DNA from: Diacronema lutheri
Lineage: Eukaryota; Haptophyta; Pavlovophyceae; Pavlovales; Pavlovaceae
NCBI GenBank assembly: GCA_019448385.1
Contig: JAGTXO010000010.1
Span: 992,001 to 1,056,000 of the forward strand
Direction of reading: 5' to 3'
Length of the DNA stretch: 64,000 nt
The notes beneath the pieces are model-generated. The model had not been told where the DNA came from and did not search any database. It saw nothing but the letters and a program-made list of their open reading frames with translations. A program made the position numbers and the translations under genes. The number at the start of each line of letters is the position of its first letter. Within the stretch, counting starts at the first letter, position 1. Positions 1 through 64,000 of the stretch are shown piece by piece.

Positions 1-186
1 GACTTCTTCGAGGGGCTGGACAACATGACGGCAAAGATGTTCCCCATCTCCAAGAAGTACACGGCGCCGGCGGGCAAGGGCGACAAGAAGGGCAAGCCCG
101 TCAAGGCTGAGAAAGACAAGGGCCTGCGCGAGGTTGGCAAGCCGGGCTTTGCGAACATCTTCGGCTCGGGCCCCACCAAGATCTAG
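1..186 (+). CDS. 3' end of an unknown protein-coding gene
   Basis: The window opens inside an open frame that ends at a TAG at 184-186. The visible 61 residues are lysine- and glycine-rich in the middle (motif GKGDKKGKP) and end in FANIFGSGPTKI. Codon use matches the neighbouring genes, with strong G/C at third positions, which supports real coding. I do not recognise the family, and too little is present to assign a domain. The 5' part lies left of the window. Confidence 0.55.
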   Translation, partial: DFFEGLDNMTAKMFPISKKYTAPAGKGDKKGKPVKAEKDKGLREVGKPGFANIFGSGPTKI

Positions 187-425
187 GTGTTTTGGCGGAG
201 GTTGGTGACCGTGCGGGCGCGGGCGCCGGCGTGCGGCCTTGGCCGCGGGAAATGGGATGGCGGCTTCCTCTCGTGAAGAGCTTTTGTGCTACATGACCGC
301 GAGGATGAGGCCGCTGGCCTTTGCCGGCAGCGCGGGCGCAGGAGGCTCGCCGCTCGCGCATGGGAAATCGGGAATGACCGTGTGTCGTGTCACTGACGTT
401 GAACCGAAACGGGCGGGAGGAGACG

Positions 426-1805
426 ATGGAGGACGCCCAGACGCTGACCCCAGACGCTCATAGTCTGAAACAACTCGGGAACGAGCACGTGCGCGCGCGG
501 CGGTTCGCCGAGGCGCGTGACGCCTACTCGCGTGCGCTTGAGCTGTCGACTCCGGCCGACGGCGCCGCTGCAGACCTGTCCGTCCAGCGCGTCGCGCTGC
601 TCTCCAATCGCGCGCTCTGCCACCTCGAGCTGCGCGACGCACGCGCGGCCGCGGCGGACTGCGACGCGGCGCTCGCGTTGCAGCCCACGCACGCCAAGGC
701 GCTCTTCCGGCGCGGCCTCGCGCGTGAGCTGCAGCTTCGCTACGACGACTCTATCGCCGACCTCGAGGCGGCGGCGGACGCGCTGCGCACCATCGACGGC
801 GACGTGCAAGGCGCGCTCCGACGCGTGCGTAAAGAGCGACAGCGCGCGCCGACGGCGCGCGCGGCGGCGCTCGCGGCGGAGGCCACGAGGCAGATGCGCG
901 CAGGCGAGCACATGCGCACCATCGAGCTCCTCACCGAGGCGATCGAGCTCGAGCCAATGGATGCGGCGCTGTACGAAAAGCGCGCGCGCGCGTGCGGCGC
1001 GCTCGAACGATTCAACGCATGCCTGCACGACGCGGAGCGGATCGTCGAGCTGCGTCCCGAGCTGGCGGCGGGCCACGCGCTCGCGGGCATGGCGCTGTAC
1101 TGCATGAAGGAGTACGAGCAGGCGACGCACGCGTACGGCCGCGCCGCGCAGCTCGAGCCGGCCGACAGCTCGCTCGCCGCCGCGCGCGATGACGCGCGCG
1201 AGAAGCTCGGCGCTAGCCTACGCCAGGCGGCGATGGCGGGTGACGTGCAGCTGCTCGCGCGGTACACGCGCAACCGCATCGCCGACCTCGACGTGCGCGA
1301 CGCGCAGAACGGCTTCACGCCGCTCACGCTCGCGGTCGTCGGCGGGCACGCCGAGGCGGTCGAGCTGCTGCTGCGCGCAGGGCTGCCCGTCGACGCGCGC
1401 GACAGGTTTGGCAAGACGGCGCTACACTGGGCTGCCAGCCGCAATCAGCCCGAGCTTGGCGCGCTGCTCCTCGCCGCCGGCGCCACGGCCGACGCGCGCG
1501 ACAACGGCGGATGGGACGCGACGATGGCCGCGGCGCACGCCGGCTGCTACGCGCTCGTCGAGGCGTTGCTCTCGCGCGCCGAGCAGCCGGCCGCGATCAA
1601 CGCGCGCGCGCGCGACGACGTGCCCACCGCGCTCATGTGCGCCGCGCAGAACGGGCACGCACACGTCGTGCGGCTGCTGCTCGGCGTGCGTGCCGATGCC
1701 GGCGCGCGTCTCGCGCCAAAGCGGCTGAGCGCGCTCGACCTAGCAGTGCAGGGCAAGCACGAGGGCGCCGCGGTGCTACTGCGCCCGTGCACGCCGCCTC
1801 AGTGA
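426..1805 (+). CDS. TPR and ankyrin repeat protein
   Basis: The predicted 459-residue protein has two repeat blocks. Residues about 10-120 and 155-260 carry tetratricopeptide repeats (phrases such as LGNEHVRARRFAEARDAYSR and ALFRRGLARELQLRYDD). Residues about 270-455 carry ankyrin repeats (GFTPLTLAVVGGHAEAVELL, GKTALHWAASRNQPELGALL). Both repeat types make protein-binding scaffolds. The TPR block resembles that of Hsp70/Hsp90 co-chaperones, but no partner can be named from sequence. I chose the ATG at 426 (MEDAQTL) because the frame upstream has only a GTG and lies in AT-richer non-coding sequence. There is no signal peptide or membrane segment, so it is probably cytosolic. The family call is firm; the cellular role is unknown. 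Confidence 0.85.
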   Translation: MEDAQTLTPDAHSLKQLGNEHVRARRFAEARDAYSRALELSTPADGAAADLSVQRVALLSNRALCHLELRDARAAAADCDAALALQPTHAKALFRRGLARELQLRYDDSIADLEAAADALRTIDGDVQGALRRVRKERQRAPTARAAALAAEATRQMRAGEHMRTIELLTEAIELEPMDAALYEKRARACGALERFNACLHDAERIVELRPELAAGHALAGMALYCMKEYEQATHAYGRAAQLEPADSSLAAARDDAREKLGASLRQAAMAGDVQLLARYTRNRIADLDVRDAQNGFTPLTLAVVGGHAEAVELLLRAGLPVDARDRFGKTALHWAASRNQPELGALLLAAGATADARDNGGWDATMAAAHAGCYALVEALLSRAEQPAAINARARDDVPTALMCAAQNGHAHVVRLLLGVRADAGARLAPKRLSALDLAVQGKHEGAAVLLRPCTPPQ

Positions 1806-2168
1806 GGCAGGGGTGGTTGACGGGGAGGCACGCCCGTGCATCCCACCTCATTCGATGGCGAAAGGGAGTCACATCGTCTGCCACGATCCCAGCTGGGGGC
1901 AACCGACCTGTGGGCCTCCCGACCATGCGGTCGGGGCTTGGCTCTGCCCTCTGGGCGCGACGCGCGCAGCCGGCGCTGTCGGCGAAGGGGAAGGGAGGGG
2001 GAAGGCGTGGGGGCTGATGAGGCGCCCCATATACGTTGAGCTCGACAAGGCTCCCTCTCTCCGAAGCTCGCGCGTGCCCGAGCTCGCGCGTGCCCGAGCT
2101 CGCGCGTGCCCGAGCTCGCGCGTGCCCGAGCAATTCTGCTCGCGGTTCTCGGCTCGACTGGGTCCACG
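1806..2168. other. Intergenic region upstream of the ABCF gene
   Basis: These 363 bp separate the TPR/ankyrin stop from the ABCF start. They hold an ATATACG stretch near 2030, which could serve as a TATA-like core promoter element, and a four-copy 16-bp repeat (listed separately). No convincing coding frame is present. Confidence 0.5.
2065..2128. repeat. Four exact tandem copies of a 16-bp unit
   Basis: The unit AGCTCGCGCGTGCCCG occurs four times without a mismatch, ending 40 bp before the ABCF ATG. It probably lies in the 5' leader or proximal promoter. The copies contain self-complementary CGCGCG and CTCG/CGAG pieces, so a transcript could fold there. Confidence 0.9.
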
Positions 2169-4553
2169 ATGGCGTCGTCGTCGTCCACGCGCGACGCGGC
2201 AATCGCGGCGTTGGGCGATCGGGCCATCCTCGTGGATGGCGAGGTCCTCGAGTACGTGTGCGGGACGCTGGACACGGCACTGGATGAGGCGCACGAGGAC
2301 GACGACGTCATTGACGCAATCGCGCCGCTTCTCGACGACTGCCTCTCGATGCACGACGGCGCGGCGATCAACGAGCTCTGCCGTTCGATCCTGCGCGGCG
2401 CACGCGGCGCGCGCGCGAAAACGGCTGGGGTGGGCGGCGCGTCGGTGGCGGCTGCGCTAGCGGTATCGCTCGACGTGCCGCTCAAGCTGAACGATGCGCT
2501 CGCCGAGCAGGCCAAGGGCATCTCGGACGGGCTGCGCGAGACGATGGCGGTGCGCGTCAACTTTAACAGCTCGATGATGAAGCGCGGCACGAACGCGATC
2601 ATCGACGACGAGTCGGACCCGGACATGCTGCTGCGCCGGCTCAAAGCAGAGAAGCGCTCCGCGAAGCTCGACAAGCGCGCGCTGCGCGGCGCGCGCGTGC
2701 GCGCGATGCGCGACGAGGAGACAATGCGCTCGCTCACCCGCGAGCCGGTCGTCCTTCATTGGAACGGCGTGCGAAAGGGCACGTCGGACATCGTGCTGCG
2801 CGGCGTCTCGATGCAGCTGGGCGTGCTCGAGCTCCTCTCGGACTGCACGCTCACCATCGCCTTTGGCCGGCGCTATGGGCTGATCGGGCGCAACGGGATA
2901 GGCAAGTCGACCTTTTTGCGCTACCTCTCCGCCAAGCGCTTTGACGGCATCCCACCGCACCTGCAGGTGCTGCACATCGAGCAGGAGGTGCCCGGTGGCG
3001 ACGCGAGCGTGCTCGAGTGCGTGCTCGCCACCGACGTCGAGCGCACCGCGCTCCTCGCCGAGGAGCGCGAGCTGCAGGGCGAGCGCGCGCAGGACGACGA
3101 CGAGGACGACGAGGACGACGACCGCGTGTCGCGCCTAAATGACGTCTGGGAGAGGCTGCTCGAGATCGAGGCAGATGCGGCGCCAGCGCGCGCGGCGGCG
3201 ATCTTGTCGGGCCTTGGCTTCGAGGAGCCCGACCTCGCGCGGCCCACCGCCTCCTTCTCGGGCGGCTGGCGGATGCGTGTCGCGCTCGCGCGCGCGCTCT
3301 TCATCTGCCCCGACGTGCTGCTCCTCGACGAGCCGACCAACCACCTCGACCTGCACGCGGTGCTCTGGCTGGAGGAGTACCTGCTCGCGTGGGACAAGAC
3401 GCTGATCGTCGTCTCGCACGCGCGCTCCTTCCTCAACGCCGTCGTGACCGACGTGCTCCATTTTCAAAACAAGGTCATCCGTCGTTACAAGGGCGACTAC
3501 GACTGCTTTGAGGACACGCGCGCCGAGGAGCTGCGGCAGCACGGCAAGAAGGCGGAGGCGGCGGAGAAGCAGCGCGCGCACACGCAGGCCTTCATCGACA
3601 AGTTCCGCGCCAACGCCAAGCGCGCGTCGATGGTACAATCGCGTATCAAGATGCTCGGCAAGATGGAGGTGATGGCCGACGTCCTCACGGACCCGTCGCT
3701 GCAGTTCCACTTCCCCTCGCCCGAGCCGCTGCTCCCGCCCGTGCTCGCGCTCAACGAGTGCACCTTCGCCTACGCGCCCGACAAGCCGAGCATCTTCCAC
3801 AACGTCAACATGGGCCTCGACCTCGAGTCGCGTGTAGCAGTCGTAGGACCCAACGGCGCAGGCAAGAGTACATTGCTCAAGACCATCTTTGGAGAGCTCG
3901 AGCCGACGTCGGGCGAGGTGCGCCGGTCGCCCAAGCTGCGGCTCGGCCGCTTCTCGCAGCACCACGTCGATCAGCTCGACATGTCGCTCTCGGCGCTCGA
4001 AGCGTTTCAGAGGGACTACCCGCAGGTGTCCGCCGCCGAGATCCGAAAGCATTTGGGCGGGATGGGCCTCGGCGGCAACCTGCCCCTCCAGCCGATGCGC
4101 ACGCTTTCGGGCGGGCAGAAGAGCCGGGCCGCTTTCGCTCTCATCATGTGGCAGAAGCCGCACATCCTGCTGCTCGACGAGCCGACCAACCACCTTGACC
4201 TCGACGCCGTCGAGGCGCTCATCAACGCGCTCAACGAGTTTCAGGTGAGGCGCGCGCGCGCGCCGGCCGCTCGCCCTGCCCCGCCGCGCGCGCCGCGCGC
4301 CGCGCCGCTGGGCGCCGTCGCGCGCGGCGCCGCAGCGCGCTCGCTCGCTCAGTGGGACGTCGGATGCGCGGCATCGCCCGCCCTGCATCCACCGCGACCG
4401 CAGGGCGGCTTGCTCGTCGTGAGCCACGACGAGCATCTGATCACGAGCGTGTGCGAGACGCTCGTCATCGTGGATGAGGGCAGCGTCTGGGAGCACAGGG
4501 GCGACTTCCAGAGCTACAGAAAGCAGCAGCTCGCAAAGTCAAAACTGAAGTAG
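2169..4553 (+). CDS. ABC-F family ATPase, ABCF3/GCN20-like, with one intron
   Basis: The spliced product is 741 residues (exons 2169-4244 and 4404-4553). Soluble ABC-F ATPases act on ribosomes; GCN20/ABCF3 members work with GCN1 in eIF2-kinase signalling. Two nucleotide-binding domains are complete. The first has Walker A GRNGIGKST near residue 241, signature FSGGWRMR near 363 and Walker B LLLDEPTNHLDL near 386. The second has GPNGAGKST near 560, LSGGQKSR near 646 and LLLDEPTNHLDLD near 667. There are no transmembrane segments. The long N-terminal region before the first ATPase favours ABCF3 over ABCF1/2. The start is the ATG at 2169; the open frame upstream has only GTG and runs through the 16-bp repeats. 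Splicing restores the H-loop region (LLVVSHDEH) directly after ALNEFQ. Confidence 0.93.
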   Translation: MASSSSTRDAAIAALGDRAILVDGEVLEYVCGTLDTALDEAHEDDDVIDAIAPLLDDCLSMHDGAAINELCRSILRGARGARAKTAGVGGASVAAALAVSLDVPLKLNDALAEQAKGISDGLRETMAVRVNFNSSMMKRGTNAIIDDESDPDMLLRRLKAEKRSAKLDKRALRGARVRAMRDEETMRSLTREPVVLHWNGVRKGTSDIVLRGVSMQLGVLELLSDCTLTIAFGRRYGLIGRNGIGKSTFLRYLSAKRFDGIPPHLQVLHIEQEVPGGDASVLECVLATDVERTALLAEERELQGERAQDDDEDDEDDDRVSRLNDVWERLLEIEADAAPARAAAILSGLGFEEPDLARPTASFSGGWRMRVALARALFICPDVLLLDEPTNHLDLHAVLWLEEYLLAWDKTLIVVSHARSFLNAVVTDVLHFQNKVIRRYKGDYDCFEDTRAEELRQHGKKAEAAEKQRAHTQAFIDKFRANAKRASMVQSRIKMLGKMEVMADVLTDPSLQFHFPSPEPLLPPVLALNECTFAYAPDKPSIFHNVNMGLDLESRVAVVGPNGAGKSTLLKTIFGELEPTSGEVRRSPKLRLGRFSQHHVDQLDMSLSALEAFQRDYPQVSAAEIRKHLGGMGLGGNLPLQPMRTLSGGQKSRAAFALIMWQKPHILLLDEPTNHLDLDAVEALINALNEFQVRRARAPAARPAPPRAPRAAPLGAVARGAAARSLAQWDVGCAASPALHPPRPQGGLLVVSHDEHLITSVCETLVIVDEGSVWEHRGDFQSYRKQQLAKSKLK
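4245..4403 (+). other. 159-bp intron in the ABCF gene, in frame and without stops
   Basis: The donor is GTGAGG right after the codon for Q in ALNEFQ, and the acceptor is CCGCAG before GGCTTGCTC. The length is divisible by three and the intron has no stop codon, so reading through it would add 53 Ala/Arg/Pro-rich residues. Those residues interrupt an otherwise canonical ABC core just after Walker B, which is why I treat this as an intron. Confidence 0.85.
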
Positions 4554-7500
4554 ATGAGCGGTGTAGGCTGCGCCATTGGCCAGCTCCATCGCGCTGCCCT
4601 CCGCCGTGGCTGTGGGCAATGCGTGCGGCGCGAGCGCGAAGCCGCGCTGCGGTGCGACCGCCGGCCTGCGCAGCATGCGCACGTGCTCGTTGATCGCCGG
4701 GTCGGAGATGCCGCTCTCCAGCAACCGGATGCGCAGCCGCGTCGTCAGGTCACGCATGTCCCCGCCGTCGGCGTGCGTGCGCGGCGGCGAGAGGTTGCGG
4801 AAGCGGCGCTCGGAGCGCGTCGCGACCGTGCGGCGGAGCGGCTCGCTCTGCAGGAAGGTGGCCGTCGGCGCATCGGCGGACGCGCGCCGTCGGCTTGCGC
4901 GCACAAAAAAGGCGGACGGCAGCGACTCCCTTCGAGGCGGTGGTGTCCAAAGACTTTCGCACGCCCTGGGCGCAGTCTTAGTCGCCCGCGCGCTCACGCT
5001 CGTGCCTGCCGGCGAGTGGCGCGCGAGCGCGGACGCGGGGCGTCGTGCGCCCCGGCTCGCGCGTGACGCGCGAGCGGCTCCGCCGTCCACGTCGTCCGAG
5101 GGCGCGGCGCGCGCAGATGCGCGAGGGGCGTCGTACGGCTGCGCGGTGGCGGCAGGCGCGCTCGCTCGCGGCGGCGGCGACGCGGCTGACGACGCCGGGA
5201 GGGCGTGCTGCTCGCCGGGTCGGGCGGGCACACCCAGACGCGCCGTCCGCGCGCCAGGCGCCTGCGGCTGCATCTGCGGGCGGAGGACAGAGCGTTCGAG
5301 TGGGGCGCTCGTAGGCCGCGGTACGAGTGCCGCCATCTTGGGCAGGCGAGGCGCGGGGAAGACCGCCGCGGAGAAGGGCGGCGGCTCGACCGTCCGAGGC
5401 AACCGCGGCGCACGCGGCGCGGCGTGCAGCATCGCAAGGCCGTGCAGCTGCGCGCTCGCGAGCGCGCGCAGCAGCGACTTTGGCGCGCGACCCACGCCCT
5501 CCGCTATCGCATCGTCGCGCTGCTGCGCGTTGCGCCGCATCTGATGCGCCAGCCGCGCGAGCGCGCGCGAGCGCGGCGAGCGCTGGCCATCGCCGTCCGC
5601 GCTCGCGGGCGCGGCGGCGCGCGCGGCGGCGGCCTCTTCGGCGACAACCCCGGCGGCGACCTGCAGCGCGGTCGCGTCGATCTGGCGCAGCGCGTCCGTG
5701 AGCTCCGTTGCCATTTGCGCGTGCGGTATCTGCAGCTTGCCTCGCCACGGCTCCGCCCAGACCACGATCCTGCGCACGTCCGATTCGACCAGGTCCGGCA
5801 TAATGGCCTCGTGCGCGCGCCGCGTCGCCGCGTACGTGCGGAAAAAGGTGCGCGCATCCTCTGCGCGTGGGATTATTGTGAGTGCGCGCCGCGGCTGCGC
5901 GCTCGACGGCCGCGCAGCGCTCGCGCGCGCCTCTGCCGCCGCCGGCGCGACGGCGCTCGCGCGCGCGCGCTGCAGCTCGACGTGCGCCGCGCCCGCCGCC
6001 GCCGCGGGCGGCGGCGCGTGCGGCGTTGCGAGCTGCTCCGCCTGCGCGCGCGCGCCGTCTGCGCCGGCTCCCGCCTCTGACACCGCCCAGCGCGCGCGCT
6101 CCGCGTCGGCGCTCGCCCACTCGGAGAGCGGCCGAGGCAGCGCACCCGGCTCGCGCGGGCAGTTCGGAGGCGCGAGCGCGCGTAAGCGCGCGATGAAGAC
6201 GCGGTGTGTGCGAGCGCGCGCAGCCATCGTGCATGCGCGCGCCACGGCCTCCGTCTGCTTGGCGCGCAAGCGCGCGATGTGTGCGCGCGCGTGCTTGTTG
6301 AGCGTCGACACGGCGTGCATCTCTCGCGTCGCTCGCGCCCTCGCCGCGGCCGCAACCTCAGCGTGGGCAACCTCGGCGCGCAGTTGACGCGCACGTCGGC
6401 GCGCGCCGCGCCCGCGCGCGACGGCTTGCAGCCGCATCGCGGCCGAGCGGCGTGCGAGCCAGCCGAGCATTCGCCTCGCGCGCTGCGCGTCCAACGCGAC
6501 GAGGAAGAGCGAGGCGTTGGGCGAGGCGCTCAACGGCCCGCGCACCGCCGCGCCTGCGCCCCTGCTCGCGGGCGAGCCGAAGAGTGGCAAGAAAGGGAGC
6601 GGGGCATGTGCGGCGTCTGCCGAGGCGTCGGGCTCATCAGCCGTCGCGAGGAGAAGGGCATGCGATGCGGGCAGTGGAGACGTTGCACCGCTGCCGCCCG
6701 GTCCGGCGCCGCCCGGTCCAACGCCGCGCCGCGCGAGACGACCAAACGGCGACGAAGTGCTCCCGCCGCCATTGTCGCTCGCCCCACCGGTTGCGAAGGC
6801 CGTGGTGCGCCGCACGGACAGGCTCCGTCTGTGCGCGCCAGGAGAGCCGGCGACGGGTGACATGCGCGAGCTCCTCGTCGCGCCCTGCGCCGAAAGCTCG
6901 TTCTGCGCCCCGAGCGACGCGCGCGAGAGCGGCGCGCTGTTCGCGTGCGGCGCGCGCGCCCAGCCGCGCACCACCGACGACCGAGCGCTGCTCGCCGTCG
7001 TCGCGCCGCTGCGCCGCGCGCACTCGGCGCGCTGCGCGCTCGCGGGGTGCACGTCGAGCGTCTCCTGCTCCGCCTGCGTGGCGAGCGCCTGCGCGGCGGC
7101 CGCGCGCACCAGCTCGCGGTCGAGCATGGCGCGCACGGACGCACCTATCGTTGTCGCGCATCGACGCTGCCTCCCGTATGCTAGGCGGTGGGCACGCGCG
7201 CGCTCTGTCGCCTGGATGTGGAGCGCGGCGGCCTCGTGCAGCGCGCGCAGCCGCCGGCGCGAGCGGTCGCCCACGAGCCCGACCTCCGCGTATGCGCGCC
7301 ATCGTCGCGAGACGACGTTGGCCGCGCGCACCATCCGCGCGTGCTCGTCGGTGCTGGCGTGCACGATCCAGTCCTTGGCCACGGCCGCGCGCGCCCCGTC
7401 CTCCGAGCCGGGCACGGACGCGTGCGCGAAGCGCGAGGACGCGGCGTGCGCACTGCGCACGCGCAGCCCGAGCAGCGCGAGCAGGCGCGCCGCGCCGTGC

Positions 7501-8630
7501 ACGAATGGCGGCGGGAAGCTCGTGTGCGGATGGTGCGTGTCCGCCATCGTGCGCAGACGGCCCTCAAGCCCGTGCGCGGCACGCAGCTGCGCGCGCAGCG
7601 CGAGGGGCTCGACGGCGGCCGCGTTCTCGCTCGCGCGCGCCGCCGGCTGCTGCACGTCGAGCGCGAGCAGCGTCACGCTCAGCTCGAGCGCGGCGCGGAG
7701 CGCCTGTCCTGTCGCCCGGCGCAGCGCCGTCGACAGCACGGAGGCGAGGCGACCGATCGAAGCCGCAGCCGGCGGCCAGCTCGCGCTCGGGTCGGGCAGG
7801 TCGCGTAATAGCTCAAGCGCGCCGTCGCGCGCCGCGTGCGCGAGCAGCAGCAGCGTCGAGAGGCCGGCCGCGTGCAGCCGTGACGCGCCCGTCAGCTGCA
7901 GGTCGGCCGCGCGGGCGTGCAGCATGTCGACGAGCGTGGTCGGCAGCCACACGCGCCGCACCTCGGCGAGGAGCGCGCCCACGTTAGGCGGTAGGCGTGC
8001 GGGCGCGGGCGGCCCCTCGCCGCAGGCGGCGGCGGCCGCCACCTCCGCCTCTGCCTCGGCTCGCTCGGCAGCGGCGACGACCGCCGCAGCGGCAATCTCG
8101 GTTCCCGACGCGCTGCCGCGCCGCGCGAGCTCAGGGTCCTTTGAGCGTCGGTGCTGCAAAACGCTGGTCGCGCCGGCGAGCGAAACGCGCCGCTCCGCGA
8201 CTGAGCGTCTTCGTAATGCGGCGCCGAGAGCCGCCTCCGACGCCTTGCGCTCGAGCTCGGCAAGCGCGGCCTCCTCGGCGGCGCGCTCGGCGTCCGTCGT
8301 GGACAGCCGCCGGGCAAAGCTGCGCTCAAGGTGAAGTGCGAGCTCGCGTAGCCTGCCGTCAACGCTCGCCTGCGAGAGCTTCTGGAACTCAAAGGGCGAG
8401 CGGCCCGACTCAATAATGAGCGCGACGAGCGCCGCCCGCGGCGCGCGCAGCCGCTCGGTGCCCAGCAGCAGCTGCAACGACGTGGCGATCTGCAAGAGGC
8501 TCTCGCCGTGCCCCTTGGCCCACGCCTCGACCATGGGCTCGTGAGAGTGCGTGAAGCGGTCGAGCATCGCGGAGCCGACGAAGCCGCGAGGCACGCTGCT
8601 CCTCCGCCGGTCGCTCGACTCGACCGCCAT
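4539..8630 (-). CDS. Large IQ-motif protein, otherwise unrecognised
   Basis: One open frame of 1,363 residues starts at ATG 8630 (MAVESSDRRRSS). Residues about 20-130 look folded (EAWAKGHGESLLQIATSL and a region that could pack as an armadillo-like or VHS-like bundle). The rest is Ala/Arg-rich. IQ-like calmodulin-binding motifs appear (AALHIQATERARAH, AAMRLQAVARGRGARRRAR), followed by basic helical sequence and a Pro/Ala/Ser-rich C-terminal third. This resembles IQ-containing cytoskeletal or ciliary scaffolds, but no specific family is evident. Its last 15 bp overlap the 3' end of the convergent ABCF coding sequence. Unseen introns inside this low-complexity frame cannot be excluded. Confidence 0.6.
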   Translation of the reverse strand: MAVESSDRRRSSVPRGFVGSAMLDRFTHSHEPMVEAWAKGHGESLLQIATSLQLLLGTERLRAPRAALVALIIESGRSPFEFQKLSQASVDGRLRELALHLERSFARRLSTTDAERAAEEAALAELERKASEAALGAALRRRSVAERRVSLAGATSVLQHRRSKDPELARRGSASGTEIAAAAVVAAAERAEAEAEVAAAAACGEGPPAPARLPPNVGALLAEVRRVWLPTTLVDMLHARAADLQLTGASRLHAAGLSTLLLLAHAARDGALELLRDLPDPSASWPPAAASIGRLASVLSTALRRATGQALRAALELSVTLLALDVQQPAARASENAAAVEPLALRAQLRAAHGLEGRLRTMADTHHPHTSFPPPFVHGAARLLALLGLRVRSAHAASSRFAHASVPGSEDGARAAVAKDWIVHASTDEHARMVRAANVVSRRWRAYAEVGLVGDRSRRRLRALHEAAALHIQATERARAHRLAYGRQRRCATTIGASVRAMLDRELVRAAAAQALATQAEQETLDVHPASAQRAECARRSGATTASSARSSVVRGWARAPHANSAPLSRASLGAQNELSAQGATRSSRMSPVAGSPGAHRRSLSVRRTTAFATGGASDNGGGSTSSPFGRLARRGVGPGGAGPGGSGATSPLPASHALLLATADEPDASADAAHAPLPFLPLFGSPASRGAGAAVRGPLSASPNASLFLVALDAQRARRMLGWLARRSAAMRLQAVARGRGARRRARQLRAEVAHAEVAAAARARATREMHAVSTLNKHARAHIARLRAKQTEAVARACTMAARARTHRVFIARLRALAPPNCPREPGALPRPLSEWASADAERARWAVSEAGAGADGARAQAEQLATPHAPPPAAAAGAAHVELQRARASAVAPAAAEARASAARPSSAQPRRALTIIPRAEDARTFFRTYAATRRAHEAIMPDLVESDVRRIVVWAEPWRGKLQIPHAQMATELTDALRQIDATALQVAAGVVAEEAAAARAAAPASADGDGQRSPRSRALARLAHQMRRNAQQRDDAIAEGVGRAPKSLLRALASAQLHGLAMLHAAPRAPRLPRTVEPPPFSAAVFPAPRLPKMAALVPRPTSAPLERSVLRPQMQPQAPGARTARLGVPARPGEQHALPASSAASPPPRASAPAATAQPYDAPRASARAAPSDDVDGGAARASRASRGARRPASALARHSPAGTSVSARATKTAPRACESLWTPPPRRESLPSAFFVRASRRRASADAPTATFLQSEPLRRTVATRSERRFRNLSPPRTHADGGDMRDLTTRLRIRLLESGISDPAINEHVRMLRRPAVAPQRGFALAPHALPTATAEGSAMELANGAAYTAHLLQF

Positions 8631-8672
8631 CGCGCGCAACAAGCCTGTCTACTTATTTCAAAAACGACGCTT

Positions 8673-8709
8673 GGGCGTCCCCTCCTGCGGTCAGCAGGAG
8701 GGGACGCCC
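8673..8709. other. Perfect 16-bp inverted repeat with 5-nt loop
   Basis: The arms GGGCGTCCCCTCCTGC and GCAGGAGGGGACGCCC pair without mismatch around the loop GGTCA. The hairpin lies between two minus-strand genes, 86 bp beyond the DnaJ/VHL/ShK stop codon and 43 bp upstream of the IQ-protein ATG. It may act as a 3'-end or insulator structure, or be a structured RNA. The sequence does not decide. Confidence 0.85.
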
Positions 8710-8795
8710 GCAGCTCGGGGCTGAGCGCAGGGGGGCTGACGAGCGCAGGCGTCTACGTCAGCCTGGACGCCCTCTTTATAGGGTTCAGCTCAACT

Positions 8796-10316
8796 TCACA
8801 CCTCGTCCTTTCTCCGCGCGCGCGCCGCGTCGTCGCTGTCGCCCCCCTCGCAGGCACCGCAGCTCCTGCGGCAGTTTGGGAGCATCCACGCCGCGTTGCC
8901 CGCGCAGTGGCCCTCGGCGGCCCACGTCGGGCACGCCTCCTCCACGTCGCGGCACGCCTCCTCGGGCGGGCACTTGCCGCACGCGCGCTGGCACTTTGCA
9001 TCCATGAAAGCCGGGTTGCGCACGCACTCGCCCCGCTGCCGCCAGAAGCCGCACGCGCCGTGCCCGTCGACGCAGCGCGTGCGCACGACCAGCTCCTCGT
9101 GCTCCCACCCGCTGAGCGTCTTGGTCGCGAGCAACGTGTCGTCGGCGAGCGTCGTGCCCTCCGTGCGCGCATCCCACGCGAAGAATCTGTGCGAGATGAA
9201 CGAGTGCTGCTCGACCACCTGCCCGCTCTCGAGGAGGGAGAGCTTGTGCGCGGTGCGGCCGGTCGCCCACCAGAGCTGCACGGCGGAGTGGTGCAGGTTG
9301 CGGATCGTGACGACCGTGCGCAGTCGGTCCCACACCCAGTCGGAGAATGCCTTCCAATGCCGCGCCGACGCACCGCGCAGCGCCTCGAAGGACTCGAGCG
9401 CCTCGCCCTTGCGCACGAAGACGATCGTCGGGCACGCGCCGCCTGCGCTCGCGCCAAAGAGCGTGCCGAGCTTCGTGTCAGCCTTCATGTCGCCCGTGTA
9501 CGTTTGCAACACGTCCTCCCTGCGAGGTCGCGCGCGAGCGCGCGCACGCGCGGCGCGCCACGCACTCGTGCGCCCGTCGCGTCTTGGCGGCGCGGACGCG
9601 CGCCGCGTGAACCGGCCCGCTGCGCGCGCGGTGGGTGGCGCGGCGGCGCACCACCACAGCCCGGAGCCCATCGTTGCGTCCGACCAGCCGGCGAAAGGTG
9701 CGGGAAACTGCGTCTCGAACTTGAGCGTCGCCGCGCACGCCTCTGTGCCGTCGGTGAGCGCGAGCAGCACCGCGCGCTCGGTGCGCCCGTCGTCGCCGAG
9801 GGCGGAGGAGCGGAGATGGCCGAGCGAGCGCAGCTTGATTGGCCGCTCCTGCGCTCGCCGCACCTCCGGCCGGAGAAAGTGCTCGTGGTGCGCGTTGCGC
9901 CACGAATGCCGCCCGTCGCCGCGCCCAAAGCCGCCCGCGCTGCTCCAGAACCATTCTCGCTGCGCGCCTCCGCCTCCGCCGCGAAAGCCGCCGCTACCAC
10001 CGCCGCCGCTACGCCCACCTCCAGCGTCATATCGCCTTCGCTCCTGCGGGTCGGAGAGCGTCTCGTACGCCTCTGCGATTCGTCGAAACGCGTCGGTCGC
10101 CGCCTCCGCCTCGCCCGGCCTCGCCTTGTCAGGGTGCGAGGTGAGCGCCTTGGCGCGGTACGCGCGCTTCACCTCGGCCAGGCTGGCGGTCCGCTTGATG
10201 CCGAGCGTCGCGTAGTGGTCGACTGTCTGCGCGACGAGCACGCTCGATAAGAGCCCCAGCAAAAAGCCCGCTGGCAACAGACGGCCCATCGCCAAGGTGC
10301 ATCGCGCCCGCGCCAT
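8796..10316 (-). CDS. Secretory-pathway DnaJ protein with VHL-like beta domain and two ShK domains
   Basis: The 506-residue product starts at ATG 10316 with a hydrophobic leader (GFLLGLLSSVLVA), predicted to be a signal peptide or anchor; ATG 10289 is an alternative start. A J domain follows (residues about 32-95) with the HPD motif in SHPDKARPG, which would stimulate an Hsp70, plus a Gly-rich linker. The middle is thioredoxin-like in appearance (ACPTIVFVRKGEALESFEAL). Next comes a VHL beta-domain-like stretch (VVTIRNLHHSAVQLWWATG to HRFFAWDARTEG). Two six-cysteine ShK modules end the protein. The C-terminus is RRKDEV, reminiscent of KDEL-type ER retrieval signals. An Arg/Ala-rich piece near 9520-9660 may be an unremoved in-frame intron ending at CTCGCAG. 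The promoter is shared with the Pif1 gene, 68 bp away. Confidence 0.75.
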   Translation of the reverse strand: MARARCTLAMGRLLPAGFLLGLLSSVLVAQTVDHYATLGIKRTASLAEVKRAYRAKALTSHPDKARPGEAEAATDAFRRIAEAYETLSDPQERRRYDAGGGRSGGGGSGGFRGGGGGAQREWFWSSAGGFGRGDGRHSWRNAHHEHFLRPEVRRAQERPIKLRSLGHLRSSALGDDGRTERAVLLALTDGTEACAATLKFETQFPAPFAGWSDATMGSGLWWCAAAPPTARAAGRFTRRASAPPRRDGRTSAWRAARARARARPRREDVLQTYTGDMKADTKLGTLFGASAGGACPTIVFVRKGEALESFEALRGASARHWKAFSDWVWDRLRTVVTIRNLHHSAVQLWWATGRTAHKLSLLESGQVVEQHSFISHRFFAWDARTEGTTLADDTLLATKTLSGWEHEELVVRTRCVDGHGACGFWRQRGECVRNPAFMDAKCQRACGKCPPEEACRDVEEACPTWAAEGHCAGNAAWMLPNCRRSCGACEGGDSDDAARARRKDEV

Positions 10317-10384
10317 GCTGTCCAGCCCAAATCGCGCCGTTTCACTTTCTCGCGCCCAGCGGCACTTCAAAACTCGCGCCCAGG
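10317..10384. promoter_or_regulatory. 68-bp divergent promoter interval
   Basis: This is the whole distance between the ATG of the DnaJ/VHL/ShK gene (minus) and the ATG of the Pif1 helicase (plus). It is AT-richer than the flanking coding DNA and must hold core elements for both genes. No specific factor site is recognisable. Confidence 0.55.
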
Positions 10385-12397
10385 ATGCGCGAGGCACGCG
10401 CGGTGTCGGCCCTGCGCACCGACGCTGTGCTCGTGCAGCGCATGTGCGCGACGACGGGCAACGTCGAGAAAAGCAAGCGGTACCACGCGACTGAGCTATT
10501 GGCCACGATTGACGATAACGGCATCAAGGGCATTGCCGTGCGCGCTCGTGCAAAGTCAACGCCGCTGTTTGCCGGCGACGAGCTGCGCGGTGCGTCCGTC
10601 ATTGAGCGCTTCGTGCACGAGGGCAAGGCAACGCTCACGTTGCCCGCGGCGCGCGCGTACATCCTCATTAGCAATAGCGATCCGCCGGCGCTGCGCGAGT
10701 GGCTCGGCGCCCTTGCTGCAAGCTGGCGCCTGACCCCGCGCGGACTGGGGGGCCCGCCCCCGGCGGCCGCGCGCGGCCTCGCGCTCGCGCCTGTCGCACG
10801 CTGCAACGTGCGCGCGCGCGACGACGATGAGCGGAGCGTCGACGCACTGGTGGACGCCAAGCGCGCCCGGCGCTTGCAGAGCGAGCCACCGCTCAGTGCC
10901 GAGCAGCGGGCCGTCGTCTCGGCCGTCCTCGCCGGTGGCTCCGTCTTCTTCACCGGAGCTGCCGGCACGGGCAAGAGCCTCGTGCTGCGCGAGCTCGTCG
11001 CGTGCTTGCCCGCCGAGACGACGGCGGTAACAGCAACAACGGCGTCAGCCGCCGCGCTCATCGGCGGCATGACACTGCACGCGTACGCCGGCATCGGCAA
11101 CGGCGAGCGGGAGGTGTCGCAGCTCATCTCGAGCGCCGCGCGCAGGCGATGCGACGCATGGCGGCGCGCGACCGTGCTGATCGTCGACGAGGTGTCCATG
11201 CTCTCGGCTGAGCTGTTCGACAAGCTTGAGCACGTTGCGCGTGCCGTCCGCGGCCGCGCCGAGCCGTTCGGCGGGCTGCAGCTCGTTCTGAGCGGGGACT
11301 TTTACCAGCTGCCGCCCGTCTCGACGCGCGGCGGCCCACCCGCGCGCTTTGCCTTCCAGTCGCGCGCATGGGCACATTGCAAGCTGCGCGAGGTGGAGCT
11401 ACGGCAGGTGTTTCGCCAGTCCGATGGCGAGCTCGTTGCGATGTTGAACGACGTGCGCGTTGGCCGCCTCACCGCGTCGGCGCTCGCAACGATCGCCACG
11501 TGCGCGCGCGCGGCCGGCAAGGGCGTGCCTGGAGCCGCCGCGGGCGTGCGCGCGACCAAGCTCTACACGCACCGCGCGGACTGCGATGAGGTGAACCAGC
11601 GTGAGCTGGACGCGCTCGATGCGCCAGCCGTCGTCCTGCGCGCCTTCGACAGCGGCGACGGCGCGCGTGGCGCGAGCCCGACTGCATTGCTCGACGGCTG
11701 CGCCGCGCGGCCGCAGCTCGTGCTCAAGGAGGGCGCGCAGGTGCTGCTGCTCCGCTCGCTCGCGCAGGCGGAGGGCCTGACGAATGGCTCGCGCGGCGTG
11801 GTGGTGCGCTTCGAGCGCGGCCTGCCCGCCGTCCGCTTTGCGAGCGGCGCTGAGCGCGTCGTCGAGCGGCAGCCATTTCTGGTCGTACAGGACGGGCGGT
11901 GCGTGGCGGTGCGCTCCCAGGTGCCACTCGCGCTCGGCTGGGCGCTGTCAATCCACCGCTCGCAGGGGCTGTCGCTTGACCTGCTCGAGGTCTCCGTCGA
12001 CCGCGCCTTCGAGTGCGGGCAGGCCTACGTCGCGCTCTCGCGCGCACGGTCGCTGCGCGGGCTGCATGTGCGATCTTTCGACCCGACGGCGGTGCGCGCA
12101 CACCCGGACGTTGTCGACTTCCACGAAGGCATCGCGCGCCGGGCCAAGTTGGAGGCGGCGGCGCAGGCGACGGCGCAGGCGGAGGCTGGTACGCAGGAGC
12201 GCAACGACGAGTGCGCATCGGCGCGCGCCGGTGCGCAGCTGGCAGCCGACGGTACGAGCGCGCGGCACGGAGCAACTGCTCCGCAGCCCAAGGGCGGCGA
12301 GGCCGAGCGGTTGCGGCAGCGGCTCGCCGAGCTCCGACGCGAGCGCGCCGCGCAAGAAGCGGCCGAGGAGCGGCACACCGGAGCTCGCGGTGAGTGA
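10385..12397 (+). CDS. Pif1-family DNA helicase
   Basis: The 670-residue protein has the Pif1/RecD-like superfamily 1B helicase motifs in order. These are motif I GAAGTGKS near residue 197, motif II VLIVDEVSML near 262, motif III SGDFYQLPPV near 303, and the C-terminal UvrD-like block with ALSIHRSQGLSLD (motif V) and YVALSRAR (motif VI). Pif1 helicases are 5'-to-3' enzymes that unwind G-quadruplexes and act at telomeres, replication forks or mitochondrial DNA. The roughly 160-residue N-terminus shows a possible small fold (KRYHATELLATIDDNGIKGI) but no named domain. The C-terminal 100 residues are Ala/Glu/Arg-rich and probably helical. Start at ATG 10385. G-quadruplex unwinding would fit so GC-rich a genome, but that is inference. 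Confidence 0.92.
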   Translation: MREARAVSALRTDAVLVQRMCATTGNVEKSKRYHATELLATIDDNGIKGIAVRARAKSTPLFAGDELRGASVIERFVHEGKATLTLPAARAYILISNSDPPALREWLGALAASWRLTPRGLGGPPPAAARGLALAPVARCNVRARDDDERSVDALVDAKRARRLQSEPPLSAEQRAVVSAVLAGGSVFFTGAAGTGKSLVLRELVACLPAETTAVTATTASAAALIGGMTLHAYAGIGNGEREVSQLISSAARRRCDAWRRATVLIVDEVSMLSAELFDKLEHVARAVRGRAEPFGGLQLVLSGDFYQLPPVSTRGGPPARFAFQSRAWAHCKLREVELRQVFRQSDGELVAMLNDVRVGRLTASALATIATCARAAGKGVPGAAAGVRATKLYTHRADCDEVNQRELDALDAPAVVLRAFDSGDGARGASPTALLDGCAARPQLVLKEGAQVLLLRSLAQAEGLTNGSRGVVVRFERGLPAVRFASGAERVVERQPFLVVQDGRCVAVRSQVPLALGWALSIHRSQGLSLDLLEVSVDRAFECGQAYVALSRARSLRGLHVRSFDPTAVRAHPDVVDFHEGIARRAKLEAAAQATAQAEAGTQERNDECASARAGAQLAADGTSARHGATAPQPKGGEAERLRQRLAELRRERAAQEAAEERHTGARGE

Positions 12398-12421
12398 AAG
12401 AGCGGACGTGAGCTGAGCAAT

Positions 12422-13270
12422 TTACCTAAAGCGCGCGTCAAGCGCGACGCCGTCAATGCGCCCAATCGCTGGCACACCGCCGCCGCCACCGCTCGTCGAC
12501 ACGCCGATCGTCACGCGTGGCCGGCTGGCGAACTGGAATCGCGCGCACACGTCGGTGGCGGGCGTGTCGACGATGCGTTCGAAGCGGTGCCTATAGCGCT
12601 TGTCGTGGACGGGATCGGCACAGAGGAAGCGGATCGCGTCAACGGCGGTTTGCAGCCGCCAGAGCGAGGAGAAGGCATGCAAGAAGCGCGCCTTGAGCTG
12701 GGTCGTGAGCGGCAAGCGCGCCGGGATCCAAAACGAGAGCGCTGAGGCGTCCCTCGGCAGCACCTTCGACGCCGCCCACGAGGGATGGCGGCAAAAATCG
12801 GCATGCTCGACGCCGAGCTCGTCGAAACCGAGGTCCAGCGCGAGCTTCCCGCTGCGCACCTCCTGATCGACGAGCTGGCGTGCGAGCACCGCCTCCTCGG
12901 CCCGGCGCTCGATCTGCTCCGGGTGCGTCTCGAGCTCGGCGCGGTCGGCGAGCAGCTCGTGCTCAACGGGTGCGCCAGCGACGAGGTCCCGCTCTGCGAG
13001 CGCTGGCAGCCGCACGCGGTCCGCCACGACGAAGTGCGCGAGCGCGTCCGTCCTGCCAACGAGCTGCAGGCGCACGCCGAGGCTCGGCTCGGCGGATGGC
13101 ACCGTTGCGAGCAGACCACCGCCGTCCGTCTCGCACTTGGCGACGAGGGCCGAGGAGATGGAGAGCGGCACGTCCGGGCACGCGCGCGCACTGGGGAGCA
13201 CGCGCAGCGAGACGGGGCTCGTCGGGAGCACGACGGTCGGTAAACGTACGATCGCGAGGCGCTTCGACAT
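12422..13270 (-). CDS. Putative LON substrate-binding-domain protein
   Basis: The 282-residue frame starts at ATG 13270 (MSKRLAIVRLP). The N-terminal 95 residues resemble the beta-rich LON (LAN) domain: a short strand LPTVVLPTSPVSLRV, then GLLATVP and LGVRLQLVGRTD. The C-terminal half is helical (PLTTQLKARFLHAFSSLWRL), as in stand-alone LON-domain proteins. No AAA+ or peptidase domain is present, so it would not be a protease by itself; a cereblon-like or regulatory role is possible. The resemblance is weak and read by eye. It converges with the Pif1 gene, with 24 bp between stop codons. Confidence 0.45.
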   Translation of the reverse strand: MSKRLAIVRLPTVVLPTSPVSLRVLPSARACPDVPLSISSALVAKCETDGGGLLATVPSAEPSLGVRLQLVGRTDALAHFVVADRVRLPALAERDLVAGAPVEHELLADRAELETHPEQIERRAEEAVLARQLVDQEVRSGKLALDLGFDELGVEHADFCRHPSWAASKVLPRDASALSFWIPARLPLTTQLKARFLHAFSSLWRLQTAVDAIRFLCADPVHDKRYRHRFERIVDTPATDVCARFQFASRPRVTIGVSTSGGGGGVPAIGRIDGVALDARFR

Positions 13271-13357
13271 GGGAAGCGCTTCACTCTTTCAGTCTTTACG
13301 TTCTTTTCAACTTTTTTCTTAAAGTGTTTTTACCGTTTAGTTCTCCATGATGGCGAG
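13271..13357. promoter_or_regulatory. AT-rich divergent promoter
   Basis: This 87-bp gap between the LON-like gene (minus) and the GT61 gene (plus) is strikingly T-rich (ttcttttcaactttttt) in an otherwise GC-rich region. It is the clearest example here of the AT-rich islands that mark shared promoters. Confidence 0.6.
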
Positions 13358-14525
13358 ATGAGACTCGCACTCGTGCTGCTCGCGAGCCTCGGTCAGCACG
13401 GCGTTGCGCAGGACGCGACGCTAGTGTCGGCGGATCACCCGCGCGCAGACGTACGACTACTCGACGGCTCCGGATGCGAGCGTCACTTGCTCATCGGCCG
13501 AGAGTCCCGCCTGTCCGGGCACGGCAAGCTGTGGGAGGTGCGCTGCGGCGTGCGCGTCGCTCGGCTCGCGCCCAAGCGCGGGGAGGCTGACGCGCCGTGC
13601 GCGTTCGCGCGTGCACCGTGTGTCACTGCGACCACGCGCGCCAGTATTACCACTTCTTGATCGACTTTGCTCTGCGCGTCGTGTACGCGCTGCGGAACTG
13701 CACGTGTGCGCGCGCCGTCGTGCATGCGCCTGGATGGTACAATGACGAGCGCTTCAGCCTCCGCCTTTCGCGCACGCCGCGCTCGATGGTGCCTCTCTTC
13801 AACACCCTCTTCGGCAGGTACCGCTTGCGCCTCGAGCCGTACGGTCTGCGCGAAACGCCCACGGGCGAGCTGCTCAATTTTGACCCGCATTTCCGATGGA
13901 GCGAGCAGCCACGGGAATGGCTCGCCTTCTTCCGCGACTTCGTGCGCGCGCTCGCCGCGCCCATCCCTCCGATGGGCGAGCGCTTTGACGTGCTCGTCGT
14001 ACGGCGCGGAACGGCGGCTCCGAACGCGCCAAAGTGCACGCGCAAGGTGCGCTGCGGCAGCGGCGCCGAGCGGCGCCGGCTGCCCGCGGCCTTCTTCAGC
14101 GGCGCGCTCGACTTTTCGGCAATCGCAGCGTGCGATCGGCGGTGGTCACGCTCGAGCGCCTGCCGCTCTTCGAGCAGGCGCGCCTGTTCGCGCAGTCGCC
14201 CGTGATCATCGCCATGCACGGCGCGGGCATCTCCAACCTCGCGTTCGCGACGTCGGGTGCGGCGGTGATCGAGGTCGGCCTGCGTGCCAACCGATGCTAC
14301 ATGAAGCTCGCGGAGCGAATGGGCGTTCACTACTTCTCGTACAGGCTGGTTGGCCACGGCTTTGACCGGGGGATGCAGAAGCTCTCGCTCAAGGCGCTCG
14401 CCAAAGTGCATGCGCGCCGGGGAGGCTTAGGAGCAGGACTCGGCGTGGCGCCGTTGCGCCGCGGTCCGAATCCGCGGCGCTTGGACGTGCCCGTCACGCG
14501 CGGGGAACGAGGCGCGACCAAATGA
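13358..14525 (+). CDS. Glycosyltransferase family 61-like protein, three exons
   Basis: I infer exons 13358-13537, 13645-14046 and 14100-14525 (335 residues). Both introns (107 and 53 bp) start with the same donor sequence GTGCGCTGCGGC, end in CCAG and TCAG, and exactly resolve two frame changes. The N-terminus has a short hydrophobic leader (LALVLLASLG), consistent with a type II membrane or secreted enzyme. GT61 hallmarks follow: YYHFLIDFALR, then VVTLERLPLFEQARL, then IIAMHGAGISNLAF and AVIEVG, the nucleotide-sugar-binding C-terminal block. GT61 enzymes add xylose, arabinose or GlcNAc to glycans in the Golgi. The donor and acceptor sugars cannot be told. Without the introns the gene would look twice frameshifted, so a transcript would settle it. 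Confidence 0.72.
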
Positions 14526-14741
14526 GAAGTCACGCCTGAGCATGATTGACCATGCGCCGTGCGCCTTTGCCATCGTGCGGTCGGTGCAGTGTGCTCCGGC
14601 GACCAGAGCGTCGCTTCGCGTCTGTCAGCGTCCGCGGCATCGCTTGCAGACAATCGAGGTGCTTCTCGGCCTCGGAGGCGGTGCGCTCCTCGCCCGCGTG
14701 CCCTGCATGCTCGCGCCCGCCGTGCCCGTCTGCGAGCGCCA

Positions 14742-14864
14742 TCAGCCAAGCATCGGCCCGTACCCGTCGCTCAGCCGAATTGTGCGCCTGGAGTGCCACG
14801 TGCGGTAGGCGAACGCTGCGCAGCAGCCGAAGCAGAGGCCGCCCATGGTGAGCAGCCACGACAT
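14742..14864 (-). CDS. Small single-pass membrane ORF (tentative)
   Basis: A 40-residue frame starts at ATG 14864 (MSWLLTMGGLCFGCC) and has one hydrophobic segment followed by a basic stretch (TWHSRRTIRL). It is divergent from the SLC41-like gene with 67 bp between ATGs, the same spacing as other divergent pairs here. A conserved-looking open frame continues downstream to a stop at 14530 (phrase TASEAEKHLDCLQAMPRTL), so this may be the first exon of a slightly longer gene. I could not find a splice pair that keeps frame. No family is recognised. Confidence 0.35.
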   Translation of the reverse strand: MSWLLTMGGLCFGCCAAFAYRTWHSRRTIRLSDGYGPMLG

Positions 14865-14931
14865 TTTGGCCGTGTGCCTTGCTTGTTTGAAAAGAGGCGC
14901 GAGGGGAAGTTCCGTTGGCACGCGAGGCGCG

Positions 14932-15642
14932 ATGGGCGGAGCGCCGAGGACGGAGCATGTCGAGATCACGGTGAAAGCGCCGCGGCTGGGCTGCGACGCC
15001 ATCGAGCTGCTTGGCCAGAAGCACGCGCGATCCGAGCTCTACCGTTCGGACAGCGTGACGCCAAGCTTGACGAGCACGGCGCTTAGTTTCGAGCCGATCG
15101 AGGAGCCCGAGAGCGACACAATCCTTGCCAACGTGGGGCACCGGCTACCATGGTTGCTCGCGCTGATGATGGTGCAGAGTGTTTCTGGGTATGTGGTCGC
15201 GCGCTACGAGTCGTTGATCCAGCAGCACGTCATCATCGCGTCGTTTCTGACAATGCTCGTCGGTGGCGGCGGCAACAGCTCGGGCCAGACGGTCGCCGAG
15301 CTCGTCCGGCGCCTACGCACGGGCGAGGTAACGTCCGCCATCTTCTGGCATGTTCTCGCCAAGGAATCGGCCATCGGCCTCCTCCTCTCCATCGGCCTTG
15401 GCCTTGCCGCCTTCCCGCGCATTTATCTGATGCAAAAGGGCGCGACGAGCCTTGACGCGTTCGCCATCTCGCTCTCCTACACGGTGATCATCCTGATGGC
15501 GAACGCGCTCGGCGTGTGCATCACGATGCTGCTGCACACGTTCGGAAGGGCCGCCGTCGGCGCGCCGCCCGTCGTGCAGGTGCTCGTCGATGTGCTGGGC
15601 ATCAGCCTGAGCTGCGTCATTTGCTCGGCCATTCTTGAGTGA
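14932..15642 (+). CDS. SLC41/MgtE-type magnesium transporter, single membrane module
   Basis: From ATG 14932 the product is 236 residues; ATG 14845 would add 29 residues but would overlap the divergent small gene. After a 65-residue acidic N-terminus, the motif RLPWLLALMMVQSVSGYVVA starts the first membrane helix. The GGGGNSSGQ segment matches the conserved GN-x-x-x-Q of MgtE/SLC41 ion-conducting modules, and RLRTGEV and a Lys-Glu pair follow as in the family. About five helices are visible, which is one MgtE repeat. Bacterial MgtE works as a dimer of such units and animal SLC41 has two fused. This gene therefore probably encodes a half-size Mg2+ transporter that dimerises. The CBS domains of bacterial MgtE are absent. 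Confidence 0.75.
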   Translation: MGGAPRTEHVEITVKAPRLGCDAIELLGQKHARSELYRSDSVTPSLTSTALSFEPIEEPESDTILANVGHRLPWLLALMMVQSVSGYVVARYESLIQQHVIIASFLTMLVGGGGNSSGQTVAELVRRLRTGEVTSAIFWHVLAKESAIGLLLSIGLGLAAFPRIYLMQKGATSLDAFAISLSYTVIILMANALGVCITMLLHTFGRAAVGAPPVVQVLVDVLGISLSCVICSAILE

Positions 15643-15994
15643 GGCGGCACGCAGCCTCGCACACACGCGCGCGAGCGCCGCGGCCGGGTGTCCGACTCGG
15701 CTCGCGCCACAGCGCTGCGCAGCGGCGCGCGCGGTTGGGTGCCGCCGGCCGCAGTGGGTGCGAGCTGAGTGGCGCCGGCTGGGGGAAGAGAGGAATGGCG
15801 TCAACGCTGGCGGGATAGCCACTGCGCGCATCCGCGAGGAGCGGAGCGGCGGGAGGCTGTGCGAGCCGCGGGGAGGGGGTGAGAGCCGAGAGAAGCTACT
15901 TTCGTTTGCGTTGTCAATTGTTGAACGACGCAAGACGCTGACGCTGCGTGCACGCTTTCGCTCGCTCCGTTCGTCACGCCTCGGCCCCAGTGCC
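15643..15994. other. Intergenic region, no feature seen
   Basis: These 352 bp lie between the SLC41-like stop and the next ATG. A frame stays open through them but starts only at a GTG and is compositionally unlike coding sequence. An AT-richer patch near 15898-15925 (tttcgtttgcgttgtcaatt) may mark the promoter of the next gene. Confidence 0.4.
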
Positions 15995-17080
15995 ATGACC
16001 GAAAGCGTCGCTAGTACAAACAAGCGACCGAAAATGCCGGGAACATCCCCGGGTAGATCCTTGCCTGCAAAGACGGCGAGAGCGGCTCCGTCAAGCCCGG
16101 GCTCGCGCGCGCGGCTTACCGCACGCGCCGGCGGTGGCGTTTCGTCGGCGCAAGCGCGCAAGTCGCCGCCGACAGCCGTGACTGGCGCGGCGTCGCCGCT
16201 CAAGCCCGCGCTCAAGCCCGCACTTAAGCCGACGCGCGCCCAGAGCAGCGCAAAGCACGAGCTTCCGTCCCTCTACGACGAGCTGCGCGCCTCGGTGCTG
16301 CAGCACTTCCCCGCGCTTGCGCAGTGCATCCCTTCCGGCGAACATCCGTCGGGCAGGCCGCACGCGCTCGCCGCTTCGGCGCGCAAGGGCGTGCGCGCGC
16401 GGCCGCCCGCACCGTGGTGGCACCCGTCCTCCGTCATGGCCCTCATCTTCCCGGAGGAGCCCGCGCCCGCCCGCGCCGGCCATCCGTCGAGCCACACCGG
16501 CGCTGGCCGGAACGGCGGGAAAGCGCGCCCTCTCCTGGCCGATGCGGACGACGGCGCGGCGGGAGCGCGCGCAAAGTCGTCGCGCCCTGCGTGGCACGGC
16601 CCTCCACCCGCATCGTTTGAGGCGTACGAGGCGGTCGACGGCATCGAATTACGCTTCAACTCGCGCATCCCGATCCACGCGGACGACGCACGGCCGAGCC
16701 AGCCCAAGACAGCCGTCAGCCACGACGGGGGCGAGGGCGACGAGACTGCTGACGAAGGCGCACCGGGCGCGAAGCGCGCCGGGCTCGCGGACATGCGTCC
16801 GCCGATCGGCGGTCAGTTGTGGACGGCGCCGCTCAGTTCAAGCCAAAAGGCGAGCGCATGGGCGTCCGCCGAGGCCGAGCGCGCGCAGGTGCCGGATGAG
16901 GCCAAGTGGGGTGTGCTTCCCACGGCTGCAGGCTGGCCACCGCCGCCCCCGACGCCGAGCGCTGCGGCGTCGACCGCTGCGACCGCGCCGCTCTTCGTGC
17001 GTCACCCCGGCCGTTCGACGGTCGACGACGACGAGGAAGAGGAGGCCGAGCCCGAGGTCAAGTACGACCTTGTCGCGTGA
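15995..17080 (+). CDS. Disordered proline/serine-rich protein, unrecognised
   Basis: The 361-residue product starts at ATG 15995 (MTESVASTNKRPKMPG). It is rich in Pro, Ser, Ala and Lys, with a short imperfect repeat (PLKPALKPALKPT). One island of likely structure spans residues about 85-110 (ELPSLYDELRASVLQHFPAL). Aromatic short motifs (PAPWWHPSSVMALIFPEE, WHGPPPASFEAYEAV) look like linear binding motifs. The C-terminus is acidic (DDDEEEEAEPEVKYDLVA). There is no signal peptide, membrane helix or known domain. I do not recognise a family. The conserved-looking aromatic motifs and third-position GC bias argue for a real gene. Confidence 0.55.
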   Translation: MTESVASTNKRPKMPGTSPGRSLPAKTARAAPSSPGSRARLTARAGGGVSSAQARKSPPTAVTGAASPLKPALKPALKPTRAQSSAKHELPSLYDELRASVLQHFPALAQCIPSGEHPSGRPHALAASARKGVRARPPAPWWHPSSVMALIFPEEPAPARAGHPSSHTGAGRNGGKARPLLADADDGAAGARAKSSRPAWHGPPPASFEAYEAVDGIELRFNSRIPIHADDARPSQPKTAVSHDGGEGDETADEGAPGAKRAGLADMRPPIGGQLWTAPLSSSQKASAWASAEAERAQVPDEAKWGVLPTAAGWPPPPPTPSAAASTAATAPLFVRHPGRSTVDDDEEEEAEPEVKYDLVA

Positions 17081-17128
17081 CACTGTTTCCCTGTGCTTTG
17101 TCAGAGTGAGCATCAGCTGACGCCCTCA

Positions 17129-18130
17129 TCACTCTCCGCCCTCCAGACGCCGCCAGACAGCCTGCCGGTGCCACCGCTCGAAGCGCTCGCGCAAGCGTGC
17201 GGCGGCGCGCGTCACGGCCGCATCCAGCCACGCTCCGGCCGCCGCTCCCCCCGCTGCCGAGCTCGGCGCGTAGCCGACAGACTCGCCCGACGCGTCGGTC
17301 TCCGGGGGCCCGTATTCGACCGTGGCCGTGACGCACGAATCGCGCGACGAGAGAGCGGCCGCCTCCTTCTCCGTCCAGATTTGCTCCCACCAGCTGTAGA
17401 AGCGCTCGGCCGCGCGCGCGCCGCTCGGCGCATCCACGTCGCTCAGCTGCGCGGATTGCGGCGTGCCCAGCCGCGCGTGAATGTGGTCGCACGCGCGCGC
17501 GATCCGCCGCCGCAGCAACTCGGCCTCCGCCGGCGAGTCGAGCAGCCGCTCGGCCGCAAGCACCCAATGCGAAAAATCGGACGTGAGTCGAACGGACGGC
17601 ACGGCGGCGAGCAGCCGCGCCGCGACGAAGGGTGAGGCGAGGAAGCGGCCACGGTGCGTCTCGTGCGCAAGACACGGGAGCCCCAGCTCGCGCGTCTGCT
17701 CGCCCAGCGTCTCGAAGAAGCGAGCGCCTTGCGCGTCGCTCCACGAATCCGAGCCCGTGTGCGCGTTCACGGCCGCGAGCGGGCTCAGCGCCGTGCCATG
17801 GTGTAGGTCGGCGATGGTGCGAAGGTCCGCAAGAAGCTGCTCCATATGCGCCTCAGTTGGCTTGTCCGAGTCGTAGCTGCCAGCGCCGGAGCCGTAGTCT
17901 CGCCACGACGAGTAGGCGGAGAGCACGAGTGTGAGCTCGCGCTCAGACGCGGCGCGCATCCACGCCGCGCCACGCGCAGGGTCGGCGCGCGCGCCGAGGT
18001 CGTCAAGGGATGCCTCGAGGCCGTCAAAGCCTGATCCGACGACGCCGTCGAGCACGCGCGCCGGCTCGAGGGCGCGCACGCCGTCGTGCAGGCGCATGCC
18101 CCACGCCGAGCGCAGCACGCGCAGCCGCAT
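17129..18130 (-). CDS. Xylose-isomerase-like TIM-barrel protein
   Basis: The 333-residue frame starts at ATG 18130 (MRLRVLRSAWGM). Its layout matches the sugar phosphate isomerase/epimerase (AP endonuclease 2 fold) superfamily: a glycine turn with GFDGLEASL near residue 36, the metal-binding HETHRGRF near 155, LTSDFSHWV near 180 and AEYGPPE-like VEYGPPE near 270. These positions carry the Glu, Asp and His that bind a divalent metal in such enzymes. The substrate is unknown. There is no targeting signal at the N-terminus. It lies head-to-tail with the secreted-protein gene upstream on the same strand. Confidence 0.75.
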   Translation of the reverse strand: MRLRVLRSAWGMRLHDGVRALEPARVLDGVVGSGFDGLEASLDDLGARADPARGAAWMRAASERELTLVLSAYSSWRDYGSGAGSYDSDKPTEAHMEQLLADLRTIADLHHGTALSPLAAVNAHTGSDSWSDAQGARFFETLGEQTRELGLPCLAHETHRGRFLASPFVAARLLAAVPSVRLTSDFSHWVLAAERLLDSPAEAELLRRRIARACDHIHARLGTPQSAQLSDVDAPSGARAAERFYSWWEQIWTEKEAAALSSRDSCVTATVEYGPPETDASGESVGYAPSSAAGGAAAGAWLDAAVTRAAARLRERFERWHRQAVWRRLEGGE

Positions 18131-18222
18131 CACCAACGCATTATTTACTCATAATTATTATTTTTCTTTCGTAACGAATTGAAAACAACGACGCGGTGTG
18201 GTAGCGGACCGGGGCCTTCCCG

Positions 18223-18224
<2 letters not shown>

Positions 18225-18256
<32 letters not shown>
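18225..18256. repeat. 32-nt poly-C run
   Basis: An uninterrupted C homopolymer lies 2 bp from the stop codon of the secreted-protein gene. On that gene's own strand it is poly-G, just past the stop. Two other long G/C homopolymers in this window sit in introns as C-tracts before acceptors; this one does not, so its role (3'-end structure, or simple slippage) is open. Confidence 0.95.
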
Positions 18257-18257
<1 letters not shown>

Positions 18258-18875
18258 TCACGCTTTCTGCGGGCACCCAACGTACGCTTCGCCGACCTGT
18301 GCGGCGATGCCCTGCGCCTCAAGCGCGCGGACAAGCAGCATCACGTTCTTGAAGTTTTGGCCGGCATCGCCAAGCGCACCCGCGACTTGGGAGAGCGAGA
18401 AAAACTGAACGACCGTCGTGCCCTTCGGCGTGGTCGGGCCCACCTTCATGTTGACCGTGTCCAGGAAATGGTACGGTCCGGTCGTCTGGTGCGATGCCTG
18501 GCAGAGAAAGCGATCGCGCGTCTCGGTGGACGCGCGCAAATCGCGGCAGCCGCCCGCGTCGAGCCCAAAGTAGGAGCCCCACGTCCTCGCTGGCGTAAAC
18601 GCTCCGTCTGGCCCGCGCCGCGCGAGCTCGCGGGAGAGCGCCCGGGCCACCACGAGCGAGTCCGCCGAGAAGGCCACGTACACGCCGCAGCACGCGTTGC
18701 CGCACGAGCCGAAGTCGTGCCGCCCGCAGTCCTCGTCGGATGTGGGCTGCAGCCCGCATGTGCCGCTGGCGCCGCTCTCGCGCACCTCCGCCTTCGCCTC
18801 GGCGGAGGCCACTGTCGAGGCAACCGTGATGATCGCCATCGCAAACACGATCACAACCACCATCTCGCGCCGCAT
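18258..18875 (-). CDS. Secreted cysteine-rich protein, unrecognised
   Basis: The 205-residue product starts at ATG 18875 with MRREMVVVIVFAMAI and a likely signal peptide ending near ASAEA. A cysteine cluster follows (CGLQPTSDEDCGRHDFGSC to ACCGVYV), suggesting disulfides and export to the ER or outside. The C-terminal half contains TVVQFFSLSQVAGAL and NVMLLVRALEAQGIAAQVG, which look like a small alpha/beta fold. No family is recognised. The upstream AT-rich gap to the divergent NAD(P)HX dehydratase gene is 125 bp. Confidence 0.6.
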   Translation of the reverse strand: MRREMVVVIVFAMAIITVASTVASAEAKAEVRESGASGTCGLQPTSDEDCGRHDFGSCGNACCGVYVAFSADSLVVARALSRELARRGPDGAFTPARTWGSYFGLDAGGCRDLRASTETRDRFLCQASHQTTGPYHFLDTVNMKVGPTTPKGTTVVQFFSLSQVAGALGDAGQNFKNVMLLVRALEAQGIAAQVGEAYVGCPQKA

Positions 18876-19000
18876 CGGCGTGCGATGGACGACGGCCCTA
18901 CAAAATATTTCAATTTTCTGATTTTCGTTGTTTGTATTTCCACATCCGCTGGACGGGTTCCTACGCCTCACGACCGCGTCCGCGCCGGAGGCCGCCGACG

Positions 19001-20128
19001 ATGCGGAGGTCGACCACGTGGGCGGCCTTTCTGCTCGCGCACGCGCGGCAGGCTCTTTCCACGCTCGTGCCGGGGCTGACGGACCGCTCGCTGGTGCTCG
19101 AGCGCGCGCTACATGCGCTCGTGCCGCCGCTCAGCGGTAGCCGCTACAAGGGCCAGTCCGGCCGCGTGGGCGTCGTCGGCGGCTCGTTTGAGTACACGGG
19201 CGCGCCGTTCTACGCGGCCATCTCGGCTCTCAAGGTGGGCGCAGATTTGAGTCACATCTTCTGCGACGTGGCGGCGGGCACTGCCATCAAATCCTACTCG
19301 CCCGAGATCATTGTCCACCCCGTGCTGCGCGGCGGCGCGCATCCGCCGCAGGAGGTCCAGACGGGCGCATGCGCTGACGGCGCGAGCGACGAGGATGTGG
19401 CGCGCGCGTCGGCCGACGGGGTGATCAAGTGGTTCCGCGCGCTCGACGCGCTCATCGTCGGCCCGGGCCTCAGCCGCGACCCCGCCCTGCTCGCCGCGAG
19501 CGCGCACGTGCTGCGCGCCGCGGCCGCGCACGGCCTGCCGACCGTGATCGATGCGGACGGGCTGCGCATCGTGATGGACGAGCCTGGCGTGCTGCGTGGC
19601 GAGCGGGCGGTCTTTGTGCTCACGCCTAACCGCGCGGAGCTCGCGCGCCTGTACGACAAGCTCGTCCCCGCCGCCTCCCGCCTCGCCGACGCCGAAGATG
19701 CGAGCACGTCCGCGGTCGAGTGCCGCGCGCGCCAGATCTGCGAGTCGCTCGGCTCGAGCGTCGTCCTCGTCGCGAAGGGCGGCACCGACGTACTCCACGA
19801 CGGAGAGAGCGCACTGCTCGTAAGCGAACCGGGCGCGCCCAAGCGCTCGGGCGGGCAGGGCGACGTGCTCTCGGGCGCGATCGCCACGTGGCTCGCATGG
19901 GCCCATGCCGACGGCGTGGCGACGATCGCGCGCGAGGCGGGCGTGAAGCCGGCGGCGCTTGCCGCGTACGGCGCGTGCCTGCTCACGCGCCGCTTTGCGC
20001 GCGAAGCGTATCGCGCGCACAAGCGCTCGATGACTGCACCCGACGTGATCGACGCGATCGGCGCCGCGTTCGACGCGTGGCATCCGGCGCCCGAGGTCGA
20101 GCGCGCCTTAGTCGGCGCGACCGCTTGA
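19001..20128 (+). CDS. NAXD: ATP- or ADP-dependent (S)-NAD(P)H-hydrate dehydratase
   Basis: The 375-residue protein starts at ATG 19001 and belongs to the YjeF C-terminal/CARKD ribokinase-like fold. It converts damaged NADHX/NADPHX hydrates back to NAD(P)H, usually paired with the epimerase NAXE. Diagnostic motifs are in order: YKGQSGRVGVVGGSFEYTGAP near residue 47, HIFCDVAAG, DALIVGPGLSRDP near 150, VIDADGL near 185, LTPNRAEL near 210, VLVAKGG near 250 and the catalytic SGGQGDVLSG near 283. The Arg/Thr-rich N-terminal 30 residues could be an organelle-targeting peptide, as eukaryotic forms go to mitochondria, plastids or cytosol. The length fits the family. No epimerase domain is fused. Confidence 0.93.
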   Translation: MRRSTTWAAFLLAHARQALSTLVPGLTDRSLVLERALHALVPPLSGSRYKGQSGRVGVVGGSFEYTGAPFYAAISALKVGADLSHIFCDVAAGTAIKSYSPEIIVHPVLRGGAHPPQEVQTGACADGASDEDVARASADGVIKWFRALDALIVGPGLSRDPALLAASAHVLRAAAAHGLPTVIDADGLRIVMDEPGVLRGERAVFVLTPNRAELARLYDKLVPAASRLADAEDASTSAVECRARQICESLGSSVVLVAKGGTDVLHDGESALLVSEPGAPKRSGGQGDVLSGAIATWLAWAHADGVATIAREAGVKPAALAAYGACLLTRRFAREAYRAHKRSMTAPDVIDAIGAAFDAWHPAPEVERALVGATA

Positions 20129-20196
20129 GACGCGGGCTGTGCCCGCCGCAGTGTTTTCATCCTGCCATGCCTCGCCTTTTCTTTCGATTTGACGAA

Positions 20197-22866
20197 TCAG
20201 ACGCTCAGCACATCGTACCTCGGCGCGCAGGCGGCCTGCGCACCCTCGCAGCCGCCGTCCGCGCCGCCGATCGCTGCACCTGCGCGCGTGGCGGCCAACT
20301 CGGCGACGAGCGCCAGCAGCCGCGCGCGCACGGGCTCGGCCGAGTAGCGCTCGCGCATGCGCTCGGCAGCGGCGGCGGCCCTCGACGCGACGTCGGCTGA
20401 GCCGGCGCGCTCGTCGTACAGCCGGCGGATGATCTGCGCAAGGTGAGACGCGTCTGGCTCCGCCCACTCGCCGAACTCGTTCGCCGCCACCGCGCGCGCG
20501 CGCGCGCCATCCGCCGACGGCAGCCATGCGACGCACGTGGCGCTCGAGCGCACGCACCAGCCGACGGACTCGTCGAGGAAGGCGGCGGGCCCGCCCGAGC
20601 CGGGCACGCCGACGACCGGCTTGCCGAGCGCCATCGCGTCGGCGAGCGGGCGGCACCAGCCCTCGCCACGCGCCGCGCTCACAAACACGTCGCAGCGCGC
20701 AAGCATGTCGTCCAGCTGCTCGGCGGACTGCCAGCCGGCGACGAGGACGAGCTGCTCGTCGCGCAGCAGCCCGGCGAGCTCGCCGCCGTGCGCGTCGCGC
20801 GCGTATGCGCGCAGCCGCTCCGCGTCCGTGCGCGAGCCCACCTTGATCACAAGGCGTGCGTCGCGGCTGTCCGCGTGGCCGAGCGCGTCGCGGAACGCGC
20901 GCAGGAGCACGTCGACGCCCTTGCGCGAAAAATGCCAGCCGTCCGTGCCGACGAGGATGCTGAGGAGCTCGAAGCCGCGCGGCCGCGTCGGCTCGGGCGC
21001 GCGCGCGTGCGCGGCTCGCGCCGCCGCGGGCGATGGCGCACTCAGCTGTGGTAGCTCGCGGATGGCGTCCATGCGCCCGCCCGTGCCGCTCGCGCGCAGC
21101 GCGCGCGCGCTGTTGGGTGCGGGCACCCAGACCGCGTCCGCGCGCGACAGCCTGCGCGCAGATGCGCCGCTCACGCGGCTCGTCTCGCACATGGCGCGCA
21201 CCGCCGTGCGCGCATCGCCGAGACGCGCCACGTCCGCGCCACACGCGCGCGCGCGCGCGAGCGCGACGGCGGCGAGCGCGTCGACCGTCAGCCCGTGCAG
21301 CACGTCGTAGCCGTCGAGCACGACGATGAGCACAGGCGTGCGCGCCGGCTCTGCGAGCGCGCGCGCGAGCTCGCAGCTGCCGCTCAGCTCCAGATCGCGC
21401 AGCGCGGCGCCATCGCGCACGCGCGCCCAATCGACGGGCGGCGCTCGCGCGAGTCGGCGGCGGACGGCGGACGCGTACTCCTCCGCGGCACGCAGATCCA
21501 CATCGCGCGCATCGCCCGCGCCCCGCGCGTGCTGCGCGCGCCGCATCTCGGCGAGCACCGCGTCGGCGTCAAGCGCGGCGTGTGCGCATGGCACGCGGGC
21601 GCCGGCGAGGAGGCCGAGGTACTCGCCGTTCTCGATGGCGAGCGAGCTCGAGCCGGCGGCGTGCTCGAGCGCGCAGCCGACGGAGGCGAAGAGCACCGCG
21701 ACGGCGGGTGACGGGTCGCGCGGCGCGCACTCCGCGCCGCCGGGGTCGCCGCAGCCGCTGTCGCCGTGAGTGCGCTGGACGCTCCAGAGCGTGAGCGCGT
21801 ACCGCTCGTCGCGCGGCGCGGCCATCGGCAGCACCTCGTGCAGCACGGACTGCGCGTCGAAGATGACAAGCCGCCCGCCGACGGGCGCGATATCCACGCG
21901 CGCCGCCGCCTCGTCCGCGCGACGGCAGCGCAGGAGCCCGCCGCGCTCGGGCGGCCAGTCAACCGCGTTCAAGTATAGGATGATCGTCCACTCGCGCCGT
22001 CGGCGCTCGTCGAGCGCGCTCGCGCGCGGGTCGGCGGACGGGTTGTCGTAGTGCGGCGCGTACGCCGCCGCGCCCGCGTACCTCGCGAGCATCACGCGGT
22101 GCGGCGCATCTGAGCGCGCGCGCGCGCGTGGCAAAGTGTCGTTGAGCACGGCGAGCGCGCCGACAAGCAGCGCCGCGCAGCGCGCGAGGGCGGGGTTGGC
22201 CGGGCCGACGCCGTGCGAGCCATCGCGCACGTCGATCCAGCAAATCTCGTCGCCGCGCACGCGGCGCGACTCCTGCACTGTCGGCTGCAGCGCGAGGCGC
22301 GACGCCTCGGCGCGCGCCCGTGACACTGCGTGCGGGTTGAGCGCGCCGTCGACGACGACCAAGCCGTCGCGCAGCAAGGTGGCAACGTGCTCAGCCTGCA
22401 GAAGCGACGCCACCTCAGCCGCGCCGAACGCGCTCGGCTCGAGCACGCGCACTGGCTGCGCGCAGAGCGCGTCCGCCTCGTGCGCGGCAGCGAGCGCCGC
22501 GAAGGCCTCGTGAGCGCGCGCGCGCGCCACCGGCGCGGCAGCGGCGTGCGCGCCGAGGGCGGCATCAAAAGCGGCCCGACGCGCCTCGTTCGCCGCGCGC
22601 TGGCGCCGAACCGTCGCTGCGTCGAACGGGTCAGGCTCGGCGCGCAGCTGCGCGAAGCGCGAGAGCGCCGCACGGTCGCGCATCACCTCGTCGAGCCGCC
22701 AGCGGTCGTTGGGCGTAAGGCCGAGCTCGGCAAAGAGCGCGTCGCGCTCGGTGCGCTCGCGCGGGAGCGCGGCCGTCGAGCGCAGCCCGTACTCCTCAAA
22801 CGTGAGCGCGTACAGCCCCATCCCCAGGTGTGCGAGGAGTCCCGATAGGTCGTCATCCTCCGCCAT
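20197..22866 (-). CDS. SAM-like / PHD-type prolyl hydroxylase / GT4 glycosyltransferase fusion
   Basis: The 889-residue frame starts at ATG 22866 (MAEDDDLSGLLAHLG); an in-frame ATG at 22890 is possible. Residues about 1-65 look like a SAM domain (LGMGLYALTFEEYGL to LTPNDRWRLDEVM). Residues about 120-390 form an Fe(II)/2-oxoglutarate oxygenase of the EGLN/PhyA type. The iron ligands are in YAPHYDN and VLHEVLP, with the 2OG-binding Arg in DERYALTLW and the family phrase ILYLNAVDWPPERGGLLR. Residues about 480-870 are a GT-B glycosyltransferase of the GT4 type, with VLIVVLDGYDVLHG, LVIKVGSRTDAERL and the donor-site block SAARGEGWCRPLADAMALGK. Joined, these would hydroxylate a proline and glycosylate it, or sense oxygen and modify a partner. 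The target is unknown. Confidence 0.8.
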   Translation of the reverse strand: MAEDDDLSGLLAHLGMGLYALTFEEYGLRSTAALPRERTERDALFAELGLTPNDRWRLDEVMRDRAALSRFAQLRAEPDPFDAATVRRQRAANEARRAAFDAALGAHAAAAPVARARAHEAFAALAAAHEADALCAQPVRVLEPSAFGAAEVASLLQAEHVATLLRDGLVVVDGALNPHAVSRARAEASRLALQPTVQESRRVRGDEICWIDVRDGSHGVGPANPALARCAALLVGALAVLNDTLPRARARSDAPHRVMLARYAGAAAYAPHYDNPSADPRASALDERRRREWTIILYLNAVDWPPERGGLLRCRRADEAAARVDIAPVGGRLVIFDAQSVLHEVLPMAAPRDERYALTLWSVQRTHGDSGCGDPGGAECAPRDPSPAVAVLFASVGCALEHAAGSSSLAIENGEYLGLLAGARVPCAHAALDADAVLAEMRRAQHARGAGDARDVDLRAAEEYASAVRRRLARAPPVDWARVRDGAALRDLELSGSCELARALAEPARTPVLIVVLDGYDVLHGLTVDALAAVALARARACGADVARLGDARTAVRAMCETSRVSGASARRLSRADAVWVPAPNSARALRASGTGGRMDAIRELPQLSAPSPAAARAAHARAPEPTRPRGFELLSILVGTDGWHFSRKGVDVLLRAFRDALGHADSRDARLVIKVGSRTDAERLRAYARDAHGGELAGLLRDEQLVLVAGWQSAEQLDDMLARCDVFVSAARGEGWCRPLADAMALGKPVVGVPGSGGPAAFLDESVGWCVRSSATCVAWLPSADGARARAVAANEFGEWAEPDASHLAQIIRRLYDERAGSADVASRAAAAAERMRERYSAEPVRARLLALVAELAATRAGAAIGGADGGCEGAQAACAPRYDVLSV

Positions 22867-22963
22867 GTGAAGAGTAAACCGATTATTCATTACCCATATT
22901 ACGATGCGGGTACGCTTGAAAACGAGAGCAATTTCAAAACGGTTTGCCAATGACCACGTGAGG
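22867..22963. promoter_or_regulatory. AT-rich divergent promoter
   Basis: Between the hydroxylase/glycosyltransferase ATG (22866, minus) and the kinase ATG I prefer (22964, plus) the sequence turns AT-rich (gattattcattacccatatt). This includes TATA-like steps on both strands. An in-frame ATG at 22904 lies inside the island, and I judge it less likely to be the start. Confidence 0.5.
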
Positions 22964-25250
22964 ATGGCCAACGTCACTGCTGTCGAGCGCTTCAGCGCGG
23001 CGTCGGGCTCGGAGTCTGAAAGCGCCGCGTCGCCGGCGCACCGCGTGGTGGCCGCTACGCCCGAGGCCGCCGCCACCGCTTGCGTGCCTGCGGGCCGCCA
23101 CGAGTGCGCCAGCCTCGAATCGACGCCAGCAGTGGCCAGGCGATTCTCGTTGGGCGGGGGCCGCTTCTCGCTCGGCGTCGGCAGCAGCTTCAGGCGGGCG
23201 AACAAGCCGAGCATTCTGCGCATGGGTCCCAAGCATCGGGTGACCGACCGGACCTCCGCGGCGCCCAGGCCACGCGTCCGTTTTGCGTCCATCTCGCACT
23301 CGCCGGTGAGCGGCGAGCTGTTGGTGCCTCGCTCGCCTGCGGCCGTCAAGCCGCACCGGGCTGCGCCGCCGCCGATGGGCAAGCCGGCCGCGCTGCCCCG
23401 AATGGACGCGGGCGTATTGATGGACGACGGCTCGCAGCCCAATACCGAGCGGTTGCGCGAGCTTCTCCGCGCCGAGCAGGGCATCATCGGCGGCGTGGCG
23501 CTGTCGCACGTGGGCGTGCTCGGCTCGGGCACGTTTGGCGTCGTCTACAAGTGCAAGCTGCTCGAGCGGCTGTCGGGGGCGCGCGAGCAGGCGTTGGTGG
23601 ATGAGGCGGGTGGAATGGTTGCCGTCAAGAAGCTGCGCTCCGACGCGCAGATCCGCAGGTCCGCGCACCACTCGCTCACCGTCGAGGAGATCGTCGACTT
23701 TGCGAGGGAGATTGGACTCATGCGCTCGCTGCGCCACGGCCACGTGCTTGGGTACGTGGGCTGCGGGCTATACCTCGACGCGGATGGGCACGACCAACTC
23801 TCGCTCGTGCTTGAGTTTGCGTCGGGCGGCTCGCTCGCCACGCTGATCAATCACGAGTCCGCGTTCCGCCGCGCGTACGGTGAGTTCGACGCGCTTCGTT
23901 GGGTGGGCGAGATCGCCGCGGGCCTCGCCTTCCTACACGGTTTCAGGCCGCAGGTGATCCACCGCGACATCAAGCCTGAGAACGTGCTGCTCTGCGGGCC
24001 CGGCCGCGTCGCCAAGCTCGCAGACTTTGGCCTCGCCACGTTTGAGCGCAAGCGCGAGAAGCAGAGGCACGTTGCGCTCGCGATGGCCGCTGCCGAGGCC
24101 GACGCGGCGCGCGCGGACGCCGGCCTCCGCACGGATCCGATGTGCGCGGCGCGGCTGCGGACGCCCGTGCACACGGCCGAAGCGCTGCTCCGTGCGCGCG
24201 TCATGTCGGACGGCGACGACCCGAGGCCGCAACTGCGCTCGCCGGGCAGCGAGCCCGAAACGCGCCACGCGCCCGCGCGCGACGCGATGGCCGCTGAGCC
24301 TGGCGCGTCCGCGTCGCCGCACGCGCGTGTCGCAGCGCGGCCGCTGCTGCGCGGCCGCGCCAACTCGGTCGAGATGATGGGCGCGGACGCTGGTTCAGCC
24401 GACGGCTCGGCGCACTGCCGCTCCACACATCAGCCGCCCGCACGTGGCGCGTTGCCCGGGCGCCCCGCCGCGCCGCAGCCGCTGCCAAGCGCGGCGCCGC
24501 CGCCGTCGACGACGACAGCGCCCGTCTCGCCCTTTCGTGGGATCGACGGATACCACTTCGATGTCGCCGCGCTCAGGCTGACCGGCACGACAGGTTCGCT
24601 CAGATACATGGTGCGCGCCGCGGCCGCCGCCACCGTGCCGCACTCGCAACCGCGCCGCCGCCGCGCACTGACCGCCGCGCCCGCCATCGTCCGCTGCCCT
24701 CGGCGGGCTCCCGTTCTTGTGCGCGCAGGCGCCCGAGAACTTTCGCGGTGAGCCGTACTCGCACCTCGTCGACCAGTACTCGTTCGGTGCGTGGCGCGTG
24801 CCCGCGCACACATTCGGCAAGCGCACGCGCCAGTGGCATGCGTGGCGCGCGCGCGCGCTTTGACGCTCGTGCGTCACGCGCCCGTGTGCACGCGACGTGC
24901 GCGTCGCTGGTGCGCCACGCCTCGCCGCAGCCATCGTCGCCTTCGAGATCCTTTTCCGCAGGCGGTCGCACGATCGCACCTACCTGACGCCGCTCGCGAT
25001 CGCGCAGGGCGCGGCGAGCGCGAAGGCGCTCCGGCCCAAGCTGCCGAGCAGGTGGCCCGAGGAGGTGTGCGCGTTGCTTCAGAGCTGCTGGCACGCCGTA
25101 CCCGATCAGCGGCCCTCCTTCCGGCGCGTCGCAAAGCGGCTCGCCGAGTGGCGCGCCGACCCGGATGTGGAAAGGCGCCTCGTCGCGTCGCTCGCTGCCG
25201 GCTCGTCGCGCGGGCTGCTCGAACAGCTCGGGCTCGTGTCCTCGCTCTGA
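22964..25250 (+). CDS. TKL-like protein kinase with a large activation-loop insert, three exons
   Basis: Exons 22964-24610, 24729-24786 and 24931-25250 give 674 residues. Introns of 118 and 144 bp (donors GTGCGC and GTGCGT) restore the canonical kinase order. Residues 1-160 are disordered. The glycine loop is LGSGTFGVVYK, the ATP-binding lysine is in MVAVKKLR, the catalytic loop is VIHRDIKPENVLL and the metal-binding loop is LADFGLA. About 190 low-complexity residues then separate DFG from the APE motif (LRYM, splice, APENFRGEPY). The C-lobe follows with DQYSFAIVAFEILFR and CWHAVPDQRPSF, typical of TKL/tyrosine-like kinases. All catalytic residues are present, so it should be active. ATG 22904 would add 20 residues. 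Confidence 0.85.
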
Positions 25251-25554
25251 GCTGAAATATATACGGAGCGTCGCCCCGCAGATCCCCTCAAGCCCCTCCG
25301 AGCCTAAGCCCAGAGAGTAAGGGTGCGCCACTGTTGTGCCTCGGCTCCGCCGCGCGGCGGAGGCTGTGGGGGCATCCCTGGGGGCTCGAAGACCGTCCAG
25401 GGTGGTGGCACGTGCAGATTCCTCTGCGGGTTTCGTGAGTGTGTGCAGTGTGCGTGCTGTGCAGTGTGCGGAGTGCGCCGCACGGCGCGCGCGCGCAGCC
25501 AAGCGCAACGGCCGGCAGAAAGCCGGCCGCGGCTGCGAGGCCTGCGCGCGCGCG
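25251..25554 (-). ncRNA. Candidate guide-RNA region 3' of the first Fanzor gene
   Basis: On the minus strand this is the 3' flank of the Fanzor ORF. It contains a perfect 8-bp hairpin with 5-nt loop at 25509-25529 (arms CGGCCGGC/GCCGGCCG), an 18-bp palindrome at 25345-25362 (CTCCGCCGCGCGGCGGAG) and a 6-bp stem at 25376-25402. It ends near a TATATACG at 25258. TnpB and Fanzor nucleases are known to use structured RNAs transcribed from the 3' end of their own locus, so this is where a guide scaffold would lie. No homology to a known scaffold could be tested. The hairpins could equally be GC-rich coincidences or 3'-end signals. Confidence 0.3.
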
Positions 25555-25754
25555 CTACGGCGCGCTTGGCTTCACAATGGGAGAAAGGGGTGGCGATGTG
25601 GGGAAAGGGGGCGGTGCGGCCGCGCCGGCGGCGGCGGCAACGCCAGCTGGCGGCGCGGCCGGGGCGAGCGCAGCGGCGGCCGCGGCCGCCGCCTGCGAGC
25701 GCGTCGCGCGCGCGGCTCCGGGGGGCGGCGGCAGCGGCGTGCGCGCCGACGCGC

Positions 25755-25787
<33 letters not shown>

Positions 25788-28700
25788 GCGACACGGCGGC
25801 CGCCCAGTCGCCGCGCGCGCGCCACTCGCACGCGCGCCGGTGGATGTTGCGCGCCCCCGAGAAATCGCGATCGAAGAAGGTGTCGCAGCAGTGGCACAGC
25901 CCGACCGCCCTCACCGCGCGGCGCGCGCCGTTGGGGCCGGACGGCGGCGCGCGCACCGCGGCGTAGTCGACGGGGACGCGCGCGCCACGGCAGCCCGGCC
26001 GGCTGCAGAGCTTAGACGTGTAGCTCTCGTCGATGAGGCCGATCGTGTACCCGCGCGCGCGGAAGGCGTCGACGATGGTCATCGTCATCGTCGGCATCAT
26101 GCCGGGCAGGTGGCGCGCGCCGCCGTGCACGCTGCCGCGCGACCAGTCGCCCATCGCGATCAGGCACGAGGGGCCGGGCGGGCCGAACTTGGCCTCGAAG
26201 GCGTCGACCATTGCCTTGAGCGCGCGCTGCGTGCCAAAGTGTGCGCGCATCCGCCGCCTGCGGAAGGCCTCGCTGCCGTACGCCTCCTTGAGATGCGCGC
26301 GCGCCGTCGCGCGCGCGTCGCCGCGCACGACGAGCTCGCCGTCCTCGCCCGTCTCGCGCAGCGCGGCCTCCAGCTGCGCGATCGTCCGGCCGTCGCCCGC
26401 AACGATCGTCGAGCGCGCGCGCGCCTTGAGCCAGCGCGCCGCGTCGACGCGGCCGGCGAGCTGCGCGAAGCGGCCCGCGGAGAAGCGCAGCGTCGTCGGC
26501 TCGCGGCGCGCACCCTTGCGCCGTCCGGCCACCACGCGCGCGCCGTAGACGCGGGGCGCGGCCGGCCGGTAGCAGCTGATCAGCGCCTTCTTGCCCGGGT
26601 CGATGGCGACGATGCAGTGCGGATCAAAGCGCCGCAGCGTCGCCTGGTCGAGGTAGTCCTTGCGGCCGCGCGGCTCGTCGGGTGGCGGCGACCGCAGCTC
26701 GCGCGGGATGCAGAGCGAGAAGCCGTCTGTCAGCACCTGCTTGACGTCCTCCTTGCGGGCGTTGCCACGGCGCAGCGCGTGCGTGCCCATGTCAAAGACG
26801 CGATCGAAAATGGCGTGCCGGACGTTGTCGTCGCCAGTGTGGGGTACAAAATGCTTCCCATCACGCATTCGCACGAGCTCGGAGTCTGTGCGCAGCCACG
26901 TGTCGATGAAGCGGGCATCGATGCGCAGAAAATGGCCGACGATCAGCTGCCCGTCGCGACGCGGCCGCCCGCGCCGCCGCTCCTCGCCCTCCGCGAGCAC
27001 GTCGCCCGTGCGCGGGAAGCGGCGCGGGCCGACTGGCCTGCCGGCGAGCGCGCGCGCGCAATCGAGCACGCGGAGCATCGACGCGTACGCGCTGGCGACA
27101 AACTGCGGCTGCACGGTGAAGTAGCCCAGGTTGTGCGGCCCGAGGTCGACGCGCGCAAAGCCGGGGAGCAGCGCGCGCGCGGCCTCGCCGCGGATCGAGG
27201 CGGGCAGCCGCTCGTCGTCCACCTCGCCGCGCCAGAGCGCGCGCGTGAGCGCCTCCTCCGCCCCCGCCTTCTGCTTGCGCGTGAGGCGCGCGAGGCTGCC
27301 GTCTGTCGCCAGGCCGTACGCGGCCAGCTTCTCCTGCCGGCTCGCGGCGCCGATCGCCGCGCGCACGAGCGCGCGGATCGAGCTAAAAAGGCCCGTCACG
27401 CGCACGTGGTTGACGACGGCGGTTGTGATCGAGCGCGAGAGGTAGATGATCGGGTTGGAGGCCGCCGGCCCGACGCTTATCTGCCCGCCGCACGCGCGCA
27501 CCTTCTCGTGCGCGCGGGCAAACGCCCCCATCTCTTCCGCGAGCAAGCAGTTGCTCGAGTAGTGGTCGGACGTGACCGCGTTGCACGCGCACCGCCAGTA
27601 CTCCTCCGAATCGAACCCAGCCGGCATGTGCGTGTGCGTGCGCCAGTATGCCTCGGCGAAGTCGGCGCCAACGGCGAACGCGAGCTCCGCCACCTTGTCC
27701 ATCTTGATTGCCAGCTGCCTGAGGTAGGCGAGCTTGGCGGGGTCGCGCACAACGTCGGCCAGCTTCACCTTGACCGTGCGCTCGTGCTCGGACGGCGAGC
27801 CGTGCTGCAGCGGGCGCGTCGCGCGGTGCGGCGTGCGATGGTAGCCGCCGCACGGCGTGCTGCGCGCAAACGGGCACGAGGTGTGCAGCGGCGCGCCGCG
27901 CGCGCCGCTCGAGCCGTGCGCCGCGTCCGACTCAGCCTCGGACGCGGTGCCGTCGCTGGAAGCGTCGTCATCCGCGTCGCCATCGCCCGCCGGCCCTCCT
28001 CCTCCGCCGCCTCCGCCGCCTCCGCCGCCGCCTCCTCCGCCGCCTCCTCCTCCTCCTCCTCCTCCTCCTCCGCCGCCGCCGCCGCCGCCGCCGCCGCCCT
28101 CTCCTCGGCCTCGACCTCGGCCTCGGCCTCGGCCTCGGTCGCCGCGACCGCCGCCGCCGGCGCGGCCGGGAGCAGCACCGCGCACACCGGCGGCGGCGGC
28201 GCGGCCGCCGCGCTCGCCACGCCCAACGGCTCGGCCCGCGAGAGAGGAAGCGCCTGCAGAGCTGCCGACGGCGCAGCTGCCGCACGCGTCGCCGCAGCCG
28301 TCGTCCTCCGCTCGGCGGCCGTGGCGGCACCCACACGCGGCGGCGGCTGCGGCGTCGGCAGAGGCGGCGCGCGCGAGCCAACAGGCCGCGAGCGCGTAGA
28401 CGGCGCGCGCGGCGCGCGCAGGCGACCAGCCGCCAAACGGGTGCGCGCCGTCCGCCGCCGGCGCGGCGTCGGGCGGCGGCGGTGACACCGGCGGCCGCGC
28501 GCGCAGCTCCGCGCGCGCCGCGGCGCGCTTCACGGCCATCGCGTTGGCGCGTGCCGCGCGCGCGCGCAGGAGGCGGACGAGCTTGCGGCGCGCTCGGTAG
28601 ATGGTGCGCCGGCGCGCCGCCCGCGCGGCCTTGGCCGTGCGCGCATTCGGCGGCTCGGGCTCGGCTGCGGCAGAGAAGAGGGAGCGCAGCGCGTCACGGG

Positions 28701-29628
28701 CGGCGCGCAGCGCGGCGCGCGCCACGGCGGCCAGGCCGGCGCGCGCCGCGACGAGGCCAGCGCGCACGGCGCGCCGCACAGCGCGCACTGCGCCGGCCAG
28801 GCCGGCGCGCGCGGCGGCGACGGTGGCGCGCGCGGCGGCGAGGCTGGCGAGCGGCGCGGCGATCAAGCCGTCGCGCGCGGCTGCGAGGCCGGCGCGCGGC
28901 GCAGCGCGCGCCGCGACGAGGCCAGCGCGCACGGCGCGCAGCACAGCGCGCACTGCGCCGGCCAGGCCGGCGCGCGCGGCGGCGACGGTGGCGCGCGCGG
29001 CGGCGAGGCTGGCGAGCGGCGCGGCGATCAAGCCGTCGCGCGCGGCTGCGAGGCCGGCGCGCGGCGCAGCGCGCGCCGCGACGAGGCCAGCGCGCACGGC
29101 GCGCAGCACAGCGCGCACTGCGCCGGCCAGGCCGGCGCGCGCGGCGGCGACGGTGGCGCGCGCGGCGGCGAGGCTGGCGAGCGGCGCGGCGATCAGGCCG
29201 TCGCGCGCGGCTGCGAGGCCGGAGCGCGGCGCAGCGCGCAGCGCGGCGGAGGCGGGCGCGACCGGCGGCGGCTCGTAGTAGGGTGGCCGTCGACCGAGGA
29301 ACCGATCGAGCGCTGCGCCAGCTGGCGCGGCGCGCGGTTGCGCCGCAGGCGCCCTTGCGGCGACCGCGCGGCGGCGGCGCGGCGGCGCGGCGCGCTCATC
29401 CTCCACGGCGGCTGCGGCGGCGCGGCGACGGCTGCGGACTGCGCCCAACGCGCGCGCCACGCCGCCCGCCACGCCACGAAGGCGCTCCGTGAGGCGCCCG
29501 CGGCCGACACGCCGTCGGCCGCAGGCGCGAGCCAGCGCCACGCGCCGAGCGCGAGCCTGGGCGCGGCGGCGAGCGCAGCCGTCAGCTCGGCAAGCAGCGC
29601 GACCAGCGCCGCGGCGACCGGCGGGCAT
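25555..29628 (-). CDS. Fanzor (TnpB-like RNA-guided nuclease) with long low-complexity N-terminus
   Basis: The Fanzor core starts near 27790 (TVKVKLADVVRDPAKLAYL) and runs to about 25800. RuvC-I is CIVAIDPGKKALISC (Asp codon at 26601-26599). The RuvC-II strand reads LIAMGDWSRGS, without the usual glutamate. DESYTSKLCS follows, with a Glu codon at 26028-26026, then a zinc finger (CSRPGC and CHCC), and RuvC-III FFDRDFSGARNIH (Asp codon at 25866-25864). These are the hallmarks of Fanzor proteins, eukaryotic relatives of IS605/IS607 TnpB. Upstream in frame lie a poly-Gly/RG tract (GRGRGRGRGRGEGGGG) and three 55-residue Ala/Arg repeats. The ATG at 29628 is only the farthest plausible start; splicing from upstream exons is likely. 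The tail after RuvC-III is Pro/Ala-rich. The core call is strong; the N-terminal limit is not. Confidence 0.8.
28744..29238. repeat. Three near-identical 165-bp tandem repeats
   Basis: Units begin near 28744, 28909 and 29074 and differ at only a few positions. The period divides by three, so the array stays in frame with the Fanzor N-terminal region and encodes 55-residue Ala/Arg/Leu/Val repeats (core DGLIAAPLASLAAARATVAA). The near identity implies recent expansion or conversion. Confidence 0.9.
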
Positions 29629-31061
29629 GCCGCAGCGGCAGCGCTGCCGGCCATGCAGGCGGCCGCGCTGCCGCACGCCAGCCCCGAGACACAGAGCGAG
29701 AGGGCAACCGCGCGCGCAGCGGCGCTCAGCGCGGCGTGCCCGCCAATGCGGCGCGCGCGCGGCCGCGCGTGCACCCGCCGCCGCGAGGTGCGCTCACGCC
29801 GGGCTTCGAGCCGCCGCTCCTGCCGCGAGAGCCGCGGCAGGCGCACGAGCAGGTCAGGCGGCAGCGGCGGCGTGCGCCGCGCGAGAAGCGGCTCGCGCGC
29901 GCGCGCGCCGTCTCGCGCGTCGTCTCGCGCGCCATCTTGCGCGCCGGCGGGGTGCGACAGCGCGCCGATGGCGTTGCCCGGCCTCGTGGAGGGTGCGCCG
30001 CCAGGCACGGCGCGCAGCGCGCAGCACGGCACTGCGACGTCGGCGCTGAACGCGCCGCGCGCGCAGAGGTTGGCGTCGGCATGCTGCTGCGCCGCCGCGT
30101 CGACGAGCGTGCCGCTGGCGCGGCGCGGCAGCGACGCGCTGACGCTGGCCGCGAGCGCGCCGTGCGCGGACGACGCGAGCGTGTCGGGGCGGAGGGCCAC
30201 CGTTGCGTCGACGGCGGCGGTTGCGGTGAGCCAGGAGCGCGCCTTGGTCGCAGCGCGGCCGAGCGCGGAAAAGGCGACGCGCGCGGCGTCATCCGCAACG
30301 GCGGGGGCGAGGTTGTGCGCGCCGTCCTGCAGCGCGCAGCCCGGCGCCGCGCCGAGCACGATGCCGGTCAACTCGCTCGAGTTGAGCGGGTGGGCGGCCG
30401 GAGCGACGCTCGCGAGCAGCGACTCGTCAAGCAGCGTGCCGCCCCGTGCCCAGCCCGCGCAAGCGCCGCCCGCCGGCCATCCGGTCGGCTTGGCGGCGGC
30501 GCCGCCGCCGCCTCGGCCGCAGCCGGCCGGCGCGCGCGCGCCGCCGATCGAGGCCGCGACGGCGCTCGCGGCGGAGCGTGCGGGCGTGGGCGCCAGCGCC
30601 GCGAGCAGCACGAGCGCCGCGAGCGCGAGCAGCGGCCCGAACCCCGCGCGCGCGAACAGCGGCGCTCGGCCACGCGGGCGCGGCGTGCCGCCCGACGGCG
30701 ACGCCGCTGCAGCGGCCGCGGCGGGAGGCTCGCCGCGCGCCCCGCGCGCGCCGCCGGCGGCGGAGGGCTCGCCGCTGCGCGCTGCGGGCGCGCCAGCGGC
30801 GGCGGCGGGCCCGTCCGCGCTCGCCAGAGGGAGGCGCTCAGACTCGATCGTCTCCTCTTCGAAACTCAATGTGACCCAGTTGGCCTGGCGCTCGATGCGG
30901 TCGGCGTGCTTGGCCTGCTCGTTGCCAACGTCCGCGCGCTGGCAGGAGTAGCGGTCGTCCGCGGTGAGGAAGGAGGACGTGCGCAAATGGTGGACGGCCA
31001 CGCGCGCTTGCTCGCGCTCGGCCGCGCTCAAAGCGCGGTCGCCCGCCCTGGCGACGAGCAT
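29193..31061 (-). CDS. Unrecognised membrane-type ORF upstream of the first Fanzor
   Basis: A 622-codon frame starts at ATG 31061 (MLVARAGDRALSAAEREQ). The first 75 residues look like a folded coding exon (VHHLRTSSFLTADDRYSC, HADRIERQANWVTLSFEEE). The frame also opens right after a CAG acceptor at 31068, so it could be an internal exon. Two hydrophobic segments follow (PLLALAALVLLAALAP, and a long Ala/Leu-rich one near residue 480) around a Ser/Ala-rich stretch containing LNSSELTGIVLGAAPGC. The 3' part overlaps the Fanzor reading frame in another phase, so one of the two frames there must be non-coding or joined by splicing. I cannot tell whether this is a separate gene or 5' exons of the Fanzor gene. 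Confidence 0.35.
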   Translation of the reverse strand: MLVARAGDRALSAAEREQARVAVHHLRTSSFLTADDRYSCQRADVGNEQAKHADRIERQANWVTLSFEEETIESERLPLASADGPAAAAGAPAARSGEPSAAGGARGARGEPPAAAAAAASPSGGTPRPRGRAPLFARAGFGPLLALAALVLLAALAPTPARSAASAVAASIGGARAPAGCGRGGGGAAAKPTGWPAGGACAGWARGGTLLDESLLASVAPAAHPLNSSELTGIVLGAAPGCALQDGAHNLAPAVADDAARVAFSALGRAATKARSWLTATAAVDATVALRPDTLASSAHGALAASVSASLPRRASGTLVDAAAQQHADANLCARGAFSADVAVPCCALRAVPGGAPSTRPGNAIGALSHPAGAQDGARDDARDGARAREPLLARRTPPLPPDLLVRLPRLSRQERRLEARRERTSRRRVHARPRARRIGGHAALSAAARAVALSLCVSGLACGSAAACMAGSAAAAACPPVAAALVALLAELTAALAAAPRLALGAWRWLAPAADGVSAAGASRSAFVAWRAAWRARWAQSAAVAAPPQPPWRMSAPRRRAAAARSPQGRLRRNRAPRQLAQRSIGSSVDGHPTTSRRRSRPPPPRCALRRAPASQPRATA

Positions 31062-31322
31062 CGCCGCCTGCGCGCGGCGCAGCGAGGAGGGCGCGGCGCG
31101 CGGCGAAGCGGTGCTGAGTGCGGGGTGTGGCGGGGGGAGGCGCGCGCGCGGCGGCAGTGCGGCGCGGCGGCGGCGCGCGTACGACAATGCGGGTGAACTG
31201 CGCGCGCTGCTCAGGGCGAAGCTCGGCGCGCTGCGTTTTGGCGTCCTCTGCGAATTGCCCGATGTCGCCCGTCTCACGCAACCTGTGCGTGCGGGATCGG
31301 AAGGAGGCGGTCCGGAAGGAAG

Positions 31323-31325
<3 letters not shown>

Positions 31326-31375
<50 letters not shown>
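31326..31375. repeat. 50-nt poly-G run (poly-C on the minus strand)
   Basis: On the minus strand this C-tract is followed about 50 nt later by GCACGCACAG at 31276, a good acceptor, and then by coding-like sequence (LRETGDIGQFAEDAKTQRA). It therefore looks like the polypyrimidine tract of an intron in the multi-exon gene that leads into the Fanzor. Confidence 0.9.
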
Positions 31376-31377
<2 letters not shown>

Positions 31378-31455
31378 GGGTGGTGGGGGGGCACGCGGAT
31401 CCGAGTGGTGAGATAGATGCTCGCGGCCGCGAAGCATGGCGACGGCGAGCTGCAT

Positions 31456-33170
31456 TCACGCGCACCGGGTGATGGCCGCCGAGCCAATGTGGCGCAAGCG
31501 CGTGCGCACGCGCATCTGTGGGCTCGGGCGCTTGCGCGCCGGGATGCACAGGCCTGCGCCGACGACCGCGTCCTCGCCGGCGCCGCCGCGGTCGTCGCGC
31601 CGCGCTGCGTGTACGTTGTTGCCGGCGCCCACCTGCCAGGCCGCCGCCAACTCCGAGTTGATCATCGTGCCCACACCGGGAAATTGATGAGTTCCGGTAT
31701 GAGATCCGGAACTTGGCTGCAGCCCGATATTCTTGACCGCGGTGCTTGCGGTCCGAATTCTGCATCGCACGCGGTATGAACGTACGCGCGCGGCGCGCAT
31801 CAGATTCCGGGGAGCAGCGGCGTCGTCAGGATCCTCGCGAGTGAGCGCAATGGCGCGCGGGCGGCGCCCGTCGCGCATGCCCTGCGCACCCTCACACCCG
31901 CCCACGCCCGCGCGACGCACGTTGCGCGCACGCGCGGGCCCTGGCCGCACCGACGGCCGCGCGCGCGCGCGGCGACCACACGATCGCAGCGTGCGTGAAA
32001 TCACGTGGGCAACCAGCAGGCTCTGTCGAGCGGTAATACCGCCGCCGATGGGCACGTAGCCGACGATCAAGAGCCTGCGGGCATCACCGCTGCGGCTGAT
32101 GCAGCCGTAAATGACTCTGCCGCGACGCGCGACGACGGGCGCGCTCTCGCGGACGCCTCGGACGCCGGTGGAAAACCCCGTTCGAACAGGCACCTTTTTC
32201 GGAACGCGTTCCGCGCGGCAGGAAATGCACTAGCGCTGGGGCTCGAGCAGCTCGGTCAATTGAACTCCGTCCGCAGCGGTGGCGGCGGCGGAGGGGGCGG
32301 CGGTGGCGGCGATGGCGGCGGGTCAGGCAGAGGAGGCGGCCCCTGCGGCGGCCCCTGCTGGCCATGCGCCGGGCGTCTGAACGTGCGCGGGGTCGGCCGT
32401 GACGGCGGCGCGCTCGCACGAGGGGTGGAGCCCGCCCGTGTGACGGGCCGCCTGTGGCCGCACGCGTGCGCGCCGACGGGCGGTCCGCTTCGTCACGGCC
32501 GCGCCTTTCACCGACCTGCGGCGACAGCCGGTGCGCTTCCTGCCGCAGCCGCTCGGCGGCGAGCATCGCAAGGCCCCGAGGCCCGCGGAACGCCGCCTCA
32601 CACCCGTGGTGCGCGATGCGCAGACCCGCGCACACATCCGCCGCAATGTCGCAGGCGAGGACCTCGACGGGCGACGGCTCTGCGCCCCGCCGCCCGCCGC
32701 CCTGCGTGGGTCCGACGCCCTGCCAGCCCGTCACGCGCGGCGGATCGAGAGGCGCCACGACGGGCTCGGGCGTGCCCCGGCTGAGGACCGCCAATGCGCG
32801 TACCGCCAATTCGCGCAGGCGGGACGCCATGATCTCGTGCACAACCGTCGTCTGCGCGCACCAAAGCTTGTCCGGGTGCAGGCCGCGTGCTAGCGCGCGA
32901 TGGAAGTTGGACTTGCCAATGCGTGCCCACTCCGCAGGCGTGGCGTCCGACCTTGGCCGCTCCGAATGGAACAGGCTCGCGAAACGAGGTAGTTGTAGAT
33001 CGCCGCGTACGAGCGATGGCCAGTAGGTTGCGGAGCCGGGTGACGACCTCCAGCGCGATAGCGAAAGGCTGCGGCGGCCCCATCACCGGGGACGTGAGTG
33101 CCAGTGGCGAAAAGGCCGCAGCGAGCAGGGAGGCCGTTACTGTGACATCGCGACCCCGTTTACGTTCCAT
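31456..33170 (-). other. Coding-like 5' exons, gene structure unresolved
   Basis: Several minus-strand frames here look like real protein but change phase. The 5' end may be ATG 33170 (MERKRGRDVTVTASLLAAAF) at the edge of an AT-rich island. A 40-bp GT-AG candidate intron (GTCGGACGCC to TTGGCAAG) would join FREPVPFGAAK to SNFHRALARGLHPDKLW and on to EIMASRLRELAVRALAVL and LACDIAADVCAGLRIAHHG. A later piece reads PGVGTMINSELAAAWQVGAG and VVGAGLCIPARK. No domain is recognised. Position and strand suggest these are upstream exons of the Fanzor unit or a partner gene. Confidence 0.3.
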
Positions 33171-33192
33171 ATTTATCTGTTGTCCCGTCGGA

Positions 33193-33371
33193 AAGCGTCG
33201 TTAGTATATTGTCCAGCCTCGGCCCCGTGCGCGCCCCTCCTGCTGACCCGCCTGTAAGCGTCATTAGTATATTTATCGGAACGTGCAGTCTGAGACTGCC
33301 CTTTCGTATATCCAGCCTCGGCCGCGTGCGCGCCCCTCCTGCTGACCCGCCTGCAAGCGTCGTTAGTATAT
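33193..33371. repeat. Short composite repeat array (17-bp and 42-bp modules)
   Basis: The 17-bp module AAGCGTCRTTAGTATAT occurs at 33193-33209, 33256-33272 and 33355-33371. A 42-bp module starting CCAGCCTCGGCC occurs at 33213-33254 and 33312-33353, one mismatch apart. Two copies of the composite lie exactly 99 bp apart. Between them is a short inverted repeat (GCAGTCT/AGACTGC). The array is AT-richer than its surroundings and lies just upstream of the putative ATG at 33170, at the outer edge of the first Fanzor unit. It could be promoter or element-end sequence. Confidence 0.85.
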
Positions 33372-33451
33372 GGGTATTCAAAAGGAAAAAATAGAGGCCT
33401 AGAGGTGGGTTTAACCGGAGGGGGCACGGGGTCGCTGCTCGGGCTGCCTGG

Positions 33452-34650
33452 ATGATGGCAGTCGCCCTGGTCTGCGCGTCGATGTCGATGCAGTTGCCTC
33501 CGAGCCCGAACGGCATTGACGCCGGCGGCGGGCTCGCGATGGGAACACCGCAGCTGCCGCGCTGCACGAATGGCGCTGCACGAATGGCACCGGCGTGCGA
33601 GGGCCGGAGGCGAGCTGCCTCGCGGCGGGCACGGGCCGCTGGGCGCCGCGCGAGCCGACGGACGGCGGCCTCTACTCCTTTCGCGCCAAGCTGCTGCCCA
33701 CTTATTCAGGCAAACGGGATGTCTACGCGCGCTGCGACGCGCGGCGGCGGCGTGCGCGTGCGAGGCGCACGTCTGTCGTCTGGCTGCCGTCAGGCGACGG
33801 ATGCGAGCGCCTCGTCGACGGGCGCGGCCGCCTGCCACCAATGGACCGCCTGCGCGACAGCTTTTGCCGCGCGTTCGCCGGCCGCTCGCTGCTCTTTGTC
33901 GGCGACTCGATAATGGGGCAGTGGGTGTCGTCGTTTGCGCACGTCCTCGGCAAGGCCAATGCAAACGAAGGGGAGTGCTTTCCTGGCCAGGGGTTGCTGC
34001 CGTTCGTGCTCGACTTTGATGTGTGTGCGTCCGCACGGAGCGCGGGTCGCGCGCCGGTCCGGCTGCGCTTCGTGCGCAACGAGTTGTTGCTTTTCAACTA
34101 CTCGGATGCAGCGACGCGTCCGCTCCGCAATGCCAAGTATAAGCAGCAAATGTGCGAATGGGCGTCCAAGGTGCACGAGGCCGAGGTCGTCGTACTTAAC
34201 CGCGGCATCCATTGGCAGCCGGACGAGTCGTTCGCCGCGGTCCTCCGCGAGACGCTCGCCAGCCTCGCCGCGCTGCCGCCGCCGGCGAGCGGCCGACGAC
34301 GGCGCATCGTCTACCGTGGCACGCACGCGCCCGTGCCCGGTTGCAACCCGGCGCTCTCGCCCTCTGCCGTCTCGCTCGAGTCGCGGCTGTACTCGAAGTA
34401 CTACATGGCGCACAATCCGCATCACCATTGGCCTGACTTTGACCGGCAGAACCAGATCGCTCGGTGCATCGCGCGCGCGCACGGCGCCCTCTATATTGAC
34501 GTGTGGCGGATGATGACGTTCCGGCCGGACGCGGCGTTGGACAGGTCCGATTGCGTCCACTCGTGCATGCCCGGGCCCGTGGACGAGTGGAGCCGGCTGC
34601 TCCTCGCGTTCCTCGTGGCAGACGCAGACGGCAGCGGCATGACGCTGTGA
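33452..34650 (+). CDS. PC-esterase (TBL-like) acyl-esterase, disrupted near its N-terminus
   Basis: The SGNH/PC-esterase core is clear: LLFVGDSIMGQWVSS carries the GDS nucleophile, VVLNRGIHWQPD the second block, and DCVHSCMPGPVDEWSRLL the C-terminal Asp/His pair. Such proteins acetylate or deacetylate wall polysaccharides or sialic acids in the secretory pathway. ATG 33452 opens a short signal-like leader (MAVALVCASMSM) in a different frame. An exact 14-bp tandem duplication (GCTGCACGAATGGC at 33561-33574 and 33575-33588) lies between the leader and the core and shifts the frame. No in-frame ATG precedes the core in a sensible place. This is either a loss-of-function allele, an assembly error or non-canonical expression. 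Family call firm; integrity doubtful. Confidence 0.75.
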
Positions 34651-34745
34651 CGCCCCCCGTCACCCCGAATGCTGGGTTAGCAAAGCGAACCGTGTGGGTA
34701 CAGTAGGTGCGAGGACCGCCTTTGCCCTTTCTGCCCTTTGGGGCG

Positions 34746-36110
34746 ATGGCCACGGCCCTCGGTGCGGACGAGGTCGTGGGGATAGACTCGCCGTCGACCG
34801 CCGCGTCTGCGCAGGACCTAGCCGATATGATGATCCTCGGCGCGCTTCAAAAGGGGGGCTCGCCCGCCCTATTCGGCTTTGATGCGGACGGGCGGCTGCT
34901 CGGCTGCGTGCCACCGCACGCGCCGTCTGTGGGCACCATCTCGTCGACCACGCCGCAGGGCGGTGCGCGGCCGGGCTTCTCGCCGACTGGCGGCGGGCAT
35001 TTTGCGCACGCCTCGCATGCCCATGCCCAGCGCATCGCTCCCTACCCGCTGCTGTCGCACCACCTGCACCACCACAATGCGCCGCAGGTGCACGTGCCTG
35101 CGCCGGCCGGCTGGCCACACGTTGGCGCGCCCTCGCCGTCGTGCGCTTTCCCGCACATGCCGGCTATGCCGATGGCTGGCATGCCGCTGATGCCGCCGCA
35201 CGTGTCGCTTGGCTCGGGCACGGCAGTCGCCAACGCGCGGCCGGCGCCTGCCGAGCTGCACGAGCACCAGCATCCGTACCAGCATCAGCACCAGCACCAG
35301 CTGTTCGCGCAGCCGCTGCCACAGCACCTCCCCGCACCGCCTCCGCACGTCGCGGGTGCACCCTACCTCGTGCGCACGACAAGCGCCCCACAGCTCGGTG
35401 CACACGCCGCGCCCGCCCGCCGGCGCGCCTCGTCGTCTGCTTCGGACCGACGCTTCATGTGCCCGTACTGCAAGATGGCGTCCTTTAGCGCCAAGGACGA
35501 GCTGACGACGCACATCAAGGCGTGTGGTTTGTCGTACGCGTGCAGCTGCAGCCTGCGCTTCCAGACGCGCGCCAAGCTTTTGCGGCACTGCCGGCGGTGC
35601 GGCCACGACCCATGGCAACCCGGACCGGGCAGCTCGGCGACCGAGCCGTGGCCGGCGAGCACGCCGGCCGGCTCCTTCTCGTCAGGCGTCGAATCCGACA
35701 TGACGACGCCGCCTGCGGCCGGGCGTGCGCTCTCGATGGCGGACGCGCGCTCAGTCGCCGTCTCGCATTCCGACGGCGGCTCCTTGTCGCGTGGCGCGGG
35801 CGGTTGCGATGCGGGCTCGCTGCTCGAGGCCGACGACAAGTCCTACGCGTCGCTCGGCGCCGAAGCGGAGCGGCCGGTCTGGGCTGTGCCCGCCGGCGCC
35901 GCTGCCGTGGAGCGCGCGCCGTCGCTGCGTCACCTGACCGCGGTCGCTAGCGCCGCGCCCGCGCTGCCGCATGCGACGCCAATGCCGATGCCCGCGCAAG
36001 CGGACGAGCTGACCGAGCTGCTCTCATTCCTCGAGCACGGCAGCAAGCATGGCGGCGGCGACGAGTTTCAGGACGCGAACGATCTGCTCAGCATCTTGCA
36101 TGACTTTTGA
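34746..36110 (+). CDS. C2H2-type zinc-finger protein with His-rich region
   Basis: The 454-residue product starts at ATG 34746 ([12 protein letters not shown]). The first 225 residues are Pro/His/Ala-rich, including [16 protein letters not shown] and repeated HQHQHQ. One clear C2H2-like finger follows ([20 protein letters not shown] ending IKAC, so His and Cys as final ligands). A degenerate second finger follows ([19 protein letters not shown] then RRCGH). The C-terminal half is Ser/Ala-rich and ends in an acidic, helical tail ([24 protein letters not shown]) that resembles an activation or docking segment. A nuclear transcriptional or RNA-binding role is likely. The target is unknown. Confidence 0.7.
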
Positions 36111-36240
36111 CCCGCCTTGTGGGTTTGCCCCGTGGCGCAAACCCGCACAGAGCACTGATCCTAAACGTCAATCTCCGCAATTCCTCCGGACAAGTCCGGG
36201 CAGCGGTGCCGCCGCGCGAGGGCGAGGATCTCTCGGGGGT

Positions 36241-38079
36241 ATGAGCCGAGAGATGGCAGTCGACGGGGTCGACGAATCGGAGCTGTACCCGATCGCCATC
36301 CTGATCGACGAGCTAAAGAACGAGGACATCCAGCTGCGCCTCAACTCAATCCGCCGGCTCTCCACCATCGCCGTGGCGCTTGGCGCGGACCGGACGAGGT
36401 GCGAGCTCGTGCCATTTCTCAACGACTCAATCGACGACGAGGACGAGGTGCTGCTCGCGATGGCGGAGGAGCTGGGCAAATTTGTCCCGCACGTGGGTGG
36501 CGCTCAGCACGCCTCGTGCCTCATCCCGCCGCTCGAGACGCTTTGCGCGATCGAGGAGGCGTCCGTACGCGAGCGCGCGGTCGCGTCGCTCAACTCGGTC
36601 GCTGGCGCGCTCTCGGCTGAGCACCTGCTCGCGCACTTCGTGCCGCTGGTGAAGCGGCTGGCGACGGCGGACTGGTTCACATCGCGCATCTCCGCCTGTG
36701 CCCTCTTCTCCGTCGCCTACCCGCGCGTGCCCAACGGCACGCGCGCCGAGCTGCGCTCGAGCTTCAAGGCGCTCTGCCGCGACGACACGCCGATGGTCCG
36801 GCGCGCGGCGTCGTCCGCGCTCGGCGGGTTCGCGGCGGTGTTGGAAAAGGAGCTGATCAAGCCGGAGCTGCTGCCGCTTTTCGTCACGCTATCCTCCGAC
36901 GAGCAAGACTCTGTCCGCCTCCTCGCGATTGAGAACTGCGTCGCGCTCGGCAAGCTGCTCTCGCGTGAAGAGGCCCAGTCGGCGGTGCTGCCCGCCACGC
37001 GCTCGGCCGCATCGGACAAATCGTGGCGCGTGCGTTATTGCGTGGCGGAGCAGCTGGTCGTCTTGGCGGACGCGCTTGGGCAGCAGGTCGCCCACTCCGA
37101 GCTCGTGCCCGCCTTTGTGAAGCTGCTGCGCGACCACGAGCCAGAGGTGCGCACGGCGGCCGCGTTTCAGGTGACGGGCGTGTGCGAGCGCTTGACCGGC
37201 ATCGGCGAGGGCGGTAGTGGCGGCGGCAGTGCCGATGGCGCGGGCGCGGCGGGCCTCGTGCCCGTGCTGCAGCAGGTGATGCCGTGCGTGACCGACCTGT
37301 GCGCCGACTCATCGCAGCACGTGCGCGCGGCGATGGCGTCGGTCATCATGGGGCTCGCGCCCGTGCTCGGCAAGGCGCACACGATCGAGCAGCTGCTCCC
37401 GCTCGTGCTGCAGCTGCTGCGCGACGAGTACCCGGAGGTGCGACTGAACGTGATCTCGCGGCTGCATGCGGTGAACACGGTAATTGGTGTCGAGCTCCTT
37501 TCGCAGAGCCTGCTCCCAGCCGTCGTGCAGCTCGCCGAGGACCGGCAGTGGCGCGTGCGGCTCGCGATCATCGACTACATCCCGCTGCTTGCCCAACAGC
37601 TCGGCGTCAAGCTCTTCGACGCCGAGCTCGCCACGCTGTGCACGTCGTGGCTCACTGACTGCGTCAACACGATCAGGCAGGTCGCAATCTCAAACCTCAA
37701 GAAGCTGATCGCCGTCTTTGGCGCCGAATGGGCGCAGCGCCGGCTGCTGCCCGTCGTCACGTCCGTCGGGCCGAGCAGCACGTTCCACCAGCGCATGACG
37801 GCGCTCCTCACCGCCAACATGATCGCCGACGTGCTGCCCACCGACACTGTCTCTGGCACGTTGCTCCCGCTCGCGCTCGACCTCGCGAAGGACGCGGTCG
37901 CAAACGTGCGCTTCAACGCGGCCAAGACGCTCGGCACGTTGGCCGCGACGCTCGCGGCTGGCGGGCAAGCAGCCGCGGTCGCGTCGCGTATCAAGCCTGC
38001 GCTCACCGCCCTCTCGACCGACGCGGACACGGACGTGCAGTTCTACGCGGTGCAGGCGCTCGAAACGATCAACCAGTGA
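36241..38079 (+). CDS. PPP2R1A: PP2A scaffold (regulatory A) subunit
   Basis: The 612-residue protein starts at ATG 36241 ([20 protein letters not shown]) and is built of about 15 HEAT repeats, the architecture of the PP2A A subunit that bridges the catalytic C and variable B subunits. Family phrases include [41 protein letters not shown] and [19 protein letters not shown]. The length is slightly above the usual 590, because a Gly/Ser-rich insert ([17 protein letters not shown]) sits between repeats near residue 325. No stop or frame break occurs. The insert is low-complexity and probably a surface loop. The open frame extends 5' to 36049 but overlaps the end of the zinc-finger gene and is not coding-like. 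Confidence 0.95.
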
Positions 38080-38204
38080 GGCCGGGCGCCGTCCGCGCGT
38101 ATAAACCATGGCAGCCATGCCCGGAGGGAGGAGGCGGGGCTGCCCGCATTCGCTGCCCCCGCACCGCTTTTGCCCACAACGCCTTGAAAAATTGGGCGAC
38201 GACG

Positions 38205-39719
38205 CTAGTCGACGCCGAGAACGGCGAGTGACACGGAGGTAGCGCACGCGTCAATGCTGCCGGTGCCTGCCCTCCGGCAATGTGCGCCGAGGCCCCGCCA
38301 GGCGGAGACGCCGCCGAGCATCCGCCAGCTCAGGCCGGCTGCACCCGCCGCGACGGGCAGCTCGCGACCGCGCGGCTCGAGGCTGCACCGAGCGCACGGC
38401 GTGAACCGTACGCCGAGGTGTGCGAGCAGCGGTTCCGTCTGCGTCTCGCGCGCGCTGCCAGGCGCGGGCGCGCGGGCGTCGGTGCTCGCGCGTCGCGCAC
38501 CAGGTCTCGTACCGCCCGCGCCCGCGTCGTTCCAGCGCAGCGCAGACTGTATCGCGGCCAACTTGGCCCTCGCCACGCCTGCCTCGCACGGCGCCTCGTC
38601 CGCCCGCGCCCCTTCACGGCACGCGTCGCGCTCGGCGCCATCCGCCGGTCGGCGCTCGGCCGCGCGCGCGCGCGCGCAAAGCTCGTCCGCCATACTCTGC
38701 GCCTCAGCCACGCCTGCCTCGAGCGCACCACCGCAAACAAACTCCTCAGCCTCGCGGGCCGCATCGTCCACATGTCTCGGCTCGTGCCCTGCGCCATGCT
38801 GCTGCGTGCCGGGCATGCACCCTCTGCTTTCCAGGGCCAGTGCGCCCCCCGCAGCCGCAGATCTGAGCTGCTCGAGCTCGGCGCGCTCGTCCGCCGAGAG
38901 CTCGAGCGACGGGTGCCGAACCGCTGCCACTGCGGCCTGTGCGGTGTGCCGCAGCTCGACAGCGCGCAGCGCGGCGTGCAGCTCGCGCGCGGCCGCCTGC
39001 AGGCCGTGCGCGTTTGCGCAAAGCTCCGCCCGCACACGCGTGAGCTCGACAGCGTCGGCGCTGCGTCCCTCGCGCAGGCTGCGCACCTCGTCGCGCAGGC
39101 CGGCCGCGCTCTGCCGCTCGCGCGCGCGCTGCGCCCAAAGCTGCGCGTGCTCGGCGCGCAGCGCGGAGAGCTCCGACGCGAACTGTCGCGCGAGGCGGTC
39201 GGGTGAGCCGTCTACACGCGCGGAGAGGCCGCCGTCCGAAGGGTGCCAGTTGATGCGGTCGCTGAGCGCGGCGCTCGACGAGGCCGTGCAGAGCGTCGCG
39301 CTCGCGGGCGCAGGCACGGGCGGCGCGTCCTGCGCAGCTGGCTGCGATGCGGCCCCTGAATGTTGCCGCTGCGCGGGCGAGTGCAGCTGCTGCTGCGGCT
39401 CGCGTGCGAGCAACTGCACGAGCTGCACGTCGTCATCGAGGCCGCTGTGTTTGTCGAGCAGGGCGGCCGCGCTGCAAGGCGAGTCCGCTTGACGGCCCGC
39501 GCGGAGCTCGCCAGCTTCGCGCAGCAGCGCGGCGAGCCGCACCTCGCGCTCGTGCAGCGCTCCGCGTAGCGCGCTCACTTCCATCTCGCGCCTGCGCAGC
39601 TCATGCGTCATGATCAGCTGCTCGGCGCGCAGCGGGACGTAGGCCAATCCCTGCCATGGCTCGTAGGCCCCGCCGGCGTCGCTGCGCGCCGAGCAGGACG
39701 TGAGCCGTTCCTCCCTCAT
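38205..39719 (-). CDS. Coiled-coil protein, unrecognised
   Basis: The 504-residue product starts at ATG 39719 (MREERLTSCSARSD). Long heptad-like stretches (RRREMEVSALRGALHEREVR, LARQFASELSALRAEHAQLW, GLRDEVRSLREGRSADAVEL) predict several coiled coils separated by Ala/Ser-rich linkers. The C-terminal 90 residues contain a short Cys pair (TPCARC) and no recognised domain. A cytoskeletal, centrosomal or vesicle-tether role is typical of such proteins, but nothing specific can be claimed. Its ATG lies only 49 bp beyond the stop codon of the giant Fanzor-fusion gene on the same strand, so its promoter must overlap that gene's 3' end. Confidence 0.6.
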   Translation of the reverse strand: MREERLTSCSARSDAGGAYEPWQGLAYVPLRAEQLIMTHELRRREMEVSALRGALHEREVRLAALLREAGELRAGRQADSPCSAAALLDKHSGLDDDVQLVQLLAREPQQQLHSPAQRQHSGAASQPAAQDAPPVPAPASATLCTASSSAALSDRINWHPSDGGLSARVDGSPDRLARQFASELSALRAEHAQLWAQRARERQSAAGLRDEVRSLREGRSADAVELTRVRAELCANAHGLQAAARELHAALRAVELRHTAQAAVAAVRHPSLELSADERAELEQLRSAAAGGALALESRGCMPGTQQHGAGHEPRHVDDAAREAEEFVCGGALEAGVAEAQSMADELCARARAAERRPADGAERDACREGARADEAPCEAGVARAKLAAIQSALRWNDAGAGGTRPGARRASTDARAPAPGSARETQTEPLLAHLGVRFTPCARCSLEPRGRELPVAAGAAGLSWRMLGGVSAWRGLGAHCRRAGTGSIDACATSVSLAVLGVD

Positions 39720-39761
39720 TTTGACCCCGTTGGGGGCGTGGGTCAGCACCAGCTGGTATAT

Positions 39762-39779
39762 ACGACCCTTACGGGTCGT
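39762..39779 (-). other. 7-bp hairpin with the Fanzor-fusion stop codon in its loop
   Basis: On the minus strand ACGACCC and GGGTCGT pair perfectly around the loop GTAA, which contains the TAA stop of the Fanzor-fusion gene. A GTATATAC follows immediately. Structured RNA at exactly this place is expected of TnpB/Fanzor loci, whose guide scaffold overlaps the ORF end. A transcript-end signal is the alternative. Confidence 0.5.
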
Positions 39780-40174
39780 GCGAAGCCGCACGCGGCTCGT
39801 GCTGAGGCTGAAGAGCGCTGTGACGCGTCGTTCTCAGCAGGGTGTGGCAGGCGCGCTTGGTCGCGCCACCGGCTGCGCCGCCGCGCGGCGCCGCCGCGCG
39901 CGTCGCCGCGCGCGCGGGCGCGCGCGCGGCAGCGGCCGCGTCCTGTACGCCACTGCGGCTCGCCCGTGCCCGCTTCGGGGCCGGGGGCGCGGCGCGCATG
40001 CTCGGGCTGGCCGAGCCGCCCCGCCGCAAGGTCGCTGCCGACCGGCTGGGCGCTGCGCCGTTCGCGGCTGCCGTGTTGGCGCGACGCGGGCGCTTCGCCT
40101 CCGGCGCCGCGCCGCGCGCGGTCGCGAGCGAATCCCGCGCGTTGCCGCCGGTCGTGCCGGTGCCGGCAGCGGCA

Positions 40175-40216
<42 letters not shown>

Positions 40217-43200
40217 TGTGCGGCAGCGGCTGCGGCACCGTCGGCGGCGCCGGCAGCACCAGCACTGCCGCTGCGGCCGCGGCCGCGGCCGCGGCCGCGG
40301 TTTCCGCCGCCGCGTCCGCCGCCGCGTCCGCCGCCGCGTCCGCCGCCGCGTCCGCCGCCGCGTCCGCCGCCAAGGACGCCGCCAAGGACGCCGCTGCCGC
40401 TGCCGCTGGCGGCACCGCCGCCGCTGGCACCGCCGCCGCCGGCACCGCCGCCGCCGGCACCGCCGCCGCCGGCACCGCCGCCGCCGGCACCGCCGCCGCC
40501 GGCACCGCCGCCGCCGCCCGCCTCGTCCTCGTCCACCTGCAGCACGCCCTTGTCGTGCTCTCTCTCGCGCCCGAGGGCGCGCTGCCAAAAGGCCTTGACG
40601 CGCTTGAAGCGGCCGGGCTCGGACGTGATGCGCTCATGCCTGCCGAGGTGGTCGGCGATCATGTCGAGCACATCGTGGTAGATGCAGCGCGCCGCCGTCC
40701 AGTCGCGGTGGTAGATGATGCCGCACGCGTCGCACCGCGTCGCCCGCCACGCGCCGCGGCCGCTCGGCGAGCTGCGCGCGTACGGGTGCAGCGTGCCTCC
40801 GCATCGCTGCAGCGGCGGCGGCTGCCCCGCCGCCTCGTCCGCCGTCGTCGGCGCGCCGTCGTCGGCGGGAGCGCCTGCGCCGGCGTCGGCGGCCGGCGCC
40901 GCGCTCACAGCGGGCGCGCCCCGCACCTCGCGCAGCTCCGAACAGCACTTGGAGCTGAGCGGCTCGGGCACGAGCGTCGCCGCGACGCCGCGCCGGCGCA
41001 GCGCGTAGAGCACGCCGACGCCGAGCGCCGGCGCCTTGCCGCGCACGCAGCCGCCGCCGCGCGACCGGTGGAGCCAATCGCCGAAGAGCACGAGCAGCTG
41101 GTCTGGCCGCAGCCCTCGGTCGGTCGCGTGCACGCGCACGATCCGCGCCGCCGCGCGCGCGCACTCGCGCCGGTTCGCGCCGCCGCGCCGCTTGCGCGCG
41201 CGCGGCCGCGCGCGCGCGCCGTACACGGGCAGCGTAGCCCGTCGCACGCGCTCGTGCCCGCGCGCGTAGGCGACCTGGTCGTTCGCGCCGAGCGCGGTGC
41301 GCCCGCCGTGCGCCGCGCCGAGCTCCGCCTCGAGCGCGGCCGCCGTCGGCGGAGCACGCGGCGCGCGCGGCTGCGCGCCGCCCGGCCCCGACGGGCCGGC
41401 GCGCGCGCCCGGCTCGACGAGCGGCTGTTGCCGCGCGCCCTCGAGCTTGCTGCGCTCGCGCGCGTGCCCCGCGCGCGCGGCGCGCTCGCGCTGCGTGAGG
41501 CGAACCGAGGTGGGCTCGAGCCCGCGGCCGTTCGGCGCGTACGTCACGAAGCCGTCGGAGCCGGGGTCCACCGTGGCCGCTTTGAGGCCGCGCACCTCGA
41601 TCGCCTCGGCCAGCTGCTCGGGCGTCGCCTCGTCGAGCGTGCCGTTGGGATCGCGCCAATTGTCGAGGAAGGACTTGCTGCCGCCGGGCGGCGGCGGCTT
41701 GAACACCGGCACGACCGCCTGCCAGGCGTGGCCGTTGTGGCGCAGGTACACCGCCGGCTGCGGTCCGGCGGACGCGATCGCGGGTGGGACGGCGGTGCCG
41801 ACATGCGTGCGCCGCTGCTCCGCCGTCACGTCGCTGCTGGGCAGCTCCTCGCCCGTCCACCGCATTGCCCGCTCGTCGAGGTTGATAAAGTGGCCGAAGA
41901 TCATGTTCCTGACGCGCGGGTCGCTGACCGAGGTGCGCGGGTCGTCGTGCGGCACGCTGTCGGCCGTCGGCAGCTTGCACACCCACTCGCGGACGAAGGC
42001 CGTGTCGTCCTCGTCGAGCAGGAGGTACAGGTCCTGCGCGGACAGGTTGACAAAGCGCTGCTGCATGCTCCCGCGCCGGGGGCAGAGCGCGTACGGCGGC
42101 GGCTCTCCGGTGACGTGCGTGTAGAGCATGCCGAGGCGCGCGAGAAGCGACGCGCCCATCGCCGCCTTATCCGGCTGCGCGGCGCACGCGAGGGAAGGAG
42201 AGGGGGGGGGGGGGGGGGGGGGGGGTCGGAGAGCACGCCACCAGCGTCGTCGGGCGCTCCGCGCGCCGTGGCCCTGCTGCGCGCGCGCGCGGCACGTCGT
42301 CCGCACGGCGCGCGCCCGTCCATGCCTGGCCGCGGCGCCGCGCCGCGGAGCACGCGCGAGCGGGGCGCGCCGCGGCACGCGCGCGCGCCGCGCGGACGAC
42401 GCGGCCACCGTCGCGCGGCCGGCCCTTGCGCAGCCCCTCCGTCCCCGCGCGCGCCGCGCGCGCGCGCGCGCACCGTCAGGAAGTAGTTGGTCGTGTGCCT
42501 GACCTTGGGGTCATCCGTGCTGTAGTCGCATGGGAGCACGAGCCAGTCGGCGTGCTGCGCGAGCGCGGGCGGCAGTCGCGGCGCCGCGCCGGCCGTGTCG
42601 CCGGACCACAGCAGCTTGAGCAGCGCCGCGACGTCCGCGTCGCGCTGCTCATTCGACGTGCGCGTGCCGCGCGGCTTGGCGGCCTCGTCCGCGTCGACCG
42701 CCGCGCGCAGCAGCGCGCGCAGCAGCTTGTACGCGACGCGGCGCGGGTGCATCTTGTATGCGGTGAAGATCTGCTCCGCCTCGGTCGCGACGCAGCCTTC
42801 GAGCGAAAGGTGCGAGCGCGTCGCCGGCGCGTCGCCCTGCGACAGCCGGTCAATGTGCCGCCGGTTGCGCGCCCGCTGCGCCACGTTGGCCTCGCCGAGC
42901 GGATGGCCACGCTTCTGGTCGGGCGGCAGCTCGATCTGGCGGAGCAGGTTGAGCACGTCGTCCTCGTCCTTGGGGTAGCCCTCGAGCTCGTCGTCTGGGC
43001 GCTGCAGCTCGTCGCCGGGCGAGCACTGCCCGGCGTTCGGCAGCGATGTGTGCGCGCGGTCGTTGAGCACGTTGTACGTCATGCGCGTGCTGGCGTTCGC
43101 CTCGTCCACGACGTGCATCAGCTTGACGCCGTACTTTGCCCGCCCGCGAAAGGCGCCGTCGCTGAGCTCCAGGGTCCGGTACTCCGTGCGCCAGCCCCGC

Positions 43201-44322
43201 GGCTTCTGCAGGCAAGCGATGCGCTCGCCCGTCGCGTCCGGCGGCTCGGCCGGCGGCTCGGCGCTCGCGCAGCACGCGCAGGCGGACGCGTTGGCCGCGC
43301 CGGCCGCCGGCGCGGCCGTCCGCGCGGCGCGGCGCGGCGTCGCGGCCGGCTCCGCGCACGCGCCGCACGCGAGCGCGTCCCCGCCGACCGCGCCGGCCGC
43401 GCGCGGCCGCGCCGCCGCCGCACCGCGCCCGGACGCCGGCGCGGTGCTCACCGGCGACTTGAGGGCAGCGGCCTCGCGCTTGGCCTCCGCGCGCAGCCAC
43501 GCCTCGAGCAGCGAGCCGGCCGCCTGCGCGTCGCGCTCGCGCGGCCACACGCGCCCGGCGTTGCCGAGCAGGCCGCCGCGCTCCACGCGCAGCACGCACA
43601 GCGCGAGCGCGAGCGCCCACACGCCCGCGCGGCCGGCGGGCGGAACGTACGCACGCGAGCGCTCCGACCGGCGCAGCGGCTCGGGCGTCGCGCCAAGGCC
43701 GAACACACGCGTGACGAGCTCGCCCGCCCAGCTCGGCGCCGCCGCGCCCGCCGCGCCATCGCGCGGCTCGCGCTCGAGCAGGAGGAACCGGCGCCAGCGG
43801 CCGCTCGGACCTGCGCGGTGCTCGTCGGCGGCGAGCAGGAGGAGGAGCTGCGGGTCGGCGCCGTCGCTCGGCGAGTGGACGAGCAGCAGCGCGTCGCAGT
43901 CGGGATCGTCGAGGCGCTCGCGCAGCCGCTTTTGCGCGGCCCCGTGCCGTGCGTCGCGCGCGTCGAGCAGCGCGCGCGTCTCGCCCGGGCCGAAGAAGGC
44001 GCGGAACCCGCGCGCCGGGTCGCGCACCTGGGCGAGCACGCCGTCAATGGCGGCGGGCGCCACGACCGCATGCTTGCCGCCCGATGCCTTGAGCTCGTTC
44101 AGGCACCGCGCGTGAGGCTTCTCCGGCGTCAGCGCCGCCGACGCCGGCGCGGACGCCGGCTGCCGCGTCACCGCCGCGTCGCGCGCTCGCAGCCGCGCTG
44201 CCGTCTCGCGCAGGATGAGCGCAAACACCCCCGCGCGGTACTCGGCGAGCTGCGCCGTCGCGTGCACGTTGAGCGCAAGCACGCTCGCCGCGGCAGCGAG
44301 CGCGCTCTGGTCGCCGCCGCCA

Positions 44323-44361
<39 letters not shown>

Positions 44362-47300
44362 ACGTCGGCGGCGGCGTCACGCGCGCCGAGCGCGAGCCAG
44401 GACATGACCACGACGCAGGCGGCGCGCGAATCCGCCTTGCGCTCGACGCGCCAGCGGCCGCCGACCGCGCGCCCGTGCGCCGTCGGCTGCGCCGACCGCG
44501 CGGTCGCCGGCGCAGCGCCGTCGACGGGCGGAAGCGCGCGCAGGCGGAGCGCGCGCGCGAGCCCGCGGACGAGCTGCTCCGCCTGGCGCTCGATCTCCTT
44601 GGCGCGCTCGCGCACGGCGATCGGCTTGGCCCCCGTGGCGCGCTCCGGCGCGGCGGTCGGGTTGTAGTGCTGCACCCAGCCGCCCTCGCCGTCGCGCACG
44701 ACGACCACGACGGCCGCGCCGACCCGCCGATTGGTGCTGGCGAAGAGCAGCGCGAGGTGCGTGCACTTGCCGAGGCCGTGCTCGTCCAGCGCGGTCTGCG
44801 CGCGATTGGGCTCGCCGCCGCCGTCGGCGACGGCGGCGAGCAGCGCGCGCGCGACGGCCGGTCCGGCCGTCCTCCACGGCCGGCCGGCTTTGTCCGCGGC
44901 GCGGTTGATCGCGCCGAGCTCGGCCTCGACGACGATCGAAGGCACCTCGGTGTACTTGCCCTGGAGCGCGCGCACGTCGTGCGTCGACAGCGGCCGCCCG
45001 CCACACGTGTACGTGAGCGGCGGACCGCCGGGTCGCGCCGCCGCGTCGACGCGCGCGGTGTCGGCCGCGAGCCGCGCGCGCGCCTCGGCATCGCGCTTGC
45101 GCTTGCGCGGCAGCGGCGGCAGGTGCGGCGCGACGCGGCGGCCGCGCGACTCGCCGGCCGGCTCCGCGCTCGGCGCGCCGGGCGCGCCGGCCGCCGCGCC
45201 CGCCGCGCGCGCGCTCGCGCCGCCGCCGCGCGCGCGCGCGCCGTCCGGCTCGGCCGCGTACACGAGCAGCAGCGCGCGGCCCTCGGGCGCGACCCTCGCG
45301 GTGCACGCGCGCCTGCTCGCGGCGGCAACGCGCATCCAGTCGCGATCGCCGGGCGCGAGGGCAGCGCAGGCGACGAGCCGCTCCTTGTCGTCGCACGCGT
45401 CGCGCAGCACGACGGCGACCAGCCTGAGCACGGCGGCGGGCTCGGCGTCGGCGTCGGCCCCGGCGGCGTCCGCGGTCGGCTCGGCCGGCTCGGCGCCGCG
45501 CGCGACGCGCAGCGCGAGCCGCTCGGGCATCTCGAGCAGCGACTCGGTCGCGTCCGCGACGTGCACGACGACGAGCCGCGGCGGGTTGCGCACCCCGTGC
45601 GCGCCGAGCGCGCGCAACACGGCGGCGCTTGCGCTCGCGCCGCGCGCGTCGGCGGCGCGCAGCGCGACGAGCGGCCACGCGGCCGACGCGCCGCGCGCCG
45701 AGGGCGCGCCCGGCGCCGGCGGCTCGCCGCCGCGCAGCGCGCGCTCGAGCTCGTCGCTCGCGCCGCACGCGCGCAGCACGTCGAGCATCGCGCGCAGCGC
45801 GCCGTCGGCCGACAAGCCGCGCGCCGTGCCCGCCGGCCAGCCCGCCGACTGCTCGAGCGCGGCGGCGAGCGGCGCGACGCGCGCCGACTCGGGCGCGCTC
45901 TCGTCATCGGGCTCGAGCGCGTTGTGCAGGCGCGCGAGCGCGCGCGCGACGGCCGCGGCGCCACTGTCGGGGGCGCGGCTCGCCGCGCGCACCGCGCGCC
46001 GCCAGGCCGGCACGAACATGAGCGCCGACACGAGCGCCGCGAGCGCGCGCGCCTCGCGCGCGTCGCTCGCGCCGAGGCGCGGCGGCACGCGCGCGGCGCC
46101 GCGCGGCGCGGTGCCTCGGAAGCGTGGGCTTAGCGTGTAGGCGAGGTGCTGCGGCACGCCGCGCGCCTCCGCGAGCGCGCGTCCGTCCTCGACCTCGCGC
46201 CACGCCTTCACGATCGCCGGCGTGGCGCGCGCGAGCCAGTCGGGGTCGGCGGGCAGGTGGATCACGACGAGAATCGGCGCCCAGTCCAGCCGCGGGTTCT
46301 TGTGACGGTCGGGCACGACCCACACGAGCAGCACCGTGCCCTCCGCGCCGCACGCCGCCTCGTAGATCCTGGGCTGCGAGCGCCAATCGGGCTTGACGCG
46401 CAGCGCCCACGCGTGTTCGATGGCAGCGGCGCGGTCGCCATCGATGTGAACCGTCTTCACCTCGCCGATGACGGACCGGCCGGACCGCCAGCAGAACACC
46501 GCGTCCGCCGACCCGCCGGCGATGGCCGCGAGCGGTTCGGGCGCGGCGAGCCGCGGCAAGCCCTCGAAGACGGCAAAGTCCTCGTGCGCATTGTACACGC
46601 CGCCCCAGCCGTCGAGCGCGAGCGCGCGCGCGGCCGCTCGTACCGCGCGCAACTGGTTCTCCACGCCCGACGTCATGTGCCATGTCGTCCCCGCGGAGCC
46701 GGGCTTGCCCAGCTTGGCCAGCACGACGTTACCGTACCCCGCGCCCTGCGTCGGGGCGGCGAGGCGGTGCATCTCCGCGCCGGTCATGACCTCCGGGCGC
46801 TGCTGCGTGACGATCGTGCCATTCGCGTGCGCGTCGAGCGTGCCGACCACGGCGGGCGCGGGCTTGCCGCCCGCCTGAAGCCGCGCCCTGCCCGCTTCCA
46901 GCTGCGCGAGGTTCTTGGCGTCGTACACGCGCGCGTTGGTGTCGCCCTGTCCGAGCGCAGCGTAGACGCGGCGGCGTTCGAGCGGCGCCGAGCCACCGCC
47001 GTCCGCCGCCGCCGGCGAGGTTGTGGCCGCGCCCGCCGCCACCGAGTTCGTCGCCGCCGTGCTCGTCACCACCACCGCCGCAGCCGCCGCGCCCGCGCGT
47101 GGCGCGCACGGCGCCCTCGGTGCCGTGACGGCCGCCGCCGCCGCCACGACGAGCGCGCCCGCCGCCGCGTTCGCCGCCACGTGCGCCACCGGCGCGCCGA
47201 GCGGCGCCGAGCCACCGCCGCCCGGCGCCGCCGGCGGGGTTGGCGCCGCGGCCGTGGACGCGGCGGCGGAGCGCGCCGCGAGCGGCACGTCCCACCGCCA

Positions 47301-50087
47301 GCGATGCGCCGCAACGGCCACGGCCGCGCGCTCGACGCCGTCGCGCGCGTCGGGCAGACCGGCGATGTGCGCGTTCGCACTGCGGCACATCTCGTCTGGG
47401 CTCTTGCACCGCGCCCACGCGTCGCCGAGGTCGTGGCACACGACCGCACGCGCGAGCAGCGCGAGCTCGAGCGCAAGGACGTGCGGCTGCGCGCGCGCGT
47501 CGCCGCCGATCGCGACGTCCGTCGGCTCCGCGCTGAGCAGCTCCGCGTGGCGCAGCTCGCTGACGTGCGCGCGCGCGATGCGCCAGTCGTCGTCGCCGCC
47601 GACGCGCGGCGCGACGAGCAGCGGCTTCGCGACGGCGCCCGCCGCGCGCGGCGGCGGCACGACGAGCAGCGCCACGACCCGTCCGCCTGTGCACTCGCGC
47701 AGCGCGACGACGAGCCTGGAGGGGAGTGACGGCGTCGACCGGCGCGTGCGTTTGCGGACGCCGTCGGCGGCGGCCGCGCTGCGCGCATCCGCGAGCGCAG
47801 CGTCGCCGTCGCGCGCCGCCCACGCGCCGTCGACGTGCGCGCGCGCGAAGAGCGGCGCGAGCTCGGCGGCCGCGAGCGCGGCGCACGCCAACGGCGCGTC
47901 GGCCCCGCCGCGCAGCACGGCGAGCGCGTCGCGGAGCGGCGGCGCCGTGTCCGTCGCCCACCGCCAAACGTGCTCGCCGCCCGCGTCGAGCGCGCGCGCG
48001 ACGGCGCACAGGCGCGCCTCGTCGGCCGCGTCGGCCACTCGGCGCGTCGGCGCGTGCGGCTCGACGCGCTCGTACAGCGCGACCACGGCGAGCTCGCGCA
48101 CCTCGGCCGCCGCGCTGCCGGCGTTGTCTCGCTGCTTGCCGCCGCCGTCGACGCGCCACCAGCCGCCGTCGGGCGCGGGCGCGAGCACGGCGCACGCATC
48201 GCGTTTGCGGCCGCGGCGCTGGACGAGCACGCTCGCCAGCGCGAACGTCGCGTCGGGGCCGCCGACGGTGCGGAGCACGAGCGCGCCGCCACCGCCGCCG
48301 CCCGGCCCGCCGAGCTCGACCGGCTCCTTGTCGGCCGACGGGCGGTCGATCGCGACCAGCAGCGCGCGCGGCGCGCGCTCGAGCCGCACTTCGCCGAGCA
48401 GCTGGGCGACGCCGCGCACGCCCGGCGCGCCACGCTGCCCCGGCCGCGGCGCGACGCGCAGCATCGTGAACGGCGCGGCGGCCGAGCCGTCTTCGCCGGC
48501 GCAGACGCCGGAGAAGAGCGGCAAGTCGGGCAGGGCCACGTGCAGCTCGGCCACGAGCCGCTCGGCGACGCGGCGCGCGTCGCGCAGCTCGTCCGTGCGC
48601 CGCCGCGAGCGCTCGGCAGCGCGGCGCGGGTCGCGCAGCGCGAGCAGCAGCTGGCGGAGGCGCAGTCGCGCGCGCACGTCCGACGGCCGCGCGACGCGCA
48701 CCAGCAGCGAGCGCAGCACCTCAAAGGGCGCGCGCTTCGCGTCCAGCGCGTCGCCGCGCGCGCCGCCGGACGGCGCAAAGGCGAGCGCCAGCTGCTCGCG
48801 CACAGTCGCGGCGGCCGCGAGCAGCTCGAGCACCGCCTCGGGGCTGGCCAGCGCGAAGTCCTCGGGGGCTGCCGGCGGCGAGCCTTGGTCGCCGCCGCCG
48901 CCGCCGCCGCCGTCGCCTCCGTCGCCGTCGGCGGAGTCGTCGTCGGTGTCGTGACCCGCATCGTCGTCGGCGAGGTCGTCGTCCCCGTCCTCCGCGTCCT
49001 CCCCGTCGTCAGCGGTGGTGGCGTCGCCATCGTCCCCGTCGCCCTCGCCCCCGCCGAGGCTGCTGAATGGTCGGTGCCCCCACGCCGAGGCGGCGCGCCG
49101 CTGCGGCGCACGCGGCGGTGGCGCTCGCGACCGCGGCCTTGGCGCCGCCGCGCCGCGCGGCCTGGCCGCCGTCGACAGCACGCGGCCTGCAGCGCCCGTG
49201 AGCGCGTCGAGCGCGGCCGTGCGCGCGATGCGGTCGTCGGGCGCGCGCAGCGCCGCGTCGACGGCCCGCAGCAGCCCGTCGGGCGCGGATTCGCCGACAC
49301 AGGCACCGCACGCCTCGGCGAGCCGCGCGGCCCCGTCGCGCGACGCGCCGAAGCGCCTGGCGGGGTCGTCGAGCAGAGCGCCGATGGCGGCGCGGAGCGT
49401 GCGCTTGCGGGTCTCCTCGTACGCGGCCGTCGTAAGGCGCGTGAGGCGCGCGTCCAAAGCCTTCTTGATCCCGACAAGGACGTTCGCGCGGCGGCCCGCC
49501 GTCGTCGCTGCGCTCGCCGCGACCTCGGCCGCGAGTGTTGCCGCGGCGAAGCAACACTCGGTCCCACTCTGCGCGGGCGCCTTCAAGGCATCGATGGTTG
49601 GCGCTGCGATGCCGATGCGCTGCGCGAGCGCCTTGATGAGCTTGCCGGCCGCCGTGGCGTGCGCCGACTGGCCGTTGCCCAAGCCGAGCGAATCGGCGTG
49701 CAGGGCGAGCGCGGCGCCGGGCGGCGCGCCGGGCTGCGCGGGCGGCGCGATGAGCAGGTACGCCGCCGTCCAGTGCGCGAGGCCGCCGGACACGAAGAGG
49801 CAGAGCGGTAGCACGACCACGAGCACTTGCCCATTTTCGTGCGCACCCTCGCGTGCTTGGCCCAGTTTGTCCAGCGCCACGTCGAGCGCAGGCCGCGAGC
49901 ACGCCTCGTAGCTCACCTTGTCCACGCTCGGGCCGAGATTCTCGCCATGCAGCAGGGCGAGGACGCAATTGGATGGGACCACGTGGGGGTGGCGCACACC
50001 CGGCGGCAGAATGGTGCGGAGGGCCAGCGAGAAACTGTCCGAGCTGCCCAGCCCGCCGCGCAAAGCGTCCTTCACGGAGTCCTCCAT
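39769..50087 (-). CDS. Giant fusion: Ulp1-like, USP-like and PD-(D/E)XK-like domains with C-terminal Fanzor nuclease
   Basis: Exons 50087-42474 and 42174-39769 encode about 3,339 residues, starting at ATG 50087 (MEDSVKDALRGGLG). Residues 20-190 look like a Ulp1 (C48) cysteine protease: His105 in AHWTAAYLLI, Asp132 in HADSLGL, Cys178/179 in SGTECCFAAA. Residues about 535-675 and 1500-1615 resemble USP C-terminal halves (RLVVVHVADATESLLEMP, ALLLVYAAE), with the histidine box degenerate. Residues about 1130-1260 carry a PD-(D/E)XK pattern (Asp1195, Glu1209-x-Lys1211, Gln1238-x3-Tyr1242). Further protease-like segments lie near 1770-1900 and 2080-2200. The Fanzor spans about 2290-3060, with RuvC-I Asp2741 (TVDPGSDG), GDWLHRS, Glu2942 (PEPLSSK), zinc-finger cysteines (CDAC) and RuvC-III Asp3029 (YHRDWTAARC). 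An RGG tail follows. Further introns cannot be excluded. Confidence 0.72.
40290..40515. repeat. Trinucleotide-rich minisatellites in the Fanzor tail
   Basis: Consecutive runs of a CCGCCGCGT-like 12-mer and of CCGGCACCGCCGCCG-type 15-mers encode, on the minus strand, Gly-rich blocks (GGGAGGGGAGGGGAGGGG) and an RGG box (GGGRGGGRGGGRGGG). A GCG run near 40180-40215 encodes polyalanine. These expand easily, so their length may differ between strains. Confidence 0.85.
42175..42473 (-). other. 299-bp phase-0 intron with 24-nt C tract, inside the Fanzor core
   Basis: The donor GTGCGC follows the codon for T in NYFLT. The acceptor GCGCAG at 42180-42175 comes after a pyrimidine tract whose core is 24 consecutive C (G at 42202-42225 on the plus strand). 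The length, 2 mod 3, moves the reading frame exactly from the upstream frame into the Fanzor C-terminal frame. The spliced junction NYFLT-PDKAAMGASLLARLGML matches the equivalent region of the other Fanzor (GYFTVQPQFVASAYASMLR). Confidence 0.85.
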
Positions 50088-50235
50088 CTGCAAACTGTAG
50101 ACACGTCCGTGTCCGGATGGCGTCTCCAGATGATCCTCTGGAGAATTTCCCGCTCTCCCATTCACTCGGCCCGGATGATACTTTCGAGAATTACCTGATA
50201 CCCTGAAGAATTCCCCGCTCTCCCACTCACCTTGT
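50088..50235. repeat. Subterminal repeats upstream of the giant Fanzor-fusion gene
   Basis: A 23-bp sequence, GAATTYCCCGCTCTCCCAYT plus CAC, occurs at 50143-50165 and 50208-50230 (21 of 23 identical). An additional GAGAATT piece lies between. An inverted pair TCTCCAG/CTGGAGA lies at about 50122-50144. The stretch is AT-richer than its flanks and just 5' of the ATG at 50087. It is either the promoter or the outer end of the inserted unit. No matching terminal repeat was found at the other end. Confidence 0.6.
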
Positions 50236-52534
50236 TCACGCTCGCGGGCGCAACCAGGATCCGCCAGCGCGTCGAGCCTTCTCGTTTGGCCGCGCCGCCT
50301 CCCTTTGCGTGCCCGAGCGTGGCCTCCGAGCGCGGCCGACGTCCTCCCGGGGGTGTGAATCGTGGCTGCCTGGAGGGGCTGCGACGGGGCGCAAGCACGC
50401 CGCGCGGCCGCAACGTGAGCGCGCACGCGCGGCCGCGCGCCGGCCTGCGCTGTTCTGCTTCCTCTGGGCGGTGGGCTCGGAGGATGCGTGCGCGGCGGCG
50501 TTGGCGGCGGGTATGGCGGCAGGCTGAGCGGCGCGCTGGGCGGCGGGCTCGGCGGCGGGCTTGGACGGAGAGTGTCGAGGAAGAACGGGACGCATCCTGG
50601 TCAAGGAGCCGGACGGCGCTCACCTCCTGTTCCCCCTCCTCCCCCCCTCCCCCCCCCCCCCTCCCCCCCCCCACACCTCTCACCCCCTCCTTTCCCCCCC
50701 GAGATGAAGACCAGGGGCATGGCCGACTCGCTGCGCCGCACAGCGCGCGGCGGGCGGCATGCTGCGCGAGCTGAAGCACATCCGGCCGCGCTCCGCCCAC
50801 GCGACGCGCGCAGAGCCGCATTGCACTGCAGATGTGCACGCGCGGCACACGCGCGCACTGTGCTGCACGAACGGCAACACGCCAGCCAGCTGCGTCCGGA
50901 CCACGCGCCGCGCGCAGGCGACCGCACAGGGGCGCGCCGCGCCGCGCGTGCGCGCCCTCGCAACCGTTGCAGGACGCTCTGCTCTGCACTGCGCCGAGCC
51001 GCCGCGCGCTGTGCGCGTGCACGCAGGGCGCACGCGCGCGGCGAAGCGCGCGGACGGCAGCGCGCATAGCTGCGCCCAGGCCAGGCCAGGCGCGCGCCCG
51101 CGGGTGCCACTGGGACGCACTGCCCCCGCCGGGGTCGCCGCGCGCTCTGTGTGTGCGCTCGCGCGCTGCGAGCGCGGCGGAACGTTCGTGCATGGCGCGA
51201 AGAGTGCGGCACCCGAAGACGGCTGCACAGAGCCCGCGCCGGGTGGCAGCGAGCGGCGGCAACTCCTCGGCGAGCCCGCCCCGCGCCTTCCCCTCCATGT
51301 GGCGTTTTGAGGCAGACGGCCACGCACCCGCACTGCGACTGGGCACGCTGCTCGAGACAGACACTCACCCAACGCGCGCGCACCACGCGCCCGCGCCGGC
51401 GTGACGGCGTGAACGAGCGAGAGTTCGGTGTCGCCAACGGGGCCGCGAAATGTCCGCCAGTGCGGCTCGCGGAAGTGGCGCGCGTGCGCGTGCGTCGTGG
51501 AGCGGCACAGGAAGTATGACTGCCAAAGCAGGGCGGTGGGCCCGTGCACACCTCGTGCGGCACGCGCGACGCGAAGCGGACGCAGTTGAGGCCGCCGGCC
51601 TCGCCGAGCACGGGCTCGTACGTGCGCTCGCCGCGCCCGACAGGGGCAAGGGACGGTGCACGTGGCGATGGCCTTGTGGATGCGCGACGGGGCGTGACTG
51701 TACTCCTCGGAGTCGCACGCGCGCCGCGCAGCCACCGGCGATCGCCACCGCCTGCGCAAGCCGCCGCCGGCTACGCCGTGCACGTCGGCGTGGACGGGCG
51801 GGTGCGCTTCGCCGCCGACGTCGAGCAGAGCGCCGCGTCGTCGAGACCGTATGGTGCGACGGCGCGCGCGGCGACGATGTCGACCATTGCCAGCGCGCGC
51901 GGCACGAGCTCGTCCCGGAAGGGCAATTTGCCGCGTGCCTCGCGCCATCAACATCCACGCTGCCGCAGCTTCCCCCGATGCGCAGTCTCGTCAGTGCGGC
52001 CGCCGTTCCGATAAGGGGGCGCGAGGGCGAGGGCGCCCGCTGCCCTAGGGCTGGAGACCCCGTCGGGGGGCGGGGGGCGGGGGCCGTGGGGCGGAGGGCG
52101 AGGGCGCGTCGCGACACGGACTCGACACGCCGACACGATCTCGAGGGTCGAGGGATTGGGGCCGAGGCTCGGCGGCGGCCGGGTCTGCGACTCCGAGGCG
52201 TCTGGCCGTCTCGGCGTGTGGCAGTGGCGAGGGCCGGCGCGGCCGATGCACGGCCGGGTCCACGTGGCCGGCCGGGTGCGAGGCGAGGGCCGGCGGCGGG
52301 TGCAGGGCCAGGTGCTGCGAGGCGGGCAAGCGTGGCGTGCAGGCAGTCGCGGTCCGAGCGGGAGCGCGCGCACGGCGGCGGCGTAGTCGCAGGCGCAGGC
52401 GTGCCCGCGGCGCAGGCGTGCCCGCGCGCTCGGCCGAGCGCGAGTCAGACGGTGGTGGCCGCGCGCGGCGTGCGCGCCGCGGTCCGACGGCGCGAGCGGC
52501 GGCGCGATCGCGGACGGTCGGTGGCGCGCGTCGG
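50236..52534. other. Poorly resolved region without a secure gene
   Basis: Long frames are open on both strands but mostly look like GC-bias artefacts. Coding-like patches exist. On the minus strand LPFRDELVPRALAMVDIVA (near 51870-51930) and GGLNCVRFASRVPHEVC (near 51560-51600) lie in different frames. On the plus strand an ATG-started frame at 50759-51310 is Cys/His-rich (phrase RAEPHCTADVHARHTRALCC). A pyrimidine tract at 50630-50700, almost all C and T, could precede a plus-strand acceptor. This may be a decayed or multi-exon gene. I cannot assign a product. Confidence 0.3.
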
Positions 52535-52668
52535 CTAGAAGCCCTCCGGCAGCGCGAGCTGGCCGGCGAGCGGGCCGGCGGCGGCGTCGGCGTTCGCGAC
52601 GTTGGCAGCGACGGGCTCGATGTCGCTGAGTCCGCCGCGGCGACGGCGAGCACGCCTTTGACGACGCC

Positions 52669-53944
52669 TTAGGCCTTGCTGATGGTGCGTTGGCCGTCGA
52701 CGGCGCGCACGGCCACGCGCCCGCCGAGCCGATGCCCGAAGGCGCAGCGCAGCTCGAGGAGCGCGAGCCGCGTGCGAGTTGCGGCGGGCGCATCGGGCAT
52801 GGTGGCGAGCAGGCGCGCGAGGTGTCCGAACGCGTGGGCGCCAAGCTCGCCGAGCAGCAGCGGCGGCGGCTGGCCGTCGGGAACGAGCGGCGCCGCGGCT
52901 GCAACGGGCGTCGCAGCGAGCGCGAGGGCGCGCGTGAGCGCGTCGTCGAGCTCGCGAGCACCACCAATGGAGCCTTCGGCGGCGGCGGCGCGCACGCGCA
53001 CGACCGCGGCCTGCACTGCGCGTTGCGCGGTGTGCAGCGAGCTTGCGTACGGTCGAGCGCACCGCAGGCAAGTCGCCCATGCCCTCGCCGTGCGCGAGGC
53101 GCAAGTCCAGGAGGTGCAGGCGCATGGCGGTCTGGTTGTGCGCATGGCGCAGGCTGGAAAGGCATGCGCGCAGAATCGCGTACTGCGCCCGGCCGAGGGC
53201 ACGCTCGAGTCGACCGGCGGCGTCGGCGGCGAGAGCATGCCCTGCGGTGCGGGAGGTGCTCGCGCCGGCGTGCGTGGTGCCAGGCGCGGCGCTGCCGGTC
53301 GCGTCTGTCGCGTCGCCTGCCACGCCCAGAGCGCGCGCGCTGCCGCCGCGCGCAGCCACGTTCGCACCAGTCGGTGCCAGGCGCTGGCGCACGGCACGGC
53401 CACTCGTGCCGGCGGAGGCGGCGGGAGCGTTCGCCGCGGAGCGGCCGATGCCGGCGGCGGCCACGGGTGCGTTGAGCGCCGCGCCGTCGGTCGTGGCGCC
53501 GAGCGCGTGCAGGCCGCCGCCGGCGTGCGCAGTGACAATCGGGTGGGCCGCCGGGCGCACAGCACGCGCAAGTCCAGGCGGAGCAGCGAGGCCGGCGGCG
53601 GCCAGTGCTGCATTGAGCGCAGCGCCGTTGGTCGTGGCGCGCGCGGCGCTGAGCGGGCGGACGCCGCCGAAGGCGTGCGCGTGCGCGGCAGTCGGCGCGA
53701 GGCGCGGGCGCACGGCACGGCCACCGGTGCCTCCGGAGGGCGAGTGCGCGCGCGGTCTGCCACCGCCACCGCGCCGCGGCTCGGTCGTGGCGGCGCGCGC
53801 CAGCGCTCCCTGGGCGGCGGCGCGCGGCGGCGACGGCAGCGACGGCGACGGCGGCGGCGAGACGCAGGGGTCGTCCGGGGGAGCGGGCGAGGGTAGCACG
53901 CAGCACTCGGTGGCGAGGAATGCCGCCAACGACCCGCGCGCCAT
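52669..53944 (-). CDS. Unknown two-exon protein with internal repeats
   Basis: Exons 53944-53063 and 53010-52669 give 407 residues. A 52-bp intron (donor GTGCGCTCG, acceptor AGTGCAG) resolves a frame change and has the same donor as other introns here. The N-terminal 230 residues contain repeated modules (GRAVRPRLAPTAAHAHA versus GRAVRQRLAPTGANVAA; NGAALNAALAAAGL versus DGAALNAPVAAAGI). The C-terminal half holds two related helical units (QTAMRLHLLDLRLAHG and ATRTRLALLELRCAFG). The ATG at 53944 (MARGSLAAFLATECC) fits a start. A further intron could instead join exon 2 to a coding-like stretch ending at 52535 (PVAANVANADAAAGPLAG). I recognise no family, and the gene's link to the Fanzor unit beside it is unknown. 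Confidence 0.45.
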
Positions 53945-54180
53945 CTCGGAGGAGCGCGGCCGCCCAGCGGGCTGAGGAAGAGAGGCTCTCGCTCAGTCGC
54001 GGCTGGTCATCCACCGAAAAGTGCGCGCCACCACCGCTCGCTTTCCCGTTGGCCGTTTCAACGGTGACGAACCCGTGGGTGAAACTCGTCTCGATTACAT
54101 ATTATGAGCATCTCAATGCACATGGCTCGCCTCCCACCTCACAGCTCTGTTTAAAAAGCTGCAGGGGTCTCCAGGGTTTG

Positions 54181-55878
54181 TCACGTCTTCAAGCGGTTGC
54201 CTGCTGCAGAACGACGCGAGCGTGTCGACGAGCACCGCGTCGTAGCGATGCCAAACCGCGCATGCGACGCGCATGAAGCACAGCTCGGTGACGTCGCCGG
54301 AGGCGCGCTGCGCCCGCCTAGCGGGCTCCACATGCCGATCACCACACGCGTCGTCGCCTCGCTTCTCAGGCGGTGCAGCAGCGCGGCGCGCTCGGCGCCG
54401 TCCTGGAACACCGTGGGCCGAGCGCCAAGCGGCACGTGGCAGACGCGCCCTCCGATGGTCTGCCCATGCACGCGCAGCACGACCTCGCAGCATGCGCCCA
54501 CGGTGGAGGCGAGCATGGCGCCGCCCGCGATGCAGTCCACCTCTGCCTGCGGGATGCCGGCGCGCGCGGCAGCGTCGGCCCGCCGGAGCGCAGCCGTGTC
54601 GCCCGCCCGCCCGAGCAGGAGCGGGGCGGCGGGCTGGACGCCGCGCTGCGCCACGGCGGGCTCGGCCGCGGCGGGCTGGGCGGCGGCTGGCGCGGTGGCG
54701 GCTGGCGCGGCGGCGGCTGGCGCGGCGGCGGGTGGGTCGGCGGCCGGCGGTTGGGTGGCAGGCTGCGGCGCGGCCACGGCGGCGGTCGGGCGGGCGGCGG
54801 CAGGCTCGCGGCGGCAGGCTCGGCCTCGTGTGCCTCGCTGCGCGCTGCGCGCCCGAGTGCCGCTCGCCCAAGGACGGCCGGCCGGCCGCTTTTCGTCTCG
54901 CTGCCGCGCATCGCACGGCATCGCCGCGCCGTCGCGCCGCCTGGGCGACGGCCCGCGCCCGTCGCGCGCATCGCCTGCGCTTGCGCCCGAGCGAGAGGAG
55001 GCTGCGCCCCGCGCCTCGCGCGCCGAGTCGCCTCCGCGATGGCCGCCTCGGCGGCGGACACGTCCGCCTCGGGCAAGAAGAGCGGCTCGAAGCGGTTGCT
55101 CGCGCGCACGCTGGCGTGCGGATGGCGCGGCGACAGAGCAGCGAGCCGACCGCCTACGCCCGCGCCGCGGCCTGGCCGCGCTGACTAGCCCGGTCGCGAA
55201 CGGCGCTCGGTCACGCAGTGCGAAGAGACCCGCGTCGATAGGTCCGAGCGCGGCCCCCGCGTTCTCGCAGCCCCTGACGCCGACGAGCGGCAGCAGCGCC
55301 TGCACGAGCCGCGCCGGGAAGAGCCGCGTGTCGTCCTCGATCTTGGTGAAAAAGGCCGTGCGCGGATGCGTGCGGGCTGCCCACACGAAGAACTCGCGCG
55401 TCTTGCGCGCGCAAATCCATCTACTTGGTGCGCAAGCCACCCTCAACGACGGTGGTCATCAAGCCGTCGCCGTGAGCCTCCATCTCTTCTCGGACAGCTT
55501 CGCTCACGGCGGCGTCGCGGTTCACGCCGTGCAGAAATACGAACTTATGATGGCCCGCACGTGCAGCGGGCCGGTCACCACCGTCGACCGGAAGAGCAAG
55601 CGCCGGTCGGTGCCCGTCCGGCTTGGCAAGGGTGCTCGCGCTTTCGGCAACGGCCTGGGCACGTCCGTCTCGCCGACTTTGCCCCTGGCGACCTTGGCCA
55701 ACGAGCTCACCTCGCGCCGCGACAGCGCACTCAGGGTGACCCCAAAAAGCTCCTCTCGGCGAATTCTAACCGCGTGCGCGCGTGGCGCGCGCTGAGCGCG
55801 CTCCTCTTCCCAGCTCCATGCAGAGTGCTCAAGGGCGGCGACTCGACCTCGGGCATGCCGCGCAACTGCCCATGCCAT
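54181..55878 (-). pseudogene. GT31-like galactosyltransferase remnant or heavily interrupted gene
   Basis: Pieces in three frames match the order of a beta-1,3-galactosyltransferase (GT31): HHKFVFLHGVNRDAAVSEA and EEMEAHGDGLMTTVVEGGL near 55440-55545, then TREFFVWAARTHPRTAFF with the DxD-like KIEDDTRLF near 55315-55410, then LVQALLPLVGVRGCENAG. A 22-bp segment with an in-frame stop separates the first two at 55430 and does not behave as a GT-AG intron. Downstream is a Pro/Ala-rich repeat region and a coding-like C-terminal part (VDCIAGGAMLASTVGACCEV, YDAVLVDTLASFCSRQP) in shifted frames. Either a decaying host gene or several tiny introns explain this; I lean to decay. Confidence 0.4.
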
Positions 55879-55894
55879 TCAATTATACTGGGCG

Positions 55895-58440
55895 TCAATC
55901 ACCTAAGCCCTTCCTCTGACCGTCCGTGGCCCGGGCGAGCAGCGCCTGCACGAGCGCCATCACCTCGCCGTACGCGGCTGCGGCCGCGAGCCCGCGGAAA
56001 AGCGCGCTTGGCGCGTGGCTGAAGATCTCGCGCAGCGCGTGCGCGACTGCGCCCGGCCTGCGCGTGCTGAGCGGGGTGAGCTGGTGCTGCTGCCGGCTTT
56101 TGACTGCATCGATGGGCAGCCAGAGCAGCAGGCCGAGCAACCGGCACAGCGACGGCAGCACCCCCGCGAGCACACGCGCGGGCAACGCCGACGGCCGCGC
56201 GTACACGCTGCGCGCGCGCGCGGCGCACGCGCAGGAGGCGCAGCCCGACACTGCTTGCAGCGCGGCGCGGAGCGTCGTCGCTGCGAGGCCGCTCCACAGC
56301 ACGCGCACGCCCTCCTGCGAGCTGACGCGCCAGAGCGCGTCCTGCACGCTTCGGTAGCCGCGTCGCTGCGCGGGCGGCAGGACCGCATCTCCCTGCATGC
56401 GCACGAGCGCGAGCTCAAATGGGCAGGCGAGCATGGACGCGCCAACGATGCTCGCGGCTTGCGCGAGGGCGTGGAGCGGAATCGCGCGCCGGAGCGCGTC
56501 GGGGCCAAGGGCCGCCATGGCTGGGCGCAAGATGGCCGCTTGCAGCAGCGCAGTTGCTGAGCGGCACGCAATGGTTGCAGAAAGGCCACTGCGCGCCGCG
56601 GGCGGGGGGCGGGGAGTGTGGGCGGGGGAGCGGGCGGGGAACGTGAGCGCCGCGTGGAGCGGAGTAAGCGCCTTCTTTGCAGACAACGTGTGGGCGGTTG
56701 AGGCGGGGGCCACGGCCGAACGCAGGAACGGGCCATGCACGTCACGCCCACGCAGGCGACGTGCATGCCGGCCCGCAACGCACGGCGAGGGCAAGCTGCA
56801 CAGCTCAGCCCGCAAATGGCCGACAGAGCCACGCGCTCGACCGTGACGCGCGCGCGCAGCGCCATGCCGCGCCCGTCCGAGCTCTCCCCTCCGTCGCGCC
56901 GCTGGGCTGCTCGGGGGCCGCACGCGCGCGGTCGCTTGAGTCGCTCTCACCAGCCGAGCACTTGCACACCGTCCGGCGCCGGCCAGAAGAGCGCGCTTCG
57001 CCAGTCTGAGCGCGGAGAGAGTTGCGCACGCACCTTGAGCGAATCGAGCGGGTGAGCGGCCGCGAATGCGCCCACGTGCCCAAGCGCGCGCGCGAGCGCG
57101 AGCGCGCGCGAGCGGGTGCGCGTGCCGCCGGCGGCTGCGCCCCGATCGCTGGGCCTTACGGCCGCAGGCCACGCCATCACCGTTTTGCCTCCATCGCCCG
57201 CGGCTGCTGCCCGAGCAGGCCGCGGTGGCATGGTGCCGCGTCGCGCGCCGCGAGCGCCCAGTGCAGGCGTCGGCCAAGTGGCCAGCAGTCGCGCGCGCAT
57301 CGAACGCGCGAGCGCCAGAGCGCGCGCCGCGTGTAAGCGAGCCGTGGCAGCCCAGGCGGCAACACCGAGCGGCGCGCGGCCATGCTGCTCGTCAGCGCCC
57401 TGCTTTTCGCTCTGCGGCAGCACACGCGCGCCGTGCGCCTTCGCCTCTGCGTCGACCGTCGCCACCGGCTCCACCTCCACCTCCATGCCGCCCCGGAGCC
57501 GCGTTCCGCCCACGCATCTGCCGCGACCGAGCGAAGGGTCGCTGTCGCCACCGGTGCGCGACCTCGGCTGATCCAGCTTGCATTCGGGGTCGCGCGGCAC
57601 GTGCGTGTGCACCGTTGGCACGCCCGACGCTTCGCGCGCCGCTGGAGCGCCCGCCACGTGCGCTCGATCGGATTCGTGCAATGAGCATGCTGCTGCGTGG
57701 GGCCGCAAGTCGCCATGCGCAGCATCGCCGAGAGCGGCATTGCGCGGCGCGTCGGGCTGCTCGCGCTCGCGCATGCTCCGCAGACACTCGTCGGTTTGCA
57801 CCCCGCCCGCTGCTCGTCCGTTCATTTCGACGTGCTCTCGCGTGCCCGCGTCCAGCCGGAGCTCGGCGCCTCCCGTCAAAGGCTGCGCCACGAGCAGCGT
57901 CGGTTGTGCATGCGCAGCGGCCGCTCCATCCTGCGACTCGGATTTCGACGACGTATTCGAAGCCGCCGCGTTCTCGTGCACGCACTCGTGCGCAGCCACG
58001 AGCCGCCCACGTCCATGGTCGACCGCGCATTCGCGATTGCCGTCCACGCCCTCCCCGCCCGCGGTCGGCGCGCGGGTGGCGGCGCTTGGCACCGTTTCGC
58101 GCGCCGCGCCGTATTCGCCTGCCATCCCCGCAACCGCCGGCGCAACCGAATGCGACGCATCGATCGTGCGCGTACGCCGCCCGCCGTCGGTCTCGCGCTC
58201 CGCGCGCGGCTCATGCACGGCCTCTGCACTCTCTGCCGGTGCACGTTGCATGCGTGCCGCACCATGCGCGCTCCTCGCCACGCGCGCGCGATCGCACCTG
58301 AGCGTGTCGCACGCGGTGGGCGCGGCCACGAACTTATCGGCCACCAGATCGAGCGCCTCGACGCCGGCGTCGACGCCGCGCTCCGAGCGAACCGAGACCA
58401 AACACCCGAGCAAGAGCGCCGACCGTCGGCTCGGCGCCAT
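55895..58440 (-). CDS. Mitochondrial carrier family protein with long N-terminal extension, two exons
   Basis: Exons 58440-56951 and 56588-55895 (361-bp intron, donor GTGAGA, acceptor GCGCAG) encode 727 residues. The C-terminal 300 form an SLC25-like carrier. The first repeat has the signature PLDSLKVRAQ just before the splice site. The second has CPFELALVRMQGD with GYRSVQDALWRVSSQEGVR, and the third LPIDAVKSRQQHQ. Such carriers exchange metabolites across the inner mitochondrial membrane. The second and third signatures deviate from P-x-[DE]-x-x-K, so the substrate is unclear. The first 420 residues are disordered and may be non-coding: ATG 57177 would give a normal-sized carrier. ATG 58440 is favoured by the 55-bp AT-rich divergent gap to the next gene. 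Confidence 0.7.
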
Positions 58441-58495
58441 CGCCGAATTAAAAATCGAACGTCGGACCTCGTGCTCCAACCTCGTGGACGCCCGG

Positions 58496-60289
58496 ATGGA
58501 GCAGCTCGCCGTGCCCCACGAGGCGAAGATCGCAACGCTAGGCGAGGAGGGTGAGGGCATACGCGCGCCGAGTGGCGTGCACACGCCGCCCCTTGCGGAA
58601 GGCAACGAGGCCAAGCTGCGCGACACGCCCGGCGTCACGGTGGACGCCGACGGCTGGATCACGGTGACGCCGCAAGCGAGCGCCAAGCGCAAGCACAAGC
58701 GCGACAAGCACAAGCAGAAGCGCGACGAGACCGCGCCGGCGCAATCGTTAGTGGACGTCCAGCTCTCCACGCCGAGCGCCGTTGCACCACATGGCAGTGC
58801 ACCTGCCGTCGGCCCACCGCAGCCGCCGCAGCTGGGCGACGAATCCGCGGTCGTCGGCGGTGCGCTTGGTGCGTCGGCTGCGCCTGCGCACGAGAGAGCG
58901 GGCACGCTGGTGACGGCGTCGGCCGTGCCCTCCTCTACAGTCGCCGCCTTGGCAACCAAGGTTGCGAGCGCGCTGGACACCGCCGGCGGTGCGGCGGCGG
59001 CATCCGATCCGTCGGTCGCGCCGGCTCGCGAGCTGCCGGAGGCTGGCGTGGCACCGTCGAGGCGTTCGATCAAGCGGGCGAGAAAGGAGGCCAATGCTGC
59101 AGCAGCAGTCATCGGCTCCGCCGCCGCGGGGCTTGCCGCCGGAGCGGCGCCCGACGGCCAGGGCTTGCGCCCTCCTGCCGCCCACACGCCGAGCGCTGCA
59201 GCGCGCGTTTCCTCGCCCGTGCCCACCGCGAGCGCGCACAAGCGTGCCGTGGCAAAGGCGAGCCAGGACATTGTGCCCTTTAGCGGCATCGAGCCGCCTC
59301 TCGCCGCCGCATCCTCCGACGTTGGCAACGCAGCTGCCACACCCGGACCCCTGCCAGCAGCACCCTCCTCGCAGCTTCCGCGCAAGGCCGGCGATGGTAA
59401 CAAGTCGGCCACAAAGCCGGCCGCAAAGGCGAGCGCAAAGGCGAGCGCGCCGCTCGAGCCGTTCGGCAGCGCGACGCTCGCCTGCACGACGCGTGCCGTG
59501 GCGACCCCGCAGCCCGTTCCGGCGGCGCTGGTGCCAACCGAACGACAGGCAGCGCCGCCCGCGGCAACCGCCGCCGCCGTCCCGGCCGCGGCCACGTTGG
59601 CCAACGCGCGCGGCGCGCCGGATGCCGCGGCTCCGCCCGCGGCGGCGTCAGCCCAAGCTCCGCATGCACCGCAGCCTGTCGAGCCTGTCGCGGCCGCGGC
59701 TGCACACGCCGCCAGGGGTGCGGCCGCCGTGCCGACGTCGACGGCGCTCACCACGGACGGCGCGCGCGCGCCTGCACCCGCCAAGCGCAAGCGCAAGCGC
59801 AAGTCGGCGGCACCTGCGGCCGCGCCCGCGGACGCGCCGCAGCGGCCTGAGCGTGCGCCCAAGCGCAGCGCGCTCGCCGACGCGCACGCGGGCGGGCAAC
59901 CCAAGCACAAACGCGCAGCGCTCGCCCCGCCCGAGGCACACGCGCGCACAGAGGGCGCCCCCCGCGCGGTCACCGCGTTGCGCGCCGCGCAGGCCGGCGG
60001 CTCGAGCGCGCGCCTGCCCGACCCGCTCGCCGGCGTGACTGGCAAGCATAACGCCCGCCCGGGCGGCATCGTGGCTGCAACGGCCCCTGGCGCTGGCCGC
60101 GGCACGACGACGCCCGGCCCGCGCCCGAGCGCGCTGAGCCCGTTTGAGGCCGCCGTCCTCAGCCGCTTTGCGCATTTTGAAGCGGGCATTCTCGGCAAGC
60201 TCGACAGACTCGAGCAGGCGATTTTGCAGCTCGCGGCTGCGCCCGCACGTGCGGTTGGCGCACCGCTGCATGCGGGCGCGTCGGCGTAG
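58496..60289 (+). CDS. Disordered basic, probably nuclear protein, unrecognised
   Basis: The 597-residue product starts at ATG 58496 (MEQLAVPHEAKIATLG) beside an AT-rich divergent promoter. Near residue 45 it has a WITV strand (GVTVDADGWITVTPQ), then a very basic stretch (KRKHKRDKHKQKRD), further NLS-like clusters (RRSIKRARKE, AKRKRKRKS) and long Ala/Pro-rich linkers. The C-terminus has a predicted amphipathic coiled coil (FEAAVLSRFAHFEAGILGKL and DRLEQAILQL). The short WITV element plus basic tail recalls RRP7/nucleolar proteins, but the match is too short to name. Nuclear or nucleolar localisation is a fair inference; function is unknown. Confidence 0.6.
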   Translation: MEQLAVPHEAKIATLGEEGEGIRAPSGVHTPPLAEGNEAKLRDTPGVTVDADGWITVTPQASAKRKHKRDKHKQKRDETAPAQSLVDVQLSTPSAVAPHGSAPAVGPPQPPQLGDESAVVGGALGASAAPAHERAGTLVTASAVPSSTVAALATKVASALDTAGGAAAASDPSVAPARELPEAGVAPSRRSIKRARKEANAAAAVIGSAAAGLAAGAAPDGQGLRPPAAHTPSAAARVSSPVPTASAHKRAVAKASQDIVPFSGIEPPLAAASSDVGNAAATPGPLPAAPSSQLPRKAGDGNKSATKPAAKASAKASAPLEPFGSATLACTTRAVATPQPVPAALVPTERQAAPPAATAAAVPAAATLANARGAPDAAAPPAAASAQAPHAPQPVEPVAAAAAHAARGAAAVPTSTALTTDGARAPAPAKRKRKRKSAAPAAAPADAPQRPERAPKRSALADAHAGGQPKHKRAALAPPEAHARTEGAPRAVTALRAAQAGGSSARLPDPLAGVTGKHNARPGGIVAATAPGAGRGTTTPGPRPSALSPFEAAVLSRFAHFEAGILGKLDRLEQAILQLAAAPARAVGAPLHAGASA

Positions 60290-60362
60290 AGCCCAGAGAT
60301 TTCGCTTCCTAGGTGAAGATGACGCGCGTGACTTGGCTTTCCGCGCGGCCCTTTTACTTGCG

Positions 60363-62681
60363 CTAGCGCGCCGTGAGCGGAACTGGCTGGCGCTGGCGCA
60401 GCTGCGCGAGATGGGGTGCTGCAATGCGGGACGTCGGCACACCCGTCGGGCCGGGGCGGGCGGTGCGTGCGCCGGACGCACCCGACACTGAGTCGCGTCG
60501 CACGACAGAGCCCGTGGCGAGCGTGCCCACGCCCAGTCGCTGCGCGGCAATTCGCGAGGCGACCGCAGCGGCAGCCGGCGGCACGCGCGGCGGCGGCTGC
60601 CGCGGCGCGCCACCAGCGGCGGGCGGGCGAGCGGGCGGCTGCGGCGGCTGCGGCGGCTGCGGCGGCTGCGGCGGCTGCGGCGGCGCAGCGCCAACGCCGC
60701 CGTCGCGCGTCTCCGCCTTCTGTGCGCCGGCCACTACCGGCGGCCGCGGAGGCGGGCGCGGCGGCGAGAAGGGGGCGGCCGCCGCGGCGCCCTCCTGCGG
60801 CGCGGTCTTGGGCGCGCCGTACCGCCTGCTGCGCGCCGCAAGCGCGCCGCCGGGCGCGGGCCCACCGGCCTGCCTGGTCGCGGGCACGTCCTGCGCGCTG
60901 TGCATCACCGGCGGCGGCGTTTGGATCGGCACGGGCAGGTCTGCCTCACCGCCGTGTCGCGCAAGGCTCTCGCCGGGCGCGCGGCCCTGCGCGGCGGAGG
61001 GCAGCGCGGCGCGCGGCGTCGCGGGCGGCGCGGCGTGCGCGCGCAGGCTAGCGGGCGGTGGCGGCATCGCGCTGCGCGGTGAGCGCGACATTCCGTCCGC
61101 ATGGCCCGTGCCGGCATCGCCGCGCGCCGCCGTGCCCGTGCCGCCTTGCTGCCTAACAGCGTGTGGCGCGGCGCCCGCCGCCAGCTTGAAAATGCTCGGC
61201 CGCTCGAGCGCGACGGGCGCGGCGACAGCTTGGCGGTACCTCGGGTTGAGGCGCATCGCGGCCGCCGTGTTCACACCGGTGGCCGCGCCGCCCTCGGCCA
61301 CGCCCGCGCCGCCGCCGCCAAACCGTGCGGTCGCGGCGGCGGGCGCGCGGCCCGGGCGCGCGCGCGGCGCGGCGCTCGCGCCGGTGCCGTGGCCCGTTGC
61401 ATGCGTCGCGCCCGCGGCGGGTGGCTTGGGCACCATCATCGCGCGGTGCGTCTGCGCACCGGGGCCGCCCGCACCCCGTGGCAAGTGCTCGGTTGCGCCG
61501 ACGCCGACGCTGGCCGCGGCGGCGGCGGCCGCCGCCGTCGCGCCGGTCGGCAAGTCGTTTTCCTTGCCAGCGTGGCCGTGCGCGATGTGCTCACGGTGCG
61601 CGTGGGAGTGGCGGACGAGGGCCAGCCAGTAGGCGCCAGCGCACTCGTCGTGCCGCCGCGCGCGCACCGACGCGGCCACCTCATCCTTGTCGTACCCGCG
61701 CGCCGCGAGCATGTCGAGCGCACGATCGTCGAGCGATTCGGACGCATGGCCGTCCTGCAGCGCGGCAAGCGTGCTCGAGTGCGCTAGGGTCACGCCGACG
61801 GGCTTGGCGCCGTTGGCGCCGCGCCAGACCCACGGATGCTTGCGCACCTGCTCGAGCGTGAGCCGCTTCTTCGGGTCGGTGCACAGCATTCGCCTGATCA
61901 GGTCCTTGGCGTCAGCCGAGAGGTGCGAGGGCGGCTTGTACTCGCCAGCGATGATCTTCTTGTAGAGCTGCGCGGTCTGCGCGTGTTCGAAGGGGAGGAA
62001 CCCGCAAAGCATCGCAAAGAGGGTCACGCCGAGTGACCACACGTCCACCGGGTGCCCCTCGTATCCCTGCCGCGTCTCGCGCGTGAGCATCTCGGGCGCG
62101 GCGTAGCACGGCGAGCCACACGCCGTCTTGAGGTAGCCGCCGGCCGCGCAGCGCGCCGAGAGGCCAAAGTCGACGATCTTGATGCGGCGCGTGTGGTCGA
62201 CAAGCAGGTTCTCGGGCTTAATGTCGCGGTGCACCACCTCGATCCCGTGCAGGTAGTCGAGGCCTTCGACCGCCTGCCGGAAGTAGAAGCGCGCCTCGTC
62301 GTCCTTGAGCCGGCCGCGCTTGACGATGTGCCCAAACAGCTCGCCCGCCGCGGAGAACTCCATCACGAGGTAGATCTTGTCGCGCGTGTACAAGAGCTCC
62401 CACAGGCGCACCACGTTCGCGTGGTGCACCGACTTGAGGATCTGCACCTCGCGCCCCACGCGCTCGATCTCATCCGCAGTGTTGATGCGCGATTTCTCGA
62501 GCACCTTAATCGCGACCGGCTCGCCAACGTGCACGTGCACGCCCTTGAGCACCGTGCCAAACGTGCCCTCGCCCAGCTTACCCACGATCTCGTAGTTGCC
62601 CACGTGCAGCTTCCCGTCCACGTACCGCTCCGAGACGCTCTTCCGCGGCGACGGCTTCAGCGGTATCGGTGCCTCCGCCAT
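60363..62681 (-). CDS. SNF1/AMPK-related (CAMKL) Ser/Thr protein kinase
   Basis: The 772-residue protein starts at ATG 62681 (MAEAPIPLKPSPRKS). The kinase domain spans about residues 29-285: glycine loop LGEGTFGTV, VAIKVLEK lysine, HRDIKPENLL catalytic loop, DFGLSA, and the activation segment YLKTACGSPCYAAPE. Its Thr matches the LKB1-type activation site of SNF1/AMPK kinases. A UBA/AID-like domain follows at about 300-350 (DRALDMLAARGYDKDEVAAS), as in AMPK-related kinases. The C-terminal 400 residues are Pro/Ala/Gly-rich and disordered, without a recognisable KA1 domain. It is probably an energy- or stress-responsive kinase. Exact subfamily (SnRK1, MARK, SIK) cannot be set by eye. All catalytic residues are intact. 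Confidence 0.92.
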   Translation of the reverse strand: MAEAPIPLKPSPRKSVSERYVDGKLHVGNYEIVGKLGEGTFGTVLKGVHVHVGEPVAIKVLEKSRINTADEIERVGREVQILKSVHHANVVRLWELLYTRDKIYLVMEFSAAGELFGHIVKRGRLKDDEARFYFRQAVEGLDYLHGIEVVHRDIKPENLLVDHTRRIKIVDFGLSARCAAGGYLKTACGSPCYAAPEMLTRETRQGYEGHPVDVWSLGVTLFAMLCGFLPFEHAQTAQLYKKIIAGEYKPPSHLSADAKDLIRRMLCTDPKKRLTLEQVRKHPWVWRGANGAKPVGVTLAHSSTLAALQDGHASESLDDRALDMLAARGYDKDEVAASVRARRHDECAGAYWLALVRHSHAHREHIAHGHAGKENDLPTGATAAAAAAAASVGVGATEHLPRGAGGPGAQTHRAMMVPKPPAAGATHATGHGTGASAAPRARPGRAPAAATARFGGGGAGVAEGGAATGVNTAAAMRLNPRYRQAVAAPVALERPSIFKLAAGAAPHAVRQQGGTGTAARGDAGTGHADGMSRSPRSAMPPPPASLRAHAAPPATPRAALPSAAQGRAPGESLARHGGEADLPVPIQTPPPVMHSAQDVPATRQAGGPAPGGALAARSRRYGAPKTAPQEGAAAAAPFSPPRPPPRPPVVAGAQKAETRDGGVGAAPPQPPQPPQPPQPPQPPARPPAAGGAPRQPPPRVPPAAAAVASRIAAQRLGVGTLATGSVVRRDSVSGASGARTARPGPTGVPTSRIAAPHLAQLRQRQPVPLTAR

Positions 62682-62790
62682 CAGGGACGTGGCGGTTACA
62701 AGCCGAACGGGGATCAACAGCAAGAAGGTCACTCGTCAAGCAACGTCTTGCCAAAAAGCCCATGCCGGCGTGGGGCTCCCGCCGTTCGTC
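62682..62790. promoter_or_regulatory. Divergent promoter with a 27-bp direct repeat
   Basis: The 109-bp gap separates the kinase ATG (minus) from the TPR-protein ATG (plus). The sequence GCCGGCGTGGGGCTCCCGCC (first 20 of 27 bp) begins at 62764 and recurs exactly at 62802-62828, across the TPR start codon. The first copy carries an upstream ATG at 62762 that stops after 10 codons at a TGA overlapping the main ATG, so it is a possible upstream ORF. Confidence 0.6.
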
Positions 62791-63618
62791 ATGACGAGCG
62801 CGCCGGCGTGGGGCTCCCGCCGTTCGTCCCTCGCGCCGAGCGCAAGGGCGGGCGCGAGCGGCACAGACGGTGTGCTGCCGCTACTGCAGCAGCTGCGCCG
62901 CGCGTACGTTGCGTGCATCTGCGAGGATCCGCCGCTCGCCGAGCGCGCCGCCGCAATCGCGCACAATGCGCTGCAAGTTGCCAAGCGCATGGCGTGCGCG
63001 CCCGAGCTCGATGAGCTCGCGCTCGCGCTCGCATGTGCGATGCAGGGCGACCGGAGGCGGAGTCGTCATCACGCGGTGCAGGCCTCGCGCTTGAGCGCAT
63101 CGCCGCCGCGCACGCGCGACGACGCCCTGCGGCTGCTCGAGCTGCTCGTGGCACTCGCACGGCTGCACGCGGCGGAGGGCGACGGCGACTCCACGGAGCG
63201 GTGCGCACGGCGCGCGCGCGCGCTTGGCAATCAGCTCTTTGGTGACGGATCGCTCGAGGCATCCGACGTGTGCACCGCCCTGCTCCCCGCCTGCGCGGAG
63301 GTCCGGCCGGCGCTCGCCGTCGACCTTGCCGCCGCCGCACTGCTGCCCCGCCTCCGCACGCTCGGGCTGCGGCACGAAGCCACCGCGTCGTCGCATCGCA
63401 ATCTGGGCCTGGCCCTCCTCGCGGCGGGCGAGTGGGAGGACGCGATCGGTGAGTACGAGGAGGCGCTGCAGATCGAGCGCGCGCTGCACGGCGACGACGC
63501 TGCCGCTGTGCGCCACGCGGTCGACGTGCTCACGGCCGTGCGCAGGCGGGCCGCCGCCGGTCGCAACGAGGCCGCGGCTTCCGAGCATTTGGCGCCGCAC
63601 CGGCTAAGCGTGCCCTAG
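62791..63618 (+). CDS. Small TPR-type (kinesin-light-chain-like) repeat protein
   Basis: The 275-residue product starts at ATG 62791 (MTSAPAWGSRRSS). After about 30 variable residues, helical pairs appear throughout (VLPLLQQLRRAYVACI, ALRLLELLVALARLHAAEGD). The best-defined TPR is near residue 200 (ATASSHRNLGLALLAAGEWEDA then IGEYEEALQIERALHGDD). The spacing and the HGDD ending are typical of kinesin-light-chain/TPR_10-like repeats. It probably acts as a protein-interaction module; no catalytic domain or targeting signal is visible. Confidence 0.65.
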   Translation: MTSAPAWGSRRSSLAPSARAGASGTDGVLPLLQQLRRAYVACICEDPPLAERAAAIAHNALQVAKRMACAPELDELALALACAMQGDRRRSRHHAVQASRLSASPPRTRDDALRLLELLVALARLHAAEGDGDSTERCARRARALGNQLFGDGSLEASDVCTALLPACAEVRPALAVDLAAAALLPRLRTLGLRHEATASSHRNLGLALLAAGEWEDAIGEYEEALQIERALHGDDAAAVRHAVDVLTAVRRRAAAGRNEAAASEHLAPHRLSVP

Positions 63619-64000
63619 CGCGACCGGCGAGCACGCGGAGGGGGGCCGCCGGTCGAAACGCAGAGGGAAACGCAGAGGGAGCGTGTTGCCGCCGCACATC
63701 CGCCTGGACGCGCCATGGGTGTGAACGCAGGGCGCGCGACACGCGCGAAAAGCAGCCACCTCTGCAATCTGGTGGCATGCCTCACGGCTGGTTCATGTTC
63801 GCTGTTGCTGCACGCAACCGGCGGGCGCACGAACTGCGCCACAGAGCGAGACTACACATTTGGAGTTGCGGAGCAAGCGGGCCAGCTCGGCAAGCGAAGC
63901 GAGGCAGTGATGCCGAGCGCCGCCGTGCCTTACGGATCGTCGGTGCCGGATGCACGTGATCCTACCGCTCGTCGCACGGGCGGTTGAGCGCGCACGGCTT
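63619..64000. other. Right end of window, no secure gene
   Basis: Two overlapping short frames start at ATG 63715 (MGVNAGRATRAKSS, to 63987) and ATG 63777 (MPHGWFMFAVAARN, to 63959). Neither has a recognisable domain, and they exclude each other. A 12-bp direct repeat (AAACGCAGAGGG) lies near 63657-63680. The region may hold the promoter or first exon of a gene beyond the window. Confidence 0.35.

What the first reader, a model, noticed from the sequence alone, without database searches (positions are those of the whole stretch)
39769..50087. A predicted 3.3-kilo-residue protein joins protease-like and nuclease-like domains to a complete Fanzor
The upstream frame is open for 2,538 codons and joins the Fanzor frame through one clean intron. 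Known Fanzors are usually about 400-1,000 residues, sometimes neighboured by transposase genes. A single protein with a Ulp1-like fold, USP-like halves, a PD-(D/E)XK-like nuclease and an RNA-guided nuclease is, to my knowledge, not a described architecture. It could couple ubiquitin/SUMO removal at chromatin to DNA cutting, or be a polyprotein-like mobile-element product.
Basis: partly seen in the sequence, partly recalled or inferred. Interest (0 to 1): 0.88.

Follow-up and report, generated by a model that had tools for sequence, protein, structure and literature searches.

The report
Giant Fanzor protein in jumping element
An alga's genome carries a jumping DNA element whose predicted gene puts an RNA-guided DNA cutter (Fanzor) at the end of a giant protein of more than 3,000 residues, a design not found in the papers searched here and one that could show what such cutters do for mobile DNA.

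Summary
The gene model holds: minus strand, ATG 50087, one 2,538-codon exon, a 299-nt GT..AG intron, Fanzor exon to 39769; 3,339 residues. The coding signal keeps one frame and changes frame at the intron. The C-terminus is Fanzor-like: DPG, shifted glutamate, zinc finger, RD; a family profile hits the solved Spizellomyces Fanzor (E=5e-5). Protease and PD-(D/E)XK labels rest on motifs only; searches gave nothing significant. The locus is a mobile element, 39755-55875, in Diacronema lutheri: 10 of 10 fetched relatives end at the same place, 13-14 nt beyond the stop, in different flanks, and 19 of 19 close relatives keep the order nuclease-like segment, then that end. A sister group (110 loci scored; one copy read in full, about 31 kb) has a PIF1 helicase whose best solved relative is Helraiser, and an ORF joining a chromodomain (E=2.5e-12) to the Fanzor's first exon. 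Hairpin ends and variable 5' ends suggest a Helitron2-like element, a kind known to carry separate Fanzors; no Rep domain was found. The giant fusion is new to the papers searched. Copies look neutral; no transcript was available.

The parts
39755..55875 (-). The mobile element copy (16,121 bp); Fanzor end at 39755 or 39756, far end at 55875
   Evidence: BLAST ends of 10 of 10 fetched copies at 39752-39756; 55875 is the shared end of this copy and those on C78 and C53
42474..50087 (-). Exon 1, 2,538 codons, ATG to donor
42175..42473 (-). Intron, 299 nt, GT..AG; same donor and acceptor sequence found in 10 of 10 copies, length 293-332 there
39769..42174 (-). Exon 2: Fanzor RuvC/zinc-finger part and a low-complexity tail; stop at 39769-39771
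49158..50087 (-). N-terminal domain (residues 1-310) with Ulp1/C48-like H105, D132, Q173, C178/C179
   Evidence: motif reading; these residues are invariant in 3 of 3 sequences aligned; no profile support
46098..46970 (-). PD-(D/E)XK-like segment (residues 1040-1330; SADAVFCW..IGEVKTV)
   Evidence: motif reading; 129 loci match a query from this segment, P0005; no profile support
42474..43217 (-). Fanzor N-terminal part (residues 2291-2538), before the intron
   Evidence: aligns with an unspliced Fanzor of the same window across the splice
40564..42174 (-). Fanzor RuvC core and zinc finger: D2741-P-G, E2942, SSKCC 2945-2949, C2996, CxxC 3019-3022, RD 3028-3029
39762..39779 (-). Terminal hairpin ACGACCC-GTAA-GGGTCGT; the stop codon lies in its loop
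   Evidence: 60-nt end: z = -3.5, 0 of 200 shuffles fold as well
51443..55875 (-). 5' segment shared in full only by the C86/C78/C53 copies; 54204-54785 is 75% identical to a stretch of the sister element's ORF

Best explanation
The finding is the protein gene of a large rolling-circle-type (Helitron2-like) DNA element of Diacronema lutheri. Shown: a repeated element with one fixed end just behind the Fanzor stop codon, variable other ends, a terminal hairpin, and a single predicted gene in which a Fanzor is the C-terminus of a giant protein; a sister element of about 31 kb begins its gene the same way, has a PIF1 helicase upstream, hairpins at both ends, and a chromodomain in the same ORF as its Fanzor's first exon. 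Inferred: the window copy lacks the helicase and is moved by helicase-bearing relatives; the Fanzor, guided by an RNA read from the hairpin end and the flank behind it, cuts the matching empty site so that the element is copied back or kept; the N-terminal modules process the polyprotein or act on ubiquitin/SUMO-marked host chromatin proteins; the chromodomain of the sister form tethers it to chromatin.
For: Fixed 3' end in 10 of 10 fetched group-A copies with different flanks. Of 14 fetched internal loci with the group-B Fanzor, 13 end at the same base and 1 three bases short, flanks different. 7 of 7 fetched internal group-B 5' ends start GGCGCGGTCC behind a TATA-like flank (of five contig starts also fetched, four show this end and C70 does not). 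All 19 of 19 group-A loci have the 3' end 6.2-7.2 kb downstream of the nuclease-like segment; 33 3' ends (27 at 88-100%, 6 at 80%) stand against 19 such segments. 5' ends vary. Hairpins. PIF1 helicase E=1.7e-15, best PDB hit Helraiser E=1.5e-7, 8.5-9.0 kb upstream of the segment in 87 of 110 group-B loci and 10.0-10.9 kb upstream in 4 of 19 group-A loci. A 13-bp duplication at 1 of 4 insertions with both flanks read, inside the 7-19 bp of Bao and Jurka's Helitron2 Fanzor elements. Fanzor signatures, profile hit to SpuFz1, chromodomain in the sister ORF.
Against: No Rep (HUH) domain: PF14214 rings once in the genome, on C63, outside the copies read, and by eye none is evident in the 3.3 kb before the helicase. 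No TC/CTRR ends; no asymmetric terminal inverted repeat established. 3 of 4 insertions with both flanks read show no target duplication. The group-B 3' end folds no better than shuffles (z about -0.2). Copies differ as if neutral (NG86 dN/dS 1.34 over 36 pairs of 9 copies), so no selection on the fused protein is seen; 10 of 19 group-A loci have frames shorter than 2,645 aa. No transcript or protein evidence was available.
Confidence: 0.6

Rival explanations
1. Mobile element as above, but the long frame is not one protein: a Fanzor mRNA starts internally (at one of the Met codons near residue 2324 of the fused protein) and the upstream ORF is a separate product of the same element that happens to be in frame.
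For: Fanzors in the papers seen are separate proteins; an Ala/Cys/Pro-rich linker (residues 2216-2290) lies before the Fanzor part; 14 of 33 group-A 3' ends have no scored group-A nuclease-like segment upstream.
Against: No stop and no loss of coding frame between the two over 7.6 kb; in the sister element too the Fanzor's first exon is in one ORF with the chromodomain.
Confidence: 0.25
2. The element is not a Helitron: a giant element of another kind (Crypton-like, virus-derived or new) that carries a PIF1 helicase and uses its PD-(D/E)XK-like or Fanzor nuclease for movement.
For: No Rep found; large size, about 31 kb; a YqaJ-like recombinase hint in the sister ORF, E=0.011, below cut-off.
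Against: Helraiser is the best PDB hit of the helicase; hairpin ends, variable 5' ends and one TSD behave like the Helitron2 Fanzor elements of Chlamydomonas. Three scans of viral contigs found no relatives.
Confidence: 0.3
3. The upstream frame is a GC-rich artefact; only the Fanzor is coding.
For: The window is about 67-83% GC and long chance frames exist, e.g. 1,339 aa on the other strand; no significant profile hits upstream; copies show no purifying selection.
Against: 0 of 500 Markov sequences reach 2,538; coding signal in 24 of 25 windows, nearly all outside the training part; ATG and donor stay in one stop-free frame in 8 of 10 fetched copies, which were however chosen partly for long frames.
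Confidence: 0.03

Closest known systems
CRe-1, -2, -3 Fanzor1 elements of Chlamydomonas reinhardtii (Helitron2; Bao and Jurka 2013, PMC3627910)
   Same: Fanzor carried by an algal rolling-circle element, hairpins at both ends, intact 3' ends with 5' truncation, TSDs of variable length (passages)
   Different: There the Fanzor is a protein of its own in 5 or 10 exons; here it ends a protein of 3.3 kilo-residues or more; elements of 16-31 kb; Rep not found here
SpuFz1, the solved Fanzor of Spizellomyces punctatus (PDB 8gkh; PMC10432273)
   Same: RuvC part, aligned over positions 150-406 of our 540-position profile; D/E/D active-site pattern (passage)
   Different: 638 residues, single ORF in a roughly 2.1-kb locus (passages)
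Helraiser (Helitron transposase, PDB 7lcc)
   Same: Best PDB match of the sister element's PIF1 helicase, over 58 residues
   Different: Rep and helicase in one protein and no Fanzor (recalled)
Chromodomain-bearing LTR-retrotransposon polyproteins (PMC6338049)
   Same: Accessory chromodomain in a mobile-element polyprotein (passage)
   Different: Those have reverse transcriptase and integrase; no such Pfam match in the frames scanned here

Membership tests
Fanzor | D-X(125-275)-[TS][TS]-X-X-[C4 zinc finger]-X(5-50)-RD (Bao and Jurka) | tested here: met
   D2741, S2945-S2946 (204 apart), C2949, C2996, C3019, C3022, RD3028; the first zinc knuckle is split by ~46 residues
Fanzor | DPG at RuvC1 and glutamate six residues before the zinc finger (Yoon et al., PMC10711439) | tested here: met
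   DPG at 2741; E2942-PLSSKC-C2949. Sister group B keeps the glutamate but has DPN
Fanzor | Profile similarity to known Fanzor/TnpB | tested here: met
   For this copy PF07282 E=1.3e-4, 22.4 bits, below the 26.3 cut-off, and NCBIfam none; three relatives are above the PF07282 cut-off; 8gkh E=5.4e-5 with a profile of all four
Fanzor | RNA-guided DNA cleavage with RNA from the 3' end | not testable with these tools
   Only a foldable 3' end was seen for the window copy (z -3.5); the group-B end folds no better than shuffles
Helitron2 | PIF1-type helicase | tested here: met
   In the sister element (87 of 110 loci) and upstream of 4 of 19 group-A loci; not listed in the window copy (150 of 414 candidates scored, no match at E<1e-25 to the sister copy's first 10.4 kb)
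Helitron2 | Rep (HUH) endonuclease domain | tested here: inconclusive
   PF14214 finds one locus, on C63; a diverged Rep is not excluded
Helitron2 | Hairpins at both ends | tested here: met
   Group B: 5' palindrome GTACGACCCGGGTCGTAC (80-nt end z -2.0, 6 of 200 shuffles as good) and a 7-bp 3' hairpin; window: 3' hairpin. The window copy's own 5' end was not folded
Helitron2 | Asymmetric terminal inverted repeats | tested here: inconclusive
   Read by eye on the ends; none established
Helitron2 | One-ended copies: intact 3' ends, variable 5' ends | tested here: met
   10 of 10 fetched copies share the 3' end while 5' ends differ; 33 3' ends against 19 upstream segments, the 14 extra ones not read
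Peptidase C48 (Ulp1) | H, D, Q, C active site in a C48 profile | tested here: inconclusive
   H105/D132/Q173/C178 invariant in 3 sequences; no Pfam or PDB match; not among the 9 hits of the C48 scan of the genome
Peptidase C19 (USP) | USP profile match | tested here: not met
   No significant Pfam or PDB match in the 2,899-aa frame
PD-(D/E)XK nuclease | Profile match with D..(D/E)xK core | tested here: inconclusive
   D and EVK invariant in 4 of 4 group-A sequences; no match; in the C9 sister copy the K reads T

The most novel reading that the evidence does not exclude
A new class of giant rolling-circle elements makes a single multi-enzyme protein in which chromatin-tethering and ubiquitin/SUMO-protease modules are covalently joined to an RNA-guided nuclease, so that one polypeptide opens or deregulates chromatin at a guide-matched site and cuts it, driving copy number above 100 in a compact genome.
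Probability: 0.25. Interest if true: 0.92.

Novelty: new variant of a known kind. Interest (0 to 1): 0.78.

Why it matters
What Fanzors do for their elements is open. Here is a cultivable alga with many near-identical, apparently recent copies (76 loci scored with the sister Fanzor exon at 99-100% identity), a fixed 3' end 13-14 nt behind the Fanzor stop codon, and a Fanzor fused to other modules. It makes guide RNA, target motif and partner functions testable, and it suggests an RNA-guided nuclease as part of a giant polyprotein.

Tried and rejected
Rejected: chance frame in GC-rich DNA. Rejected: LINE-type retrotransposition as the cause of variable 5' ends, because no reverse transcriptase was among the Pfam matches of the frames scanned (not every frame was scanned) and the intron is kept in 10 of 10 copies. 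Rejected: natural chromosome ends; contigs start at element edges because the assembly breaks there. Rejected as evidence: dN/dS above 1 as positive selection, since codon-position ratios within group A are near the non-coding expectation; window against group B is somewhat higher (42/48/19 and 23/30/12 differences at positions 1/2/3), which by hand chi-square is not significant. Led nowhere: viral contigs (21, 88 and 0 pattern matches, 0 relatives), PHROGs, PDB search with the YqaJ-like stretch, internal repeats of the protein (none). The literature claim rests on the listings (28: 40 of 82 papers listed; 43: 15 of 129; 114: 10 of 95) and on passages of PMC10432273, PMC10711439, PMC3627910 and PMC6338049; PMC8379373 was also seen as passages. 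No paper was read whole and no supplements; subscription papers are mostly not held.
Full report
Where it is. The window lies in an assembly of 43.49 Mb in 103 contigs, with contigs of 3,042,068 and 852,258 bp. Diacronema lutheri NIVA-4/92 is published with 43.50 Mb, 103 contigs, a longest contig of 3.042 Mb and 852.26 kb (passages). The identification is by these statistics.

The gene. On the minus strand an ATG at 50087 opens 2,538 codons; a GT at 42473 and an AG ending at 42175 bound a 299-nt intron; exon 2 runs to the stop at 39769; the product has 3,339 residues. The next longest stop-free run in the window is 1,412 aa, and 0 of 500 Markov sequences reached 2,538. Codon-position composition favours the predicted frame in 24 of 25 windows of exon 1 (exception 47300-47001, an Ala-rich linker), falls in the intron, and favours the other frame in 6 of 6 windows of exon 2 down to 40401; the tail below that has no such signal. 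The model was trained on exon 2 and on 42474-43100, so the exon-1 windows above 43100 are the test. The Fanzor homology runs across the splice when aligned to another, unspliced Fanzor of the same window (25555-29793) and to a third from the genome.

The Fanzor. Signatures: DPG at 2741, Gly-Asp-Trp at 2903, E2942 six residues before C2949, SS at 2945, C2996, CxxC at 3019, RD at 3028, compared with the definitions in PMC3627910 and PMC10711439 (passages). PF07282 is below its cut-off for this copy (22.4 of 26.3 bits) and above it for three relatives. A profile of four Fanzors of this genome finds SpuFz1 first in the PDB (E=5.4e-5), then weakly Cas12m, TnpB and Cas12f (E 0.02-0.2).

The upstream 2,290 residues. 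Pfam, NCBIfam and PHROGs found nothing, and the PDB only low-complexity matches (E 0.05 or worse). By eye the first 310 residues show H105, D132, Q173 and C178-C179 in Ulp1-like spacing, invariant in three sequences from groups A and B, and residues 1040-1330 show D..EVK; neither has profile support. The USP-like label is not supported. I keep these as leads.

It is a mobile element. The nuclease-like segment has 129 scored loci of 200 candidates in the genome: 19 at 91-100% identity (group A, the window included) and 110 at 88-89% (group B). In 19 of 19 group-A loci the element's 3' end lies 6.2-7.2 kb downstream, start to start, on the same strand. I fetched ten of the 18 other group-A loci. 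All ten lose similarity to the window at 39752-39756, 13-14 nt behind the stop, and continue in unrelated flanks. The end reads as a hairpin, ACGACCC-GTAA-GGGTCGT, then ATATAC; its loop holds the stop codon; none of 200 shuffles of the last 60 nt folds as well. The other end varies: one copy (C46) breaks at window 50148, two more stop short, six run to the end of what I fetched, more than 7 kb upstream of the ATG. The window copy shares its far end, 55875, with the C78 and C53 copies; that end lies 19 nt behind the stop of a mitochondrial-carrier gene, so this copy is a 16,121-bp element.

State of the copies. The window and eight of the ten fetched copies read from ATG to donor without a stop and on to a stop in exon 2, giving 3,249-3,417 residues; in two of the eight (C85, C46) the last residues differ; two copies are broken upstream. 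Over all 19 group-A loci, nine have frames of 2,645 aa or more. NG86 dN/dS over all 36 pairs is 1.34. Divergence at codon positions 1:2:3 is 0.040:0.044:0.031 for window against C85, near the 1.2:1.5:1 that I worked out by hand from the per-base rates of the non-coding upstream DNA; window against C6 is higher (0.043:0.049:0.028) and window against group B higher still on small counts. So I read the copies as drifting neutrally after insertion; their intactness shows youth, not constraint.

The sister element. One group-B copy read in full (C9, about 31.0 kb) starts GGCGCGGTCC behind a TATA-like flank and ends ATCTATAC. The start was the same in 7 of 7 fetched internal loci (this one included) and in four of five contig starts; the end in 13 of 14 fetched internal loci with this Fanzor, some of which may belong to a further variant. 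Its gene begins with the same MEDSVKD and nuclease-like segment; a second frame of 4,504 aa carries Pfam Chromo (E=2.5e-12, over cut-off), a weak YqaJ match (E=0.011, under cut-off) and the Fanzor's first exon, and a further frame carries the Fanzor core. Seven of 110 group-B loci have frames of 3,752-6,136 aa around the segment, as if the first two frames were joined there; why they are split elsewhere is open. At least 76 loci carry this Fanzor exon at 99-100% identity, so the group spread recently. Upstream lies a PIF1 helicase (E=1.7e-15; best PDB hit Helraiser, E=1.5e-7), found 8.5-9.0 kb before the segment in 87 of 110 group-B loci and 10.0-10.9 kb before it in 4 of 19 group-A loci, with 150 of 414 candidates scored. 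Nearly 9 kb upstream of and into the C85 group-A gene is 96% identical to group B: both groups are one family.

What it most likely is. PIF1 helicase, hairpin ends, a fixed 3' end with variable 5' ends and a 13-bp duplication at one of four insertions read on both sides fit the Helitron2 group in which Bao and Jurka described Fanzor elements of Chlamydomonas with TSDs of 7-19 bp (passages). A Rep domain was not found, so membership stays open. How it works is inferred: rolling-circle copying by helicase-bearing relatives; a Fanzor guided from the 3' end; upstream modules as polyprotein processing or action on host chromatin.

Novelty. Searches for Fanzor alone and with Ulp1, Helitron, haptophyte, chromodomain and multidomain listed no paper that by title or abstract start describes such a fusion, and the terms tried in three main Fanzor papers found none. 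Fanzor in a Helitron2 element is known; the giant fused protein, the chromodomain and the scale are new to these sources.

Noticed in passing
window 25555-29793 (-): A second, more canonical Fanzor in the same window (PF07282 27.0 bits, 31.8; DPG, TSKLC, RD) in a 1,412-aa frame with repeats upstream; it lies outside the element described here.
   Followed up: partly
window 10892-11428 (+): The best-scoring PIF1 helicase hit of the genome scan (E=7.2e-41, 732-aa frame); host gene or another element, not resolved.
   Followed up: no
G000 C26, C6, C29, C12, C1 (first bases); C32, C49, C69, C72: Five of six fetched contig starts lie within about 15 bases of the group-B 3' end (C8 starts ~190 short), and four of five others at or near the 5' end, so the assembly breaks at these repeats and copy numbers are lower bounds.
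   Followed up: partly
G000 C27:67485, C27:149628, C14:234932, C17:203048: A second PIF1 family (463-aa frame) lies about 17.3 kb upstream of the same group-B Fanzor without a scored nuclease-like segment, suggesting a third variant.
   Followed up: no
L001-L008: A distinct high-copy Fanzor family (PF07282 43.9-44.5 bits) in the same genome; 148 PF07282 loci from 150 scored of 306 candidates.
   Followed up: partly
L038 from 8431: In the C9 group-B copy the nuclease-like ExK reads EVTT, so that module may be dead there while intact in the window copy.
   Followed up: no
window 51443-55875 (-): Pieces of this 5' segment (mainly query 1805-3579) occur at some two dozen or more other places at 82-93% identity, so the element is a mosaic of repeat modules.
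   Followed up: no
L066-L072: Seven of seven fetched group-B insertions sit behind TATATA[C/G] (6) or TATAGAG (1), a candidate target or TAM-like motif.
   Followed up: partly
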